DNA of 64,000 bases from assembly GCF_012396365.1 (NCBI RefSeq), contig NZ_JAAXPG010000021.1:62001-126000 (forward strand). Direction: 5' to 3'. The notes beneath the pieces were generated by a model. It saw only the letters and a program-made list of their open reading frames with translations. It did not search any database and had not been told where the DNA came from. How positions within the stretch are numbered: the stretch's first letter is position 1; each line of letters opens with the position of its first letter. The DNA comes from Nocardiopsis alborubida (GTDB lineage: Bacteria > Actinomycetota > Actinomycetes > Streptosporangiales > Streptosporangiaceae). This document shows, one piece after another, positions 1 to 64,000 of this stretch. A program made the translations under genes and the position numbers.

Positions 1-565
1 CAGCGGGGTGCGCTGGGTGGTCGACCCCATCGACGGCACCGTCAACTACCTGTACGGCCGGTCCGACTGGGCCGTGTCCGTCGCCGCGGAGGTCGACGGC
101 GTGGTGGTGGCCGCCGCGGTGAACGTCCCCCGGCTCGGCGAGGCCTACGAGGCGGTGCTCGGCGGCGGCGCGCGCCTGAACGGCCGCGTCCTGGAGGCCC
201 CGCCCGCCGTGCCGCTGGAGCAGGCCCTGGTGGCCACCGGCTTCGGGTACTTCCCCGAGCGCCGCGTCCAGCAGGCCAGGGTCCTGCTGGAGGTGGTCCC
301 GCACATCCGCGACATCCGCCGCGGCGGGTCGGCCGCGGTGGACCTGACCGGGCTCGCCCTCGGCCGCTGCAACGCCTACTACGAGCGCGGCCTCCACCCC
401 TGGGACTGGTGCGCACCCGGCCTGGTGGCGAGCGAGGCGGGCCTGCGGCTGGGAGGCCCGCGCTCGGGACCGCCCAGCAACGACCTGGTCATCGCGGCCC
501 GCCCGGAGCTCTACGGCGCCCTGGAGGCCCTCCTGGCCCCGCTGGGCGCCGACACCGACGGCTGA
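1..565 (+). CDS. Inositol monophosphatase family protein, 5' end cut by window
   Basis: Mg-dependent phosphatase of the inositol monophosphatase/SuhB superfamily, which hydrolyses inositol-1-phosphate or related sugar phosphates in the cytoplasm. The visible 188 codons carry the metal-binding motif DPIDGT near the start and the family motif HPWDWCAPG near the C-terminus. Family members are about 260 residues, so roughly 80 N-terminal residues lie upstream of the window; the GTG at position 8 is internal, not the start. In mycobacteria suhB is likewise close to the DUF4193-dut cluster that follows here. The exact substrate cannot be told from sequence. Confidence 0.85.
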   Translation, partial: SGVRWVVDPIDGTVNYLYGRSDWAVSVAAEVDGVVVAAAVNVPRLGEAYEAVLGGGARLNGRVLEAPPAVPLEQALVATGFGYFPERRVQQARVLLEVVPHIRDIRRGGSAAVDLTGLALGRCNAYYERGLHPWDWCAPGLVASEAGLRLGGPRSGPPSNDLVIAARPELYGALEALLAPLGADTDG

Positions 566-617
566 CGGGGACCGGCGTCCCGTGACAGCTGCCGGGACCG
601 ACACCCCCGGAACACAC

Positions 618-652
618 GGGGGCGCGGCGGGCCGTGGGCCCGCCGCGCCCCC
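618..652. terminator. Strong bidirectional terminator hairpin
   Basis: Perfect 16-bp arms (618-633 and 637-652) with a 3-nt loop GTG, lying between the convergent phosphatase gene and the small gene on the minus strand. No T-run, as is usual in high-GC actinomycetes. Confidence 0.8.
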
Positions 653-669
653 AGTGCTTCTCGTGCTTC

Positions 670-834
670 TCAGGCGCAGGTGTCGACGCCGTTGCGAGCC
701 GCGATGCGGTACAGGTCCTCAAGCTCCGACGCATGCGTGTCGGCGAGGAAGTCGTCTCCGGCGGCCTGAGCGGCCTGGAACGACCGGTAGGTCTCGTTGA
801 TGCGGACCTTGATCTCCGCGAGGAACTCGCCCAT
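670..834 (-). CDS. Small conserved-type protein of 54 residues, function unknown
   Basis: Reads MGEFLAEIKV at its N-terminus; acidic and helical-looking, with no signal peptide or membrane segment and one Cys near the C-terminus. The ATG at 834 is preceded by a good Shine-Dalgarno, GGAAGAGG, at about 5-nt spacing, which decides this start over a longer upstream reading frame. It sits alone between the suhB-like gene (convergent, shared terminator) and the cutRS leader. I do not recognise a family; the clean RBS and amphipathic composition make it a likely real gene. Confidence 0.6.
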   Translation of the reverse strand: MGEFLAEIKVRINETYRSFQAAQAAGDDFLADTHASELEDLYRIAARNGVDTCA

Positions 835-1295
835 TGCACCTCTTCCAGGGGTAAGCGCCGGGGCACGGCGGTGCTCCGGCGCGGAATCCGTTCGCGCACG
901 CCATGGCGTCCGCACGGTCGAAGTGTCACGTCCCTGTGACATGCGTGCACGTCGCGGTCCGGCCCGGGGCCGGTGTCCACGCGCGCATCTTCCCTCTGTA
1001 CCCCCGCGGCACCTCGGCCCAAACCACCGAACCCCGGCGTGATCCTTCCGTGACCCGACCCTCGGCCGTCCCCGCCACAAGGCGACCGGCCCCGCCGCCC
1101 CGGGCGGGGGGAGCATCCCGGAGACCGGGGGGGAGCGTTCCGGGAACCGCCCTGCCGGGGCGGGCGCCGGGTCGTCCGATGCGGATTACACCACGTGTCG
1201 GACAAGGGTGTCCCATGACACATTTTCCCGGGAGGGCTGGTGCTTACTTGTTTCTTATTCTTGATGTGTCAGATTTGAGATGTGCGGGGTTAAGT
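835..1295. other. Gene-free spacer upstream of cutR
   Basis: No convincing coding region. It holds the promoter region of the small minus-strand gene, a palindrome at 1208-1221, and a relatively AT-rich stretch at 1246-1285 that is the best place for the cutR promoter. The transcribed leader of cutR follows from about 1290. Confidence 0.6.
1208..1221. promoter_or_regulatory. Palindrome GTGTC-N4-GACAC upstream of cutR
   Basis: Perfect inverted repeat GTGTCccatGACAC. The same architecture recurs just downstream of cutS at 3509-3524. A likely operator; which protein binds is not known from the sequence. Confidence 0.4.
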
Positions 1296-1525
1296 CGCTG
1301 CCGGCGGTTGGGGGATTCGCCGGCAGCGGCTCCCCGTGCTCAGGGGAGCGTGAAGCTCCCGGCCCAGCGCCCGCGTTCACGCGGGGCGAGGAGAGAGGGC
1401 GGTTCGCGAAACCGCCCCGACGGGTTTACCGTCTCCTTACCCCGACTGTGAAAGAACGGATGACGCGGCCGGGACCAAGAACGCCGCTGCCGGTGTGTTG
1501 GGGGATGCGCCGGCAGCGGCCCCCT
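1296..1525 (+). promoter_or_regulatory. Structured 5' leader of cutR with a duplicated hairpin
   Basis: Two copies of the same hairpin: CGCTGCCGG (1296-1304) pairs with CCGGCAGCG (1320-1328), and identical arms occur at 1485-1493 and 1510-1518. Both loops contain TTGGGGGAT. Each copy is followed directly by a C-run (CTCCCC or CCCCC) that can pair with the loop G-run, giving a possible H-type pseudoknot. Between the copies lie two more stems, GCTCCCC/GGGGAGC and GGGCGGTT/AACCGCCC. The second copy ends about 30 nt before the cutR RBS. No known riboswitch class was recognised. Confidence 0.5.
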
Positions 1526-1557
1526 TTCTTTGCGGACCAACGCTCAAGAAGGACAAC

Positions 1558-2211
1558 GTGCGCGTACTCGTGGTCGAAGACGAACGGGTCCTGGCCGACA
1601 CAGTGGCGGTGGGACTGCGGCGCGAGGCGATGGCCGTGGATGTGGTCTACGACGGCGACGCCGCCCTGGAGTACACCGCGGTCAACGACTACGACGTCGT
1701 CGTGCTGGACCGGGACCTGCCGGGAACCCACGGCGACGACGTGGCCCGCACCCTGGTCCAGGAGAGCTACAACGGCCGCATCCTGATGCTCACCGCCTCC
1801 GACGGCGTCCAGGACAAGGTCGAGGGCCTCACCATCGGCGCCGACGACTACCTGGCCAAGCCCTTCGCCTTCGCCGAGCTCATCGCCCGGGTCCACGCCC
1901 TCGGCCGCCGCTCGGCGCCCCCGCTGCCCCCTGTCCTGGAGCGCCACGGCATCACGCTCGACCCGGCCAACCACCGCGTCCACCGCGACGGCCGCGAGGT
2001 CACCCTCACGCCCAAGGAGTTCGCCGTCCTCCAGGTGCTCATGCGCGCCCAGGGGACCGTGGTCAGCGCCGAGGGGCTGCTGGAGAAGGCCTGGGACGAG
2101 AACGCCGACCCCTTCACCAACGTGGTCCGCGTCACCGTCATGACCCTGCGCAAGAAGCTCGGCGACCCGCCCGTCATCCAGACCGTCCCCGGCGCCGGGT
2201 ACCGGCTGTGA
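1558..2211 (+). CDS. cutR: Response regulator, OmpR/PhoB type (CutR)
   Basis: DNA-binding response regulator of 217 residues. Receiver domain at about residues 1-115 with acidic pocket VVEDE and phospho-acceptor Asp51 in VVLDRDLPG; winged-helix domain at about 125-215 with typical TLTPKEFAVLQVL. The start is GTG 1558, preceded by AAGAAGGA at a proper spacing; a longer in-frame extension upstream would run through the structured leader. It overlaps the kinase gene by 4 bp (GTGA), so the two are translationally coupled. The receiver closely resembles Streptomyces CutR, a conserved actinomycete regulator first linked to copper metabolism; the identity is from memory of the family. Confidence 0.85.
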   Translation: MRVLVVEDERVLADTVAVGLRREAMAVDVVYDGDAALEYTAVNDYDVVVLDRDLPGTHGDDVARTLVQESYNGRILMLTASDGVQDKVEGLTIGADDYLAKPFAFAELIARVHALGRRSAPPLPPVLERHGITLDPANHRVHRDGREVTLTPKEFAVLQVLMRAQGTVVSAEGLLEKAWDENADPFTNVVRVTVMTLRKKLGDPPVIQTVPGAGYRL

Positions 2212-3458
2212 GACCGGCGGAGCGGCCCGAGCCGGGACAGGTCGAGCCGACCCGCCCCGGCGACACCGGTACGTGGCGGCGCCTGAACACCCTGACGCCC
2301 GAGGGCGCGGGAACCGAGCGCTCCGCGGCCGCCGCCCGGGTCCACCACTTCACCGACAACCTCAGCCTGCGCGCGCGGCTCACCCTCATCTACGGGATGC
2401 TGTTCTTCGCCGCGGGCTCCGTGCTGGTCCTGGTCAACTACCTGATCGTCGCGGTCCTGCTCAACGCGCTCCTGGTCGAGCAGAGCTTCGCGGAGCTGCG
2501 GGCGCACAGGGACCTCATCGAACAGGTGCTCACCCACGTCACCCGGTTCTCGCTGCTCGCGCTGTTCCTGGTGGGCCTGCTCGCGGTCGCCCTGGGCTAC
2601 GCCGTGGCCGGAAGGGCGCTGTCCCCGCTCCAGAAGATCACCCGCATCGCCCGGCGCCTGTCGGAGCGCTCCCTGCACGAGCGCATCGCCCTGTCCGGGC
2701 CCGACGACGAGATCCGCGAGCTCGCCGACACCTTCGACGGCATGCTGGAGCGCCTGGACCGTGCCTTCGACGGCCAGCGCCGCTTCGTCGCCAACGCCTC
2801 GCACGAGCTGCGCACGCCGCTGGCGATCAACCGCACCCTGCTGGAGGTGGCGCTCAGCGCCCCCGACGTCTCGGCCGACCTCAAGAGCGTCGGACAGACC
2901 CTGCTGGAGACCAACGCCCGCCACGAACGCCTCATCGAGGGCCTGCTCCTGCTCGCCAAGAGCGACCGGGAGCTGGAGGTCCGAGCCAAGGTCGACCTGG
3001 GCGAGGTGGCCGGGACGGTGCTCAGCCAGATCAGCGGACCGGTGGCCGACTCCGGTCTGAGCCTGCGCCAGGACCTGCGCCCCGCCACGGTGGTCGGCGA
3101 TCCCGTCCTGCTGGAGCGGCTCGTGGGCAACCTGGTGGAGAACGCCCTCAAGTACAACGTCGAGGAGGGCGAGATCACCGTGCGCAGCGGGATGTACGAG
3201 GGCATGCCCGCCATCCAGGTGGAGAACTCCGGCAAGGTCATCCCCGCCTACGAGATCGAGGGCCTGTTCGAGCCGTTCCGCCGCGGCTCCGGCGACCGGG
3301 TGGGCTCGGGCCGCAGCGCGGGGCTGGGCCTGTCCATCGTCCGGTCCGTGGTGCGCGCGCACGAGGGCGCGGTGACCGCGTGGCCGCGCGCAGGGGGAGG
3401 ACTGGTCATCACCGTCCGCTTCCCCCCGGCTCCGGGAGAGGGCGCGGAGCGGCGCTGA
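2208..3458 (+). CDS. cutS: Sensor histidine kinase, partner of CutR (CutS)
   Basis: Membrane sensor kinase of 416 residues. It has a cytoplasmic N-terminal tail, two membrane helices (around RLTLIYGMLFFAAG and FSLLALFLVGLLAVALGYAV) enclosing a short extracellular loop, then a HAMP segment, a dimerisation box with phospho-His199 in ANASHELRTPL, an N box (LVENALKYN) and a GLGLSIV glycine box. The start GTG overlaps the cutR stop. The short sensor loop suggests signal detection within or near the membrane. A terminator-like hairpin follows the stop. Confidence 0.85.
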   Translation: MRPAERPEPGQVEPTRPGDTGTWRRLNTLTPEGAGTERSAAAARVHHFTDNLSLRARLTLIYGMLFFAAGSVLVLVNYLIVAVLLNALLVEQSFAELRAHRDLIEQVLTHVTRFSLLALFLVGLLAVALGYAVAGRALSPLQKITRIARRLSERSLHERIALSGPDDEIRELADTFDGMLERLDRAFDGQRRFVANASHELRTPLAINRTLLEVALSAPDVSADLKSVGQTLLETNARHERLIEGLLLLAKSDRELEVRAKVDLGEVAGTVLSQISGPVADSGLSLRQDLRPATVVGDPVLLERLVGNLVENALKYNVEEGEITVRSGMYEGMPAIQVENSGKVIPAYEIEGLFEPFRRGSGDRVGSGRSAGLGLSIVRSVVRAHEGAVTAWPRAGGGLVITVRFPPAPGEGAERR

Positions 3459-3467
3459 ACCCGCCCA

Positions 3468-3491
3468 CCGGGCCAAGCTGCGTTTGGCCGG
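3468..3491 (+). terminator. Probable cutRS terminator
   Basis: Inverted repeat GGCCAA (3471-3476) / TTGGCC (3484-3489), extended by flanking C/G pairs, 10 bp after the cutS stop. Confidence 0.5.
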
Positions 3492-3918
3492 TCTTCGTGG
3501 TATCTATACGTGTCCGATGACACGCTGACCCGTGTCACGGGTGCCGACCCCGGGTGGGTATGCTTCCCCGGGCGTGGACACGGAGGGAATCCCTCCTGAC
3601 GTGGGCATGTCCTGCTTTTCGTCCGCCCTTGGGGGAGTGTCCCGCGCTTTGTCCGGAGTGGGCGAAAACGGATTTCCCAGGTCTACGAGGCACCCGACGT
3701 TGGGTAGTACACAGGGGGGCGACCCCGGCGCAGCCACACGTGGCCGCCTTCGGTCACGAGGCAGTGAAAGTACTGCTGACCTGTGGACAGTGGCCCGGGA
3801 GGGGACACGGTCCGCCGACATCGGGAAAACTCATCGGCCGAACCGGGCACAACCAAGGTCTCTCAAGCGTTACACCCGCGCGACGAGGCACTGAACGAGG
3901 GGGATGGAGTTAGCAGAG
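3492..3918. other. Non-coding spacer before the DUF4193 gene
   Basis: About 430 bp with no supported gene. It carries the palindrome at 3509-3524 and, immediately downstream, a further GTGTCAC half-site; the rest is presumably the promoter and leader of the DUF4193 gene. Short frames here lack an RBS and coding-type codon use. Confidence 0.5.
3509..3524. promoter_or_regulatory. Palindrome CGTGTC-N4-GACACG downstream of cutS
   Basis: Perfect 6-bp arms around a 4-nt spacer; same design as the 1208-1221 site ahead of cutR, and about 400 bp upstream of the DUF4193 gene. Confidence 0.4.
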
Positions 3919-4215
3919 ATGGCCACCGACTACGACAGCCCGCGCAAGACTGACGAGGACATCAACGAGGACAGCCTCCAGGAATTGCAGGCGCGGCGTG
4001 TGGACAAGGGCACCGGCACGATCGACGTCGACCCCGACGAGGTCGCCGAGGGCATGGAACTGCCCGGTGCCGACCTGTCGGGCGAGGAACTCGCGGTGCG
4101 CGTGCTCCCGCGCCAGGCCGACGAGTTCACCTGCTCGCGCTGCTTCCTGGTGCACCACCGCAGCCAGCTCGCCGAGCAGCGCGCCGGTCAGCTGGTCTGC
4201 AAGGAGTGCGCCTGA
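3919..4215 (+). CDS. DUF4193 family small zinc-ribbon protein
   Basis: 98 residues, beginning MATDYDSPRK. The N-terminal two thirds are acidic; the C-terminus has Cys72-x2-Cys75 and Cys94-x2-Cys97, a zinc-ribbon arrangement. DUF4193 is an actinobacterial family (Mycobacterium Rv2699c) of unknown function found beside dut and DUF3710, as here. GGAG 9 nt upstream supports ATG 3919 over a slightly longer reading. The 11-bp-arm terminator just after the stop suggests a monocistronic transcript. Confidence 0.85.
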   Translation: MATDYDSPRKTDEDINEDSLQELQARRVDKGTGTIDVDPDEVAEGMELPGADLSGEELAVRVLPRQADEFTCSRCFLVHHRSQLAEQRAGQLVCKECA

Positions 4216-4217
4216 TC

Positions 4218-4247
4218 GGACGGGACGGCCCCTGAACCGTCCCGTCC
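4218..4247 (+). terminator. Terminator of the DUF4193 gene
   Basis: Perfect arms GGACGGGACGG (4218-4228) and CCGTCCCGTCC (4237-4247) with an 8-nt loop, starting 3 bp after the stop. Confidence 0.8.
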
Positions 4248-4404
4248 CGGGCGGCTCCCGTCCGCACGGTCGGACCCCACCGCCGTCCGACGGGAGCGCG
4301 TGAGGCCTTGCGGGCTCCCGAGGGGGAGCGCGGTGGAACACGACGGCGGACGGCCGACCACACCCCGGTGCGGTCGGCCGCCCGCCGTCGTCGCCTCTGC
4401 GGCG

Positions 4405-4683
4405 TCAGACGTCCAGCTCGCCGGGGCCCGCGCCGAACATCCTGGCGCGGGCGGCGCGCACGGCCAGCACCCGGGCCACCTCGGTGCCGACACCGGCCAC
4501 CACGGCCCAGCTCAGCGCCGTGCCGAGGCTGATGTCGGGGGAGTCCACGTCCGTGGGCGGCTCCTCGCCGGTCACGCGGGTCCAGGCAAAGTTCAGGGCC
4601 TGGCGCATGACGTACTGCGCGGCGAACCCGGCCGCGAAGCCCACGAGGGCGGGGCCGAAGTCACCGCCGTCCTTCTTAGCCAT
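4405..4683 (-). CDS. DUF4235 family small membrane protein
   Basis: 92 residues starting MAKKDGGDFGPALVGF. A first hydrophobic helix spans about residues 10-30 and a second about 53-75, matching the two-helix DUF4235 proteins of actinobacteria; function unknown. Start ATG 4683. It is transcribed divergently from valS, the 204-bp gap between them holding both promoters, and convergently with the DUF4193 gene. Confidence 0.75.
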   Translation of the reverse strand: MAKKDGGDFGPALVGFAAGFAAQYVMRQALNFAWTRVTGEEPPTDVDSPDISLGTALSWAVVAGVGTEVARVLAVRAARARMFGAGPGELDV

Positions 4684-4887
4684 CGAATCCTTCACCGTTT
4701 TCCGTTGGGGTGTACGGAGGATGCGCGGCCGGCGCACACCCTCCCGTGTGTACGGGGAGATCCTTTCACGTCCCTCCACGGGAGTCGGGAGCGAACCCCG
4801 CGCCAGCGTGCCAGAGGGTCGCCGGCCCCCGCTGTGACGACCCGAAACCCGGAACGACCACGGCCCGGAGAGCACTACCATTGCCCC

Positions 4888-7464
4888 ATGACCAACGGCT
4901 CTCATTCCTTCCGCATGCCCGACAAGCCCTCGCTGGACGGTATCGAGGCGAAGTGGGTCGACGTATGGGATGAGTCCGGCGTCTACCACTTCGACCGCAC
5001 GGCCGACCGCGCGGACGTCTACTCCATCGACACCCCGCCGCCCACGGTGTCGGGCTCGCTGCACATCGGCCACGTGTTCTCCTACACGCACACCGACACC
5101 GTCGCGCGCTTCCAGCGCATGAACGGCAAGGCCGTCTTCTACCCCATGGGCTGGGACGACAACGGCCTGCCCACCGAGCGGCGCGTCCAGAACTACTACG
5201 GCGTGCGCTGCGACCCGTCGATCCCCTACGACCCGGACTTCCAGCCGCCCGCCAAGCCCGACCCCAAGCGGCAGGTCCCCGTCTCGCGGCGCAACTTCAT
5301 CGAGCTGTGCGACCGGCTCACCGCCGAGGACGAGAAGGTCTTCGAGTCCATCTGGCGCCGCCTCGGGCTGAGCGTCGACTGGCGCCACACCTACGCCACC
5401 ATCGACGACAACTCCCGCTCCGCCGCCCAGCGAGCCTTCCTGCGCAACCTGGCCCGCGGCGAGGCCTACATGTCCGAGGCCCCCACCCTGTGGGACGTCA
5501 CGTTCCGCACCGCGGTCGCCCAGGCCGAGCTGGAGGACCGCGAGCGCCCCAGCGCCTACCACAAGGTGGCCTTCCACAAGCCCGACGGCGCCCCGGTCCA
5601 CATCGAGACCACCCGCCCCGAGCTGCTGGCCGCCTGCGTCGCCCTGGTCGCCCACCCCGACGACGAGCGCTACCAGGACCTGTTCGGCACCACCGTGCGC
5701 ACCCCGGTCTTCGGCGTCGAGGTCCCCGTGCGGGCCCACCGCCTCGCCGACCCCGAGAAGGGGTCCGGCATCGCCATGATCTGCACCTTCGGCGACACCA
5801 CCGACGTCACCTGGTGGCGCGAGCTCCAGCTGGAGACCCGGCCCATCATCGGCTGGGACGGCCGTGTCATGGCCGACCCGCCCAAGGGGCTGGAGAGCGG
5901 CGCGGCCCGCGAGGCCTACGACACGCTCGTGGGCGCCACCGTCCACACCGCGCGCGAGCGCACCGTCGCCCTGCTGCGCGAGAGCGGCGACCTGGTCGGC
6001 GAGCCCGCGCCCATCACCCACCCGGTGAAGTTCTACGAGAAGGGCGACAAGCCCCTGGAGATCGTCACCACCCGCCAGTGGTACATCCGCAACGGCGGGC
6101 GGGACGAGGACCTGCGCCAGCAGCTCCTGCGGCGCGGACGCGAGCTCACCTGGCACCCCGAGCACATGCGCGCCCGCTACGAGAACTGGGTCGAGGGCCT
6201 CAACGGCGACTGGCTGATCAGCCGCCAGCGCTTCTTCGGCGTGCCCTTCCCCGTCTGGTATCCGCTGGACGCCGACGGCAACCCGCGCTACGACGAGCCC
6301 ATCGTCCCCGCCGAGGACCAGCTGCCCGTCGACCCCAGCTCGCAGGCGCCCGAGGGCTACACCGAGGACCAGCGCGGGCGTGCGGGCGGGTTCATGGGCG
6401 ACCCCGACGTCATGGACACCTGGGCGACCTCCTCGCTGTCCCCGCAGATCGCCTCCGGCTGGGAGCGCGACCCGGACCTGTACCGGCGGGTGTTCCCCAT
6501 GGACTACCGGCCCCAGGGCCAGGACATCATCCGCACCTGGCTGTTCTCCACCGTGGTCCGGGCCCACTTCGAGAACGGCACCCTGCCCTGGAGCACCACC
6601 GGCATCTCCGGCTGGATCCTGGACCCCGACCGCAAGAAGATGTCCAAGTCCAAGGGCAACGTCGTCACCCCGCTGGCGCTGCTGGAGAAGTACAGCTCCG
6701 ACGCGGTCCGGTACTGGGCCGCCAGCGGTCGCCTGGGCACCGACACCGCCATGGACGAGGGCCAGATGAAGGTCGGCCGCAGGCTGTCCATCAAGATCCT
6801 CAACGCCAGCAAGTTCGTCATGTCCGTGGCCGGTGAGGGCGCCGCCGCCGACCCCGCCCACGTGGTCCAGCCGCTGGACCGGGCGATGCTGGCCGCCCTG
6901 GCCGACGTCGTGGAGGACGCCACCGCCGCCTTCCGCGCCTACGACCACACCCGGGCCCTGGAGCGCACCGAGCGCTTCTTCTGGGACTTCTGCGACGACT
7001 ACCTGGAGCTGGTCAAGACCCGCGCCTACGACACCGAGTCCGCCGAGGGCGCCTCCGCCCGCGCAGCGCTGCTGATCGCCCTGGGTGCCCTGCACAGGCT
7101 CTTCGCCCCCTTCGTGCCCTTCGTGGCCGAGGAGGTCTGGAGCTGGTGGCAGGAGGGTTCGGTCCACGCCCAGCGCTGGCCCGACACCGCGGAGTACCGC
7201 GCGGCCGCGGACGACGGCGACCCCGCCGTCCTGGCCGCCACCGCCGAGGTGCTGCGTGCCGTGCGCAAGGCCAAGTCCGAGGCCAAGCTGTCCATGAGGG
7301 CCGAGGTCGAGCACGTCAGCGTCTCGGGCAAGCGGGTCGACGCCGCCCGCGCCGCCCGCGCAGACATCGCCGCCGCGGGCCGTGCCGCCGGGATCGACTT
7401 CCGCACCACCGACGACGCCGAGCTCACCGTCGAGGTGACCCTGCCCGAGACCCCCGCGGAGTAG
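4888..7464 (+). CDS. valS: Valyl-tRNA synthetase
   Basis: Charges tRNA-Val with valine. Class I synthetase of 858 residues with HIGH at 59-62 and KMSKS at 584-588; the editing (CP1) insert lies between them and the anticodon-binding domain at about 670-810. It is of the shorter type without the long C-terminal coiled coil, typical of many actinobacteria, with WDDNGLPTERRVQNYYG in the catalytic core. Start ATG 4888 gives MTNGSHSFRMPDKPSLDG; a much longer in-frame extension upstream overlaps the DUF4235 gene and is not believed. No T-box-like leader was recognised upstream. Confidence 0.95.
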   Translation: MTNGSHSFRMPDKPSLDGIEAKWVDVWDESGVYHFDRTADRADVYSIDTPPPTVSGSLHIGHVFSYTHTDTVARFQRMNGKAVFYPMGWDDNGLPTERRVQNYYGVRCDPSIPYDPDFQPPAKPDPKRQVPVSRRNFIELCDRLTAEDEKVFESIWRRLGLSVDWRHTYATIDDNSRSAAQRAFLRNLARGEAYMSEAPTLWDVTFRTAVAQAELEDRERPSAYHKVAFHKPDGAPVHIETTRPELLAACVALVAHPDDERYQDLFGTTVRTPVFGVEVPVRAHRLADPEKGSGIAMICTFGDTTDVTWWRELQLETRPIIGWDGRVMADPPKGLESGAAREAYDTLVGATVHTARERTVALLRESGDLVGEPAPITHPVKFYEKGDKPLEIVTTRQWYIRNGGRDEDLRQQLLRRGRELTWHPEHMRARYENWVEGLNGDWLISRQRFFGVPFPVWYPLDADGNPRYDEPIVPAEDQLPVDPSSQAPEGYTEDQRGRAGGFMGDPDVMDTWATSSLSPQIASGWERDPDLYRRVFPMDYRPQGQDIIRTWLFSTVVRAHFENGTLPWSTTGISGWILDPDRKKMSKSKGNVVTPLALLEKYSSDAVRYWAASGRLGTDTAMDEGQMKVGRRLSIKILNASKFVMSVAGEGAAADPAHVVQPLDRAMLAALADVVEDATAAFRAYDHTRALERTERFFWDFCDDYLELVKTRAYDTESAEGASARAALLIALGALHRLFAPFVPFVAEEVWSWWQEGSVHAQRWPDTAEYRAAADDGDPAVLAATAEVLRAVRKAKSEAKLSMRAEVEHVSVSGKRVDAARAARADIAAAGRAAGIDFRTTDDAELTVEVTLPETPAE

Positions 7465-7488
7465 GGCGGGTCGGCCGGTGTCTGCTTC

Positions 7489-7700
7489 AGCCCGCGGGTT
7501 TCTGGAGGCGCCGGAGGCGGGTTTTCGCGGAAGGACTGCGCCGTAGGCGTCGTTCGAGGATGGCGGCGGGCGACGGGTGGGCACGAGCCGACCCGGTGCA
7601 GGCGCCGAAGGTTTCCGCTCCTTGGGCGTCCGAACACGGGGCGAAGCGGAGCGGAGCCCCAAAGAAGAGGCACAGGCGGAGCGGGGGCGGCCACCGGAGG
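7489..7700. repeat. Dispersed intergenic repeat, copy A
   Basis: Spacer sequence between valS and dut that resembles 21,987-22,133 in blocks: GCTTCA-x-CCCG, GGTTTCCGCTCC, GGAAGG(A/G)CTGCGC, GGGTGGGC, and a final GAGCGG..CCCA..GAAG.GGCACAG block. Block order differs between the copies. No coding frame is supported in either. Confidence 0.4.
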
Positions 7701-7722
7701 GAATCCGGCAGGGCCGCCCCCG
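7682..7722 (+). terminator. Hairpin between valS and dut
   Basis: Arms CGGGGGCGGCC (7682-7692) and GGCCGCCCCCG (7712-7722), perfect over 11 bp. It may terminate valS read-through; it overlaps the end of the repeat. Confidence 0.55.
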
Positions 7723-7783
7723 TTCGGCTGTCGGCGGTGCTGGACACCGGTTCATCGCCCGGGGAGCGATAGGCTCGGCCGAT

Positions 7784-8260
7784 GTGAGTACCACATCCCT
7801 GGAAGGCGGACGGATCCCTGTCACGGTCCACCGCCTGGACCCCGGCCTCCCCCTGCCCGAGTACGCCCATCCCGGTGACGCGGGCGCGGACCTGTACACC
7901 GCCGTCGACGTCACCCTGGACCCCGGGCAGCGGGCCACGGTCCCCACCGGCCTGGCGATCGCCCTGCCCGACGGGTACGCGGCCTTCGTGCACCCGCGTT
8001 CGGGCCTCGCGGCGCGCTGCGGGGTCACGCTCGTCAACGCGCCGGGCACGGTCGACGCCGGGTACCGCGGCGAGATCAGGGTGACCCTGATCAACACCGA
8101 CAGGGACACCCCGGTGAAGCTGACCCGGGGCGACCGGATCGCGCAGCTGGTGGTCCAGCGCGTGGAACGGGCGGTGTTCGTCGAGGCCGACTCCCTTCCG
8201 GAGTCGGTGCGGGGAACGGGTGGTTTCGGTTCGACCGGGGGGCACGCCGCACAGCGGTGA
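7784..8260 (+). CDS. dut: dUTP diphosphatase
   Basis: Hydrolyses dUTP to dUMP, keeping uracil out of DNA and feeding dTMP synthesis. 158 residues with the five trimeric-dUTPase motifs: [15 protein letters not shown], the [11 protein letters not shown] stretch carrying the catalytic Asp, GDRIAQLV, and the C-terminal Gly-rich GTGGFGSTG. Start taken as GTG 7784 ([13 protein letters not shown]); the ATG two bases upstream is out of frame. Followed closely by the DUF3710 gene, an arrangement conserved in actinobacteria. Confidence 0.93.
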
Positions 8261-8316
8261 CGGCGCCCCGAATCCCCGGAGTCATCCGGGACCGACGGAA
8301 GCGAAGAGGTGAAGGC

Positions 8317-9189
8317 GTGTTCGGACGCCGACGCAAGAAGCGGGACGAAGAGACCGAGAGAACGGGGACGGAGGCCGCCCCCAGGCGCGAGGGCGCCGCC
8401 GGAGCGGTCTCCTTCGGCAACGAGATCGAGCCGGAGCGCTCCCGGGAACAGCAGCCCAAGGACGCGGACCGCCACCGCTCCTCCGGGCCGTGGGACTCCA
8501 CCGAGGACGCCCCCGAGGCCAATCGGATGGACCTGGGCAGCATGCGGCTGCCCATGGAGCAGGGCACCGAGATCCAGGTGAACGTCGCCCAGGACACCCA
8601 GGGCAAGCAGAAGATCATCGGCGTCACCCTGGTACGCGGAAAGAGCGCCCTACAGGTGCAGCCCTTCGCCGCCCCCAAGTCCTCGGGGCTGTGGGACGAG
8701 ATGCGCGAGGAGCTGCGCGAGCAGGTCGTCAAGCAGGGCGGCAAGGCCGAGGAGCACGACGGCACCTTCGGCCCCGAGCTCAAGGCCCTCGTTCCGGTCA
8801 AGGGCCGCACGACCGAGGACGGCAAGCAGCTCGCCCAGCGGGTGCGCTTCATCGGAGTGGACGGACCGCGCTGGGTGCTGCGCGGCGTGATCCGCGGCGA
8901 GGGCGCCTCCAAGCCCGAGGTGATGGCCGAGGTCGAGCACCTCTTCTCCAACATCGTGGTGGTGCGCGGAGACCACCCGGTGCCGCCCAGCGAGCTGCTG
9001 CCCATCACCGTGCCCAAGCAGATCCAGGAGAAGATGGCCGAGGCCGCCAAGACGCGCGCCGCCCAGCAAGCGGCCCAGCGCGGCAACGCGGGCCGCTCTC
9101 CCAACGGCGCCGCGCCCGGTGCGCAGCCCGGAGGGGCCGGCGGCCAGCCGGGTCAGTCCGGCGGCGCCGCGGGCGCTCCGGGGGAGTAG
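8317..9189 (+). CDS. DUF3710 domain-containing protein
   Basis: 290 residues. A basic N-terminus (VFGRRRKKRDEE) is followed by a charged low-complexity stretch, then the DUF3710 core (about residues 65-230, with LPMEQGTEIQVNV), then a Gly/Ala/Pro-rich tail. The family is actinobacterial (Rv2696c) and of unknown function, always near dut. GTG 8317 is preferred because of AGAGGTGAAGG just upstream; a GTG at 8257 overlapping the dut stop is the alternative. Probably co-transcribed with dut. Confidence 0.8.
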   Translation: MFGRRRKKRDEETERTGTEAAPRREGAAGAVSFGNEIEPERSREQQPKDADRHRSSGPWDSTEDAPEANRMDLGSMRLPMEQGTEIQVNVAQDTQGKQKIIGVTLVRGKSALQVQPFAAPKSSGLWDEMREELREQVVKQGGKAEEHDGTFGPELKALVPVKGRTTEDGKQLAQRVRFIGVDGPRWVLRGVIRGEGASKPEVMAEVEHLFSNIVVVRGDHPVPPSELLPITVPKQIQEKMAEAAKTRAAQQAAQRGNAGRSPNGAAPGAQPGGAGGQPGQSGGAAGAPGE

Positions 9190-9266
9190 GTCCCCGGCGG
9201 GAACAGGGCCCCGCATCGCCGGGGAGGCGCAGGGCAGGGCGCGCCGTCTTCCGTAGTCTGTGGCAC

Positions 9267-10007
9267 ATGACGCAGACGACGGAGAACAGCGCGCCCCGGC
9301 CGCTCCCCGAGGACTGGAACCGAGCCCTGGCGGTGGTGGCCCACCCCGACGACCTGGAGTTCGGCAGCTCCTCCGCGATCGCCCGCTGGACCGGTCAGGG
9401 CAAGGACGTGGTGGAACTGCTGGTCACCCGGGGCGAGGCGGGCATCGACACCATCGCCCCCGAGGAGTGCGCCCCGCTGCGCATGGCCGAGCAGCGCGCC
9501 TCGGCGGCGGCCGTCGGGGTGGCCGCCGTGGAGTTCCTCGACTTCCCCGACGGCACCCTGGAGTACGGGATCCCGCTGCGCGCCGCGCTGGCCGGTGCGA
9601 TCCGGCGCCACCGCCCCGACGTGATCGTCTCCATCAACTTCCGCGACCACTTCCCGGGCTCGGGCGCCTTCAACCACGCCGACCACCGGGTGCTCGGCCC
9701 GGCCCTGCTGGACGCGGTCCGCGACGCCGCCAACCGGTGGGTGTTCCGCGAGCAGCTGGAGGAGGGCCTCCACCCGTGGTCGGGCGTGCGCTTCGTGGCC
9801 TTCGGCGCCTCGCCCCTGGCCGCCCACTACGTCGAGCTGGGCGAGGCCGACCTGGCCGCGGGCGTGGCGTCGCTGGACGCCCACGCCCTCTACCTGTCCA
9901 ACCTGGAGGGGTTCGACCAGAAGTCCTTCCTGCCCCAGGCCGCCGCCCGGGCGGGGGAGTGGGCGGGGGTCCCCCTCGCCACCGCCTTCGAGGTGTTCGA
10001 GGTCTGA
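9267..10007 (+). CDS. PIG-L (LmbE-like) family deacetylase
   Basis: Zinc-dependent deacetylase of the family that includes MshB and GlcNAc-PI deacetylase; it would act on an N-acetylated sugar or amine. 246 residues, with the hallmark AHPDDLEFG (His26, Asp28, Asp29) and a second ligand region FNHADHRVLG. Start ATG 9267. Same strand as DUF3710, 77 bp downstream. It is not clearly MshB or Mca, so the substrate is open. A stem-loop after the stop separates it from the convergent serpin gene. Confidence 0.88.
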   Translation: MTQTTENSAPRPLPEDWNRALAVVAHPDDLEFGSSSAIARWTGQGKDVVELLVTRGEAGIDTIAPEECAPLRMAEQRASAAAVGVAAVEFLDFPDGTLEYGIPLRAALAGAIRRHRPDVIVSINFRDHFPGSGAFNHADHRVLGPALLDAVRDAANRWVFREQLEEGLHPWSGVRFVAFGASPLAAHYVELGEADLAAGVASLDAHALYLSNLEGFDQKSFLPQAAARAGEWAGVPLATAFEVFEV

Positions 10008-10011
10008 GGCG

Positions 10012-10033
10012 CCGCCCGCGAGCGCGGGCGGCG
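10012..10033. terminator. Bidirectional terminator between PIG-L and serpin genes
   Basis: Perfect arms GCCGCCCGC (10012-10020) and GCGGGCGGC (10025-10033), loop GAGC, between convergent stops. Confidence 0.75.
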
Positions 10034-10050
10034 GTGCGGCCCCGGCGGGG

Positions 10051-11154
10051 TCAGGAGGCGGGGCCCGGGTCCACGGGGTCGGTGACGCGGCCCAGGAACA
10101 GGACCGCCCCGCCGCGGCGCAGCGCGAACACGAACGGCCGGTCCACGGTGAACCTCACCGGCTTCGGCGCCACCGCGGCCGCCCGGAGCATCATCACGGC
10201 GGTCGCGGCGGCGCCCTCGGCGCCCTTCTCGTCCACCCGCAGCACCGACTGGTGCAGGATCTCGTCGGCCCGCAGCGGCTCCGGGCTGATCCCGTCGAAG
10301 CGGGCCGAGTCCGTGGCCAGGTCACGCGCGCCCAGCGCCGCCAGCGGTTCGAGGAGGGAGGTGTCGCTCTCCACCCGGAAGCGCGGCAGGGCCAGGTCCA
10401 CCTGCTGGGAGGAGCGGCCGCCGTACAGGTCCGCGAGCGCGTCGGCCGTCACCGGTGCGGGGGTGGCGGAGCGCTCGTCGGGCAGCAGCACGTCCAGGGT
10501 CAGGCCGTGGTCGCCCTCCAGGCTCACCATGCTCCACCCCTGGGTCCGCGCGTGGGGCAGGCGGGCCGAGCGGTGCATGGTGGGCACCTTCCGCCTCCCC
10601 GACGGGGTGTGGAAGGGCTTGTCCAGGGTCCGGGCCGGGTCGAAGGGGTCGGGCCAGGCCAGCTTCACCCACAGTGCGTTGACCAGCAGCAGCCGCACGC
10701 CCGGGTGGATGCTGCCCGCCGGGAGCAGCTCCTCGATCAGGCCGCAGGTCACCTCCGCCACCCTGGCGTTGACCCGTGAGCGCACCCCCTCGGAGTCGTG
10801 CTCGAAGTCGGCGTGCTCCACCTCGGCGCCGGCGCGCTCGCGCACCCGGGCCGTGAAACCCGGCAGGACCTCCAGGTCGGCGGGCACGTACAGGCCGTTG
10901 AGGCTGGCCAGGTCGAGCCCGGGTTCGGCGGCCACGGCCGCGTCCAGCTCCTCCAGCTGGCCCCGCACGTCCGCGCCCAGCAGCGCCTCCAGTTCGGTCA
11001 GGGTGCGCTCCCGGGCGCCGGTGGCCAGCAGCGCCAGCACCGTGCCCACCGAGTGGGGAGACCACACGTGCGACTCTCCGGGCCGGGTCAGCACCCGGTC
11101 CAGGGCGGCGGCGAACTCCAGGTGGTCCCGGCGCGGGGACGTGCTCGTCTGCAT
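10051..11154 (-). CDS. Serpin-family serine protease inhibitor
   Basis: 367 residues, normal length for a serpin core. Serpins trap proteases by cleavage of an exposed loop followed by refolding. The hinge EKGAEGAAATAV is intact (small residues as in inhibitory serpins) and is followed by the RFTVDRPFVFALR block and FLGRV. Counting from the hinge places the scissile region in RAAAVAP, so P1 is probably Ala, pointing to elastase- or subtilisin-like targets (inference). There is no signal peptide, so it is likely intracellular. ATG 11154 with AGGAG 4 nt upstream sets the start; a 59-residue upstream extension is unsupported. Confidence 0.85.
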   Translation of the reverse strand: MQTSTSPRRDHLEFAAALDRVLTRPGESHVWSPHSVGTVLALLATGARERTLTELEALLGADVRGQLEELDAAVAAEPGLDLASLNGLYVPADLEVLPGFTARVRERAGAEVEHADFEHDSEGVRSRVNARVAEVTCGLIEELLPAGSIHPGVRLLLVNALWVKLAWPDPFDPARTLDKPFHTPSGRRKVPTMHRSARLPHARTQGWSMVSLEGDHGLTLDVLLPDERSATPAPVTADALADLYGGRSSQQVDLALPRFRVESDTSLLEPLAALGARDLATDSARFDGISPEPLRADEILHQSVLRVDEKGAEGAAATAVMMLRAAAVAPKPVRFTVDRPFVFALRRGGAVLFLGRVTDPVDPGPAS

Positions 11155-11420
11155 GGGCTCCTGCTCGCTCTCGGCTCCGGTGTCCGCTCGCCAGCGTACG
11201 GAAGGCGTTCCCCGGCCGCCAGGGTGCGCCGCCGGGTGAGAAGCCGCACGCGACAAGCCCGGACCCAAGGGGACAAAGGCGGGCGGAGCGCGTTCGCGTG
11301 ACCACCGCGCGTACCCCGCGACCGGTCGCACGTCACATAGGCTTGGGCCATCATGGCGTGCGGAACCGCGTTGGACGCCCCGCGCGGCGACGACCGAACA
11401 CCGATCCGACCGGGAGCAGG

Positions 11421-12260
11421 ATGACTGAGCACCAGCGGGCCACCGAGGGGGCCGCCCCGGCCGCCGGGGCGGACGACAGGGCAGAGGCGCCCGCGGCGGA
11501 CAACCCGGACCCCGGGGACGCCCCCGCCCCGGAGCGGGACGACGGCGAGGGCGCCACGGCGGTGGACCGCCCGGCGGTCACCGAGGACACGGTCGAGGCG
11601 CTCGTGCGCTCACAGCTGTCCAAGGCGCTGGGCGGCAAGCGCGGCATGGTCGAGGCTGCGGTGCCCACCCTGACCTTCACCGTCTCCTACATCGTGAGCT
11701 CGGAGCTGCAGCTGTCGATCGTCCTGGGAGTGGTCGCGGCCCTGCTCCTGGGCGCGGTCCGGCTCGTGCAGCGCTCCTCGGTGCAGTACGTGCTCACCAG
11801 CCTGTTCGGCATCGGCATCGCCGCGGTCTTCGCCATGCGCAGCGGCAACGCCGCCGACGCCTTCCTGCCGGGCATCGTCTACAACGCCGTCTACGCCGTG
11901 GTGCTGAGCCTGTCGGTGCTGGTGCGCTGGCCCGCGATCGGGCTGATGATCGGCCCGTTCATCGGCGACAAGGAGGACTTCACCTCCTGGCGCGCCAACC
12001 CGGCCGTGGTCACCCTGGCCTCACGCCTGACCTGGCTGCTGGTCCTGCCCTGCGTGATCCGCGTGCTCGTGCAGTACCCGCTGTGGATGGCCGACACCTA
12101 CGGCTGGGCCGACACCTTCGCCCTCCTGGGCTTCTCCAAGGTCGCCATGGGCTGGCCCCTCCAGGTCGCGGCGTTCGCGGCCATGGTCTGGGTACTGGCC
12201 CGGGGCCGCACCCCGTTGGAGGAGCGGGAGCGCTCGGCCCGGGACGAGGCGGGCGACTAG
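11421..12260 (+). CDS. DUF3159 family integral membrane protein
   Basis: 279 residues. An acidic, Ala/Pro-rich disordered N-terminus (about 1-75) is followed by five or six membrane helices, with the conserved stretch FIGDKEDFTSWRANPAV in a loop. Actinobacterial family (Rv2693c) next to the TrkA pair, as here; function unknown, possibly tied to ion homeostasis by context. Start ATG 11421 with GGAGCAGG upstream. Confidence 0.8.
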   Translation: MTEHQRATEGAAPAAGADDRAEAPAADNPDPGDAPAPERDDGEGATAVDRPAVTEDTVEALVRSQLSKALGGKRGMVEAAVPTLTFTVSYIVSSELQLSIVLGVVAALLLGAVRLVQRSSVQYVLTSLFGIGIAAVFAMRSGNAADAFLPGIVYNAVYAVVLSLSVLVRWPAIGLMIGPFIGDKEDFTSWRANPAVVTLASRLTWLLVLPCVIRVLVQYPLWMADTYGWADTFALLGFSKVAMGWPLQVAAFAAMVWVLARGRTPLEERERSARDEAGD

Positions 12261-12282
12261 CGGCGGTCCGGTCGGAAGCGTT

Positions 12283-12371
12283 GCCGGTGTGATGCGTGAG
12301 GCCCTGACCTGCAATGATCTTGTACTTATGGCCGATGTCGGCGCTCGAACCTCGCTACAGGCACAAGATCA
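12283..12371. repeat. Short repeat and inverted repeat in convergent spacer
   Basis: 12283-12312 (beginning GCCGGTGTGATGC) resembles 53691-53719. It is followed by arms TGATCTTGT (12315-12323) and ACAAGATCA (12363-12371) with a 39-nt loop. It lies between convergent genes and may act as terminator or be a mobile-element scar. Confidence 0.35.
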
Positions 12372-12383
12372 CGGCGAAGGGGG

Positions 12384-13061
12384 TTAGTCGGCGTCGTCCG
12401 CCGAGCCCAGCAGGGACTCCAGGGCGCCCAGGACCTCGGGTTCGGCCAGGAACACCACGGTGTCGCCCACCGACAGGGTCCGGTCGGGGTCCGGCGGGCG
12501 CACCCCGCCGGGGCCCACGACCGCCACCAGCGCCACGCCCTCGGGCAGCGACTCCGCCAGAGCCCCTTCCGGTCCGCCCGCGAACGGGCTCCTGGCGTGC
12601 AGCACCGACTCGGCGATCTCGGCGCCCGGCAGCGGCGGCAGGGAGTCCTCCCCGTCCGGGTCCTCCTCGGGGACCCCCTCGACCAGGTCGGCGATCAGCC
12701 GCGGCGGGGAGACCGCCAGGTCCACGCCCCAGGACTCGGTGAACAGCCACTCGTTGTCGGGGTCGTTGATACGGGCGATCACCCGGCCCACCCCGAACTC
12801 GGTCTTGGCCAGCAGGGACACCACCAGGTTGACCTTGTCGTCGCTGCTGGCGGCGACGACCACGTCGAAGCCCTCCAGGCGTGCGTCCTCCAGAGTGGCC
12901 AGTTCGCAGGCGTCGGCCAGCAGCCACTCCACCTGGGGCAGGTCGTCCACGCCGATGGCGCGGGTGTCCCGGTCGATCAGCAGCACGTCGTGGCCGCTGC
13001 CCGCCAGCTCCGTGGCGATGGAGCGCCCCACGCTCCCGGCTCCCGCGATGGCGATCCGCAT
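12384..13061 (-). CDS. TrkA-type K+ uptake regulatory protein (second of pair)
   Basis: 225 residues: Rossmann RCK_N domain with [14 protein letters not shown] and the conserved Asp DRD for nucleotide binding, then an RCK_C domain (about 140-215). Such proteins gate potassium channels or transporters in response to NAD(H)/ATP. Start ATG 13061 leaves 1 bp after the upstream TrkA stop, so the two form an operon. Corresponds by order to one of the Mycobacterium CeoB/CeoC pair. No Trk membrane subunit is in the window. Confidence 0.85.
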
Positions 13062-13062
13062 C

Positions 13063-13731
13063 TCACCCACGCCCCGTCTCGTCGTCCAGCCGCAGCCCGT
13101 CCAGGTCGCGGCCGCGGGCGACCACGTGCAGGACGTCGCCCTCCTCCAGGAGGTCACCGGACCCGGCCAGGAGGATCCGGCCCTCACGCGTCAGGTAGAC
13201 CACCCGTACCGGCGCCCGCTCCTCCAGGTCGGCGACGCGGCGCCCGGCCCACCCCCGCGGCAGGTTCAGCTCGTTCATGGCCAGGGTCCCGGACGCGTCC
13301 TGCCACTCCGGCCCGGTGGTGAGCCGCCCGTCGCCCGGCACCATCCGGCGCAGGACCGCGTCGGCCGTCCAGCGCACCGTCGCCACCGTGGGGATGCCCA
13401 GCCGCTGGTAGACCTCGGCCCGGCGGGGGTCGTAGATCCGCGCGACCACGTTGTCGACGCCGAACGCCTCGCGGGCCACCCGCGCCGAGATGATGTTGGA
13501 GTTGTCCCCGTTGCTGACCGCGGCGAAGGCCCCCGCGCGGTCGATCCCGGCGGCGAGCAGGACCTCCCGGTCGTGGCCCGGGCCGCGGACCGCGTGCTTG
13601 GCCACGGAGCCGCGCAGACGCCGGAACGCCTCGGGGTCCTGGTCGATCACCGCCACCGTGTGCCCCAGGTCCACCAGGGTGTGCGCGAGAGTGGACCCCA
13701 CCCGACCGCACCCCATGATCACGATGTGCAC
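13063..13731 (-). CDS. TrkA-type K+ uptake regulatory protein (first of pair)
   Basis: 222 residues: RCK_N with [14 protein letters not shown] and nucleotide-binding Asp in [13 protein letters not shown] at about 140-215 ([17 protein letters not shown]). The start GTG 13731 gives the canonical [12 protein letters not shown]; an extended reading frame upstream lacks support. It likely forms a heterocomplex with the following gene. Divergent from the RNA methyltransferase gene across a 218-bp promoter region. Confidence 0.85.
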
Positions 13732-13949
13732 CTCGCCCGCACTCCCGTCGAGATAGCCGCCGCGCACGCCGTGGTTCCGCGTGCGCACAGTGACACCTTG
13801 GCACAGATGCGGCCGACACGCTCGGTCGCCCCGGCCGTCCACAGGCCCGACCAGGGGGTGGGTTCCGGCAGGTAGATTGGGAACGGTTGGTGGCTGTGCG
13901 CGCAGGGTCACCCGTCACGTGACCCGACCATCTTTTGAGGACGACCGCC

Positions 13950-15236
13950 ATGAACCGTGTGGGACAGGATTTCGAGCTGACCGTGGACGACGTCGCGCAC
14001 GGGGGCTGGTGCGTGGGACGCCACGACGACCAGGTGGTCTTCGTGCGCCACGCCCTGCCCGGCGAGCGGGTCCGCGTCCGCGTCACCGAGCAGACCTCCC
14101 GCTTCCTGCGCGGCGACGCCGTCGAGGTCCTCCAGGCCTCCCCCGACCGCGTCCAGGCCCCCTGCCCCGCCGCCGGGCCGGGCAAGTGCGGAGGCTGCGA
14201 CTGGCAGCACGCCGCACCGGAGGCGCAGCGGGCCCTCAAGGGCAAGGTCGTCGCCGACCAGCTGCGGCGCATCGCCGGGATCGACCGCGAGGTCGCGGTG
14301 GAGGAGCTGCCCGGCACCCCCGACGGCCTGGGCTGGCGCACCCGCGTGCGCTTCGCCGTGGACTCCGGCGGCCGCGCCGGCCTGCGCCGCCACCGCTCCC
14401 ACGACATCGAGCCCGTCGAGCGCTGCCTCATCGCCCACCCCGGCGTGACCGAACTCGGTGTGACCGATGTCAAGTGGGAGGGCGTCCGTGACGTGGAGGC
14501 GGTCGCCTCGGCCGCCTGCGCCGACCGCGCCGTCGTCGTCACACCGACCGGGGCCAAGCTGGACGATCTGCCCGAACTGGGCACCTCCAGCGCGGTGCTG
14601 CGACGGTTCAAGGGCGGCCGCGTCCAGCAGGTGCGCGGACGCAGGGGCGTGCGCGAGAACGCGAACGGCCGTGAGTACCGCGTCAGCGCGGGCGGGTTCT
14701 GGCAGGTGCACCCGGCGGCCGCCGAGGTGCTCACCGCCGCCGTGCTGGACGCCCTGGAGCCCAAGCCCGGTGAGACCGCCCTGGACCTGTACTGCGGGGC
14801 GGGGCTGTTCACCGGCGCGCTGGCCGCCGCCGTGGGTCCCGAGGGCCGCGCCATGGGCGTGGAGAGCGGGGCCGAGGCCGTGCGCGACGCCCGGTACAAC
14901 CTCAAGGACATGGAGCAGGTCCGCGTCGAGCAGGGCGACGTCGCCGCCCAGCTGCGCGAGTGGGCGGACGTGCGCGCCGACGTGGTCGTGCTGGACCCGC
15001 CCCGGGCCGGTGCGGGCGCCGAGGTGGTGCGCTCCCTGACCGGGACGCGTCCTCGCAGGGTGGCCTACGTCTCGTGCGACCCCGCCACGCTCGCCCGCGA
15101 CCTGGCCTCGTTCGAGCGGGCCGAGTACCGCCTGGTGGACCTTCGCGCGTTCGACGCCTTCCCGATGACCCACCACGTGGAGTGCCTGGCGGTGCTGGAG
15201 CCGGTCCGTCCGGCCCGCCGTCACCAGGAGCGCTGA
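13950..15236 (+). CDS. Class I SAM-dependent RNA methyltransferase with TRAM domain
   Basis: 428 residues of the TrmA/RlmCD family, making m5U in tRNA or rRNA. N-terminal TRAM RNA-binding domain (about 1-60), Fe-S cluster cysteines Cys72, Cys80, Cys83 plus one in VERCLI, then the SAM fold with LDLYCGAGLFTGALA, the DPPRAGAG motif, and catalytic Cys in VSCDPATLARD. ATG 13950 with GAGGAC upstream. Orthologous position to Rv2689c. Whether it modifies tRNA or rRNA is not decidable here. Confidence 0.9.
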   Translation: MNRVGQDFELTVDDVAHGGWCVGRHDDQVVFVRHALPGERVRVRVTEQTSRFLRGDAVEVLQASPDRVQAPCPAAGPGKCGGCDWQHAAPEAQRALKGKVVADQLRRIAGIDREVAVEELPGTPDGLGWRTRVRFAVDSGGRAGLRRHRSHDIEPVERCLIAHPGVTELGVTDVKWEGVRDVEAVASAACADRAVVVTPTGAKLDDLPELGTSSAVLRRFKGGRVQQVRGRRGVRENANGREYRVSAGGFWQVHPAAAEVLTAAVLDALEPKPGETALDLYCGAGLFTGALAAAVGPEGRAMGVESGAEAVRDARYNLKDMEQVRVEQGDVAAQLREWADVRADVVVLDPPRAGAGAEVVRSLTGTRPRRVAYVSCDPATLARDLASFERAEYRLVDLRAFDAFPMTHHVECLAVLEPVRPARRHQER

Positions 15237-15254
15237 CCGCGGCCTCCGCGGCCT

Positions 15255-15335
15255 GGCGGGGCCGTACGACCCCGCCGGGCCGCTCCGCGTGGGGCGCCGA
15301 ACTGCCTGGTGCGGGGCCGGGCCCGGCCCCGCACC
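15255..15335. terminator. Double bidirectional terminator
   Basis: First stem GGCGGGG (15255-15261) / CCCCGCC (15270-15276); second, a perfect 28-bp palindrome at 15308-15335 built from GGTGCGGGGCCGGG and its complement. Between the convergent methyltransferase and EamA genes. Confidence 0.75.
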
Positions 15336-15342
15336 GATGACG

Positions 15343-16296
15343 CTATCCGCGCCCGGGGCGCCTGGCGGGTGCCCGCAGGACCGCCAGGCCCAGGGCGAGC
15401 ACGGCCAGCCCCGCCCACGACACGGCGGGCAGGCGCTCGCCGACCACCACCACGCCCAGCAGCGCGGCCACGGCGGGTTCGGCCAGGGTCAGGGTGGTGG
15501 CCACCGAGGCGGGGGTGTTGCGCAGCCCCTGTCCGAACAGCCGGTAGGCCAGGAACACGGTGAACACCGCCAGGTGCAGGGTCACCAGGGCGCCCTCGAC
15601 CGTGGCCAGCCAGGCCGTTCCGGTGGCCAGGACCACGGGCAGCACGGCGATCCCGCCGCCGGCGAACATCGTGCCCATCACGGCGTTCGAGGAGTGGCCG
15701 CGCTGGATCAGCCGCTCGGCGATGAGCGCGTAGGCGGAGTAGGACAGTCCGGCGAGCAGGGCCAGCAGCACCCCCGCGGGGTCGGCCGCGGACTGTGCTC
15801 CGGTCAGTTCGGAGCCCAGCACGAGCACGGCGCAGCCCAGTACCGCGGCCAGGGTCGCCGCGGTCCAGCGCGCCGTGGGCCTGGCCTGCCCGGTCAGCCA
15901 GGCCAGGAGCCCGGCGAAGACCGGGGCGCTGCCCAGGGTGATCACCGTGGCGACGGCGACGCCCGTCTGGGCCACCGCGGGATAGAAGGCCAGCGGGTAC
16001 CCGGCCACGGCCAGGGCGCCCAGGGCGAGCGACCAGCGGGTGGTCCGGTCGCCCCGGCGCACCAGGGCCAGGGAGCCGCGCCCGGTGAGGAACAGCAGCA
16101 GGCCGCCCAGGACCAGTCCGGCGGAGCCGATGGCCGCAGCCGGGGCGCTCTCCGGGGCGAAGGAGCTGGCGGTGCCGGTGGTGCCCCACAGCACGGCCGC
16201 GGCCAGGATCGGCAGCGGACCCCGGGTCAGGGCGGTGGTGGAGGGGGCGGGGGCGGGTGTCCGGGAGCCGGACACGGAACGGGAACGTTCTGACAC
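15343..16296 (-). CDS. EamA (DMT) family exporter
   Basis: 317 residues, ten predicted membrane helices in two EamA repeats; the first begins ILAAAVLWGTTGTASSF. Family members export amino acids, metabolites or drugs. GTG 16296 start. Its mRNA leader carries a tiny reading frame and competing stems (16359-16475), so expression is probably controlled by translation of that leader. Substrate unknown. Confidence 0.85.
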   Translation of the reverse strand: MSERSRSVSGSRTPAPAPSTTALTRGPLPILAAAVLWGTTGTASSFAPESAPAAAIGSAGLVLGGLLLFLTGRGSLALVRRGDRTTRWSLALGALAVAGYPLAFYPAVAQTGVAVATVITLGSAPVFAGLLAWLTGQARPTARWTAATLAAVLGCAVLVLGSELTGAQSAADPAGVLLALLAGLSYSAYALIAERLIQRGHSSNAVMGTMFAGGGIAVLPVVLATGTAWLATVEGALVTLHLAVFTVFLAYRLFGQGLRNTPASVATTLTLAEPAVAALLGVVVVGERLPAVSWAGLAVLALGLAVLRAPARRPGRG

Positions 16297-16358
16297 GGTC
16301 GTGGAGTCCTTCGTCGTCGCGTCTTGCGAGTGGTCGCGGAACGCGGGCGCACGACGAG

Positions 16359-16427
16359 GGCCGACCCGGTGGCGGCCACCGGGACGTGTCGGCCGGGCTC
16401 TTCAGGAAGAGGTGGTGGTGCGCCCGG
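16359..16427 (-). promoter_or_regulatory. Attenuator-like competing stems in EamA leader
   Basis: Inner stem CCCGGTGGC (16365-16373) / GCCACCGGG (16375-16383), extended by GGCCGA (16359-16364) / TCGGCC (16389-16394). A second stem, 16393-16398 with 16422-16427 (CCGGGC/GCCCGG), overlaps the outer arm, so the two are partly exclusive. It starts right after the leader stop codon. Confidence 0.45.
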
Positions 16428-16475
16428 TCAGGCGCGCAGAGGGGGGAGCACGACGTGCCAGTACGGGTTCTTCAT
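16428..16475 (-). CDS. Putative 15-residue leader peptide
   Basis: MKNPYWHVVLPPLRA then stop. ATG 16475 is preceded by AGGA at 8-nt spacing. It lies 131 nt upstream of the EamA start on the same strand and is followed at once by the competing stems. The Pro-Pro near the end could slow ribosomes (general knowledge of polyproline stalling). I do not recognise this as a described leader family. Confidence 0.45.
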   Translation of the reverse strand: MKNPYWHVVLPPLRA

Positions 16476-16578
16476 GCCTTCCATCCTACGACCGGATGTG
16501 TGTGCTGGTCGCGCGCGGGCCCCGATACGGCGGAGGCGTGTGCGGGATCGGGGCCCCGCCCGGGTGGCGAAGGCGTCC
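16476..16578. other. Promoter-side spacer of the EamA leader
   Basis: Contains no supported gene; must hold the promoter for the leader and EamA transcript on the minus strand. Confidence 0.4.
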
Positions 16579-16722
16579 CATGAACGCGGGGTGGCGCGCG
16601 ATTGCGGGCTGCGCAAGCACGCCTACCGGCAGTTGCGTGAGGCCGGGGCGGGCGCGCAAGCGGCACAGCACGTGGTCACGCAGGTGTGCGACGCCTACCG
16701 CAACCGCTCCTCCTCGGTGTAG
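16579..16722 (+). pseudogene. Remnant of a TnpB/OrfB-family transposon protein
   Basis: About 47 residues, with GLRKHAYRQLREAGAGAQ and HVVTQVCDAYR, resemble the N-terminal part of IS200/IS605-type TnpB proteins (LRK-AY--LR--G--AQ-A-HV---V-DAY). A stop follows after NRSSSV and no further homologous frame continues; no start codon or element ends were found. A decayed fragment between the EamA and ABC loci. The identification rests on remembered family pattern only. Confidence 0.4.
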
Positions 16723-16940
16723 CCGTCGCTGAGGACGACCGGGTCGAAGCGTTCGCGGGGTTGTCAGCCGTTGGATCGGAAGGCCATTCCAACGCGCACG
16801 AGGGCACAGGAGTGATCCTCTGCTGCTGTCGGAAAGCGGTGTGTGGTGTGTGCGCCCACCCCCGCGCATGATGCGACGAGGAAGACCCACCCGACAAGTC
16901 CGCTGACGGGCCATAGGCGTTTCGATAACCCGGCCTCGGC
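16723..16940. other. Spacer without recognised gene
   Basis: Continues from the transposon fragment to the end of the ABC operon. Codon use in all frames is non-coding and no clear hairpin stands out. Confidence 0.4.
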
Positions 16941-18557
16941 TCAGCCGCACACGGGCTGCGCCCTCCACCCCGGGCCCTCCTCGTAGGTGTGGTACTCGTG
17001 CTCGGGGTACAGCCGCTCCCAGTCCCCGGACCCGGCGGGTGCGGTGGAGGTCTCCCGCAGCGGCGCGTCCAGCAGCCGCGCCAGCTCCAGGCTGGTCGTG
17101 CGCGGGTCGGTCAGCCTCTCCCAGTTCCGCGCCAGGACCCGGCTCACCCGCTCCTCCGGCAGGTCGGCCAGGGCCAGGGAGAGCTCCAGGTCCACCGGGG
17201 AGGGCCGGTAGGCGTACAGGTTCGCGGCCAGCGTGTCCAGCGTGTCGTAGCGGGACATGCCCTCCACGCCGGCGGCCAGCCACGCCGCCAGCAGCACGCG
17301 CGCCTGGCCGGTGCCCAGGCAGCCGGTCTCGTGGTGGTCGGGCAGGCCCAGGACCACCCGGGCCGCGCTGCCCACCAGCTCGGTCCGCCAGTAGTGCTCC
17401 CCGCCCCCCGTGTACGCGTGGACCACCACGTCCCGGTCCCGGGGGACGTCCAGCTCCCGCTGGTAGGAGTAGCTCTCCTGCCACACCACGGGCATGCGCT
17501 CGCGCGGGACCTCGGGCAGCAGGTCCATGGCCGGCCCCAGTGCGCCGTGCCAGCGCTCCACCCACGGTTCGAAGCCGGGCAGGGGACAGTAGGTGACGCC
17601 CTCCCTGGTCTGGCAGGAGGGCCCCTGCGCGCCGTGGACCCGGCTGTCGGGGATGGGGGAGTACAGCGGCTGGGTCAGGCGGCCGTGGGCGACGGTGCCC
17701 ACGGTGGCGGCCAGCAGCACGGCGGCCGCGCCCAGGCATGCCGCCCTGTGGGCACGGCGGCCCCGCGCGGCCGCGGCCAGGACGGCCAGGAGGGCCACGA
17801 CCAGCACCGAGTAGACCAGGTAGACGGCGGCCACGTCGGTGACGGAGGGGGCGCGCACGTTGAAGGGGTGCAGGGCGACGCGGGCCGCCCACTCCACCCG
17901 CAGCACGGCGCTCGACAGGCCGCTGTCCGCCGTCGAGACGCCGTACAGCCAGTAGGCGGGCAGGGCCAGCAGGGTCACGACCAGCGGCAGGTAGGAGCGC
18001 GTCCACGCCACCAGGGCGATGGACAGCAGCGGGCCCGCGGCCGCCAGCAGGAGGGGCGCTGGATAGGCGTACGGGCTCAGTGTGCCCAGCAGGGGAGGGG
18101 ACAGCCAGCGGTCCACCCCGGCCCACAGCACGACCAGCGCCGTGCTGACCAGTGAGGACGCCGCCATCAGCGCCAGCAGCCGTCCCGTCCGGCCCAGCGG
18201 GGAGACCAGGCGGGGGGAGTAGCGGGCCTCGCGCATGGCGGGGAAGGCGACCACGGCGAACAGCATCGCGCCCACGGCCGACGCGGCGGAGTTGGCGTTG
18301 TCGTACCAGCCCTCCAGGGTGGCCGTCCGGCCAGCCCAGTCCGGGGCCGCGAGCACGTACAGGCCCACGAGGACGCCCGGGGCCAGGACCGGGTTGCGGG
18401 CCAGGCGGAGCGCGTTGAACCAGGTCAGGCGGGCGAACGTGGCCGTGCTCCGGGCGGCGTGCCTTCGTGCGGCGCGCCGGCCCGGGGCCGCGGCCTCCTC
18501 CCCGGCGGGTGTCCCCTCCTCCGGGGCGGCGCCGGCCGTGTGCCGGGTGAGGCTCAC
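16941..18557 (-). CDS. ABC transporter membrane subunit, ABC-2 type, last gene of sigma operon
   Basis: 538 residues. An Ala/Arg-rich cytoplasmic N-terminus, then about seven hydrophobic helices up to residue 300 (for example GAMLFAVVAFPAM), followed by a roughly 220-residue soluble C-terminal domain with scattered Cys (SCQTREGVTYCPLPG, HETGCLGTG) that probably lies outside the membrane. GTG 18557 overlaps the ATPase stop by GTGA. Pairs with the ATPase encoded immediately upstream; the substrate is unknown. Confidence 0.7.
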   Translation of the reverse strand: MSLTRHTAGAAPEEGTPAGEEAAAPGRRAARRHAARSTATFARLTWFNALRLARNPVLAPGVLVGLYVLAAPDWAGRTATLEGWYDNANSAASAVGAMLFAVVAFPAMREARYSPRLVSPLGRTGRLLALMAASSLVSTALVVLWAGVDRWLSPPLLGTLSPYAYPAPLLLAAAGPLLSIALVAWTRSYLPLVVTLLALPAYWLYGVSTADSGLSSAVLRVEWAARVALHPFNVRAPSVTDVAAVYLVYSVLVVALLAVLAAAARGRRAHRAACLGAAAVLLAATVGTVAHGRLTQPLYSPIPDSRVHGAQGPSCQTREGVTYCPLPGFEPWVERWHGALGPAMDLLPEVPRERMPVVWQESYSYQRELDVPRDRDVVVHAYTGGGEHYWRTELVGSAARVVLGLPDHHETGCLGTGQARVLLAAWLAAGVEGMSRYDTLDTLAANLYAYRPSPVDLELSLALADLPEERVSRVLARNWERLTDPRTTSLELARLLDAPLRETSTAPAGSGDWERLYPEHEYHTYEEGPGWRAQPVCG

Positions 18558-19444
18558 CGCTCCCCCTGTTCCACGCCGGTGAGCAGCAGGTAGGCGTCCT
18601 CCAGGCTGGGCTCGACCGGCTCCAGGCCGTCCGCGGGGCCGGGCGCGGCGCCGTCCGCGGGGGTGAGTACCCGGTAGCGCCCGTCGGCCAGGCGCCAGGC
18701 GGTGTACTCCCGACCGGGGTGGCCGTCGCGCTCCCACACGTGCCCGCGCGCCCGGTCCACCAGCGTGCGGGGGGTCCCGTCGAAGACCACCCGGCCCCTG
18801 TCCAGGCACACCACGCGCTGGCACAGGGCGGCCACGTCCTCGATCTGGTGGGTGGACAGCACCACGGTGCTGCGCACGGCCAGCTCCGAGACCAGGCCGC
18901 GGAACCGGATGCGCTGCTCGGGGTCCAGGCCGATGGTCGGCTCGTCCAGCAGCAGCACCCGGGGGTCGCCGAGCAGGGCCGAGGCCAGGCCCAGCCGCTG
19001 GCGCATACCGCCGGACAGGCGGCGGACCCGGCTGTGGCGGCGGTCGTGGAGACCGACCCGTTCCAGGACCCGGCGCACCTCGTCGTGGCGGGCGCGGCGT
19101 CCGCCCAGCTCCTTGAGCACCGCCATGTAGTCCAGCAGGCCGAACGCGGTGAAGTACGGGTAGAACTCGGGGTTCTGCGGCAGGTAGCCCAGGTGGCGGC
19201 GGATCTCGGTGCGCTCGGCGGCCCGAGCGGGGTCGTGTCCGAGCACGCGCAGTTCGCCGTCGTCGGCCTCCAGGTCGGTGGCCAGGCAGCGCAGCAGGGT
19301 GGTCTTGCCCGCGCCGTTGCGCCCCAGCAGCCCGGCCACGCCGGGGCCAAGGTCCAGGTCGATCCCGGCCAGGGCGGTGCGGGTGCCGTAGCGGTGCCCC
19401 AGCCCGCGGACGCTGACGGCGGCTTGTGCGGTCGTCGCGCTCAC
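18554..19444 (-). CDS. ABC transporter ATP-binding protein
   Basis: 296 residues, one nucleotide-binding domain: Walker A GRNGAGKTT, Q-loop in LGYLPQNPEFYPYFT, signature LSGGMRQRL, Walker B VLLLDEPTIGLDP, switch His in STHQIED. The C-terminal 60 residues resemble the extension of ABC-2 exporter ATPases. GTG 19444 overlaps the preceding stop (GTGA); a longer N-terminal extension would run into the upstream gene. Energises the membrane protein encoded downstream. Confidence 0.92.
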   Translation of the reverse strand: MSATTAQAAVSVRGLGHRYGTRTALAGIDLDLGPGVAGLLGRNGAGKTTLLRCLATDLEADDGELRVLGHDPARAAERTEIRRHLGYLPQNPEFYPYFTAFGLLDYMAVLKELGGRRARHDEVRRVLERVGLHDRRHSRVRRLSGGMRQRLGLASALLGDPRVLLLDEPTIGLDPEQRIRFRGLVSELAVRSTVVLSTHQIEDVAALCQRVVCLDRGRVVFDGTPRTLVDRARGHVWERDGHPGREYTAWRLADGRYRVLTPADGAAPGPADGLEPVEPSLEDAYLLLTGVEQGER

Positions 19445-20241
19445 GCCGTCCTCACCCGCAGCAGGAGCGCGCCGAGCAGGGCGGTGAGCGCGCCCGCCCA
19501 CCACATCTGGGCCTGGGGCGCGAGCAGATGCAGGGGCGTGGCGTCCTCGGAGGTGGTCAGGACGCCCAGGGCGGTCAGCCACAGCAGCCCCACCGCGGCG
19601 CTGGCCGCGCCCAGGTGCATCCAGCGGCTGAGCACGAGGGACCCGGCGACCAGGGTGAGGGCGGGCAGCAGCCAGAACACCGCCTTCCACGGGGTGTGGG
19701 CGTGGGGCAGCAGCAGCGCCGCCGACATGCACAGGGTCAGCGCGGGCACCAGCACCGCGCAGGTGCGCAGGAACAGCAGCCGCTGGCCCGCCAGCGGCGT
19801 GACCGAGGTCAGGGAGTGGGCCGGGTCCACCCCGCGCCCGTAGGCCAGGGCCACCCCGGCCAGGGGCACCACCGGGGCGGTGAAGGTGAACATCAGCGAA
19901 CCGTGCGGCAGGTGGTGGGCGGCCAGCAGGGCGGCCGTCAGCACCACGACCGTGGCCAGCAGCCAGGCCCGGTACAGGGAGGGGGTGGCGGCCAGCAGCT
20001 TGGCGGTGCCCTCGCCCAGCCCCAGCGAGGACAGCAGGGACTCGACGGGCCCGCGCCGGGGGCGGTCCACGACGTCGCGCAGGTCCTCCCAGCTCCGGGC
20101 CAGCCAGGGCTCGTCGGCGGGCAGCAGGCCGCGGCAGGGCGCGCAGTGGGTGATGTGGGCCTCCACGGACATGGCGGTGACGTCGTCGGAGCGGTGGTGG
20201 GCGTACTCGTGTGCCTGGGCAGGGGTCAGGTGCCAGCTCAT
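19441..20241 (-). CDS. Zinc-finger anti-sigma-like membrane protein
   Basis: 266 residues. The N-terminus has the ZAS motif His29-x3-Cys33-x2-Cys36 (HITHCAPC) of zf-HC2 anti-sigma factors; the rest holds about six membrane helices rather than the single one of simple anti-sigma factors, resembling an ABC-2 permease half. ATG 20241 overlaps the sigma stop (ATGA). Expected to bind and hold the sigma factor at the membrane and possibly to form part of the transporter; this double role is inference. Confidence 0.75.
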   Translation of the reverse strand: MSWHLTPAQAHEYAHHRSDDVTAMSVEAHITHCAPCRGLLPADEPWLARSWEDLRDVVDRPRRGPVESLLSSLGLGEGTAKLLAATPSLYRAWLLATVVVLTAALLAAHHLPHGSLMFTFTAPVVPLAGVALAYGRGVDPAHSLTSVTPLAGQRLLFLRTCAVLVPALTLCMSAALLLPHAHTPWKAVFWLLPALTLVAGSLVLSRWMHLGAASAAVGLLWLTALGVLTTSEDATPLHLLAPQAQMWWAGALTALLGALLLRVRTA

Positions 20242-20825
20242 GTCAGTGCCTCCCGTAGTCGCGCCTTGGCGCGCATGACCCGTGTCTTGACGGTTCCCTC
20301 CGGGATCTGGAGGATCTGCGCGGCCTCCCGGACGGTGAGTCCGTCGAGCACGGTGGCCTGGATGGCCGAGCGCAGTTCTGGCGAGAGGGAGTGCAGGGCG
20401 GCGCCCAACGGGCCGTGCTCGATGTTGAGCAGCACGGTGTCCTCGGCGGAGGCGTCGCCGATGGTCTCGTAGGGTTCGGTGTCGCTGTCGGCTATCCAGC
20501 GGTTGGCGCGTTTGCGCAGCTGGGAGATGAGCTGGCGGATCGCGATGGTCCACAGCCAGGCCCCGGCGTCGGTGTCGCCCGGGCGGGGGGTGAAGGAGCC
20601 CGCGCTCCTCCACACGGCCAGGAAGGTCTCCTGGAGGGCGGCGTCGAGCTGGTCGGGGTCCGAGCACCGGTAGCGCAGCCGGGCCCGCAGCCAGGTGGCG
20701 TGCCGGCGGTGCAGGAACTCCAGCGCACGGGTCTCGCCCGCGGCGACGGCGGCCAGCAGCACCGGGTCGGTGCTGTCCGGGTCGTAGGAGGGCGCGCGGC
20801 GGCGCGCGCGGCGGAGCAGCTTCAC
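20238..20825 (-). CDS. ECF-type RNA polymerase sigma factor
   Basis: 195 residues: sigma region 2 (LEFLHRRHATWLRARLRY, ETFLAVW) and region 4 with a helix-turn-helix (LTVREAAQILQIPEGTVKTR). First gene of a four-gene overlapping operon. The GTG at 20825 lacks a Shine-Dalgarno, but an ECF-like promoter (20834-20861) places transcription start 2-3 nt ahead, so the mRNA may be leaderless and the gene self-activated. The longer reading frame to 20990 would cross that promoter. Confidence 0.85.
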   Translation of the reverse strand: MKLLRRARRRAPSYDPDSTDPVLLAAVAAGETRALEFLHRRHATWLRARLRYRCSDPDQLDAALQETFLAVWRSAGSFTPRPGDTDAGAWLWTIAIRQLISQLRKRANRWIADSDTEPYETIGDASAEDTVLLNIEHGPLGAALHSLSPELRSAIQATVLDGLTVREAAQILQIPEGTVKTRVMRAKARLREALT

Positions 20826-20833
20826 GTGGAGGT

Positions 20834-20861
20834 CTATCGCGGGAGGCGCGTGTTTCGGTTC
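20834..20861 (-). promoter_or_regulatory. ECF-like promoter of the sigma operon
   Basis: Reading the minus strand: -35 GAACCG (20861-20856), 16-nt spacer, -10 CGATAG (20839-20834), GTG start at 20825. Fits ECF consensus form and suggests autoregulation. Confidence 0.4.
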
Positions 20862-20949
20862 GGCGGACGGCGGGGCGCGGAGGCGTCTTTTCCACGGTAA
20901 CCGCGCGGCGGTTTCGGTCTGGTCCCCGGTGTGGGAGAAAATGGGGCTT

Positions 20950-21885
20950 ATGCGTCTGAGGATCTTCCTTGAGCCCCAACAGGGGGCCACCTACGAGGAC
21001 CAGCTCACCGTCGCCAGGGCCGTCGAGGACCTGGGTTTTGACGCTCTGTTCCGGTCTGACCACTACCTGCACATGGGGGATCACGTCAGCGGCCTCCCCG
21101 GGCCCACCGACGCCTGGATCACTCTCGCCGGGCTCGCCCGGGACACCTCCCGTATCCGCCTGGGCACGCTGATGACCGCGGCGACGTTCCGCTACCCCGC
21201 TCCCCTGGCGATCTCCGTCGCCCAGGTCGACCGCATGAGCGACGGCCGGGTGGAGTTCGGCTTCGGCTCGGGCTGGTTCGAGGAGGAGCACGCGGTCTAC
21301 GGGATCCCCTTCCCCGCCACCGCCCGTGAGCGCTTCGACCGCTACGAGGAGCAGCTGGACATCATCACCGGCCTGTGGTCGACCCCGGCGGGGGAGACCT
21401 TCCGCTACGAGGGCAAGCACTACCGCCTGGCGGAGGGGCCCGCGCTGCCCAAGCCGCAGCAGGGTCCGCGTCCGCCGGTGCTGATCGGCGGCACCGGACC
21501 CAAGCGCACGCCGCGCCTGGCCGCCAAGTACGCCGACGAGTACAACGTGCCCTTCAGCTGGGTCGAGGACACCTCGGCCGCCTTCGAACGGACCCGGGCC
21601 GCCGTGCGGGCCTCGGGGCGCGGCACGCCGATGGTCTACTCCGCCGCGCAGGTCCTGTGCGTGGGCAGGGACGAGGCGGAGGTGGCCCGGCGGGCCGAAC
21701 GGATCGGCCGAGAGGTGCCCGAGCTGCGGGAGAACGGCCTGGCGGGCACCCCGAACGAGCTGGTGGACAGGATCGGCCGCTTCGCCGAGGCGGGCGCCGA
21801 GCGCATGTACCTCCAGATGCTGGACATGTCCGACCTGGACCACCTGGAGCTGGTGGCGTCGCAGGTCGCGCCGCAGCTGGACTGA
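20950..21885 (+). CDS. LLM-class F420-dependent oxidoreductase
   Basis: Luciferase-like monooxygenase fold, 311 residues, most like actinobacterial F420-dependent enzymes. Seen: MRLRIFLEPQQGATYED at the start, SDHYLHMGD, GFGSGWFEEEH (cofactor-binding region typical of the class), and PVLIGGTGPKRTPRLAAKYADEYN. It would use F420 (or FMN) for hydride transfer to an unknown substrate. ATG 20950 is chosen; an in-frame ATG at 20941 is nearly as good. Divergent from the sigma operon, so the promoters lie close together or overlap. Confidence 0.85.
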   Translation: MRLRIFLEPQQGATYEDQLTVARAVEDLGFDALFRSDHYLHMGDHVSGLPGPTDAWITLAGLARDTSRIRLGTLMTAATFRYPAPLAISVAQVDRMSDGRVEFGFGSGWFEEEHAVYGIPFPATARERFDRYEEQLDIITGLWSTPAGETFRYEGKHYRLAEGPALPKPQQGPRPPVLIGGTGPKRTPRLAAKYADEYNVPFSWVEDTSAAFERTRAAVRASGRGTPMVYSAAQVLCVGRDEAEVARRAERIGREVPELRENGLAGTPNELVDRIGRFAEAGAERMYLQMLDMSDLDHLELVASQVAPQLD

Positions 21886-21986
21886 TCCGCGGCCCCGGGC
21901 GTCCGGACGTCCGGACGCCCGCGGGGTCGCTGGAGAGGCGGCGGAGGCGGGGCCGCGAGGAACGGGCCGCCTCACTGCGGGCGCCA

Positions 21987-22133
21987 CCGTGCCCGCTTCA
22001 ACCCGGTTTCCGCTCCCCGGGTGCCCGAACGCAGGAAGGGCTGCGCGCGGCGTCCGTTGAGGGCGGTGGCGGTCGAGGGGTGGGCGAAGCCGAGCGGGGC
22101 CCAGGAAGGCACAGCGAGGGGGCGGTCGCACGC
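21987..22133. repeat. Dispersed intergenic repeat, copy B
   Basis: Shares several 10-20-bp blocks, in altered order, with 7489-7700; best conserved are GGTTTCCGCTCC, GGAAGG-CTGCGC and GAGGGGTGGGCGAAGC. The remaining 21886-22484 spacer holds the acnA operators and promoter, and no gene. Confidence 0.4.
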
Positions 22134-22148
22134 CGTTGGCGGCCGCCC

Positions 22149-22195
22149 GATAACTTGATATCGAGATACAAGTTAGATACCTTGACATCAAGATA
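22149..22195. promoter_or_regulatory. Tandem operator upstream of aconitase gene
   Basis: Two 20-bp direct copies, 22149-22168 and 22176-22195, identical at 17 of 20 positions; each is itself palindromic (GATAnCTTGA / TCnAGATA). Spacing is 27 bp. They are AT-rich in a GC-rich context, about 290 bp upstream of acnA. Form fits a MarR-type operator; the S. coelicolor MarR protein TamR is known to control aconitase. Confidence 0.5.
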
Positions 22196-22418
22196 ACAGC
22201 GGGGTTCCCCTCGGCCCGCTCCCGGTTCGGGTGTGTGAAGTTGACCGCTTGACCGCACCCGGGCCGGACAACGTGGGCGCCCGCTACCAGTGGGTCGCCC
22301 GGCCGGTGGCGAGTGGTGTCGTCGCAGGCCACGGCGGGCCTGACGGAGGCCGGGAGGCAGGCGGAGGTCACCCCCGCGGCCCTTCGCCCCCGGTATCCGG
22401 TCAGGGCGGCCTCAGTAG

Positions 22419-25208
<2,790 letters not shown>

Positions 25209-25259
25209 GCGGGTCCGCGCGCGGGAGATCCCGCGTGCGGGCACCCCACGCGGCTGCGC

Positions 25260-25294
25260 GGGGCCGCCACCGTCCGAACGACGGTGGCGGCCCC
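25260..25294 (+). terminator. acnA terminator
   Basis: Perfect 15-bp arms, 25260-25274 (GGGGCCGCCACCGTC) and 25280-25294, with loop CGAAC. Confidence 0.85.
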
Positions 25295-25420
25295 GTTCGC
25301 GTTCGCCCCTCCCTCCACAGAAGGTAACGAAAAGGTATAGCCACCGTGGTTTGCCCGCGTCGGGTCGGGTAGCGGCACCGGTAGGGAACGAACGCAAGCT
25401 ACGGCGAAGGAACCGGATCA

Positions 25421-25852
25421 ATGTCAGAGATCATCGAGACGGTGGAGGTCGACGTCCCGGTCACCGCCGCCTACGCCCAGTGGACGAGGTTCGAGGAGTT
25501 CCCCGCCTTCATGGAGGGGGTCGACAAGGTCGTCCGCACCGGTGACGGGCACATGCTCTGGACCATCGAGATCGGCGGCCAGAAGAGGGACTTCGAGGCC
25601 GTGGTCACCGAACAGGTCCCCGGGGAGCGGATCGCCTGGAAGACCACGGACGGTACGACCCACGCCGGGGTGGTGACCTTCCACCGCCTGTCCGACACCA
25701 GCAGCAGGATCACCCTCCAGCTCAAGACGGTCCCGGAGGGCGTGGTCGAGCAGCTCGGCGACAAGCTCGGCCTGGTCAAGACCCGGGCCAAGGGCGACAT
25801 GAAGCGCTTCAAGGCCTTCGTCGAGCCCGGCAGGGAGAACCCGACCGGCTGA
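25421..25852 (+). CDS. SRPBCC family protein (cyclase/dehydrase type)
   Basis: 143 residues with the polyketide-cyclase/START-like helix-grip fold: IIETVEVDVPVTAAYAQWTRFEEFPAFM at the N-terminus, a beta-sheet core, and a long C-terminal helix beginning at GVVEQLGDKLG. Such proteins bind hydrophobic ligands or act as oligoketide cyclases or stress proteins. Single gene between two strong terminators; no partner genes hint at the ligand. Confidence 0.8.
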   Translation: MSEIIETVEVDVPVTAAYAQWTRFEEFPAFMEGVDKVVRTGDGHMLWTIEIGGQKRDFEAVVTEQVPGERIAWKTTDGTTHAGVVTFHRLSDTSSRITLQLKTVPEGVVEQLGDKLGLVKTRAKGDMKRFKAFVEPGRENPTG

Positions 25853-25887
25853 CACGGCGCCGGGCCCGGCCCCGCCCGGCGCTTGCC

Positions 25888-25926
25888 CCGGTCCCCCCAC
25901 CGCCGCGGAGGCGGTGGGGGGACCGG
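25888..25926. terminator. Strong terminator after SRPBCC gene
   Basis: Perfect 17-bp arms, 25888-25904 (CCGGTCCCCCCACCGCC) and 25910-25926, loop GCGGA. Confidence 0.85.
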
Positions 25927-25963
25927 TCCGTGTCCCGGGACGGGAACGCCCCGCGACACCGGG

Positions 25964-26027
25964 GCGCCCGCTCCGCGCCCCGGACACGCGAACTCCCGGC
26001 GCCGCCGTGCGGCACCGGGAGCCGTCC
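25964..26027 (-). repeat. 64-bp direct repeat with terminator, left copy
   Basis: Identical over 64 bp to 35951-36014. Both lie just after the stop of one of two paralogous secreted-protein genes and contain a hairpin (here 25993-26021, arms CTCCCGG/CCGGGAG plus inner GCCGC/GCGGC). Evidence that the two loci arose by tandem duplication. Confidence 0.85.
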
Positions 26028-26042
26028 CTTCCACCCGGTGTG

Positions 26043-26294
26043 TCAGTGGCTGCCGCTGCTGACGCTGGAGTGGTAGGCCCCGTGGGGGCCGGCGTGGGAC
26101 CAGGAGTGGTAGTACCAGGAGTGGCCGTGGCCGGAGCCGGACTTGACCACGTAGCTGTACGCCCCGTCGGAACCGGCCCCCGACCAGCTGGACGAGTAGT
26201 AGCTGTCCGCCGAGGCCAGGGCCGGGGCCCCGAGCGCCAGGACGGGTGCGGCGACGACGGTGAACGCGAATCGGCGCAGGGTCTTCCTCTGCAT
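26043..26294 (-). CDS. Small secreted protein, left paralogue
   Basis: 83 residues. Signal peptide MQRKTLRRFAFTVVAAPVLA... with cleavage after ALASA; the mature part (about 52 residues) is rich in Ser, Gly, Tyr, His and Trp in imperfect repeats (SWSGAGSDGAYSY, SWSHAGPHGAYHS). No Cys. Exactly the same length as the gene at 36031-36282, with shared leader, motif GAGS(D/N)GA and terminator. Function unknown; extracellular. The start is supported by GAAGGGAA upstream, conserved in both. Confidence 0.75.
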   Translation of the reverse strand: MQRKTLRRFAFTVVAAPVLALGAPALASADSYYSSSWSGAGSDGAYSYVVKSGSGHGHSWYYHSWSHAGPHGAYHSSVSSGSH

Positions 26295-26662
26295 GGTGGC
26301 GGGTTCCCTTCGAAGCTCGGGTTGGGGAGCGGTCGTGCGGACGCGGTCGCGTCCAGTCGTGCTGTCGGCGCATCGCTGGACGCGTGGCACCGCCCGACTT
26401 TGTCCTCTTTGTCACTTTTGTCTTCCTCGTTCATCCTGACGCCGGAGCAACCCAAGAGGGAACACCAGGGACCTGTGTAAACACCAAAATCGAGGTGCCG
26501 CGCCCCCGGGTGCGCGCGAGGCACGGCCGGGGGGCCGGGGCGGCGGCGGCATCCGCGTGGTGGCCCGGGTTCCGCACGGCAGGACGTTCGGGAGCGCTCG
26601 CGAGTGCGCCGGAAGGAGGGCCCGCGGCGGTGCCGAAGGGTAAATCCCGGACATCTCGCCCC
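26295..26662. other. Upstream region of left secreted-protein gene
   Basis: Holds the minus-strand promoter. The blocks CTCGATTTTGG and GGTGTTCCC recur upstream of the right paralogue (36420-36470), so they are likely promoter elements. No gene is supported. Confidence 0.45.
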
Positions 26663-26667
26663 CACTG
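26663..26667. repeat. Target-site duplication, left copy (CACTG)
   Basis: CACTG directly before the left inverted repeat; the same five bases follow the right inverted repeat at 35896-35900. Five-base duplications are the rule for Tn3-family insertion. Confidence 0.9.
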
Positions 26668-26721
26668 GGGGTGTCGGTAAGGAGCGCGTCACCAAGTGCC
26701 AAGTAACCCGCGAGTAACTTA
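26668..26721 (+). repeat. Left terminal inverted repeat of transposon
   Basis: 54 bp beginning GGGGTGTCGGTAAGGAGCG and ending GAGTAACTTA; differs from the right end only at positions 20 and 28. Confidence 0.93.
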
Positions 26722-26745
26722 GTCGACGCTTGCGGCGGATGCCCG

Positions 26746-26850
26746 TACTTCTGGAAATCAGCGTTCCCGGAAGTAGCCTGAGGACATGATTTCTGGAAAC
26801 ACACCTCCTGTCGGAGGACAGCCCCCGGTTTCCACTTCTGGAAACACACG
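26746..26850 (+). other. Probable TnpI recombination site
   Basis: An inverted pair TACTTCTGGAA (26746-26756) / TTCCCGGAAGTA (26764-26775) around a 7-nt core, followed by two direct copies of the arm motif, TTTCTGGAAACACACC (26790-26805) and CTTCTGGAAACACACG (26835-26850). This matches the layout of the Tn4430 internal recombination site: core palindrome plus two accessory direct repeats. The last two copies lie inside the recombinase gene's first codons. Confidence 0.7.
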
Positions 26851-27832
26851 CACCGGTCGGCCGCGCCGAACCCTCGACCTGCCCGACGACCTGGCGGATG
26901 AACACCGTGCCTTCGGCGAGAAGCTGGCCGCCTCCACCGATTTGGGGACGGCCACCCGCGACAAGTACCGGCGCAACGCCGCCCACTTCCTGGCCTGGCT
27001 CGCCCAGGCGCGCGAGGCCGGCGCCCTGGACGGCGACCCGCTGTGCGATGCGGCCGCGCGGGACTGGGCGGTGCGCGACTACCGCCGCACGTTGAAGAAC
27101 ACCCGCACCGCCCGGGGAACCCACCTGTCGGCGGCCACCATCAACAACCGCCTCGCCGCCATCGACGCCTTCTTCGCCCTGCGCGGCTCGGGACGGCCCG
27201 ACGTGGTCCGCGAGCACCTGGCCCGCCCCAGCGCTCCACGCGCGCTCGAGGCCCGCGCCAAGCTGAGGTTCCTGCGCACCGTGGCCCGCGACGCCTCCGC
27301 CCGGGACCGGGTGATCTGCCACCTGGCCTACTACACGGGGTTGCGCATCGCCGAGATCGTCGCCCTGGACGCGGCCGACATCCGCCTGTCCGCGCGCCGG
27401 GGCAGCGTGCGGGTGCGCGGCAAGGGACGGTTGGGCGGCAAGGACCGCACCGTCCCGCTGCACGCCGAGGCCCGCGCCTCCCTCGAACTCCTCCTGGACG
27501 AGCTCGGCCGCCCTGCTGCCGGTCCGCTGGTGCGCAACCGCGACGGCCAGGCGCTGTCGACGCGGGCGGCGAACGCGGTGGTGTGCGAGTTGGGGTCAGC
27601 GGCCGGAATCGGACCGGGCGACGACGGGGAGGCGTTCGGCCCACACGTGCTACGGCACACCTTCGGCACCGACCTGGTGCGCGGCTGCGGCGACCTGGCG
27701 AAGGAGCCGGTGGACCTGGTGACCGTGGCCGAGTTGATGGGGCACGCCGACATCAACACCACCCGCCGCTACGCTCTGCCCACCGAGGCCGACAAGGCCG
27801 CCGCCCTGGAGGTGCTCACCGTCGACCGGTGA
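26786..27832 (+). CDS. Tyrosine recombinase, TnpI-like cointegrate resolvase
   Basis: 348 residues, phage-integrase family. SAM-like N-terminal core-binding domain (about 40-145) and catalytic domain with Arg187 (TGLRIAE), Lys in RGKGRLGGKD, His287-x2-Arg290 (HVLRHTFG), His320 (LMGHADI) and nucleophile Tyr329 (RRYAL). By context it resolves Tn3 cointegrates at the site lying over its 5' end, as TnpI does in Tn4430. ATG 26786 has TGAGGA just upstream; residues 2-8 and 18-24 are encoded by the binding repeats (ISGNTPP, TSGNTRT). Confidence 0.85.
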   Translation: MISGNTPPVGGQPPVSTSGNTRTGRPRRTLDLPDDLADEHRAFGEKLAASTDLGTATRDKYRRNAAHFLAWLAQAREAGALDGDPLCDAAARDWAVRDYRRTLKNTRTARGTHLSAATINNRLAAIDAFFALRGSGRPDVVREHLARPSAPRALEARAKLRFLRTVARDASARDRVICHLAYYTGLRIAEIVALDAADIRLSARRGSVRVRGKGRLGGKDRTVPLHAEARASLELLLDELGRPAAGPLVRNRDGQALSTRAANAVVCELGSAAGIGPGDDGEAFGPHVLRHTFGTDLVRGCGDLAKEPVDLVTVAELMGHADINTTRRYALPTEADKAAALEVLTVDR

Positions 27833-27866
27833 GGCCCGCAGCGCCGCACGATGCCTCATGCGTGCC

Positions 27867-28001
27867 CTAGGACAGCAGGAAGGCGCCGACGACCACCAGG
27901 GTGGCGGCGCTGATGGCCACGACGAGGACCAGCGCGATCGTGCCGGTGCGCTCTTCTTCGGGGGTGGGGTCCTGGTCGCTCGGGGTGCAGCAGCCGCTCA
28001 T
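27867..28001 (-). CDS. 44-residue membrane peptide with N-terminal Cys pair
   Basis: Starts MSGCCTPSDQDPTPEEERTG, followed by one hydrophobic helix (residues 21-44). ATG 28001 overlaps the stop of the upstream methyltransferase gene (ATGA), which argues strongly that it is translated. The CC pair could bind a soft metal; the P-type ATPase in the same element also begins with a Cys cluster. No family recognised. Confidence 0.6.
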   Translation of the reverse strand: MSGCCTPSDQDPTPEEERTGTIALVLVVAISAATLVVVGAFLLS

Positions 28002-28627
28002 CGGGGTCCCTTCGTGGTGGTGTGGTCGGTGAGGCGGCCGATCCCGGGCAGGAAACGGCCGGTGCGCGCGGCGTAACCGGAGTAGGCGGCGCCGTGGATG
28101 CGCCGCAGGTAGGGTTCCTCGATCGCCCTGACCTGCATTTGAACGCCGATGAGGACGGCGGCTGCGCCGAGTACGGCGATGGGGTTGGGGACCGTCAGGG
28201 CCAGGCCCAGCGACATCGCGGTGTAGGCGGTGTAGATGGGGTTGCGGGCGATGCGGAACGGGCCGCCGGTCACCAGGTGCGGGCGTTCGGTCTCATCGGG
28301 TGTGGTTCGCCAGGCCTGGCCCATGGCGAGCTGGGTGGCGAAGGTCCCCGCCACGCCCAGGGCGGCCAGGGCCGCGCCGGCGGTGCGCAGGGCGGGCTGG
28401 TCGAGGCCGGGCAGCGGCGTGAGGCCGGCCAGTTCGGCGATGGGTGCGGCGACGCCGGTGGCCAGGCTGCCCAGTGCGAGCGGGAGTCGGGCGGCCCAGG
28501 CCAGCGGGCTGGCCGGGCGTCGGATCCCGGTGTCGGTGCCGTGGCGTCGTTGGAGTTGCGTCTTGGTCGCGGTCAGGACGATGAAGACGCCGTAGAGCAC
28601 CAGTGCGGTGATGGCCATCGTGCTCAC
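27998..28627 (-). CDS. Isoprenylcysteine carboxyl methyltransferase (ICMT)-like membrane protein
   Basis: 209 residues with about five membrane helices and the ICMT/PEMT C-terminal motif region: HLVTGGPFRIARNPIYTAY (SAM-binding) and EEPYLRRIHGAAYSGYAARTGRFLPG. Bacterial members methylate unknown small molecules or lipids. GTG 28627 overlaps the upstream methyltransferase stop (GTGA). Transposon cargo; its link to metal resistance is by context only. Confidence 0.8.
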   Translation of the reverse strand: MSTMAITALVLYGVFIVLTATKTQLQRRHGTDTGIRRPASPLAWAARLPLALGSLATGVAAPIAELAGLTPLPGLDQPALRTAGAALAALGVAGTFATQLAMGQAWRTTPDETERPHLVTGGPFRIARNPIYTAYTAMSLGLALTVPNPIAVLGAAAVLIGVQMQVRAIEEPYLRRIHGAAYSGYAARTGRFLPGIGRLTDHTTTKGPR

Positions 28628-29256
28628 CTGCCCTTTTGGGTGCGGGTGGCGACGCCGAGGAGGTAGTCGCTACCGATGCGGGTGCGCCAGTTCTCGCCGA
28701 TGTGCAGGCCGTGGCGGGGCAGCTCGGCGAGGAACTCGCCCGCGCTGAACCGGTCGGCGGTGGGGTGGTCGAACAGGGCCTTGTAGGTGGGGCGGGCCAG
28801 GGCGGTGGCGGTGACCTCGTCGAAGAAGAACCGGCCACCCGGTGTGAGAACGCGGGCGACCTCGGCCAGGGCCTCTCTCCAGTTCGGGATGTGGTGGATG
28901 ATCGCGAAGTCGAACACCGCGTCGTAGGAGGCGTCCTTTCCGCCGTCGATGGGGCCGAAGGCGGCGGCCAGGTCGGTGGCCGAGCCGCGCGCGAGGTAGA
29001 CGCGCTCGCCGTGGCGCTGAAGGCGGCGCCGTGCTTTGGCCAGCATTTTGGGGTCCAGGTCCACGGCGTCCACGGACGCGGCGCCGAAGGTGTCCAGGAT
29101 GAGTTTGGTGCCGTATCCGGGTCCGCATCCCAGCTCGGCGGTGTGGGCGCCTGGCGTGCGCCCGCCCAGTTCGACCAGCACTGCGGCCTCGTAGTGCTGC
29201 AACCAGCGCCGGGGCGGTGAGTCGATCAGCGCCGACTCCACGCGGTTCATGAGCAT
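28624..29256 (-). CDS. Class I SAM-dependent methyltransferase
   Basis: 210 residues, soluble Rossmann-fold methyltransferase: motif I AELGCGPGYGTKL, acidic residue in VDLDPKMLAKARRR, motif IV region VFDFAIIHHIPNW, post-I VLTPGGRFFFDEV. The start ATG 29256 has AAAGG at 7-nt spacing; ATG 29250 is an alternative. First gene of the leftward three-gene cargo block, divergent from the metal sensor, so probably repressed by it. Substrate unknown. Confidence 0.85.
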   Translation of the reverse strand: MLMNRVESALIDSPPRRWLQHYEAAVLVELGGRTPGAHTAELGCGPGYGTKLILDTFGAASVDAVDLDPKMLAKARRRLQRHGERVYLARGSATDLAAAFGPIDGGKDASYDAVFDFAIIHHIPNWREALAEVARVLTPGGRFFFDEVTATALARPTYKALFDHPTADRFSAGEFLAELPRHGLHIGENWRTRIGSDYLLGVATRTQKGR

Positions 29257-29263
29257 GCCCACA

Positions 29264-29301
29264 CCTTTCAACATCGCCAACATGGGATATGATCGCTATA
29301 T
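29264..29301. promoter_or_regulatory. Divergent promoter/operator at the metal-sensor gene
   Basis: AT-rich segment with imperfect dyad ATATGATCGCTATAT (29286-29300) containing a good -10, TATGAT (29287-29292). Initiation about 8-10 nt later falls at the ATG 29300, implying a leaderless sensor mRNA. Likely binding site of the ArsR-type sensor controlling both directions. Confidence 0.5.
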
Positions 29302-29683
29302 GACGATGAATAGCACGGATGAGTGCGTAGCCACAACTACGGGCTTGGGCGCTGCCGAGGCGCTCTTCCACAGCCTCTCCGACGGCACCCGGCTGGCCAT
29401 CGTGCGCCGCCTGGCCCAAGGTGAGGCGCGGGTGTCCGACCTGGTGGAACAGTTGGGACTGGCCCAGTCCACGATCTCCAAGCACGTGGCATGCCTGCGC
29501 GACTGCAACCTGGTCGACGGGCGTCCCGAGGGACGGCAGGTGTTCTACTCCCTGACCCGCCCCGAGCTGCTGGACCTGCTGGCCTCGGCCGAGATCCTGC
29601 TGGCCGCGACCGGCAGCGCGGTCGCACTGTGCCCCAACTACGGAACCGACAGCACGACGATGACGGAGGTGCGCGGTGAGTGA
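29300..29683 (+). CDS. ArsR-family metal-sensing repressor, CmtR-like
   Basis: 127 residues, winged helix with LGLAQSTISKHVACLRDCNLV. Cys65 and Cys69 in the recognition helix (CLRDC) plus Cys111 near the C-terminus (ALCPNYG) reproduce the Cd(II)/Pb(II) site of Mycobacterium CmtR (CLRGC plus a C-terminal Cys). It should leave DNA when it binds cadmium or lead. Start ATG 29300 rather than 29306 because it fits the promoter. It overlaps the ATPase gene by 8 bp. Confidence 0.88.
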   Translation: MTMNSTDECVATTTGLGAAEALFHSLSDGTRLAIVRRLAQGEARVSDLVEQLGLAQSTISKHVACLRDCNLVDGRPEGRQVFYSLTRPELLDLLASAEILLAATGSAVALCPNYGTDSTTMTEVRGE

Positions 29684-31649
29684 CGCGTGCGGATGCGGTG
29701 GCGACGAGCCCCGCGCAGGGGAAGCAGCCGAAGAGCACGAACCGGAGGCGTTGTGGCAGGTGAGCGAGATCCGCTTCGCCGCCGTCGCCGCGGCGCTGCT
29801 GCTGGCCGGGTACGGCGCGGGCTGGGTCGGCGCCGGCGACCTGGTGGGGTTGGTTCTCAAGGCCGCCGCGCTGGCGGTCGCGGGGTGGACGTTCGTCCCC
29901 TCCACCGTGCGCCGCCTGGCTAAGGGCAGGATCGGCGTGGGCACGCTGATGACCATCGCCGCCGTTGGCGCCGTGCTGTTGGGTGAGGTGGGCGAGGCCG
30001 CGATGCTGGCGGTGCTCTACACCATCGCCGAAGGGCTGGAGGAGTACTCCGTGGCCCGCACCCGCCGCGGCCTACGCGCCCTGCTGGACCTGGTCCCCGA
30101 CCAGGCCAGAGTGCTGCGCGACGGAACCGAGCGCACCGTCGACCCGGCCGAGCTGGTCGTGGGCGACACGCTGGTGGTGCGCCCCGGGGAGCGCCTGGCC
30201 ACCGACGGCCGTATCGCCTCCGGGCACACCAGCCTGGACACCTCGGCCATCACCGGCGAGTCCGTCCCCGTCGAGGCCGGACCCGGGAACGAGGTGTTCG
30301 CCGGCTCCATCAACGGCACCGGCGTCCTGGAGGTGACCGTCACCTCCACCGCGGCCGACAACTCCCTGGCCCGCATCGTCTCCATCGTGGAGGCCGAGCA
30401 GTCCCGCAAGGGCGCCGGACAGCGCCTGGCCGACAAGATCGCCAAACCGCTGGTGCCCGGGGTGATGATCGCCGCCGCCCTCATCGCCGCCCTCGGGGCG
30501 CTCTTCGGTGACCCGCTGATGTGGATCGAACGCGCCCTGGTCGTGCTGGTGGCCGCCTCCCCCTGCGCGCTGGCCATCTCCGTCCCGGTCACCGTGGTCG
30601 CCGCGATCGGCGCCGCCTCCAAGCACGGCACCCTGGTCAAGGGCGGCGCCGCCCTCGAAGCCATGGGCCGGGTCAAGACCGTCGCGTTGGACAAGACCGG
30701 CACCCTGACCCGCAACCGCCCGGCCGTCATCGAAACCGCCCCGGCGCCCGGCCACACCGCAGAGCAGGTACTGGCGGTGGCCGCCGCGCTGGAGGAGCGC
30801 AGCGAACACCCCCTCGCCCGCGCCATCCTGGCCGCCGCCCCCGCACCCCAGCGGGCCGAGCACGTGGAGGCGGTCACCGGAGCCGGGCTCACCGGAACCC
30901 TGAACGGCCGCAGTGTCCGGTTGGGCCGACCGGGCTGGATCGAGGCCGACCCACTGGCCGGGGACGTGAAGCGGATGCAGCACGCCGGGGCCACCGCCGT
31001 CCTGGTCGAGGACGACGGCGCGCTGCTGGGCGCCATCGCGGTGCGCGACGAGCTGCGCCCCGAGGCGGGCGAGGTCGTGGCCTCCCTGCGCGGTGCGGGC
31101 TACCGGGTGGTGATGCTCACCGGCGACAACCACGCCACCGCCACCACCCTGGCCGCCCAGGCGGGCATCGATCCGGGTGACGTGCACGCCGAGCTGCGCC
31201 CCGAGGACAAGTCCCGCATCGTCGGCCAGCTACGCGAACACGGCCCGGTGGCGATGGTCGGCGACGGCGTCAACGACGCACCCGCCCTGGCCACCGCCGA
31301 CCTCGGGATCGCCATGGGCGCCATGGGCACCGACGTGGCCATCGAGACCGCCGACGTCGCTTTGATGGGCGAGGACCTGCGCCACCTGCCCCAGGTCCTG
31401 GGCCACGCCCGCCGCTCTCGGGTCATCATGTGGCAGAGCGTGGGACTGTCGCTGGCCATCATCATCGGCCTGATGCCCCTGGCCCTGTTCGGCATCCTGG
31501 GCCTGGCCGCGGTCGTGCTGGTGCACGAGGTGGCCGAGGTCGTGGTCATCGGCAACGGCATCCGCGCCGGACGCACCCGCCGCCTGGGACTGGCTCCCGG
31601 TGGTCCCGCCACCGCCGCACCACGCGAGCGTGCGGGGGCGACGGCGTGA
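29676..31649 (+). CDS. Heavy-metal translocating P1B-type ATPase
   Basis: Metal efflux pump, 657 residues. A short N-terminal Cys cluster (MSDACGCGG) replaces a full metal-binding domain. Membrane motif Ser295-Pro296-Cys297 in AASPCALAIS instead of the CPC usual for cadmium pumps; phosphorylation Asp339 in DKTGT; TGES loop, GDGVND hinge; HE in the last helices (LVHEVAEVVV). SPC is typical of the P1B-4 group (Co, Fe, sometimes Cd), so specificity is open although the sensor is Cd/Pb-type. GTG 29676 follows GGAGG. Confidence 0.9.
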   Translation: MSDACGCGGDEPRAGEAAEEHEPEALWQVSEIRFAAVAAALLLAGYGAGWVGAGDLVGLVLKAAALAVAGWTFVPSTVRRLAKGRIGVGTLMTIAAVGAVLLGEVGEAAMLAVLYTIAEGLEEYSVARTRRGLRALLDLVPDQARVLRDGTERTVDPAELVVGDTLVVRPGERLATDGRIASGHTSLDTSAITGESVPVEAGPGNEVFAGSINGTGVLEVTVTSTAADNSLARIVSIVEAEQSRKGAGQRLADKIAKPLVPGVMIAAALIAALGALFGDPLMWIERALVVLVAASPCALAISVPVTVVAAIGAASKHGTLVKGGAALEAMGRVKTVALDKTGTLTRNRPAVIETAPAPGHTAEQVLAVAAALEERSEHPLARAILAAAPAPQRAEHVEAVTGAGLTGTLNGRSVRLGRPGWIEADPLAGDVKRMQHAGATAVLVEDDGALLGAIAVRDELRPEAGEVVASLRGAGYRVVMLTGDNHATATTLAAQAGIDPGDVHAELRPEDKSRIVGQLREHGPVAMVGDGVNDAPALATADLGIAMGAMGTDVAIETADVALMGEDLRHLPQVLGHARRSRVIMWQSVGLSLAIIIGLMPLALFGILGLAAVVLVHEVAEVVVIGNGIRAGRTRRLGLAPGGPATAAPRERAGATA

Positions 31650-32161
31650 GGCCGACGACACCGACTGCGGCCGGCACGCTCCCCCGTTGGGGCGTGCTGG
31701 CCGCCGCCCTCACACTCACAGCCGCCGACCTGGCCCTGAAGGCCCTAGCCGAAGACCGGCTGACCGGCGGGCCCGGACCACAACTCCTGGGGCTGCTGGA
31801 GTTGCGCCTGACCTACAACCCCGGCGTCGCTTTCAGCCTGGGCGCGAGCATGCCCACATGGGTCATCGTGGCCCTCACCGGGCTCATCACCGCCGCCGTG
31901 GCCGCCTACGCCTGGCGCACCGCCCCTACCACCCCGCTCGCGGGCCGCGTCGGTCTGGCCGGGATGTTGGGCGGTGCGCTGGCCAACCTCATCGATCGCG
32001 GCCTGGACGGTGTGGTCACCGACTACCTGCACAGCGGCTGGTGGCCCACCTTCAACCTCGCCGACGCCTTCATCGTCGCAGGGGCGGTACTGCTCGTGCT
32101 CACGTCCGCCCGCCAGGGCGCACCGGCACCGCCCGGTAAGGACTCCGACCCGTGGACCTGA
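31646..32161 (+). CDS. lspA: Signal peptidase II (lipoprotein signal peptidase), transposon copy
   Basis: Membrane aspartyl protease cleaving prolipoproteins. 171 residues, four helices, catalytic Asp117 (NLIDRG) and Asp140 (FNLADAF), with the conserved YNPGVAFSLG. GTG 31646 overlaps the ATPase stop. Accessory lspA genes beside metal ATPases are known from lead and cadmium operons such as pbr; it probably assists metal resistance rather than serving as the housekeeping copy. Confidence 0.9.
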   Translation: MRPTTPTAAGTLPRWGVLAAALTLTAADLALKALAEDRLTGGPGPQLLGLLELRLTYNPGVAFSLGASMPTWVIVALTGLITAAVAAYAWRTAPTTPLAGRVGLAGMLGGALANLIDRGLDGVVTDYLHSGWWPTFNLADAFIVAGAVLLVLTSARQGAPAPPGKDSDPWT

Positions 32162-32742
32162 TCATCATCGCCCAGGCGGCCGGCCTGTTCGCCCTCACCA
32201 ACATCGACGACATCGTGGTGCTCGCGCTGTTCTTCGCCCAAGGCGCCGGGCACCGCGGGGCCACCGCCAAGATCGTGGCCGGGCAGTACCTGGGCTTCAT
32301 CGCGATCTTGGCCGCCGCGCTGGCCGCCACCTTCGGCGCGAGTTTCCTGCCCGAGGAGGTGCGCGCCTACTTCGGGCTGCTGCCGCTGCTGCTGGGCCTG
32401 CGCGCGGCCTGGAACCTGTGGCGCGGCGATGACGACGATGAGGCCCCCGACAGCGACAACGGCCCGGCCCTGCTCACCGTCGCCACCGTCACCTTCGCCA
32501 ACGGCGGCGACAACATCGGCGTTTACGTCCCCGTCTTCGTCACCGTCGGCTACGCCAGTCTGGCCGTCTACGCGACGGTCTTTCTGATCCTGGTCGGTGT
32601 GCTGTGCGCGGCCGGCAAGTTCCTGGCCACCCGCGCTCCCATCGCCCGCGCGCTCAGCCGCTGGGGTCACATCCTGCTGCCTCTGGTCCTCATTGTCCTG
32701 GGTGTGGTCATCCTCATCGAGGGCGGCGCCTTCGGACTGTAG
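32152..32742 (+). CDS. cadD: CadD-family cadmium resistance transporter
   Basis: 196 residues, about five to six membrane helices, starting MDLIIIAQAAGLFALTNIDDIVVLALFF; a second NGGDNIGVYVPVF motif gives the paired-Asp/Asn repeats of the CadD (Cad) family. An acidic loop GDDDDEAPDSDN may collect cations. GTG 32152 overlaps lspA by 10 bp. Last gene of the rightward resistance block. Confidence 0.88.
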   Translation: MDLIIIAQAAGLFALTNIDDIVVLALFFAQGAGHRGATAKIVAGQYLGFIAILAAALAATFGASFLPEEVRAYFGLLPLLLGLRAAWNLWRGDDDDEAPDSDNGPALLTVATVTFANGGDNIGVYVPVFVTVGYASLAVYATVFLILVGVLCAAGKFLATRAPIARALSRWGHILLPLVLIVLGVVILIEGGAFGL

Positions 32743-32787
32743 GCACACCCACCGGTTCCCGCACCCGGTCCGGACACCGTCTCGGTC

Positions 32788-35745
32788 TCATCCACCCAGG
32801 GCCAGGCGGTTGCCCATGTTCAGACGGATGTCGCCATAGGGGTTCATGTTCGAGGAGAACAGCGGGGTGAGCCCGCGCCGGTCCTCGGCCGTCAGCGTGT
32901 TCTCCCACTCGGGTTCGGCCAGCACCTGCTGGAGCATCAGCGTGTTCACATACACCAGGCACGCCTGGAGGATGTGCAGGGCGAGCATGGTCAACTCCTG
33001 CTCCTCGCGGCGGTTGGAGGACAGCTCCCCCGTCTTGCCGTAGAGGATCTCGCCGTGGATGCCGTGGGAGTTCTCCACCACGTTCAGCCCCGACCCCACC
33101 TCGTACTGCAAATCGCGATCGCGCAGGTAGCGCGCCGCAAACGCGGTCTTCTCGGCCCGGCCCACCTCCAGCATCGCCGCGTAGGTGGGGTGGGAGGCGG
33201 CCCGGGTGAAGCGGCGCAGGATCGCCTCGGTGGAGGCGGTGCCCAGCCGGATCGCGGTGGCGTACTTGATCATCTGGTCGTACTGCTGGGCGATCAGGTC
33301 CCAGCGGATCGGCCGGGTCATCGCAGGCCGCAACAGCGGGTAGGTTTCCAGGTCGCCGCGGTCGGGCTGGTAGAGCTTGACCCGGTTGATCTGCTTGATG
33401 CGCGGCAACAGCTTGAACCCCAGCAACCGCGTGATACCGAACCCGATCTCGGACTGGCCGTGGGAGTCGACGTAGTTGGCCTCCACGTTCATCGAGGTGC
33501 CGTGCCGCATCGCCCCCTCCACCATGGCGTGCACCTCCGAGGCCGAACACGACAGCAACTGGGAGTGCACGGCCATCGACCGCTCCTCGATGTGCCAGTA
33601 GATGAGCACACCCCGGCCCCCGTACCGCGAGTGCCACTCGGTGAACAGGTTCTGGTCGAACGCCTTCACATGCGTGGAGTCCGACCCCACCGCGGTCGAC
33701 CCCTGCCCCCAGAGCGCTTCGGAGCGGATGGCGAAGGTCGCGTTGGCGATCGCGCGGGCGGCGCCCCGGGCCCCCTCGATGGTGAAGTAGCGGCGCCGGA
33801 TGTAGCGCAGGTCGTCCTCGGAGTAGGCGTGCTCGCCCGCAGCCGCCCGACGCAGCCCGGTGTTGGTGCCATAGGCGTAGATCACCAGGATCAGCCGCTC
33901 CCACAGCTCCTCGGTGGTGATGGCCTCGCGGGTGCCGACCCCGGTGAAGGCCTCCAGCATCCCGGTGCGCAGCGCGGTCTCCTTGAGCATGTCCAGCAAA
34001 GGGACCACACCCCACTTGGCGCGCACCGCCTTCTTCAACCTGCGCAGGTTGCGCGGCTCAGCACGCGCCTCCAACGGCGTCAGGCTGATCGCCCCCGCCT
34101 TGCGCTCGGCGACCTCCACCCACCCCAGGCGGGGCAGCGCGTCGTTGAGGTGGGCCAGCTCGGTCACCATGTCGCCGCGCAGGCGCGCGATGAACTCATC
34201 CGGATCCAGGGGCTGGTTCAACTTCCGGTAGTTCTCCACGCGCTTGTCCGCGAAGTCGGCGGGCAGGTCCTCATCCGGATTGCGCCACCGGTCCGCGCCC
34301 ACCACCCAGATCTCCTTGCAGCGCAACTGCTCGCGCAGGCTCTGGAACACCCCGCACTCATAGACGGTGCGCAGCACCCGCACCCGGCCGCGCTGGTCGG
34401 TGCGGTGCAGCAGCTCGCGCAGCTCGAAGGGGATCACCCCGTCGACGGGGACGTGCTCACCGGCGTCGTAGTAGGGGCGGTTGTTGGCCACCTCCCGGTA
34501 GCGGCAGATCAGCTCCAGGGCCTTGACCAGCGGGCGGTGCACGTCGTTGGAGGAGTGGAACTCCAGCACGTCCAGCAGTTGGAGCAGCCCCACGCGGTAG
34601 TGGTTGGAGTAGGAGGACTTGAACACCCGCTGCTTGTGCTGGCGGTAGCTGGTGCCCTTGGACCGGAACTCGGCCAGCAGGTCCTTCAGCGTCTGCTCAC
34701 CGCCGGCGGCCGGGTAGACCACCTCGCGCACCAGCGACTCCGGCGAGCCCACGGACGCCTCGGCGATCCGGAAGAGGATGTCCTCCTTGCCCGAGACCCG
34801 CTTGAGGTCGCGAACGAACTCGGCGGTCACGACCTTCTCCGCGCGGGCGTTGATCTTGTGCACGGTCGAGATCACCAGATCGACCAGGGTGTCGGTGATC
34901 TCCCGCTCACGTGAGAACAGCAGCGCTCCCAGCAGGCACACCTTGATCTGGTGCGGGTGGCCGCGCAGGTGCGAGGGAGCCTCGGCCGCGGCCCGGTCCC
35001 GCCACGCGGCCACCATCGTGGCCGGGAGGCGCGCGAAGGCCCGGTGCGGCACCCCGACAGCGCGCACCGCTTCCAGCTTCGTCTTCTCCGCGATCAGCGT
35101 CTTGAGGCTGACATTGCCCGGGGCGTCCTTGATCCGCGCATACACCTCGGGGCCCTCCCCTGCCGCCGGCGCCTCGTCGGGGTCGTCGCTGGCCTGACCG
35201 ATCAGCGTGAGCATCCGCTCCACGACCTCGGCGGGCACCTCGCCCACCGCGCGGGCCATCATCTGATCCTCGGCCTGGCTCAGCGCCGAGCGCACGATCC
35301 GCTCGATGCGGGTCTTCTCCGGCGGCTCGATCAGCTCCTCTTTGCAGTGCTCCAGCAGGCGCTGGCGTACCCGGTCGGGGTTGCGCTCCTGGTCGCACAC
35401 GTTCTCGGCCAACCACAGCGTGACCTTCTCGGCGTCGGGAACCGAGCACTCGCCGAAGCCGGTGAACTCGCGGATCTCGGTGCGGTTCCGCTTGGCCGAA
35501 CGCCCCTGCCAGTCGTAGAAGGCGATCTCGGAAGGCTCGACCTTGACCTGCCTGGCCACGTGGACGACGGCGTTGTCGGGCACCTCACCGCGGCCGCGCG
35601 GGAACCGGCCGCGCCAGAGCAGGAAACGCAGGGTCAGCGCGAACCCGAGCCGGGTCGCCCCGGACTTGTTCCGCAGCAGCCTCAACTCGTCGGCGGTGAG
35701 GGTGAAGGCGTCGAGGAGTTCGTCCAGGTCCAGATCACGCGCCAC
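32788..35745 (-). CDS. tnpA: Tn3-family transposase
   Basis: 985 residues, full length for the family. N-terminal DUF4158 domain, then a C-terminal DDE domain with Asp in SDSTHVKAF, Asp in YVDSHGQSEIGF and Glu in HGIHGEILYGK. Start GTG 35745, about 100 bp inside the right inverted repeat. It carries out replicative transposition, and the cointegrate would be resolved by the tyrosine recombinase at the other end. No frameshift or internal stop is seen. Confidence 0.93.
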   Translation of the reverse strand: MARDLDLDELLDAFTLTADELRLLRNKSGATRLGFALTLRFLLWRGRFPRGRGEVPDNAVVHVARQVKVEPSEIAFYDWQGRSAKRNRTEIREFTGFGECSVPDAEKVTLWLAENVCDQERNPDRVRQRLLEHCKEELIEPPEKTRIERIVRSALSQAEDQMMARAVGEVPAEVVERMLTLIGQASDDPDEAPAAGEGPEVYARIKDAPGNVSLKTLIAEKTKLEAVRAVGVPHRAFARLPATMVAAWRDRAAAEAPSHLRGHPHQIKVCLLGALLFSREREITDTLVDLVISTVHKINARAEKVVTAEFVRDLKRVSGKEDILFRIAEASVGSPESLVREVVYPAAGGEQTLKDLLAEFRSKGTSYRQHKQRVFKSSYSNHYRVGLLQLLDVLEFHSSNDVHRPLVKALELICRYREVANNRPYYDAGEHVPVDGVIPFELRELLHRTDQRGRVRVLRTVYECGVFQSLREQLRCKEIWVVGADRWRNPDEDLPADFADKRVENYRKLNQPLDPDEFIARLRGDMVTELAHLNDALPRLGWVEVAERKAGAISLTPLEARAEPRNLRRLKKAVRAKWGVVPLLDMLKETALRTGMLEAFTGVGTREAITTEELWERLILVIYAYGTNTGLRRAAAGEHAYSEDDLRYIRRRYFTIEGARGAARAIANATFAIRSEALWGQGSTAVGSDSTHVKAFDQNLFTEWHSRYGGRGVLIYWHIEERSMAVHSQLLSCSASEVHAMVEGAMRHGTSMNVEANYVDSHGQSEIGFGITRLLGFKLLPRIKQINRVKLYQPDRGDLETYPLLRPAMTRPIRWDLIAQQYDQMIKYATAIRLGTASTEAILRRFTRAASHPTYAAMLEVGRAEKTAFAARYLRDRDLQYEVGSGLNVVENSHGIHGEILYGKTGELSSNRREEQELTMLALHILQACLVYVNTLMLQQVLAEPEWENTLTAEDRRGLTPLFSSNMNPYGDIRLNMGNRLALGG

Positions 35746-35841
35746 CCGACCGTCCCCTGCCCGCTCGTGTCCCTGGCCGAGCGGTACGCCCGGCTATCCA
35801 CGATCTTCCGGGGCGCTGGGGCTGGTTGTCCGGAGAACCCG

Positions 35842-35895
35842 TAAGTTACTCGCGGGTTACTTGGCACCTGGTGACACGCTCCTTACCGACACCCC
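35842..35895 (-). repeat. Right terminal inverted repeat of transposon
   Basis: Reverse complement of 26668-26721 at 52 of 54 positions; outermost bases CCCC, followed by the duplicated CACTG (35896-35900). Confidence 0.93.
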
Positions 35896-35950
35896 CACTG
35901 CGAACCCACGGAACCCCGCGTGTGCGGGGCGGACGGCCCCGGGTGGCGTC

Positions 35951-36014
35951 GCGCCCGCTCCGCGCCCCGGACACGCGAACTCCCGGCGCCGCCGTGCGGC
36001 ACCGGGAGCCGTCC
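35951..36014 (-). repeat. 64-bp direct repeat with terminator, right copy
   Basis: Same 64 bp as 25964-26027; hairpin at 35980-36008. It follows the stop of the right secreted-protein gene. Confidence 0.85.
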
Positions 36015-36030
36015 TCGGGAGTCGGCGACC

Positions 36031-36282
36031 CTAGCCGGCGCCGCTCTCCGTCTCGGAGGAGTAGGCGCCGCCCTCACCGGCGACGCTGAAGGACTCCTCG
36101 AACCAGGACTTGCCGTCACCGGCGAAGGCCTCGAGCTCGTGGTGGAAAGCACCGTTGGAGCCGGCGCCACTCGTCTCCGTCTCGTAGTACGCGTCAGCCG
36201 AGGCCAGGGCCGGGGCCCCGAAGGCCAGAGCGGGTGCGGCGACGGCCGTGATCGCGATGCGGCGCAGGGTCTTCTTCTGCAT
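36031..36282 (-). CDS. Small secreted protein, right paralogue
   Basis: 83 residues, the same length as 26043-26294. Signal peptide MQKKTLRRIAITAVAAPALA with ALASA cleavage site; the mature part is acidic (Glu-rich) where the paralogue is His/Tyr-rich, but keeps SGAGSNGAF and the GEGGAYSS repeat. The two thus diverged in charge while keeping the frame. Before the transposon landed they would have been about 0.5 kb apart. Function unknown. Confidence 0.75.
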   Translation of the reverse strand: MQKKTLRRIAITAVAAPALAFGAPALASADAYYETETSGAGSNGAFHHELEAFAGDGKSWFEESFSVAGEGGAYSSETESGAG

Positions 36283-36629
36283 GACAGTGGGTTTCCCTTC
36301 GTGGCTTGGTGCGGGGACTCCGACGCCGTGCGGGCGGTCGCAGGTCGACGCTGTCCGCGAGGTGCGAAAGCGCGTGGAACCACCGGGCGTTCTCCCCGCT
36401 TCCCAGCCTGCGGCCGGGCAGGCCAAGGGGGAACACCAGAAAGCTGACTAAAATCCAAAATCGAGACATTCAGCAAAAAAGCGTGTGCGGAGCGTGCGGA
36501 AGCCGACGGGTGCGGCGGCCGGATCCCGGGCGGGGCGGGCTCTCCCGGGCCTCCCGCCCCGGCGGCGTCCGGGGCCGCGGACGGGTCCCACCCCGGCTGA
36601 TGTCCGTAAACCTCCGCTATGCTCACCGC
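36283..36629. other. Divergent promoter region
   Basis: Between the right secreted-protein gene and the following rightward gene. It contains the conserved CTCGATTTTGG and GGTGTTCCC blocks on the minus strand. No gene is supported. Confidence 0.45.
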
Positions 36630-38642
36630 ATGCCCGGCCCCACCAGCCCCCGCTCACGGCTCATTTCGGCCGTCGTTCTCCCGGTGCTGCTGATCCTCCT
36701 CCCGGTCCTCGGCGCCACCACCCCCGCCTCGGCGCAACCCGAGCCCGGGGCCGGGGCCCACGAGGAGCGTGCCACCCCCGCGGAGCACTACGCCGCCCTG
36801 CTGGCCGAGCAGCGCGAGGGCGCCGCCGTGGTCGTGGACGACGCCCTGGTCGGCCGGTACGACCTGGAGGAGCTGGAGGCCGACCTCCACGACTCCTTCG
36901 GCGCCCTGGACGTGCCCTACCACGTCGTGGCCAGCCCCTTCCCCGGCACGGAGCCGCAGTGGGGAGGGGACATGCTGCCCGCCCTGGCCGACCGCGTCGG
37001 GGCGGACGGCCTCTACGTCCTCCTCCAGCCCGACAGCGTTCCCCTGGCCCGGGCCGCGGGCGTCGACCTCCCGGTGGAGGCCGCCTCCGACGCGGTTCGC
37101 TACTCCCCCGAGCTGAACTACTACGGCGCCCCCCTCGACGAGGTCGCCGACGCCTTCGCGCTGGCCCTGGCCGACCCGGACGCGCAGGCCACGGCCGACC
37201 GCCTCCGGCAGGAGTACTCCGCCGAGCAGGACGCCTACCGGACCCCCACGGCCTGGGAGGAGTTCCTGGAGGACCTGGACCCGACGAGGTCGGTCGGGCC
37301 CAGCAACCTGGGCTTCCTGGTGAGCACCGCGACCGGCGCGCTGCTCACCCTGTCCCTCTTCCACGTGTGGTGGACGCGCCGCAGGGGAGGCAGCACGGTC
37401 GCCGCGGTCGCCGTCGCCGCGGTGTTCGGGCTGGCCCTGCCCGCCGCCGGTGTGGCCGGGGCCCTGCACTACATGGACAGCGTGCCCCTGGACGCGAACG
37501 AGCTCCCCGACCCCCTGGAACAGGCCCGGTCGGAGCCGCCCTACGTGCCCTCCACCGTGCGCGTGGAACGGGTGCTGGACGGGCTCGGCGACGGCCCCCT
37601 CTACGTGGACCCCCTGAGCCCGCTGCCCCGCGAGGGGCTCGCGGAGGTCGCCGAGCGCGCGGAGCGGTCCTCCGTCCCGGTGTACGCGGTCGTCCTGCCG
37701 ATGGCCGCCACCGACGAGAGCGAGGGCGAACCGGACCGGTTCGCGCACGCGATGCACCACGTCCTGGGTGAGGACGGCGTCTACGCGATCATCACCCAGG
37801 AGTCCTACGAGGAGACGCCCGAGACCACCGTGCTCGCCTTCGGGACCGGCCTGGAGTCCTACTACCTGGACCGGGAGCTGGACGAGGGCGGCGCCACGAC
37901 CCCGGCGCAGGAGCTCGGCCTGCTGCTGGACGCGATCGAGCAGCTCCCGCGCGAACCGGAGGCGGGGGACCCGCTGCCCCCCGAGACCCCCACGACCGTT
38001 CCAGAACCGCGGACGGAGCGCTTCTGGGAGGACTTCTGGGCCGGGGCGCTGTTCCTGGGCCCCATGCTCGGCGCGATCCTGCTGGGCACGGTGCTGGGAA
38101 CGGCGCTCCTGGTACGGGGTTCGCGCGGGGTACGCGAACGCCAGCCCTCATCGCGGGCCCTGCGCCGCACCGCCGAGCGCGAGCGCGCGCGACTGGCCGC
38201 CCTGGTCTCCTCCGACCGGTCCACGAGCCTCCCCGGATCGATGATGCCCCCGGTCGAGGCGGCTCTGATGGTCATGGACGCCGACCCCGACGACCTGGAC
38301 CTGGTCGGCGTGGCGGTCGTCTCCCGCAGGGCGCACGCCGCGCTGGACGACCCCGGCTCCGCGAACGCCTCTCCGTGCATGGTCAACCCCCTGCACGGCC
38401 CCGCCACGGCGTTCAAGCGCACCGGTCCACGGGACCGGCGCGGCCTGTTCCCCGTGTGCCGGGAGTGCGCCGACCTGACCGACCAGCAGCGCACGGCCGC
38501 CCTGTTGCGGGTGCGCGACGGTGCGGGGACGCGGCGGGACCACCTGTCGATGAACGAGCGCGCGTGGGTCGAGTACCGCTTCGGGGCCAAGAACCCCGCG
38601 CGTATGGCCGAGAGGCTCCTGGAGGAGATCGATGCCCGCTGA
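36630..38642 (+). CDS. Unrecognised membrane protein with two extracytoplasmic domains and a Cys/His tail
   Basis: 670 residues. Signal peptide (about 1-36, ending PASA); first outer domain (40-220); two helices (about 226-248, 257-280); second outer domain with GPLYVDPLSPL and PVYAVVLPM (about 295-465); a third helix (469-493); then a cytoplasmic tail with Cys583-x26-Cys610-x2-Cys613 including NPLHG, a likely zinc site. The second domain and the tail recur in the next gene, which it overlaps by 11 bp. I know no function; it may be a sensor or envelope stress protein. Confidence 0.75.
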   Translation: MPGPTSPRSRLISAVVLPVLLILLPVLGATTPASAQPEPGAGAHEERATPAEHYAALLAEQREGAAVVVDDALVGRYDLEELEADLHDSFGALDVPYHVVASPFPGTEPQWGGDMLPALADRVGADGLYVLLQPDSVPLARAAGVDLPVEAASDAVRYSPELNYYGAPLDEVADAFALALADPDAQATADRLRQEYSAEQDAYRTPTAWEEFLEDLDPTRSVGPSNLGFLVSTATGALLTLSLFHVWWTRRRGGSTVAAVAVAAVFGLALPAAGVAGALHYMDSVPLDANELPDPLEQARSEPPYVPSTVRVERVLDGLGDGPLYVDPLSPLPREGLAEVAERAERSSVPVYAVVLPMAATDESEGEPDRFAHAMHHVLGEDGVYAIITQESYEETPETTVLAFGTGLESYYLDRELDEGGATTPAQELGLLLDAIEQLPREPEAGDPLPPETPTTVPEPRTERFWEDFWAGALFLGPMLGAILLGTVLGTALLVRGSRGVRERQPSSRALRRTAERERARLAALVSSDRSTSLPGSMMPPVEAALMVMDADPDDLDLVGVAVVSRRAHAALDDPGSANASPCMVNPLHGPATAFKRTGPRDRRGLFPVCRECADLTDQQRTAALLRVRDGAGTRRDHLSMNERAWVEYRFGAKNPARMAERLLEEIDAR

Positions 38643-39969
38643 TTCCCCGCAGGCCCGGTACACGGCGCGGGCGCTGGCCGCGACCTGCGCCGTGCTGCTC
38701 CTGTGCCCCGCGACCGCCGCCCTGGCCCAGGACCTGGACGCGCAGGACCGCACCCAGGCCATCGCCGACGCGCTGGAGGAGTCGCCGGTCTACGTCGACC
38801 CCGCCTACGAGTCCGCCTTCCCGGCCGAGGACCAGGAGCGCGTCGCCGGGGTCATCGAGTCCTCCGACCTGGACCTGTACGTGATCGCGGTGCCCCTGAC
38901 GGTCGGTGACGCCTGGAACGGGGACGCGGCCACGCTCGTGTCGGTCGTGCACGACCGCAGGGGCGGCGGCGAGGGGCACTACCTGGCCTACGAGGAGGCG
39001 TCGGGGTTCCACGGGGAGGACTACGGTCCCGGTGTCCAGGAGGCGGCCCCCGCGCACCACGGGGCCCTGGCCGCCTCCTACGGGACGGACTTCGACGGCT
39101 CCATGCTCCAGCAGGCCGACGCGGCCGTGGAGGCCGCGCTGTCCGACGACCCGCGCGCGGCCTACGAGGCGGCCCTCCAGGCCTACGAGGAGGCCAATCC
39201 CCACATCACCGGCATGGGCGGGGGCGCCGGGCAGGGGAGCGGCACGGGATCCGGCCCGCTGTTCGCGGTCGGGGCCGTCATCGCGGTCCTGCTCGTGATC
39301 ATGTCGGCGCTGTTCGTGCGCGGCCGCCTCACCGCACGCGTGGGCAGGCGCAGGGCGGCCTCCATCACCCAGCACGCGGCCTTCGACAACGCCGACCGCG
39401 CCCAGCTGGACTCCCTGGTCGAACAGGGCGAGCGCGACCTCATCGAGGTGGGGGAGCGTCTGAGCCTCATGGACGCGGACCCGGGGGCCGACGCCAAGTC
39501 GGGCCAGAGCCTCCAGCGCGCCCTGGACGCCCGGTCCGCCGCCGCGGCCGTCCACGACCGGATGGCCGCCGAGGGAGCCACCCTGCCCGACGCCGTGGGC
39601 GTGCTCGTGCTGCTCGACATCGCCGAGGACGCGCTGGAGAGCGCGGCCAGGGGCTCGCGCTCCGCCGTCCGGCGCCGCCACTGCTACGCCAACCCGCTGC
39701 ACGGCACGAACACCAAGGTGACGCCCTGGCGGGAGTTCGGCGGCACGCGCACCATCCGCGTCCCGCTGTGCGCCGACTGCGCCAAGGCCGTCCGCAACCG
39801 GGCGCGTCCCGTGGTCCTGCCCGCCGAGCACGAGGGCGCGCAGGTGCCCTACTACGAGGTGCCCGCGGAGGAGAGCGTGTGGGCCGCCACCGGCTACGGC
39901 ACGCTCACCGACGACCTCGTCCAGCGCGTCCAGCGCGGCGACCACCGGCCCCGGGGGCGGGCCCGCTGA
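38632..39969 (+). CDS. Unrecognised membrane protein, shorter relative of the preceding gene
   Basis: 445 residues. Signal peptide (about 1-33), one outer domain with ESPVYVDPAYESAF and DLYVIAVPLTVG, a Gly-rich hinge, one helix (about 206-228), then a cytoplasmic part with a helical region (EQGERDLIEVGERLSLMDAD) and Cys-x28-Cys-x2-Cys with NPLHG. Start ATG 38632 inside the end of the upstream gene. The pair probably forms a complex. The Ser/Thr kinase gene follows 204 bp later. Confidence 0.75.
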   Translation: MPADSPQARYTARALAATCAVLLLCPATAALAQDLDAQDRTQAIADALEESPVYVDPAYESAFPAEDQERVAGVIESSDLDLYVIAVPLTVGDAWNGDAATLVSVVHDRRGGGEGHYLAYEEASGFHGEDYGPGVQEAAPAHHGALAASYGTDFDGSMLQQADAAVEAALSDDPRAAYEAALQAYEEANPHITGMGGGAGQGSGTGSGPLFAVGAVIAVLLVIMSALFVRGRLTARVGRRRAASITQHAAFDNADRAQLDSLVEQGERDLIEVGERLSLMDADPGADAKSGQSLQRALDARSAAAAVHDRMAAEGATLPDAVGVLVLLDIAEDALESAARGSRSAVRRRHCYANPLHGTNTKVTPWREFGGTRTIRVPLCADCAKAVRNRARPVVLPAEHEGAQVPYYEVPAEESVWAATGYGTLTDDLVQRVQRGDHRPRGRAR

Positions 39970-40106
39970 CGGTCCGGCCGTGACGCGGGAAGGTATTCGG
40001 ACGGGCACGGGGAGAGAACGTTTCGCCCCCGCAGGGCATCGGACCAGAGGGGACGGGACTTCGGTGCCCGCCCATGTCCCCGGGTCCGGGCCGACCGAAA
40101 CGTGGC

Positions 40107-40112
40107 TATAGT
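40107..40112 (+). promoter_or_regulatory. Candidate -10 box for the kinase gene
   Basis: TATAGT about 62 bp upstream of the kinase start, in the 204-bp spacer after the membrane-protein pair. No clear -35 is visible. Confidence 0.3.
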
Positions 40113-40173
40113 TCCCACGGGCCCGTCATGGGTTCGCCGGGGGAAGCGATGACGACGGATACGGGGTGGCCTG

Positions 40174-42492
40174 GTGGAGGACCAGCACGTCCAGAAGGGT
40201 AGCGGCGGGGCGGGCCAGCCCTCCGGCCGCACGGCGGGGAAGTACCGGCTGGTGCGGTCGCTGGGGCGCGGCGGTTTCGGGGAGGTGTTCCTCGGAGAGG
40301 ACCCCGACGGCGGTCGCGCCGCGGTCAAGATCCTGCACGCCAGCTGGGCGGGGGATCCGGAGATGCGCCGCCGCTTCAGCACCGAGGTCGAGCAGGCCCG
40401 GCGGGTGAGCGGGTTCTGCATCGCCGCGATCCTGGACGCCGACCCCGGGGCCGCCGAGCCGTGGATCGCCACCGAGTTCATCGACGGACCCACGCTCCAG
40501 CGCGCCGTGGCCACCGCGGGCCCGCGCGGCGGCGTCGAACTGCACCGCCTGGCCGTCTCCACGGCCACCGCGCTGGCCGCGATCCACGCGGCCGGGGTCG
40601 TGCACCGCGACCTCAAACCCGACAACATCATGCTGGCCGCGGACGGGCCGCGGGTGATCGACTTCGGCATCGCCCGCGCGGTCGAGACCACCTCGGTCAC
40701 CGCCAGCGGTGTGGTGGGCACGATCGGGTACATGGCGCCCGAGCAGCTGGAGGGCATGCGGCTGACCTCGGCGGTGGACATCTTCTCCTGGGGCTCGGTG
40801 ATGGTCTACGCCGCCACCGGGCACGAGGCCTTCCCCGGGCCGACCCAGGCCTCCCGCATCGCCCGCATCCTGGGCGGCGAGCCCGACCTCGGCCCCCTCA
40901 CCGAGCCGCTGGCCGGGATCGTCCGAGCCTGCCTGGACAAGGATCCCGACCGGCGCCCCGACGCCACCACCCTGCTCAACCAGCTGATCTCCGCACCCGC
41001 CGAGGGCACGGCCGCGCGCTCGGCGGCCCCGGCGCGGCCGGGCGACGGCGGCACCCGGGTCCTGCCTCCGCCCGACGCGCGCACCCGGGTGGAGACCGGC
41101 CCCACCCGGGTCGCCCCCGACGAGCACCCGCGGGCCCACCCCACCCGAGTGGCTCCTTCGGTTCCGGTGGACGCGACCCGCGCCTACACGCAGATGGCCC
41201 CGGGCGCCGCCGCGGCCGGTCTGGCGCCGCCGTCCGCGCCGTCGTACTCCACGGCTCCGCCGCCCTACTCCCCGCCCTCCGAGACGGGTGCGGTGAACGG
41301 TGCCCACACGCCGCCGTCCCGTCTCCCGCTGTCCGGGGCGGGTCCGGCCAGCGGCCTCCACACCTCGCCGCCGTACCGGCCGGGCGTACCCCCGTACCAC
41401 TTCCACGGCATCCGGTTCACCGATCCGGGAGACCTGGCCGAGGCCATGCAGCAGAACTGGAGCGCGGCCGTCCAGGTCTTCAGCGACCCGGCCGAACGGG
41501 CGGCCCTGGGCGCCTGGCTCGTCGACGACCTCGGCGACACCACGGTGGACCGCTCCCTGTTCCGGGGGCACGTCAACAACGACGCCAACCTGGCGCTGGC
41601 CTCGTTCGTCTCCCAGCTGCGCCCCGACCTGCCGCCGATCTTCCGCGGCCGGGGCGCCACCGTGGCCGAGCTGGGCGAGATGTTCGACGACCCGCGCCCC
41701 CTGCTGACCGGTGCGCCCAAGGCCAACGAGATGGTCCTGATGGCCCGCCCGAGCGTGCTCAGGACCATGGGCGCCCACCACGGTGCCGACTCCGCCGACC
41801 TGATGCGCCTCGCCGAGCAGCTCGACGAGGCCGAGCGGGCCGCCAACGCCTTCCAGGAGCAGCTCACCGGCGAGCTGGAGGGCTGGCGCGCGGCGCGCAT
41901 CAGCGTGAGCGCGGGCCTCATCCTGGCCTTCCTGCTGCGCCCCGAGCGCCTGGTGCCGCCCGGCGACGGCGGTGACACGGGTCTGGGGGAGTGGGTGTCG
42001 ATCCTCTGGAGCCGTGTCGAGGGGGCGCCGGTCCCCGTCAGCGCCGGGTACGCGGCCGTGGTCTACGGCGCCCTGTCGACCATGCGGTCGCTGGCCGAGC
42101 AGCGGCGGAGCTGGGAGACCCGGCACAACGAGGTCAGCACCGACCACGCCGCCCTGCGCCGCGGGGTGAGGCTCCAGGAGCAGCTGCTCCTGAGCCTGCG
42201 GATCTGCCGGTTCGCCATCTTCGGCATCCCCGCCGGTCTGCTCGCCGGGATGGCGACGGGCAACGGCGTGGAGGGGGCCGCGGGCCTGCTCATGTCCGTG
42301 GGCGTGCTCGGCCTGGTCGGGGCGATCGCCCTGGAGGTGACCGTGCGGGTCGTCTCCGGCGGCGTGGCCCGGCGCAACCAGCGCTCCCACGAGCTCAACG
42401 GCGCGGCGGCGCAGCTGCCGCAGCTGACGTCGGGCGTCGCCCGCATCCAGGACGACCTGCGCAGGGCCAGGGAGATCTGCGGGCGGCGCTGA
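40174..42492 (+). CDS. Serine/threonine protein kinase, membrane-anchored
   Basis: 772 residues. Kinase domain 24-280: GRGGFGEV loop, Lys52, catalytic Asp146 in HRDLKPDN, Asp163-Phe-Gly, APE. Then a Pro/Thr-rich linker with repeated TRV motifs (about 290-400), a soluble domain beginning HFHGIRFTDPGDLAEAM, and two to four membrane helices near the C-terminus (AGLILAFLL, FGIPAGLLAGMATG, SVGVLGLVGAIALEVTV). No PASTA repeats. Start GTG 40174; the ATG at 40148 is in another frame. Substrates unknown. Confidence 0.88.
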   Translation: MEDQHVQKGSGGAGQPSGRTAGKYRLVRSLGRGGFGEVFLGEDPDGGRAAVKILHASWAGDPEMRRRFSTEVEQARRVSGFCIAAILDADPGAAEPWIATEFIDGPTLQRAVATAGPRGGVELHRLAVSTATALAAIHAAGVVHRDLKPDNIMLAADGPRVIDFGIARAVETTSVTASGVVGTIGYMAPEQLEGMRLTSAVDIFSWGSVMVYAATGHEAFPGPTQASRIARILGGEPDLGPLTEPLAGIVRACLDKDPDRRPDATTLLNQLISAPAEGTAARSAAPARPGDGGTRVLPPPDARTRVETGPTRVAPDEHPRAHPTRVAPSVPVDATRAYTQMAPGAAAAGLAPPSAPSYSTAPPPYSPPSETGAVNGAHTPPSRLPLSGAGPASGLHTSPPYRPGVPPYHFHGIRFTDPGDLAEAMQQNWSAAVQVFSDPAERAALGAWLVDDLGDTTVDRSLFRGHVNNDANLALASFVSQLRPDLPPIFRGRGATVAELGEMFDDPRPLLTGAPKANEMVLMARPSVLRTMGAHHGADSADLMRLAEQLDEAERAANAFQEQLTGELEGWRAARISVSAGLILAFLLRPERLVPPGDGGDTGLGEWVSILWSRVEGAPVPVSAGYAAVVYGALSTMRSLAEQRRSWETRHNEVSTDHAALRRGVRLQEQLLLSLRICRFAIFGIPAGLLAGMATGNGVEGAAGLLMSVGVLGLVGAIALEVTVRVVSGGVARRNQRSHELNGAAAQLPQLTSGVARIQDDLRRAREICGRR

Positions 42493-42906
42493 CCCGCGCG
42501 CCGCGCCGACCGCGCTTCGGACTTCGCCTTCACCATCGACGGCTTCGCCGCGGCACTCGACCTGGGCCCACGGGCCGTCTCGGCCCTGCGCCGGGCGGTC
42601 GAGGAGTACCACTTCGGGGGCGATCCGACCGTGTGGACCCGCTTCTCCGTGGCCGAGGGGGCCTCCGGCCTCACCCAGCCGCTCCTGTTGCTGCACGACG
42701 AGCACGACGCCGTCGTGCCAACGGCGCAGTCGCACCTGACGCTGGCCGCCCACCACGGGCGCGCGCGTCTGGTCACCACCTCAGGCCTGGGGCACAGCGC
42801 GCTGCTCTCCGACGCGGCCGTGCTCGACACCATCACCGGGTTCGTCCGCGAGGCCCGCGAACCGGTCCGCGACGGTGGGCGACCGCCGGGAGGGGCCGGG
42901 GCCTGA
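42493..42906 (+). pseudogene. Truncated alpha/beta hydrolase
   Basis: An open frame directly after the kinase stop reads SDFAFTIDGFAAALDLGPRA onward to LLLLHDEHDAVVP and TTSGLGHSALLSD, the Asp and His regions of the C-terminal half of an alpha/beta hydrolase. The nucleophile elbow and N-terminal half are missing and there is no start codon before GTG 42631. A decayed leftover, though a 91-residue product from 42631 cannot be excluded. Confidence 0.6.
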
Positions 42907-42922
42907 GCGGTCCGGCGGCCGG

Positions 42923-43531
42923 TCACCGGGCGGGGTTGGCGACCACCACGTCAGCGTGCTCCCGGGGGCGGTCGCGCCGGTGGAACGCCTCCTCCTGCTC
43001 CGCCCACGCCTGCCGGTGCGGAGCGTAGACGGACGCGTCCCACCGGCCGTCCAACCGCCGCGTGCGTTCACCGTCGGGCGCGTCCACCCACACCAGCAGG
43101 TCCAGCAGGCCGCGCCCGGCGGCGGCGCCGGAGCCGCCGCCCTCCACCACGAGGACCCCGCCCGCCGCCACGTCGCCGGGCAGCGCCGTCCACTCCCGCG
43201 CGAACGCCCCCCGCCCCCAGTCGTAGCGCCGCCAGGCCGCCCGCTCCCCGCGCGCGAGCGGGGCCAGCACCCGCTCACGCAGCAGCTCGGAGCCCTCGTC
43301 CAGGCCGCGCCAGCCCGGATAGAGGTCCTCCATGGTCAGCACGGCGGCGGCCTCGCCCCGCCGGATCAGGGCCGCGCGCAGCGCGTCGGCCACCGTGCTC
43401 TTGCCCGCGCCCGATCGGCCCTCGACCGCCACGACGCGCGTTCGGGCCGAGGCCCGGACGGGCGGTGGGACAGCCCGCGCCAGGAGGTCGGCCCACCCGG
43501 GCTCGGCGGTGCTGATGCGTGCTCTGCTCAC
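42923..43531 (-). CDS. P-loop nucleoside kinase-like protein (uridine kinase type)
   Basis: 202 residues. Walker A GRSGAGKST (38-46), then MEDLYPGW, the RYDW substrate-side motif, and VLVVEGGGSG as in the uridine kinase/PRK family. It would phosphorylate a nucleoside or related small molecule with ATP. Single gene, divergent from the ROK regulator and convergent with the broken hydrolase. Confidence 0.75.
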   Translation of the reverse strand: MSRARISTAEPGWADLLARAVPPPVRASARTRVVAVEGRSGAGKSTVADALRAALIRRGEAAAVLTMEDLYPGWRGLDEGSELLRERVLAPLARGERAAWRRYDWGRGAFAREWTALPGDVAAGGVLVVEGGGSGAAAGRGLLDLLVWVDAPDGERTRRLDGRWDASVYAPHRQAWAEQEEAFHRRDRPREHADVVVANPAR

Positions 43532-43640
43532 CTTCGGACCCTAACGCGGCGGATGCGAAGTTCCGGCTTGCGTTCATTGCTTGTAGCATTCCTCGCAACA
43601 GTGCCGAAACTCGGCCGCGAAAGCAGGGGGAGGGCACCTG

Positions 43641-44816
43641 GTGACCGAGGCCGCCGCGACACCGGGATCACAGTCAGCCCTGCGCCGGGCCAACGAGCGG
43701 CGGGTCGTGGACGTGCTGCGCAGCGAGGGCACCCGCACCCAGGCCGAGCTGGCCCGGGCCACCGGCCTGTCCGCGGCCAGCGTCTCCAACATCGTCCGCG
43801 GCCTGCGCGCCGCCGGGACGGTCCTGGTGCGCAACACCTCCTCCAACGGCCGCCGGGCCAAGGCGATCACCCTCGTGCGCCAGCCCGGGGCGGTCGTGGC
43901 CGTGGACTTCACCGCCGGGGGCGTCCGCGTCGCGGTGGGCGACAGCGACGGCAACATGCTGGCCCGCGAGGAGATCGGCTACGACGTGGCCTCCGACGCC
44001 GAGCGCGGGGTGCGCCGGGCCGCCTGGCTGGCCGAGACCATCCTGCTGCGCAGCCGGGTCGACCGGGGCGCCGTCTCCTCCGTGGTGGCCTCCATCCCGG
44101 GGCCGATCGACCCCGGCACCGGCGAGGTCGGCGGCATCTCCTGTCTGACCCGCTGGGCGGGCTTCCGCCCCGCCAAGGCGCTCACCGAGCGGCTGGGCCT
44201 GGAGGTGCTGGCCGAGAACGACGCCAACCTCGCGGTCCTGGCCGAACAGCACCGGGGCGCGGGCGTGGGCGCCGAGCACGTGGTCCACCTGGTCATCAGC
44301 GACGGCGTGGGCGCGGGCATCATGATGTCGGGCCAGCTCTTCCGCGGCGCGGGCGGCACGGCCGGGGAGATCGGGCACATCGCGCTGGACCCGCGCGGGC
44401 AGGTGTGCCGGTGCGGCAACCGGGGTTGCCTGGAGACCTTCGTCGGCGCGAGCTACCTGCTGGACATGCTGCCGCAGAACGCCGACGTGGCCCGCGGCCC
44501 CGGCCCCGCCCGGATCCCGGACATGGTGGCCGCGGCGCTGGAGGGCGACCCCGGCAGCCGCCGCATCATCGCCGAGGCGGGCACCGCGCTGGGCCAGGGC
44601 ACCGCGATCGTGGCCAACCTGTTCAACCCGGACCGGGTCGTCGTGGGCGGTGACCTGGCCGAGGCCGGTGACCTGCTGCTGGAGCCGATGCGCCGGTCGA
44701 TGGAGCTGGGTTCGCTGGGCAGCGCCCTGGAGCGGCTCGAACTGCTGCCGAGCGTGCTGGGCAGGGACGCCTCGCTGTACGGGGCGCTGCGCATGGCCGC
44801 CCAGCAGGCGAACTGA
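43641..44816 (+). CDS. ROK-family transcriptional regulator (Rok7B7-like)
   Basis: 391 residues. N-terminal winged helix (TQAELARATGLSAASVSNIV) and ROK sugar-kinase-like domain with the zinc motif Cys256-x-Cys258-x4-Cys263 (CRCGNRGCLETF). Adjacent to a xylose-type ABC operon, exactly as rok7B7 stands next to xylFGH in Streptomyces, where it controls xylose uptake and carbon repression. GTG 43641 after a GGGGGAGGG RBS. It likely binds sites upstream of xylF. Confidence 0.88.
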   Translation: MTEAAATPGSQSALRRANERRVVDVLRSEGTRTQAELARATGLSAASVSNIVRGLRAAGTVLVRNTSSNGRRAKAITLVRQPGAVVAVDFTAGGVRVAVGDSDGNMLAREEIGYDVASDAERGVRRAAWLAETILLRSRVDRGAVSSVVASIPGPIDPGTGEVGGISCLTRWAGFRPAKALTERLGLEVLAENDANLAVLAEQHRGAGVGAEHVVHLVISDGVGAGIMMSGQLFRGAGGTAGEIGHIALDPRGQVCRCGNRGCLETFVGASYLLDMLPQNADVARGPGPARIPDMVAAALEGDPGSRRIIAEAGTALGQGTAIVANLFNPDRVVVGGDLAEAGDLLLEPMRRSMELGSLGSALERLELLPSVLGRDASLYGALRMAAQQAN

Positions 44817-45224
44817 CTTCTTGTGCCGCCGGTGACGGGGAAGCGCCGTGCGGTCGCACCGCGTTCCCGCGGTGGGCGTGCGGGCCTCCAGCGAGGGAAC
44901 GCGGCAGGTCGGGCTGCGGACCGGGCCGCGGCCGGGTCCTTCGCTGAACAGGGCCCGCACGTAGGCTGACGGGGCGGCGAACACCGAGGTCAGTGCCGGA
45001 GCGGGCCGTCGTTCGGTAAAAACCGAAACTCCTTCACGTGAGCTCACACGTCCAGAACGCCGCTCTGGCCTGGGTTTTCCGTGGTTTCACAATCTGAACG
45101 CAAGGTCCGTGATGTTTCGGTTATGTGTTCAGGAGTTGACGGCAAGGTGGCGGCGGGGTTTGACTTCACTCCACCACTCGCGAGTTCCACCGTCCGCATC
45201 CCCCGTCATGAGAGGTACCTAGCG
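44817..45224 (+). promoter_or_regulatory. xylF control region
   Basis: 408 bp, no gene. Seen: palindrome TTCGGT-AAAA-ACCGAA (45012-45027), perfect GTGAGCTCAC (45038-45047), and an inverted copy of AACCGAAAC (45021-45029) as GTTTCGGTT (45114-45122). A TTGAC hexamer core at 45135-45139 could be part of the -35. These are candidate ROK operators. Confidence 0.45.
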
Positions 45225-46367
45225 TTGAACGCACGACGCTTCACACCGCGGCACACGGCCGTCGGCTTCGCCGCCGCGGGAGCCGCTCTCGCCCTCCTCG
45301 TCTCCGGTTGTGGCTCGCTCACGACCACCGGCGGCGAGGCCGAGCAGGAGACCCACACCGTGGAGGAGGGCTTCCACGTCGGGCTGCTCCTGCCCGACCT
45401 CCACACGGCCCGCTACGAGGCCTTCGACCGCCCCTTCTTCGAGGAGGCGATGGGCGAACTGTGCCCCAACTGCGAGATCTCCTACGCCAACGCGGACCAG
45501 TCCGTGAGCGAGCAGCAGACCCAGGCCCAGGCCATGCTGACCGACGGTGTGGACGTGCTCGTCCTGGACCCGGTGGACGCCGCCGCCGCGGCCGGAACGG
45601 TCAACGAGGCCAAGTCCCAGGGTGTGCCGGTGATCGCCTACGACCGCCTCGCCGAGGGCGGCGCGGACATGTACGTCTCCTTCGACAACAACCGCGTCGG
45701 CCAGGTCCAGGCCGAGTCGCTGCTGGAGGCCCTGGAGGAGGAGGGCAGCACCGGTGACGGCTCGATCGTCGTCATGCACGGCTCGCCCACCGACCCCAAC
45801 GCCGCCAGCTTCAAGGCCGGGGCCATGGGCGTCTTCGAGGAGCAGATCGAGATCGGCCAGGAGTTCGACACCCCCGAGTGGTCGCCGGACGAGGCCAACG
45901 CCCAGATGGAGGGCGCCATCACCTCCCTGGGCCTGGACGAGATCACCGGCGTCTACGCCGCCAACGACGGCATCGCCTCCGGTGTCATCTCCGCCCTGCG
46001 CAGCGCGGGCGTGGACGTGGCGGACCTGCCCCCGGTGACCGGACAGGACGCCGAGCTCGCGGGTATCCAGCGCATCATCGCCGGTGAGCAGTACATGACC
46101 GTCTACAAGGCCATCCAGCCCGAGGCCCAGGTCGCCGCCGCCATGGCCGTCGGCCTGGCCACCGGTGAGGACCCCGAGCTGGGCGAGCACACGCTCACCG
46201 AGGTCGAGGACGGAGGCGGCGAGACCGTTCCCGCCGTCCTGCTGGAGCCGATCGCGGTCACCGCGGAGAACGTCGGCGACACGGTCGTCTCGGACGGGAT
46301 CTACAGCATCGAGGAGATCTGCACCGACGACTACGCCGACACGGACTTCTGCCAGGAAGCCCTGTAG
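45225..46367 (+). CDS. xylF: Xylose-type sugar ABC transporter, substrate-binding lipoprotein
   Basis: 380 residues. Lipoprotein signal with lipobox LVSGCGS; periplasmic-binding-protein fold (type 1) resembling XylF: VLVLDPVDAAAAAGTVNEAK, VIAYDRLAEGGADMYVSFDN. Anchored outside the cell to capture a pentose. The start is an uncommon TTG at 45225, supported by GAGAGG 9 nt upstream and by the correct position of the signal peptide; reading further upstream gives no sensible N-terminus. Confidence 0.88.
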   Translation: MNARRFTPRHTAVGFAAAGAALALLVSGCGSLTTTGGEAEQETHTVEEGFHVGLLLPDLHTARYEAFDRPFFEEAMGELCPNCEISYANADQSVSEQQTQAQAMLTDGVDVLVLDPVDAAAAAGTVNEAKSQGVPVIAYDRLAEGGADMYVSFDNNRVGQVQAESLLEALEEEGSTGDGSIVVMHGSPTDPNAASFKAGAMGVFEEQIEIGQEFDTPEWSPDEANAQMEGAITSLGLDEITGVYAANDGIASGVISALRSAGVDVADLPPVTGQDAELAGIQRIIAGEQYMTVYKAIQPEAQVAAAMAVGLATGEDPELGEHTLTEVEDGGGETVPAVLLEPIAVTAENVGDTVVSDGIYSIEEICTDDYADTDFCQEAL

Positions 46368-46388
46368 AGCCGGTGCGGACGTCCCAGA

Positions 46389-46428
46389 CCCGGGACGGCC
46401 GGGCGCCCCGCCGCCCCGCCGTCCCGGG
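46389..46428 (+). promoter_or_regulatory. Stem-loop between xylF and xylG
   Basis: Arms CCCGGGACGG (46389-46398) and CCGTCCCGGG (46419-46428). Such hairpins after binding-protein genes often reduce downstream expression or stabilise the upstream mRNA. Confidence 0.6.
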
Positions 46429-46455
46429 CCAGGGCGAGAGAAGAGAAGCGAACGC

Positions 46456-47253
46456 ATGAGCACACCAGTCCTGGAACTGTCCGGGATCTCCAAGACCTTC
46501 GGTGCGGTCCGCGCCCTGAGCGACGTCGACTTCCACGTCGGCGAGGGCGAGGTCGTCGCCCTGCTCGGTGACAACGGCGCCGGCAAGTCCACGCTGGTCA
46601 AGGTCATCTCCGGAGCCCACCCCGCCGACAGCGGCGGTGCCATCACCTGGGACGGCAAGCCGGTCAGCATCAACGCCCCCTCCGACGCCCAGCGCCTGGG
46701 GATCGCCACCATCTACCAGGACCTCGCCCTGTGCGACAACCTGGACATCGTCGGCAACCTCTTCCTGGGCAACGAGAAACTGCACTTCCCCGGCACCCTC
46801 GACGAGGTCGAGATGGAGGGCCGGGCCATGGAGCTGCTGGACTCGCTGTCCGTGCGGATCCCCAGCCTGCGCGTCCCGGTGGCCTCCCTCTCCGGAGGCC
46901 AGCGCCAGATCATCGCCATCGCCCGCTCCCTGCTGGGCAAGCCGCGCGTGGTGATGCTCGACGAGCCCACCGCCGCACTGGGCGTCGCCCAGACCGCCCA
47001 GGTCCTCGACCTCATCGAGCGCCTGCGCGACCAGGGCCTGGGTGTGCTGCTGATCAGCCACAACATGGCCGACGTGCGCGCGGTGGCCGACCGCGCCGTG
47101 GTCCTGCGCCTGGGCCGCAACGCCGGGAACTTCCCCGTCGCGGAGACCAGCTACGAGGAGATCGTGGCCGCCATCACCGGTGCCGCCGACAACCCGGTCA
47201 GCCGCCGCTCGGAGCGCACCGGCGCCTCGGCCCTGGCCACGGAGGACAAGTGA
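46456..47253 (+). CDS. xylG: Xylose-type sugar ABC transporter, ATP-binding protein
   Basis: 265 residues with one nucleotide-binding domain: Walker A LGDNGAGKSTL, signature SLSGGQRQI, Walker B VVMLDEPTAALG, switch His in LISHNMADV. E. coli XylG has two fused domains (about 500 residues); this one is single and must act as a dimer. Start ATG 46456; stop overlaps the permease start (TGATG). Confidence 0.9.
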   Translation: MSTPVLELSGISKTFGAVRALSDVDFHVGEGEVVALLGDNGAGKSTLVKVISGAHPADSGGAITWDGKPVSINAPSDAQRLGIATIYQDLALCDNLDIVGNLFLGNEKLHFPGTLDEVEMEGRAMELLDSLSVRIPSLRVPVASLSGGQRQIIAIARSLLGKPRVVMLDEPTAALGVAQTAQVLDLIERLRDQGLGVLLISHNMADVRAVADRAVVLRLGRNAGNFPVAETSYEEIVAAITGAADNPVSRRSERTGASALATEDK

Positions 47254-48533
47254 TGACCCAGCAGACCCCCGTCTCCAAGGCACCCGCCACGGGTGCGGGC
47301 GGCTCCGCCGAGTCCAGGCGCGACCCGCGCCTGCTGACCACGGCGGCCTCGCCCAAGGGCTGGCTCGACGCCCTGCGCCGCAACCTGCGCGGCGGCGAAC
47401 TGGGCCCGATCCCCGTGGTCATCGGCCTGATCCTCATCGCCGTCGTCTTCCAGTCGGCCAACGACCGGTTCCTGTCGCCGCAGAACCTGTCCAACCTCAC
47501 CGTGCAGATCGCCGCCATCGGCCTGATGACCACCGGCGTGATCATGGTCCTGCTGCTGGGCGAGATCGACCTGTCCATCGGTTCGGTCGCCGGACTCGCC
47601 GCAGCGGTCCTGGGCGTGCTGGCCGTCAAACAGGGCGTCTCGGAGTGGATTGCGATCGGCGCGGCCCTCGTCGTCGGCCTCGTGGTGGGCCTGATCCACG
47701 GCGTCGTCTTCGCCAAACTCGGGGTACCGGCCTTCGTGGTCACCCTCGCCGGCCTGCTGGGCTGGCAGGGCCTGCACCTGTACCTGATGGGCGCCGACGG
47801 CACCATCAACACCAGCCCGAGCGGGCCGATCTCGCTGCTGACGCAGACCTTCTTCGTCCCGGTGGTGGGGTGGGCGCTCGCCGTCCTGGCCGTCGTCCTG
47901 TACGTGGTCTCCGTGGCCGCGGTGGAACGGCGCAGGCGCCAGGCGAACCTGCCCTACAAGCCCTGGACCGAGATCCTCTTCCGGGCGGCCCTGCTGTTCG
48001 TGCCGATCCTCGTCGCCGTGTGGGTGCTCAACCAGTACAAGGGCGTGCCGCTGGCCTTCCTGATCTTCGTGGGCTTCGTGGTCGTGCTCGACCTGGTCCT
48101 GCGCAAGACCCGCTACGGCCGCATGGTCTACGCCGTCGGCGGCAACGCCGAGGCGGCGCGCCGCGCCGGCATCAACGTGGACATGATCCGCATCTCGGTG
48201 TTCGGCATCGCCTCCGTCCTGGCGGCCCTGGGCGGGATCATGCTGACCTCGCGCAACTTCGCGGCGAGCGTGGCCACCGGTGGCGGCGAGGAGCTGATGA
48301 TGGCCATCGCCGCCGCGGTCATCGGCGGCACCAGCCTCTTCGGCGGCCGCGGCAACGCCTACTCCGCTCTGCTGGGCGGCCTGGTCCTGGGTGCGATCAC
48401 CTCCGGCCTGCTGCTGTTGCAGATGGACACCTCGGTCCGGTTCATGATCACCGCCGCCGTCCTGCTGGTCGCGGTCATCCTGGACTCCGTCTCCCGTCGG
48501 GGCCGTAAGACCCACGCCAGGGGAGGAGCCTGA
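47253..48533 (+). CDS. xylH: Xylose-type sugar ABC transporter, permease
   Basis: 426 residues, about ten or more membrane helices, with the sugar-permease signature GEIDLSIGSVAGL and GGTSLFGGRGNAYSALLGG. Slightly longer than ribose permeases, in line with XylH. An N-terminal 55-residue cytoplasmic extension is rich in Ala/Ser. Closes the operon; a strong terminator follows. Confidence 0.9.
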   Translation: MTQQTPVSKAPATGAGGSAESRRDPRLLTTAASPKGWLDALRRNLRGGELGPIPVVIGLILIAVVFQSANDRFLSPQNLSNLTVQIAAIGLMTTGVIMVLLLGEIDLSIGSVAGLAAAVLGVLAVKQGVSEWIAIGAALVVGLVVGLIHGVVFAKLGVPAFVVTLAGLLGWQGLHLYLMGADGTINTSPSGPISLLTQTFFVPVVGWALAVLAVVLYVVSVAAVERRRRQANLPYKPWTEILFRAALLFVPILVAVWVLNQYKGVPLAFLIFVGFVVVLDLVLRKTRYGRMVYAVGGNAEAARRAGINVDMIRISVFGIASVLAALGGIMLTSRNFAASVATGGGEELMMAIAAAVIGGTSLFGGRGNAYSALLGGLVLGAITSGLLLLQMDTSVRFMITAAVLLVAVILDSVSRRGRKTHARGGA

Positions 48534-48603
48534 CCGGCGCGGCGACGCGAGCCATCCCCGGGCGGCGGACGGCGCCCACTCCCCGCCGTCCCCGCCCCTC
48601 CCA

Positions 48604-48634
48604 CCCGGTCCGGCGCCCCAGGCGCCGGACCGGG
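48604..48634 (+). terminator. xyl operon terminator
   Basis: Perfect 14-bp arms, 48604-48617 (CCCGGTCCGGCGCC) and 48621-48634, loop CCA. Confidence 0.85.
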
Positions 48635-49232
48635 CCTTCGCGCTGCCCGTTGCCGCTCGCCCGCTGCCCGCGCGCCGTCGGGGTTGGTGCAGGGCGTGCG
48701 GCGGTGGTGCACCGAAGGGGGCCGGGCTCTCACAAGGCGCAACCATGCGACCATGCGCGCGTAGAGCCCGGGCTGGTGCCGGGTGCAGCGGGGTTGGCGC
48801 AGAACCTCCAGCAGACCCCGACCACGCACCCGTGGGGCCCGATCTGGCGGGCGACCACAGGCCGTGTGGCTGATGGCGTGCCGGAGGCTTTACCTCAGCC
48901 CCGGTGGGGTTGGCGCTTCCAGAGCGTTCTGCCTCTCACTCCCTTGCGGCGGGCGCGGCTCAGGGGCGCACCTCTCACCCCTCACCTCTCGGGGACGCAG
49001 GACCGCTGAAAGTCCCCTCTCACCCCCCCCGGGACGAAGCGCGGCTGGAGACCGGACCCGCAACCCCATCAACCTGCTGGCGCGGGGAGGCTCTACCGCG
49101 GCGCGCCACCGCCGTGCGTTCTACGCCGACTCACCGTCCCCGGGAGCTGAACGGCCGCCGAGCCCGTGCGGTCATCCCATCCACCTACCTCCTGAACCCG
49201 GTCGGGACGGTGGGAATGTAGCGTCGCACGCC
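48635..49232. other. About 600-bp spacer with no recognised gene
   Basis: Open frames exist but lack RBS and family resemblance. The words GGGGTTGGYGC (three times) and a CCTCTCACCCCTCACCTCTC pyrimidine tract stand out. No tRNA or known RNA fold was recognised. Confidence 0.4.
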
Positions 49233-50018
49233 GTGCCCGTAGAACTCTCCGCCGCCTCCTTCCTCGCGCCCAGCGGCCACGGCCTGCTCGCCCCCACCGA
49301 CGTGGTGGCGTTCGTCGTCGCCGCGGTGGCCGCCGTCGTCGTCGGGGCCGCGGTGCAGAGCACCGTGGGCCTCGGACTCGGGATGGTCGCCGCGCCCGTC
49401 CTGTCCTTCCTGGACCCCACCCTCGTGCCGGGGGCGCTCCTGGTCACCGTGATCGTCCTGCCCGGGCTCACGCTCCTCCAGGAGTGGCGGCACGTGGACT
49501 GGCGCGGCATCGCCTGGGGGCTGCCCGCGCGCCTTCCCGGGACCGCCCTGGGCGTGTGGGTGGTGGCCGCCCTGGAGCCCCGAGCCCTCGCCGGCGCGGT
49601 CGGGGCGATGGTGCTGGTGGCCGTCGTCCTCTCGGTCTGGTCCCTGCGGGTGCGCATCACCCCGGTCTCGCTCGTGGCGGCGGGGGCCCTGTCCGGGCTC
49701 ACCGGCACCGCCACCACGATCGGCGGCCCGCCCATGGCGCTGCTCTACCAGTACGAGGAGCCCGCCCGGGTCCGCGCCACCCTGGCCGCGTTCTTCCTCC
49801 TGGGCGGCGCGGTCTCCCTGACCGCCCTCGCCCTGGGCGGCCAGATGGACGCCCGGACCGCCGTCGTCGGGGCCTGCGCGATCCCCTTCGTCGTCGCGGG
49901 CTTCCTGGCCGGAACAGTGCTGCGCCGCCGCGTCGACGCCGGGTGGCTGCGCGTGGCCCTGCTGGCGGTGGTGTCGGCCTCCGCGCTGGGCCTGCTCGCC
50001 CAGGCCGCGCTGGGATGA
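49233..50018 (+). CDS. TauE/SafE family (sulfite exporter-like) permease
   Basis: 261 residues, about eight membrane helices, with family motifs GAAVQSTVGLGLGMVAAPVLSF and the second-repeat GLTGTATTIGGPPMALLYQ. Members export sulfite, sulfonates or other organic anions. GTG 49233 is chosen because it starts shortly before the first helix; the RBS is weak, so the start is uncertain. No sulfur-metabolism neighbours. Confidence 0.8.
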   Translation: MPVELSAASFLAPSGHGLLAPTDVVAFVVAAVAAVVVGAAVQSTVGLGLGMVAAPVLSFLDPTLVPGALLVTVIVLPGLTLLQEWRHVDWRGIAWGLPARLPGTALGVWVVAALEPRALAGAVGAMVLVAVVLSVWSLRVRITPVSLVAAGALSGLTGTATTIGGPPMALLYQYEEPARVRATLAAFFLLGGAVSLTALALGGQMDARTAVVGACAIPFVVAGFLAGTVLRRRVDAGWLRVALLAVVSASALGLLAQAALG

Positions 50019-50249
50019 CGCGCGGCCAGGGGCGATACCGCTTCGGGGACCGAGTAATGTACGCGAAAACCCGGTAACCGGACGGCGTGGGCGCGCCGGG
50101 GGCCGCTCCCACGCGGGGTTGGGTAGGACCCGTGGACGTACGCCCATAAACTCGGGTATGCATACCTGCCGGTAGCCAAGTCCGGCCCACGTCAGGGGCC
50201 CGGAACGGCAAACTCAACGGACACGCGGGACGAGGGGACTGACGAGACA

Positions 50250-52178
50250 GTGGCACTGTTCGAGTCGATACACAATCCGGAAGCGCTCAAGAGGCTTCCG
50301 GCCGACCAGCTCCCTGCGCTGGCACAGGAGATCCGGGACTTCCTGGTCGACTCCTGCTCCCAGACCGGCGGGCACCTGGGCCCCAGCCTCGGCGTCGTCG
50401 AGCTGACCATCGCGCTGCACCGGGTCTTCGACTCCCCGAAGGACCCCGTCATCTTCGACACCGGGCACCAGGCCTACGCGCACAAGATCCTCACCGGCCG
50501 CCACGACTTCACCAACCTCAAGTCCGAGGGCGGCCTGTCCGGTTACCCCTCCCGCGCCGAGTCCGAGCACGACTTCGTCGAGAACTCCCACGCCTCCACC
50601 GCGCTGTCCTACGCCGACGGCATGGCCAAGGCCAACGAGGTGCAGGGCCGCACGGACCGCACCGTGGTCGCCGTCATCGGCGACGGCGCCCTCACCGGCG
50701 GCATGGCCTGGGAGGCGCTCAACAACATCGCCGAGCGCCGGGACCGGCGCCTGGTCGTCGTGGTCAACGACAACGGTCGCTCCTACTCGCCCACCATGGG
50801 CGGTCTGGCCGACCACCTCGCCTCCCTGCGCATGGCCCCCGGCTACGAGCAGGCCCTGGACCTGGCCAAGACCACCCTCAACCGCACGCCCGTGGTCGGC
50901 CAGCCCCTCTACGAGGCGCTGCACGGCATCAAGAAGGGCCTCAAGGACGCCATCCAGCCGCAGATGATGTTCGAGGACCTGGGCCTGAAGTACCTCGGTC
51001 CCATCGACGGCCACGACGAACAGGCCCTGGAGAAGGCGCTGCGCCGCGCCCGCGACTTCGGCGGCCCGGCGATCGTCCACTGCATCACCCAGAAGGGCAA
51101 GGGCTACGCACCGGCCGAGAACCACGACGAGGACCAGTTCCACGCCCCCGGTCCCTTCGACGTGGCCACCGGCCAGGCCAAGCCCGGCCCCAAAGCCGTC
51201 AAGTGGACCTCGGTCTTCGCCGACACCATGGTGGAGATCGGCGCGGAGCGCCCCGACGTGGTGGCCATCACCGCCGCCATGCTCCACCCCACCGGCCTCA
51301 ACAAGTTCGCCGAGGCCTACCCCGAGCGCACCTTCGACGTGGGCATCGCCGAGCAGCACGCCGCCACCTCGGCCACCGGCATGGCCATGAACGGCCTGCA
51401 CCCGGTCGTGGCCGTCTACGCCACCTTCCTCAACCGCTGTTTCGACCAGGTGCTCATGGACGCCGCCCTGCACCGCCAGGGCGTCACCTTCTGCCTGGAC
51501 CGCGCCGGGATCACCGGCAACGACGGCGCCAGCCACAACGGCATGTGGGACATGTCCATCCTCCAGGTGGTCCCGGGCCTGCGCCTGGCCGCGCCCCGCG
51601 ACGCCGAGCGCCTGCGCACCCTGGTGCGCGAGGCCGTCGCCGTCGAGGACGCCCCCACCGTCGTGCGCTACCCCAAGGGCGCGGTCGCCGAGCAGCTGGA
51701 CGCCGTGGGCAAGGTCGGCTCCATGGACCTGCTGCGCCGCGCCGCCGACGGCGGCAACTCCAAGGACCTGCTCATCGTGGGCGTGGGCACCATGGCCCAG
51801 GTCGCCTGCGAGGTCGCCGACCGGATGGCCGCCCAGGGCCTGGGCGTCACCGTCGTCGACCCCCTGTGGGTCAAGCCGCTGGACGAGGCCCTGGTCGCCG
51901 AGGCCGCCGAGCACAGCGTCGTCGCGGTCATCGAGGACAACGGCCGCACCGGCGCGGTCGGTGACGCCGTGGCCCGCCTGCTGCGCGACCACGACGTCGA
52001 CGTCCCGGTGCGCACGTTCGGCATCGCGCAGGAGTTCCTGGACCACGCCAAGCGCGACGACATCCTGCGCGAGCAGGGCCTGACCCCCCAGGAGCTGTCC
52101 CGCAGCCTCACCGAGACGGTCTCCCGGCACACCGACGGAGCCAAGCCCGCCGGCGAACTGGCCGGCGAGACCGCCTGA
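50250..52178 (+). CDS. dxs: 1-deoxy-D-xylulose-5-phosphate synthase
   Basis: First enzyme of the MEP isoprenoid pathway: pyruvate plus glyceraldehyde-3-phosphate to DXP, thiamine diphosphate-dependent. 642 residues; TPP/Mg site [16 protein letters not shown], catalytic His region [10 protein letters not shown], transketolase pyrimidine domain (about 320-480, with [10 protein letters not shown]) and C-terminal domain ([12 protein letters not shown]). GTG 50250. Followed by a 28-bp palindromic terminator. Confidence 0.96.
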
Positions 52179-52192
52179 GCACACGTGTCCCA

Positions 52193-52220
52193 GGCAGCCC
52201 GGGGACGTCCCCGGGCTGCC
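52193..52220 (+). terminator. dxs terminator
   Basis: Perfect 28-bp palindrome made of GGCAGCCCGGGGAC (52193-52206) and its complement, 14 bp after the dxs stop and 11 bp before fprA. Confidence 0.8.
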
Positions 52221-52231
52221 AGAATGGGCGC

Positions 52232-53632
52232 ATGAGCTCCTCCGAACCTGAGCAGCACAGCACCGCCGCACCGCTCCGGGTGGCCGTGATCGGCTCCGGC
52301 CCGGCGGGCGTCTACGCCGCCGACGCCCTGACCCGGCAGCGGCGCGTGCCCGTCCGGGTCGACGTCATGGACCGCCTGCCCACGCCCTACGGGCTGGTGC
52401 GCTACGGAGTGGCCCCCGACCACACCAAGATCAAGGGTGTGGCCCGGGCGCTGCGCAGGGTTCTGGAGCACCCCGACGTGCGCTTCGTCGGCGGGGTCGA
52501 GTTCGGCGCCGACCTCACCCGCGCCGACCTGGCCCGCACCCACCACGCCGTCGTCTACGCCACCGGCGCCAGCGTCGACCGTCGCATGGACGTGCCGGGG
52601 GAGGACCTGCCCGGCAGCGTCGCCGCCACCGACTTCGTCAACTGGTACTGCGGGCACCCCGACACCGCCCTGGAGCGGTTCGTGCTCGACGCGGAGGAGG
52701 CCGTCGTGGTCGGGGCGGGCAACGTCGCCCTGGACGTGGTGCGCATCCTGGCCAAGACCGCCGACGAGCTCCGCCACACCGACATCCCCCAGCCGGTCCT
52801 GGACGTGCTCGCCGCCAGCCGTGTGCGCACCGTCCACCTGCTGTCGCGGCGCGGCCCCCTCCAGGCCAAGTTCACCGCTCCCGAGCTGCGCGACCTGCTC
52901 GCGCTGCCCGGCGCCGACGTCGTCGTGCGCCCCGAACAGGTCGACATCGACCCCACCGCCGTGGGCAGCGGCGCCCCCGAGACGCGCGACGTCGCCCGGG
53001 CCGCCCGCACCAACCTGCGGCTCCTGGCCGAACACGCCTCCCGCGAGCCCCGCGGGAGGGACCGCACCGTACGGCTGCACTTCTGGGCCCGGCCCGTGGA
53101 GGTCCTCGGCCGGGAGGAGGGGCGCGTGAGCGGCGTGCGGGTGGAGGAGACCCGCCTGGACGCCGACGGACGCCTGACCGGGACCGGCCGGACCAGCGAC
53201 CTGCCCGCCGGGATGGTGCTGCGCTCGGTGGGGTACGCGGGCGTCCCGCTGCCCGGGGTGCCCTTCGACGCCCGGGGGCGCACCGTCCCCCAGGAGGGCG
53301 GGCGCGTCCTGGACGCCGACGGCGGCGCGGTCCGGGGGGACTACGTGGCCGGATGGATCAAGCGGGGCGCCACCGGGGTGATCGGCACCAACAAGTCCGA
53401 CGCCGCCGCGACCGTGCGCGCCCTGCTGGAGGACGCCGGGGAGCTGCGCGCGGCGGCCCCGGAGCTGGTGCCCCTGGAGGCCGTGCTGGACGAGCGCGGG
53501 GTGGCCCACAGCGACTACGAGGACTGGCTGCGCATCGACACCGCCGAGGCCGACCAGGCCGTGGAGCTGGACCGGGGCGAGCGGGTCAAGCTCCACGGCT
53601 GGGAGGCCTACCGCAGGGTCGTCGGCGGCTGA
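52232..53632 (+). CDS. fprA: Ferredoxin-NADP reductase, FprA type
   Basis: 466 residues, adrenodoxin-reductase family: FAD site VIGSGPAGVYAAD, the signature PTPYGLVRYGVAPDH, NADP site VVGAGNVALDVVRIL, and the C-terminal GWIKRGATGVIGTNKSDA block. Transfers electrons between NADPH and ferredoxins, for example for cytochromes P450 or Fe-S enzymes (DXP pathway enzymes downstream of Dxs use ferredoxin). ATG 52232. Confidence 0.93.
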   Translation: MSSSEPEQHSTAAPLRVAVIGSGPAGVYAADALTRQRRVPVRVDVMDRLPTPYGLVRYGVAPDHTKIKGVARALRRVLEHPDVRFVGGVEFGADLTRADLARTHHAVVYATGASVDRRMDVPGEDLPGSVAATDFVNWYCGHPDTALERFVLDAEEAVVVGAGNVALDVVRILAKTADELRHTDIPQPVLDVLAASRVRTVHLLSRRGPLQAKFTAPELRDLLALPGADVVVRPEQVDIDPTAVGSGAPETRDVARAARTNLRLLAEHASREPRGRDRTVRLHFWARPVEVLGREEGRVSGVRVEETRLDADGRLTGTGRTSDLPAGMVLRSVGYAGVPLPGVPFDARGRTVPQEGGRVLDADGGAVRGDYVAGWIKRGATGVIGTNKSDAAATVRALLEDAGELRAAAPELVPLEAVLDERGVAHSDYEDWLRIDTAEADQAVELDRGERVKLHGWEAYRRVVGG

Positions 53633-53690
53633 CCGCCCTGGCTTGGAGCGTCCGCCAGCAGGTGCCGGACGTGGACCGGCCGGAACCGTC

Positions 53691-53719
53691 GCCGGTGTGA
53701 CGCAAGGGCTCTGGCCTGC
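53691..53719. repeat. Short repeat shared with 12283-12312
   Basis: GCCGGTGTGA(C/T)GC then CTG(G/A)CCTGC, again in a spacer between convergent genes. Confidence 0.3.
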
Positions 53720-53743
53720 GGCGAAGGGGTGGGCGGTGACGCG

Positions 53744-55102
53744 TCAGGCGACCTGGTCGGTGGTGGCGCCGTAGGTGTTGCAGCCCTCCACGGTCGCCTG
53801 CGACCAGCCCTGCTCCAGCCAGAACGCCCGGTTGCTGGCGCTGCCGTGCGTGTCGAGGTCGCCGCCGCCGTTGAAGTGGTCGTTGGCCGTCCGCAGCGCC
53901 TCCTCGTCGGCGCCGGTGATCCCGCGCAGGCCCACCCCGGCCATGCACTCGGCCTGGAGTTCGGTGCGGCGCATGGCCTCCAGCTCGGCCCGCTCGTCCT
54001 CGGCCTTCCAGGTCATGCCGTGCGCGATGCCCAGGATGCCGGTGGCGTACTGCACGTGGTGGCCGTACTCGTGGCCCATCAGGGCGAGCCAGACCTCCTC
54101 GCGCTGGCCCGGGGGGAGCAGGGCGCCCAGGTGGCGCACGTTGGGCAGCACGATGGTGATGCGGCTCAGGTCGCTCTCGTAGTAGGCGAGCGTGTACCCC
54201 TCCTCGGGATCGGCGTCGGGGGAGTCGGGCGAGACCCGGGTGACGGCGAACTCGGGGAGCTCCACGGACAGGCCCAGGTCCTCGAACACCGGTGCCCACA
54301 GCGTGTTCAGGCAGTCCCCGGAGACGGCCGCGAACTCCTCCCAGGACTCGTCGGAGGCCATGTCCAGTTCGGGGACGTCGCAGTCGACCGGATCGGGCAT
54401 GGCGACGTCGTAGAGGGGGTGGTCGACGGCGTCGACCTCCACCTGGTTGGGCCGCGCCCTGAGGCGGTCGTCGTAGTGGGCGGTCAGGTCGACGCCGACG
54501 GGCTGGGGCTCCTCCTGGGGGGTGGTGGCGACGATGAGGATGCTCGCGGCCAGCGCCACGAGGGCGATCACGGCCGCACCCGCCGAACCGAGCAGGACGC
54601 TCGCGCCGCGGCGCGAGGGCCGCTCCGGCGGATGCGGCCAGGGCTGCGCGGGCTGCTGCCAGCCGGACCCCGGGTGGGCGGCGGGGTAGCCGCCGGGCGG
54701 GAGGGCGAAGGGATGGGGCCGCGCCTGGGCGGCCGGTCCCCGCCACGGGTTCGGCGCGTGGGCGGGGGGCGGGCCGTACCCGGCGTCCGGGGGGAGGGGG
54801 CGGCCGTGCTGGGCGAGGGGAGGGGCGGGGTGGTGGGGCGCACCGACCTGTGTCCGTCCCGAGGCGGGGGGAACGGGGCGGTACGGCGGGGAGCCCGCGG
54901 CCGGCCCGGGGTACGGGGGAGCGGGCACGGAGGGCGCGTCGCTCCGCGTCCGCCCCGTCTCGCCGGGTCCGCTCCCGTCCGTTCCGTGTCCGGGTCCGAC
55001 GGGCTCCTCGGCACCGGGGCCGCCGACGGCGCCTCCGGTACCGGGCCGCTCGGGTCGGGGGGTCTCGTCTCCGGGCCGCTCACCGCCGGATGGGTTCTCC
55101 AC
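53744..55102 (-). CDS. Neutral zinc metallopeptidase, membrane-anchored
   Basis: 452 residues. A long Pro/Gly-rich cytoplasmic N-terminus (1-165), one membrane helix (about 168-192), then an extracellular peptidase domain of the putative neutral zinc metallopeptidase family with His344-Glu-Tyr-Gly-His348 (MGHEYGHHVQ) and downstream LQAECMAG supplying the third ligand region. Four Cys in the outer domain could form disulfides. Substrate unknown. Confidence 0.88.
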   Translation of the reverse strand: MENPSGGERPGDETPRPERPGTGGAVGGPGAEEPVGPGHGTDGSGPGETGRTRSDAPSVPAPPYPGPAAGSPPYRPVPPASGRTQVGAPHHPAPPLAQHGRPLPPDAGYGPPPAHAPNPWRGPAAQARPHPFALPPGGYPAAHPGSGWQQPAQPWPHPPERPSRRGASVLLGSAGAAVIALVALAASILIVATTPQEEPQPVGVDLTAHYDDRLRARPNQVEVDAVDHPLYDVAMPDPVDCDVPELDMASDESWEEFAAVSGDCLNTLWAPVFEDLGLSVELPEFAVTRVSPDSPDADPEEGYTLAYYESDLSRITIVLPNVRHLGALLPPGQREEVWLALMGHEYGHHVQYATGILGIAHGMTWKAEDERAELEAMRRTELQAECMAGVGLRGITGADEEALRTANDHFNGGGDLDTHGSASNRAFWLEQGWSQATVEGCNTYGATTDQVA

Positions 55103-55197
55103 GGGGTCAGTCCTCGCTATCGTGCCGCCGCGTGCCGGGGTGGGTCATCTCCGCCTGGGGCGAATCCGGCAAGAGTCGCAGACCTCCAGTATGGGGC

Positions 55198-55980
55198 TTA
55201 ACCGGACGTGCCCGTGGTCGTCGGGGCACTGCTCTCCGGCGGCCGGTAGTGGACGCCCAGGCCCGTCAGCATGCTCTGAAGCTCGGACTCGAAGAGCGGT
55301 TCCATGTCGTGCATCACGAAGTCCAGGTGCTCGAACACCTCCATGCACACGACCCCGTACAGGCGCACCCAGCACGTGCTGAGCACCATGACCGCCTCCA
55401 CCGGGATGTGCGGCGCGGAGAAGCCGCAGGTGTCGGCGAAGGCGCGCAGCTCACGGGCCAGCTCCGGGGTGATGCGGTCCCCGTCGGGCAGGACGAACCG
55501 CTCCTCCAGCAGCAGGCGGTCGAAGAGGGCGTAGAAGGTCGCGCCGAAGCGCCGACTGGTGTCCATCGCGAGTGCGATGTCCTCCTTGGGGATCAGGCGT
55601 ACGCGCGGGCCGAACATGGTGGCGAACTCGGCCCGGTGCCCGATCGCCCAGGCCCGGAAGGCGCGCAGCGAGGTGAGTATGCGCAGGTCGGTGTCCTCGG
55701 CGGGCACGCTCGCGTCGGCGGCGGCGACCGCGTCGCCCAACTCCTGGAACATGTCCGCGGTGATCAGCGCCAGCAGCGAGTCGATCCCCGAGACGTAGCG
55801 GTACAGCCCCGGCGCGGTCATGCCCATCTCCCGCGCGATGGCGCGCAGGGACACCCCCGCGGCCCCCTGCTCGACCAGATGGCGGCGAGCGATCCCCTTG
55901 ATCTCCGCCAGTGTGGCCTCGCGCACACGTTCGCGGCGGCTCGGCCTCCCGGCCCCCCGGTCCAGCTGCGGTTTCGTCAT
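55198..55980 (-). CDS. TetR-family transcriptional regulator
   Basis: 260 residues. N-terminal helix-turn-helix (GVSLRAIAREMGMTAPGLYRYVSG, about 40-65) and a C-terminal ligand domain of the TetR_C_33/WHG-like type with FGPRVRLIP. ATG 55980 is preferred; a longer frame begins inside the operator region. Divergent from the MMPL gene, with a palindrome between them: classic local repressor of a transporter. Confidence 0.9.
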   Translation of the reverse strand: MTKPQLDRGAGRPSRRERVREATLAEIKGIARRHLVEQGAAGVSLRAIAREMGMTAPGLYRYVSGIDSLLALITADMFQELGDAVAAADASVPAEDTDLRILTSLRAFRAWAIGHRAEFATMFGPRVRLIPKEDIALAMDTSRRFGATFYALFDRLLLEERFVLPDGDRITPELARELRAFADTCGFSAPHIPVEAVMVLSTCWVRLYGVVCMEVFEHLDFVMHDMEPLFESELQSMLTGLGVHYRPPESSAPTTTGTSG

Positions 55981-56071
55981 CTGCTGAGCTACACCCCGTC
56001 TCGGGCGCCCGGTCTGGGCGCTGTGGTCCTTGTCGGCGACGTTGACAGCGTAACGCCCGCACGCTTTAGTG

Positions 56072-56093
56072 AACGCCGTTAGCAAACGGTGTT
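56072..56093. promoter_or_regulatory. Likely TetR operator
   Basis: AACGCCGTT-AGCA-AACGGTGTT, arms matching at 8 of 9 positions, in the intergenic region between the TetR and MMPL genes, 37 bp before the MMPL start. Confidence 0.6.
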
Positions 56094-56129
56094 AACGGAC
56101 ATGGAGTCTGTTTCCTGAAGGGGCGGCGT

Positions 56130-58346
56130 ATGCCGACACACACGGGGCTTTTCGGTCGGCTCGGACGGGGGGTCCACCGCTTCCGCTGGGCGGTTCTCGC
56201 CGCCACCGTGGTCTTCGCGCTCTTCTCCGGGCTCTGGGGCTCGGGGGTCTTCTCCGACGTCAGCGAGAGCGGGTTCGAGGACCCCGACTCGGAGTCGGCG
56301 CGGGCCACGCGCGTCCTGGAGGAGGAGCTGGGCCACGACGGCGTCGACGTCGTCGCGGTCTACCGCAGCGACGAGATCCAGGTGGACAACCCCACCTTCG
56401 CCGCGGCGATCGAGCGTGTCGCCGACGGCATGCCCGAGGACGTGGTCGCCGACTTCGACACCTACCTCGACGAGGACCTCGGTGAGCCCGAGCGCGGCAT
56501 GCTCGTGTCCGAGGACATGCACGCCACCTACATCCCCGTGACCCTCGGCGGGGAGACCCACGCCGACCGCCTCCACCAGTACGAGGAGGTGGCCGACCAC
56601 CTCTCCTCCAGCAACCTGGAGGTCCACCTGGGCGGCTCGGTGGCGGTCGAGGGCGAACTGGCCGAGAGAGCCGAGAGCGACGTCGTGCGCGCCGAGCTCA
56701 TCACCCTGCCGATCCTGCTGTTCCTCCTGGTCCTGATCTTCGGCGGCCTCGTCGCGGGCCTGGTCCCGCTCGCCGTCGGCGGCCTGGCCATCCTGGGCTC
56801 GCTGACCCTCCTGCGGGCCCTGACCCACGTCACCGACGTGTCGGTGTTCGCGATCAACGTCGCCACCATCCTGGGCCTGGGGCTGGCCATCGACTACGGC
56901 CTGTTCATGGTCAGCCGCTTCCGCGAGGAACTGCGGCGGGGCCGCGGCGTCGCCGACGCCGTGAGCCGCACCGTGGACACCGCCGGGCGCACCGTGGCCT
57001 TCTCCGGCATCACCGTCGGCATCGCCTTCGCGGGCCTGCTCTTCTTCCCCCAGCCCATCCTCCAGTCGATCGGCTGGGGCGGTATCGCGGTCGTGGTGTT
57101 CGACCTGCTGGCCGCGCTGGTCTTCCTGCCCGCGCTGATGTCCGTGGTCGGCCACCGGATCAACCGCCTCCGGCTGCCGCTGCCCCGCCGCACCGTCACC
57201 GGCGCCGTGCACGAGGGGGCCTGGTCGCGCCTGGCCCGCACCGTCATGCGCGGCCCCGCCGTGTCCCTGGTCGCGGTCGGCGGTGTCCTGCTGGTCTTCA
57301 GCTCCGGCCTGGCCTCCACCGAACTCGGCTCCACCGACCAGCGCTACCTGCCCGCAGACTCCGGGAGCCGGATCGCCACCGAGGCGCTGTCCGACGACTT
57401 CCCCGCGGGCGGCCTGGGCACACTCGACGTCGCGGTGCTCGGCGGCGCCGCCGACGAGGCCCTGGAGGAGTACACCCAGCGTCTGGAGGACCTGCCCGAG
57501 TCCTCGCTCGCGCGTGTGGAGCGCACCGGTGACGGGATCGCCCACGTCGTGGTCGCCTACGAGGGCGCCTCCGACTCCCCCGAGATCGCCCAGCTGGTGC
57601 GCGACGTGCGCGCCGAACCGGCCCCGGAGGGCGCGGAGGAGACCCTGGTCGGCGGCGTGCCCGCCATGCAGCAGGACAACGTGGCGGCGATCGTCGACGC
57701 GGCGCCCATGACCGTGGGCTTCGTCGCCGTGGCGACCCTGCTCCTGCTCTTCCTCGCCTTCGGCTCGATCGTCCTGCCGGTCAAGGCGGTGCTCATGGGG
57801 GCGCTGTCCCTGGGCGCCTCCCTGGGCGTGGTGGTCTGGGGCTTCCAGGAGGGCGCCTTCTCCGGACTGCTCGGGTTCGACGCGGTGGGCACCATCGACC
57901 CCACCTACCTGGTGCTGATCATCGTCGTGGCCTTCGGCCTGGCGATGGACTACGAGCTGTTCCTGCTCAGCCGGGTGCGCGAGGAGTACCTGCGCACCGG
58001 CGACAACACGCGCTCGGTGGCGGCGGGGCTCCAGCACACCGGCCAGATCATCACCAGCGCGGCCATCCTGTTGATGGTGGTGCTCCTGGCCATGGGCACC
58101 TCGGACCTGCTCTTCCTGAAGATCATCGGCATCGGCCTGGCCATCGCGGTGTTCGTGGACGCCACCCTGGTCCGCGCGGTCATGGTGCCCGCCACGATGC
58201 GCCTGCTGGGCGGGGCCAACTGGTGGCTGCCCCGGCCGCTGCGCTGGCTGCACGACCGGATCGGCATCTCCGAGGGCGGTGACGAGGACGAGCCCGGACC
58301 CGCCGCGGAGCGGGACGGGAGCGGCAGGGTGCACGCGGGGGTGTGA
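56130..58346 (+). CDS. MMPL-family RND transporter
   Basis: 738 residues, about twelve membrane helices in two repeats, each with a large extracellular loop (first about 40-185). Proton-relay type residues in NVATILGLGLAIDYGLF and LVLIIVVAFGLAMDYELFLLSR. MMPL proteins export lipids or hydrophobic compounds using the proton gradient. ATG 56130 with GAAGGGG upstream. Controlled by the divergent TetR gene by inference. Confidence 0.92.
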   Translation: MPTHTGLFGRLGRGVHRFRWAVLAATVVFALFSGLWGSGVFSDVSESGFEDPDSESARATRVLEEELGHDGVDVVAVYRSDEIQVDNPTFAAAIERVADGMPEDVVADFDTYLDEDLGEPERGMLVSEDMHATYIPVTLGGETHADRLHQYEEVADHLSSSNLEVHLGGSVAVEGELAERAESDVVRAELITLPILLFLLVLIFGGLVAGLVPLAVGGLAILGSLTLLRALTHVTDVSVFAINVATILGLGLAIDYGLFMVSRFREELRRGRGVADAVSRTVDTAGRTVAFSGITVGIAFAGLLFFPQPILQSIGWGGIAVVVFDLLAALVFLPALMSVVGHRINRLRLPLPRRTVTGAVHEGAWSRLARTVMRGPAVSLVAVGGVLLVFSSGLASTELGSTDQRYLPADSGSRIATEALSDDFPAGGLGTLDVAVLGGAADEALEEYTQRLEDLPESSLARVERTGDGIAHVVVAYEGASDSPEIAQLVRDVRAEPAPEGAEETLVGGVPAMQQDNVAAIVDAAPMTVGFVAVATLLLLFLAFGSIVLPVKAVLMGALSLGASLGVVVWGFQEGAFSGLLGFDAVGTIDPTYLVLIIVVAFGLAMDYELFLLSRVREEYLRTGDNTRSVAAGLQHTGQIITSAAILLMVVLLAMGTSDLLFLKIIGIGLAIAVFVDATLVRAVMVPATMRLLGGANWWLPRPLRWLHDRIGISEGGDEDEPGPAAERDGSGRVHAGV

Positions 58347-58361
58347 CCGCCTCGCGGCGCT

Positions 58362-58392
58362 GACCCCGTCCGGGAACATCCCGGGCGGGGTC
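58362..58392. terminator. Terminator between MMPL and SARP genes
   Basis: Arms GACCCCGTCCGGG (58362-58374) and CCCGGGCGGGGTC (58380-58392), one mismatch, loop AACAT. Confidence 0.75.
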
Positions 58393-58576
58393 GACCGCTG
58401 TCGGCGGCGCCGCGACCACCGCGGCCGGAGTGCGTCGGGTGCGTGCCGCAGGAGCGTCGGTGTGCCCCGCGCCGGGCGGGCCTGGGCCCGGCGTGGGGGT
58501 CGCCGCGTGCGCTTGGTGCGGGTGGGACTGCGGTGCGGGGTGCTCGGCGGGTGCGGGGCCGGGCGGGAGGCGGGGG

Positions 58577-59368
58577 TCAGACGAGCGTGGTCGGGATCGG
58601 CTCGTGGCGCCGGATCGCCTTGTACATGTCGTTCAGCTCCGGGCGGGGCGGCATGTTCAGCTCGCCCAGCATGCGCGTGGACAGGCGCTGGTACACGCGG
58701 ATCGCCTCGGCCGTGCGGCCCGACTTGTACAGGGCCAGGATCAGCAGCCTGGCCAGGTTCTCCTCCAGGGGATGGTCGCGCAGGGTCTCGCGCAGGAGTC
58801 CCACCACCTCGTTGTGGCGGTCGACCGAGATGCTCAGTGTGGCGTACTCCTCCAGTACCACCAGGCGCACGGTCTCCATGAACTCGCGCTCGTCGTCGAA
58901 GGCGATGCCGGGCAGCTCGCCCAGCAGGGGACCTCGCCACAGGCGCAGGGCCTCCCCGAACATCTCCGCCGCGCGCTCGTGCTCACCGCGTTCGCGCAGA
59001 CCGCGCGCGGCGTCGACGTGGGCGTGGAACAGGGACATGTCCACCTGGTCGAGCCTGGCCGCCAGGCGGTAGCCCCCGCCGCCGCTCTCGATGCTGACCC
59101 GCTGCTGCGGGGACAGGTCGGCCAGGGCCCGGCGCAGGCCGGAGACGTACTTGTGGACGAGGTTGGCGGCGTAGGCGGGGTGCGTCGCGCCCCAGACCAT
59201 GCCGATGATGCGCTGCGTGGTCAGGGACTGGTTGGCGTTGAGGGCCAGGGCGGCGAGTACGGCGCGTTGCCGGGGCGCGCCCAGTTCGAGGACGCGGTTT
59301 CCGTCAGTGACCGCGAGCTCTCCCAGGATCGCCACGGTGCTGGTGATCCGATGATGCGTTCTGTGCAT
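58577..59368 (-). CDS. SARP-family transcriptional activator
   Basis: 263 residues, the compact SARP form: OmpR-like winged helix (about 10-105: LGAPRQRAVLAALALNANQ, YVSGLRRALAD) and bacterial transcriptional activation domain (about 108-250: HVDAARGLRERGEHERAAE, RPELNDMYKAI). No ATPase part. SARPs switch on secondary-metabolite operons by binding 11-bp-spaced repeats beside the -10 box; such repeats lie at 59757-59784 ahead of afsA. ATG 59368; divergent from afsA across 560 bp. Confidence 0.9.
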   Translation of the reverse strand: MHRTHHRITSTVAILGELAVTDGNRVLELGAPRQRAVLAALALNANQSLTTQRIIGMVWGATHPAYAANLVHKYVSGLRRALADLSPQQRVSIESGGGGYRLAARLDQVDMSLFHAHVDAARGLRERGEHERAAEMFGEALRLWRGPLLGELPGIAFDDEREFMETVRLVVLEEYATLSISVDRHNEVVGLLRETLRDHPLEENLARLLILALYKSGRTAEAIRVYQRLSTRMLGELNMPPRPELNDMYKAIRRHEPIPTTLV

Positions 59369-59756
59369 TTCCGAGTCTTTCCGGCCGGTTTTTCTCTGGC
59401 GTTGCTCTTCTCCTGCTTTCTCCGGTCGTCGGCCGCTTTCGTGGGGCCGTCCCGGACGTCACTCCCGTGCGGTGCGGAGCGGGTCGCCCTGCGCGGCTGT
59501 GCCGTGCTCGACTGGGCCGTGCGCGGCGAGACGATCATAAACACGCAGGTTATGGCCGTAAGTAATGGATAAGTTCCTCTCCGGCGTCGTGTCGCGTGGT
59601 TGCCCAGCATGAGGGTGGGATGACAAAACCCCAGGCCATCTCGTGTGGTGATAGTCACAATAGGCCGATGATCATGGCCAACGACTAATCGCTCCCCCGT
59701 TTCCGCAGGTGAACGCGATTTCCGCGGAAAAATATGAGCTTCTTTCATAACTGGTC
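59369..59756. promoter_or_regulatory. AT-rich regulatory spacer between SARP and afsA genes
   Basis: Contains no gene. Unusually AT-rich for this window. A perfect 12-bp palindrome TTTCCGCGGAAA at 59719-59730 and an ATGATCAT palindrome at 59668-59675 are candidate receptor/repressor sites; the SARP promoter must also lie here. Confidence 0.45.
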
Positions 59757-59799
59757 TTCAGGTTCTCTTCAGGTCCTCTCCAGGGCCCGTCCCGATACT
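59757..59799 (+). promoter_or_regulatory. SARP-type promoter of the afsA operon
   Basis: Three hexamers in 11-bp register: TTCAGG (59757-59762), TTCAGG (59768-59773), TCCAGG (59779-59784), then a -10 candidate GATACT (59794-59799) 9 bp after the last. This is the textbook SARP arrangement (3-4 repeats, 11-bp period, last repeat about 8 bp from the -10). Confidence 0.6.
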
Positions 59800-59928
59800 C
59801 GGTGGCTGTACGGGAGTAGGCCGTGGCCCGCCCTCTTCTGGTACTCGGACCCCCTTTTTTTGCCGTTGCCGACCACGTTTCCCGGCGGCGGGGCCTCCGC
59901 CCCGGGAACAGCGAACGAAAGGGAAGCG

Positions 59929-60969
59929 ATGAACCGCACGACGATCAGCGCGCAGGGGACCGCCCTCGCGGCCGACGCCGCCGGAGACCCCCTCGCGGGG
60001 CTCGACCCCGAGTCCTTCGGCCTGCGCGAACTCGACTACGACGCGACGGTCCCCCGGGGACTCGTACACCGCAAGGCCGTCTCGGAGGTCTTCGTCACCG
60101 ACTCCCAGCAGACCGGGGAGAGGAGCTTCGACGTCGCCGCCCAGCTGCCCCGCGGCCACGTCATGCTGGAGGCGCCCACCTACGACCTGCCCCTGATCCT
60201 TGAGGCCTGCCGCCAGACCGGTGTGCTCATCTCCCACCGCCACCTGAACGTCCCCATGGACCGGGCTTTCATCATGCAGCGCATGTCGCTGCGCATCGAG
60301 GACCTGGAGGGCCTGCGCCAGGGCCCCGAGCCCGCACGCGCCCTCATCCGCACCGACGCCGACCTGTACCGCAACCAGGCCGGAAAGCTGCGCGGCTACG
60401 ACTTCCGGGCCGACGTCCTCCTGGGCGGGACCAGGGTCGCCGAGGCCACGGGCGCGCTCATCTTCCTGACCAGGTCCACCTACCAGGTCCTGCGGGCCAA
60501 GGGGCGCAAGGCACTGGACTGGAGCACGGGCCCCGCGCCCCGAGCGGTCCCGGCCGCGCCCGCCGTCGTGGGCAGGCGCGACCCGCGCAACGTCGTCATC
60601 ACCGAGCCGGTGCAGCGCGGCGACGAGGGCTGGCGGGCCACCGTGGTCCCCGACCACAGCCACCCGCACCTGTTCGACCACCCGCTGGACCACCTGCCCG
60701 GCAACCTCCTCATCGAGGCCGCCCGGCAGCTGGCCGTGGCCGCGGTCTCGCGCTCCAGCGGCCTGGACCCGGCCACACTCGTCCCGGTCTCGGTGGAGGC
60801 CTCCTTCTCCTCCTTCTCCGAGAACGACCTCGCCTCCGTGGTGGAGGCCGACCTGACCCCCTTCCGCGCGGACGAGCGCTTCGGTCCGGTCGCGGGCGTG
60901 GACGTGCGCGTCCTCCAGCAGGGCGTCCCCGGCAGTACCTTCCGGATCGAGGTGGCCCAGTGGGCGTGA
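59929..60969 (+). CDS. AfsA/ScbA-family butyrolactone-butenolide signal synthase
   Basis: 346 residues with two AfsA (hot-dog-like) repeats: first around SFDVAAQLPRGHVML and FIMQRMSLRIEDLEG, second around HPHLFDHPLDHLPGNLLIEAARQ. AfsA enzymes join a beta-keto acyl chain to dihydroxyacetone phosphate, the first step to gamma-butyrolactones, butenolides or furan signals. ATG 59929 after GAAAGGGAAG. First gene of a three-gene overlapping operon with a phosphatase and a flavin oxidase. Confidence 0.9.
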   Translation: MNRTTISAQGTALAADAAGDPLAGLDPESFGLRELDYDATVPRGLVHRKAVSEVFVTDSQQTGERSFDVAAQLPRGHVMLEAPTYDLPLILEACRQTGVLISHRHLNVPMDRAFIMQRMSLRIEDLEGLRQGPEPARALIRTDADLYRNQAGKLRGYDFRADVLLGGTRVAEATGALIFLTRSTYQVLRAKGRKALDWSTGPAPRAVPAAPAVVGRRDPRNVVITEPVQRGDEGWRATVVPDHSHPHLFDHPLDHLPGNLLIEAARQLAVAAVSRSSGLDPATLVPVSVEASFSSFSENDLASVVEADLTPFRADERFGPVAGVDVRVLQQGVPGSTFRIEVAQWA

Positions 60970-61634
60970 ACCGCATCGAGGCCGTCGTGTGCGACTACGG
61001 CGGCGTGCTGACCAACCCGCTCATCGAGACCCTGGAGCACTTCGCCAGGACCGCGGGGCTGACGCCCGACGCGATCCTCACGGCGATGGGCGCCGCCGCG
61101 GCCCGCAACGGCGCCGAGCCCATGGCGCTGCTGGAGGTCGGGGCGATCACCGAGGCCGACCTCGTCGCGCAGATCAGCGCCGAACTCCCCGGAGGGTGGA
61201 CGTTGCCCGGGGACCGCACCTTCGGCGAGATCTGGTTCGCCGGGCGCAACGGCAACGCCGAGTTCGCCGAGTTCCTGGGCGGACTGGGCGCGCGGGGCTA
61301 CCGCCTGGCGCTGCTCACCAACAACGTCATCGAGTGGGAGGAGCTGTGGCGGGCCACGGTCCCCGCCGACGAGTTGTTCGAGGTGGTGGTCAACTCCGCG
61401 CACGAGGGCGTGCGCAAGCCCGACACCGAGATCTACGACCGCCTCCTGGCGCGGCTCGGGCTGACCCCCGACCGCTGCCTGTTCGTGGACGACCTGGAGT
61501 CCAACCTGGAGCCCGCGGCCCGCCTGGGCATGGCCACGGTCCTGTACCGCGACAACGCGCAGGCGATCGCCGAGATCACCGAGCTTCTCGACGGGGCGGC
61601 CAAGCCCGAGCGAGCGGCCGGGGGTGTGCGGTGA
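60966..61634 (+). CDS. HAD-superfamily phosphatase
   Basis: 222 residues. Motif I is CDYGGVLT (nucleophile Asp10 with Gly at the usual second Asp position, as in sEH-N-terminal-like HAD phosphatases), motif II LLTNN, motif III Lys in RKPDTEIYDRLL, motif IV FVDDLESNLEPA. GTG 60966 overlaps the afsA stop (GTGA); GTG 60960 is an alternative. In context it should remove the phosphate from the AfsA product. Confidence 0.88.
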   Translation: MNRIEAVVCDYGGVLTNPLIETLEHFARTAGLTPDAILTAMGAAAARNGAEPMALLEVGAITEADLVAQISAELPGGWTLPGDRTFGEIWFAGRNGNAEFAEFLGGLGARGYRLALLTNNVIEWEELWRATVPADELFEVVVNSAHEGVRKPDTEIYDRLLARLGLTPDRCLFVDDLESNLEPAARLGMATVLYRDNAQAIAEITELLDGAAKPERAAGGVR

Positions 61635-63259
61635 CCGTCCCTGGTCAGCACCCGCCCGTGCTGGTGGTCGGCGCCGGGCCCACCGGGCTCGCCGCCGCCT
61701 GCGCCCTGCTCCAGGGCGGCGTGTCCTGCCGCGTGGTCGAACGCCGCGCGGGGGTCGCCGAGGAGCCCAAGGCGCTCATCCTGTGGAGCGGGGCCCTGGA
61801 GGTCCTGCGCAGGCTCGGCGTGGCCGACAGGGTGGTGGAGCAGTCCCTGCCCCTGGCGTCGGCCTCCTACTTCTCCGGCGGCAGGAAGATCGGCGGGGTG
61901 CGCTTCGGCGGCCTGGAGGGCACGGCCTTCCCCGGGCCGGTCTGCCTGCCCCAGCCCGGTACCGAGCAGGCGCTCTACGACCGCCTCCTCGAACTCGGCG
62001 GGTCCGTCGAGTGGTCCACCCGCGTCCACTCGGTGGAACCCGCCGGGGCGGGTGCACGGGTGGTCCTCGGCCCCGCCGACGACCCGGACGTGCGCGAGGA
62101 GGTCGCCGTCCCCTGGGTGGTGGCCGCCGACGGCAGCCGCAGTGCGGTCCGCGAGTCCCTGGGCGTGGCCTTCGAGGGCGACACCTACGACCGGACCTTC
62201 CTGCTCAGCGACGGCGTGGTGAGCGGTCCCGTCCCCGAGAGGGAGGCCCAGTACCACCTCACGCCCGACGGGGTGCTGGTGATCGTGCCGCTGCCCGGCG
62301 GCGGGCACCGGGTCTTCTTCGACATCGCCTCCGACGGACGGACCGACCCGCCCGACGACGCTCTGCTCGCCCGGCTGCTCGCCGAGCGCGGCCCGGCGGG
62401 GCTGCGCATCGAGAGCGTGTGGTGGCGCAGCCGCTTCCGGGTGCACGCCCGAGTGGCGTGCGAGTTCCGGCGGGGGCGCGTGCTCATCGCCGGGGACGCC
62501 GCCCACCTGCACAGCCCGGCGGGGGGTCAGGGGCTCAACACCGGCATCCAGGACGGCTTCGACCTGGGCTGGAAACTGGCCGCCGTCCTGCGCGGAGCCC
62601 CCGAGCCGCTGCTGGACAGCTACCCGCTGGAACGCCGACCCACCGCCCAGGCGGTGGTGCGCAGCGCCGACCAGCAGACCCGCACCTGGATGACCCGCGC
62701 GCCGCTGGCCCGGCTGGTGCGCGACACCCTCATGCGCGTGCTCTCGGCGTCGGGGCTGCTGGAGAAGCGCCTGGTGCCGCAGCTGGCGCAGATCTCACCG
62801 GACCTGAGCGCCAGCCCCGCCGTCACCGCGCCGCCGCCGGGCTGGCGGGCGCGCGACGCGGTGGGCGGGGCGCTGCCGGGAAGGCGTATCGGCGACGCCG
62901 AGCTCGTCCCGCTGGTCGGGATCCGGGCCCGGAGCCTGCACGCCTACCTGGCCTCGGGGCGCCACGTCCTGCTGGTCGGCGGCTCCTCCGAGCGGGCCTC
63001 GCGGGCCGCGGCGCGGCTTCGGGAGGCCGTCCCCGACGACGTGGACGTGCTGTTGCTGACCGGTGCCGAGGACCCGGCCCGGGAGGGGAGCGGGCACGAC
63101 ACGGCCCGTCCCGCCGGGCCTGTGCGGGGGGAGTGGGTCGTCCACGTGCGCCCCGACGCCGTGGTGGCGGCGGTGGCCGACCTGTCCGATCCCGCCTGGC
63201 GGGCCGAGGACTTCGTGGGCGCGGCGTCGCTGCCCGGGGCCCAGCGGTCCCTCACGTAA
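61631..63259 (+). CDS. FAD-dependent aromatic-type (class A) monooxygenase
   Basis: 542 residues: FAD-binding VVGAGPTGLAAACAL, the DG motif VAADGSRSAVRESLG, the GD motif LIAGDAAHLHSPAGGQG, and a C-terminal thioredoxin-like domain as in the PheA/MhpA group. Needs NAD(P)H and oxygen. GTG 61631 overlaps the phosphatase stop. It probably oxidises the signal molecule made by the two preceding enzymes; an unrelated catabolic role is less likely given the coupling. Confidence 0.88.
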   Translation: MTVPGQHPPVLVVGAGPTGLAAACALLQGGVSCRVVERRAGVAEEPKALILWSGALEVLRRLGVADRVVEQSLPLASASYFSGGRKIGGVRFGGLEGTAFPGPVCLPQPGTEQALYDRLLELGGSVEWSTRVHSVEPAGAGARVVLGPADDPDVREEVAVPWVVAADGSRSAVRESLGVAFEGDTYDRTFLLSDGVVSGPVPEREAQYHLTPDGVLVIVPLPGGGHRVFFDIASDGRTDPPDDALLARLLAERGPAGLRIESVWWRSRFRVHARVACEFRRGRVLIAGDAAHLHSPAGGQGLNTGIQDGFDLGWKLAAVLRGAPEPLLDSYPLERRPTAQAVVRSADQQTRTWMTRAPLARLVRDTLMRVLSASGLLEKRLVPQLAQISPDLSASPAVTAPPPGWRARDAVGGALPGRRIGDAELVPLVGIRARSLHAYLASGRHVLLVGGSSERASRAAARLREAVPDDVDVLLLTGAEDPAREGSGHDTARPAGPVRGEWVVHVRPDAVVAAVADLSDPAWRAEDFVGAASLPGAQRSLT

Positions 63260-63403
63260 ACGATATGTGAACCCTATTATTAGAGGTAGCGATCGTCGCA
63301 TGTTTCTACTGTACTGTGGCGGCGAGGGAACGCGCGGTGGCGGCCGGAGGACTCCGGCCGCCACCGGCGGCCCCGCGCGCTCGCGAGAGAAGGGGGTGAC
63401 ACG
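63260..63403 (+). promoter_or_regulatory. Promoter region of second MMPL gene
   Basis: AT-rich start with a good -10, TATTAT (63275-63280), and a GCGA-TCG-TCGC dyad at 63291-63301 close to the expected start. No TetR-type operator like 56072-56093 is seen. Confidence 0.4.
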
Positions 63404-64000
63404 ATGCTCGACGCGCTGACCAGGCTGACCACGCGCAGGCCCTGGTGGGTCCTGGCCGTGGCCCTGCTGGCGGTGGTCGGGTCGGCGGTGCTCGGCTCCG
63501 GAGTGGCCGACCGCCTCCGCGCGGGGCAGGGCACCGAGGACCCCGGATCGGAGTCGGCCCAGGCCGGTCGGATCCTGGAGGAGCACTTCCCCGACAGCAG
63601 GCCCAACCTGATCCTGCTGGTGGAGTCCGAGGCCGGGGTGGACGACCGCGAGGCCGCCAGCCAGGGACTCGGGCTGGCCGAGGGACTGGCCTACGAGGAC
63701 GCCGTCACCGGCGTCACCTCCTACTGGCAGACCGGATCGAACGCGCTCAAGTCCGACGACGGGACCCGCGCCCTCATCGCCGCCCACATCGGCGGCACCG
63801 AGGCCGAGGCCGGACGGGCCGCGGCCGACCTGGCCGAGCGCTACGGCGGCGAACACGGCCCCCTCACCGTCAGCGTCGGCGGACAGACCGCCGTCCTCAA
63901 CGACATCGAGACCACCATCGCCGAGGACCTGGTGCGCTCGGAGCTGATCGCGCTGCCACTGACCCTGCTCATCCTGGTGTGGGTCTTCGGCAGCGTCGCC
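63404..64000 (+). CDS. MMPL-family transporter, 3' end cut by window
   Basis: The first 199 codons of an RND/MMPL exporter: one N-terminal helix (RPWWVLAVALLAVVGSAVLG), the conserved start of the outer loop (GTEDPGSESAQAGRILEEHFP), and the first part of the next helix (LVRSELIALPLTLLILVWVFGS). ATG 63404 after AAGGGGGTGAC. Same design as the gene at 56130 but clearly a different sequence. It may export the product of the neighbouring signal operon or another lipid. Confidence 0.9.
   Translation, partial: MLDALTRLTTRRPWWVLAVALLAVVGSAVLGSGVADRLRAGQGTEDPGSESAQAGRILEEHFPDSRPNLILLVESEAGVDDREAASQGLGLAEGLAYEDAVTGVTSYWQTGSNALKSDDGTRALIAAHIGGTEAEAGRAAADLAERYGGEHGPLTVSVGGQTAVLNDIETTIAEDLVRSELIALPLTLLILVWVFGSVA

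Follow-up and report, generated by a model that had tools for sequence, protein, structure and literature searches.

The closest described relatives of the element analysed here are Tn4556 by architecture and the Bacillus transposons Tn4430 and Tn5401 by resolution system. Tn4556 of Streptomyces fradiae is experimentally mobile (Sota et al. 2018, PMC6403206), and the available text of that report describes a Tn3-type TnpA at one end and, reading inward from the opposite end, a tyrosine-type resolvase (PF00589) that is separated from this end by a putative res site with a palindrome, together with 5-bp duplications in an actinomycete host. According to the available text of a 2020 survey (PMC7157771), Tn4430 and Tn5401 encode a TnpI tyrosine resolvase and carry an internal site in which a core (IR1-IR2) is accompanied by the two direct repeats DR1 and DR2, and in Tn5401 a TnpI site also lies close to each end. 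Here we describe an element with features of both types in Nocardiopsis alborubida NZ_JAAXPG010000021.1. The stretch analysed, referred to as the window, spans positions 62,001 to 126,000 of this contig (64,000 nucleotides), and all coordinates below are window positions. By its sequence, the element is a Tn3-family transposon with a predicted TnpI-like tyrosine resolvase.

Ends, transposase and predicted cargo

As read from the window sequence, the element proper occupies 26668-35895 (9228 bp). It is bounded by 54-bp terminal inverted repeats at 26668-26721 (+ strand) and 35842-35895 (- strand), which differ at two positions, and these are flanked by copies of CACTG at 26663-26667 and 35896-35900. 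An initial annotation of this DNA had reported the same repeats (52/54) and the same 5-bp duplication; its span of 26663-35900 is correct base for base but counts in both duplication copies. The ends follow the Tn3-family pattern of at least 38 bp beginning with GGGG (54 bp, 52/54 identical, GGGGTGTCGG). They are far beyond chance, since no other inverted repeat listed within 26400-36200 is as long (59 nt at 95%, duplication included) and the second longest is only 41 nt at 73%. Each repeat consists of two parts, which on the left are an outer 33 bp (26668-26700, + strand) and an inner 20-bp imperfect palindrome, AAGTAACCCGCGAGTAACTT (26701-26720, + strand); the right inner box lies at 35843-35862. 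All eight main genes are open, as expected from the earlier description of tnpA, recombinase and cargo as uninterrupted.

The transposase TnpA (985 aa; 32788-35745, - strand) has the size of the large DDE transposases of this family (about 1000 aa), scores 720 bits against a cut-off of 500 for NF033527 and also exceeds the cut-off of PF01526 in a profile search. It aligns with the structure of Tn4430 TnpA (7qd8, E 3.8e-46), placing D689, D760 and E891 opposite acidic residues of that protein; these are presumably the catalytic positions.

Each cargo frame matches a Pfam family above its cut-off. Three genes on the - strand encode a 44-aa CC-containing membrane-type small protein (27870-28001; from sequence), a PEMT/ICMT-type membrane methyltransferase (27998-28627; PF04191) and a class I SAM methyltransferase-like protein (28624-29283; PF13649/PF08241). 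Identity of the small protein is 81% with its counterpart in N. potens, 57% with the one at the C12 cassette and 56% with that of genome G030. On the + strand follow an ArsR/SmtB metalloregulator (29249-29683, exact start uncertain), a P1B-type heavy-metal ATPase of the cadmium family (29676-31649; TIGR01512, 517 bits against a cut-off of 313.5) with an SPC motif at residue 295, an LspA-like signal peptidase II (31646-32161; PF01252 above cut-off, TIGR00077 slightly below) and a CadD-like cadmium transporter (32152-32742; PF03596 above cut-off, TIGR00779 below). The regulator, in which Cys 82, 86 and 128 are present, is called CmtR-like only, because it exceeds the general ArsR/SmtB model (NF033788) but misses the CmtR equivalog model NF047906 (57.8 bits against a cut-off of 150). 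Cadmium/lead efflux is predicted at the family level from the TIGR01512 match of the ATPase and the PF03596 match of CadD, and the predicted specificity derives from these two proteins together with LspA and the CmtR-like ArsR regulator. The cargo would form a metal-efflux cassette; cadmium is its most likely substrate, and lead or zinc are possible ones.

Copies and insertion sites in Nocardiopsis

A whole-element search for further copies, suggested in the initial annotation, recovered full copies in three other genomes among 40 of the genus (own genome included; most are drafts). The copy in G023 holds one N and a small indel. Each of the three is flanked by its own exact duplication (AATTC, AACCA and TACAT), so that with CACTG the 5-bp duplication typical of the family is present in four copies, and the four insertion sites are mutually unrelated and lie in different genes. 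In G006 the element interrupts a hydratase gene: the flanks joined at a single AATTC form one open frame, and with both copies of AATTC kept the frame ends six residues past the junction. At the window site, the proposed check for a relative joining at a single CACTG succeeded in part: the site in G007 is unoccupied and has a single copy, but this reads CACCG, and on the right the alignment covers just 10 bases (seven identical) and is then broken by some 60 bp of gap; the G006 junction is the cleaner evidence. In G011, a flank comparison with the window did not yield a clean unoccupied site.

The copies in G006 and G023 differ from the window element by four and seven substitutions (99.96% and 99.89% identity), while a 907-aa ORF at 22485-25208, which we read as aconitase and take to be a housekeeping gene, is 92% and 91% identical in the same genomes; this disparity points to recent spread between diverged hosts. 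Recent insertion and mobility, proposed earlier from the window alone, are thus strengthened by four copies in four genomes, four exact duplications and near-identity against 91-92% for a host gene. Overall, the element is very probably an intact, recently moving Nocardiopsis Tn3-family transposon with tyrosine-recombinase resolution and metal-efflux cargo.

A whole-element search of plasmids matched 157 records, none of them covering 80%, and the cargo was common to the 20 of the 157 matches listed. Only distant Tn3 transposases appeared among the 10 of 15 matches listed from a phage collection, and no Tn4556-type element was present among the 20 of 2001 plasmid matches listed for a more distant recombinase used as the query.

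The recombinase, its putative site and the end box

The TnpI-like tyrosine recombinase (348 aa; 26786-27832, + strand) exceeds the cut-off of Pfam Phage_integrase (PF00589) in a profile search. Its nearest solved structure is XerD (1a0p, E 2.5e-17), and tyrosine-recombinase motifs aligned with XerD are found at residues 184, 212, 287 and 318. A putative recombination core, its role suggested by sequence, lies at 26747-26774 (+ strand) and has 11-bp arms (ACTTCTGGAAA and TTCCCGGAAGT) around 6 bp. Two accessory repeats of TTCTGGAAACAC follow within the recombinase frame, DR1 at 26791-26802 and DR2 at 26836-26847 (both + strand), spaced 42 bp from core to DR1 and 45 bp from DR1 to DR2; the recombinase-site motif is TTC(T/C)GGAA. 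Of 18 related recombinase genes, 14 have the strict motif at positions +4 and +49 relative to the start codon, and 15 have the core arm at -36 to -39. Conserved site architecture, like the ends, duplications, open genes and recent insertion at different sites, is thus read directly from the sequences compared. Scanned recombinase loci of at least 9 kb held a single core each. We considered and rejected the idea that the relatives are integrases with two att sites, given at most one core per locus at that length. The exact core sequence was found once each in two of the 40 same-genus genomes. One substitution in its right arm is common to the G006 and G023 copies, so site function in these copies is uncertain.

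As in TnpI-type transposons, a tyrosine recombinase is encoded by the element and an inverted core with two direct repeats lies beside its gene; a site upstream of tnpI and colinear tnpI and tnpA were not found in the window element. Because DR1 and DR2 lie in frame and the genes converge from opposite ends, we file it as TnpI-like and not in the Tn4430 subgroup. Two putative resolvase sites inside the recombinase's own reading frame are the unusual part of the element. Also unusual is a nearly identical recombinase module in two Nocardiopsis Tn3 lineages whose transposases are about 44% identical.

The bipartite structure of the 54-bp ends, a third unusual feature, is also seen between elements: outer repeats that differ are followed by this inner 20-bp box, and homology of the window element with the G036 and G039 elements begins at the inner box. 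With one mismatch allowed, the box occurs 34 times, in 13 of the 40 Nocardiopsis genomes (reversed control, 0), and it was matched in five of 394 genomes of the class, all five Nocardiopsis. Nearly all sites listed lie at Tn3-type ends, one G038 site (L091) having no clear outer repeat. Other Tn3 ends, in elements with serine resolvases or other genes, finish with one half of the box (CAAAGTAGC or CAAGTAACC). A general host operator was rejected on the control, the restriction to the genus and the position at Tn3-type ends; a tyrosine-recombinase site, suggested by where the G036/G039 homology starts, was set aside as unlikely on the absent motif and on the half box elsewhere.

Alternatives, proposed mechanism and known systems

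Three other readings bear on different parts of this picture. That the copies spread by vertical descent or flanking-DNA recombination only, the element being a fixed relic, is scarcely credible: most genomes are drafts and the G023 copy has its N and indel, but four unrelated sites in different genes with four exact duplications, and near-identical copies in diverged hosts, contradict it. It is less remote, while still improbable, that the recombinase is a captured integrase or solitary recombinase and not a resolvase, with host homologous recombination resolving cointegrates. No Tn3 transposase match was found beside nine of 12 loci of more distant recombinase relatives (16-20 kb stretches), PF01526 matches in their genomes lie mostly elsewhere, and the solved structure nearest to the window recombinase is that of XerD rather than of a resolvase. 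On the other side, the core and two repeats are spaced as in an Alicyclobacillus Tn3 element with the recombinase directly before tnpA, each locus has one core instead of two att sites, and in the window lineage the gene adjoins the end, the position of the serine resolvase in relatives.

Somewhat more room is left for the inner 20-bp box being a recombinase or other regulator site, not transposase end recognition, which we nonetheless consider unlikely. The box is common to ends with unrelated outer 33-bp parts, and a TnpI site near each end is described for Tn5401 in the available text of PMC7157771; against this, the box is without the TTC(T/C)GGAA motif, and its half form closes Tn3 ends with serine resolvases or other genes. 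The motif was also not found in the stretches read of eight box-bearing loci, a weak argument in that N. potens accounts for two of these loci and its element has the site farther out.

For an intact Tn3-family transposon with TnpI-like resolution, we infer transposition, resolution and metal resistance as follows. TnpA would bind both long ends and connect them to a target opened by a staggered 5-bp cut, and TnpA-driven copying would leave a donor-target cointegrate, the stagger and the replicative route being those of the family. The tyrosine recombinase would resolve this cointegrate by crossover at the core, which lies next to the left end on its inner side. It would be aided by the two accessory sites, which follow at intervals of 42 and 45 bp within codons 1 to 22 of the recombinase gene, and binding to them would probably lower the expression of that gene as well. 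We further propose, with evenly divided confidence, an actinomycete TnpI-like branch that has half of its own site in coding sequence, the start codon abutting DR1, DR2 15 codons on, the N-terminus written by putative binding sites and resolution tied to autoregulation. Its module (end box, site and gene) would move between Tn3 lineages with unrelated ends, replace serine resolvases and also persist in chromosomes without a neighbouring transposase.

Four separate insertions document an actinomycete transposon carrying predicted metal resistance between species. The element points to TnpI-like resolution beyond the three Bacillus elements listed in the available text of the 2020 survey, with a putative recombination site that is part of the gene for its recombinase. 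It also suggests that resolvases have been exchanged naturally between Tn3 lineages, a case that intact copies in named Nocardiopsis strains make directly testable.

Among known systems, the cargo resembles by description the Mycobacterium tuberculosis cmtR-pacL2-ctpG locus, a CmtR-type regulator beside a cadmium-linked P1B ATPase; the available text (PMC13043812) gives an APC motif there in place of SPC, and the window cassette is without a PacL-like gene between regulator and ATPase and is transposon-borne. Streptomyces, Nocardia and Pseudonocardia plasmid Tn3 elements (L058, L062 and L063) have TnpA 51-60% identical and a similar outer end, GGGGTG...GTCACCAG, but a serine resolvase (PF00239) and no complete inner palindrome. 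The Tn3 element on Alicyclobacillus sp. SO9 plasmid p1 (NZ_CP066340.1, locus L193; Bacillota) has a recombinase 39% identical, spacings of 42 bp from core arm to DR1 and 45 bp from DR1 to DR2, and 53-bp ends; it differs in its motif, TTC(T/C)AATAAT, in repeats before the annotated start, and in a tnpA directly after the recombinase and apparently in pieces. Tn4430 has a TnpA homologous to that of the window by the 7qd8 alignment, and the Tn4430/Tn5401 recombinases resemble that of the window in site layout and tyrosine-recombinase family. In Tn4430, tnpI and tnpA are colinear with the site upstream of tnpI (available text of PMC7157771), whereas in the window element the genes lie at opposite ends and converge, with DR1 and DR2 within the recombinase frame; the cargo of Tn4430 and Tn5401 is also unlike. 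Tn4556, in the available text of PMC6403206, has ends of 38 bp against 54 bp, a cargo of a methyltransferase and an isoprenyl diphosphate transferase, and a resolvase start annotated downstream of the position expected from the window layout. Its published coordinates (revised record LC417441) would predict an earlier start in frame near 6488 and, after the core, repeats at intervals of 42 and 45 bp. Its published anatomy, with tnpA and an inward tyrosine-type resolvase at opposite ends and a palindromic site beside the resolvase end, is matched by that of the window element.

Transposon structure, copies and insertion sites

The ends, duplication and genes described in the initial annotation were borne out by our analysis. 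On contig C14 of the 7.16-Mb host genome, the element is bounded by 54-bp terminal inverted repeats at 26668-26721 and 35842-35895 (2 mismatches), the longest inverted repeat among those listed for the region, with CACTG on either side. It encodes a 985-aa Tn3 transposase (TnpA), a tyrosine recombinase (PF00589) and cargo comprising PEMT/ICMT-type and class I methyltransferases, an ArsR regulator, a cadmium-family P1B ATPase, LspA and CadD. Two related small secreted-type ORFs, ~70% identical in DNA and without a Pfam match, bracket the element (26043-26390 and 36031-36426, minus strand).

A search of 40 genomes from the genus, including the window's own, located full-length copies in four, each with its own 5-bp duplication: N. 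alborubida (CACTG), N. coralli (AATTC), N. salina (AACCA) and N. metallicus (TACAT). This upholds recent insertion and mobility, also proposed initially, as does the near-identity of the N. coralli and N. salina copies to the window's despite host divergence. Compared with the window's copy, that of N. coralli has 4 substitutions, that of N. salina 7 substitutions and 3 gap columns (an N among these), and that of N. metallicus 148 substitutions and 67 gap columns. In every copy, all eight main genes remain full length and free of stops, and the single alignment gap in the N. salina tnpA falls at the N. Outside the element, a 907-aa ORF at 22485-25208, read as aconitase, is 98% identical in genomes G007 and G011, 93% in N. 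metallicus, 92% in N. coralli and 91% in N. salina.

The expectation that an empty site would join at a single CACTG held in part. G007 is unoccupied and carries a single copy of the target, but this reads CACCG rather than CACTG; on the left side the alignment reaches the junction, but on the right only 10 bases align (7 identical) before a ~60-bp gap. When the N. coralli flanks are joined at one AATTC, a frame reads through the junction and matches FAA_hydrolase (E 1.4e-6), whereas with both AATTC copies it stops six residues later. The N. metallicus copy lies inside a Tn3 transposase gene, one half matching profile positions 1-153 and the other 156-389. The N. salina copy adjoins the end of a MerB match, with only a 37-aa piece, too short for matching, on the opposite side.

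Cadmium is the likeliest substrate of the predicted efflux cargo. The ATPase exceeds the TIGR01512 cut-off, and the regulator, with cysteines at 82, 86 and 128, scores above the cut-off of the general ArsR/SmtB model but below that of the CmtR model. A second cassette elsewhere in the same genome is 91% identical across 3.5 kb, and six further genomes from the genus carry regulator-ATPase relatives (85-91%). The cargo is accompanied by a 44-aa protein (MSGCC...; 27870-28001, minus strand) with one hydrophobic stretch, possibly a metal-binding membrane peptide, which is conserved in N. potens (81% identity), the chromosomal C12 cassette (57%) and genome G030 (56%).

A putative resolution site extending into the recombinase frame

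Upstream of the recombinase lies a putative core of two inverted 11-bp arms separated by 6 bp (26747-26774), followed 42 and then 45 bp further on by direct copies of the arm motif, DR1 and DR2. Both repeats fall within the recombinase reading frame, and the start codon immediately precedes DR1. We compared 18 recombinase genes with readable starts, excluding a near-identical N. xinjiangensis copy, short fragments and truncated, rearranged or unclear-start relatives (G027, G572, G093, G283 and G437). Using a strict motif, 14 of the 18 had in-frame repeats at both +4 and +49, and 15 had a core arm at -36 to -39; the more distant genes share about 43-51% of residues with the window's recombinase. 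Of the 18 genes, three are no longer intact: that of G024 has a stop after 102 codons, that of N. flavescens reads 287 codons and that of G514 contains an in-frame TAA.

We aligned six full-length genes from the closer group at the protein level and compared their synonymous codons pairwise; these were identical in 90/90 comparisons within DR1/DR2 versus 2944/4002 from codon 23 onward. Taken alone, this is modest evidence for selection on the DNA, because full identity was also reached by 138 of 10,000 sets of six columns drawn at random from the later codons. TCT and GGA occupy both repeats in all eight closer recombinase genes, though both are rare regionally: across eight genes from the region, TCT makes up 1/153 serine codons and GGA 23/341 glycine codons.

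Several further observations concern this site. The three near-identical copies (window, N. coralli and N. salina) differ by substitution at eight positions. Four of these lie within 140 bp (26769-26908) surrounding the recombination site and recombinase start, and one of the four alters the core right arm in N. coralli and N. salina. At locus L068 of G024, where the recombinase gene is broken, homology to the window's left end starts within the core near 7787, with the left arm replaced and the right arm kept, a pattern that could reflect a past crossover at the core. Distant recombinases with in-frame repeats (L173, L174, L178, L179 and similar) had no Tn3 transposase hit nearby at 9 of 12 loci.

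Terminal repeats and a proposed module exchange

The inner 20 bp of the ends (inner box) were found behind three different outer sequences. Scanned for exact matches, the species-genome collection yielded 24 stretches, confined to Nocardiopsis, Streptomonospora, Streptomyces or Streptosporangium; context was examined at 10 loci, the remainder coming from genomes already covered by same-genus box loci. Shorter forms, CAAAGTAGC and CAAGTAACCCG, close other Tn3 ends, and we infer that the inner box may be a transposase box to which a mirrored half has been added. Intact elements with the box at both ends occur in N. potens (10,068 bp, exact duplication GAGTT) and, with other cargo and one box variant common to both ends, in another genus (G505; 7,103 bp, exact duplication AAGGC). 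The window's genome also carries a decayed relative (L009 5160-9091, contig C28) with two related ends ~3.9 kb apart, differing 5-bp flanks and the tnpA tip fused to one end. An 878-bp mini-element on a second N. metallicus contig (L036 7117-7994) combines two such ends with the first part of tnpA, lacks a matching duplication and shares its left end with the N. potens element.

In Nocardiopsis sp. JB363 and N. xinjiangensis, the transposase is only 43-45% identical to the window's and the outer end differs, whereas the recombinase region, beginning with the end's inner 22 nt, has 82-83% DNA identity. The TnpA tree grouped the window's element copies with N. potens and G505 (100/100), while a separate clade joined JB363 and N. 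xinjiangensis with Streptomyces NBC_00846 and NBC_01727 (98/97); wider grouping around the window's clade was weak, and the tree left 3 of its 12 inner branches open. All six of the resolvases examined in relatives of the two lineages are of the serine type (PF00239). The simplest reading would be that both Nocardiopsis lineages acquired the same tyrosine-recombinase module. In JB363 and N. xinjiangensis, a third, inverted end copy directly follows the recombinase gene (L064 5387-5441 and L065 12210-12262), which is thus flanked by two ends.

Comparison with known systems

Among the open-licence papers listed for such elements in actinomycetes or Nocardiopsis, judged mostly by title and abstract, none describes this element or a site inside a recombinase frame. 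From the portions available, a tyrosine-type resolvase is already known in Tn4556, at the end opposite tnpA (PMC6403206), and a 2020 survey of 190 elements gives TnpI only in Tn4430, Tn5401 and TnBth4 (PMC7157771). On an Alicyclobacillus plasmid, a 39%-identical recombinase directly precedes a DUF4158-type Tn3 transposase, and the pair is bounded by perfect 53-bp inverted repeats. There the repeats (motif TTC(T/C)AATAAT) precede the annotated start, whereas DR1 and DR2 in the window are in frame, yet core arm, DR1 and DR2 are spaced by the same 42 and 45 bp. This cross-phylum match in geometry is the best evidence that the window's putative site is a resolvase site.
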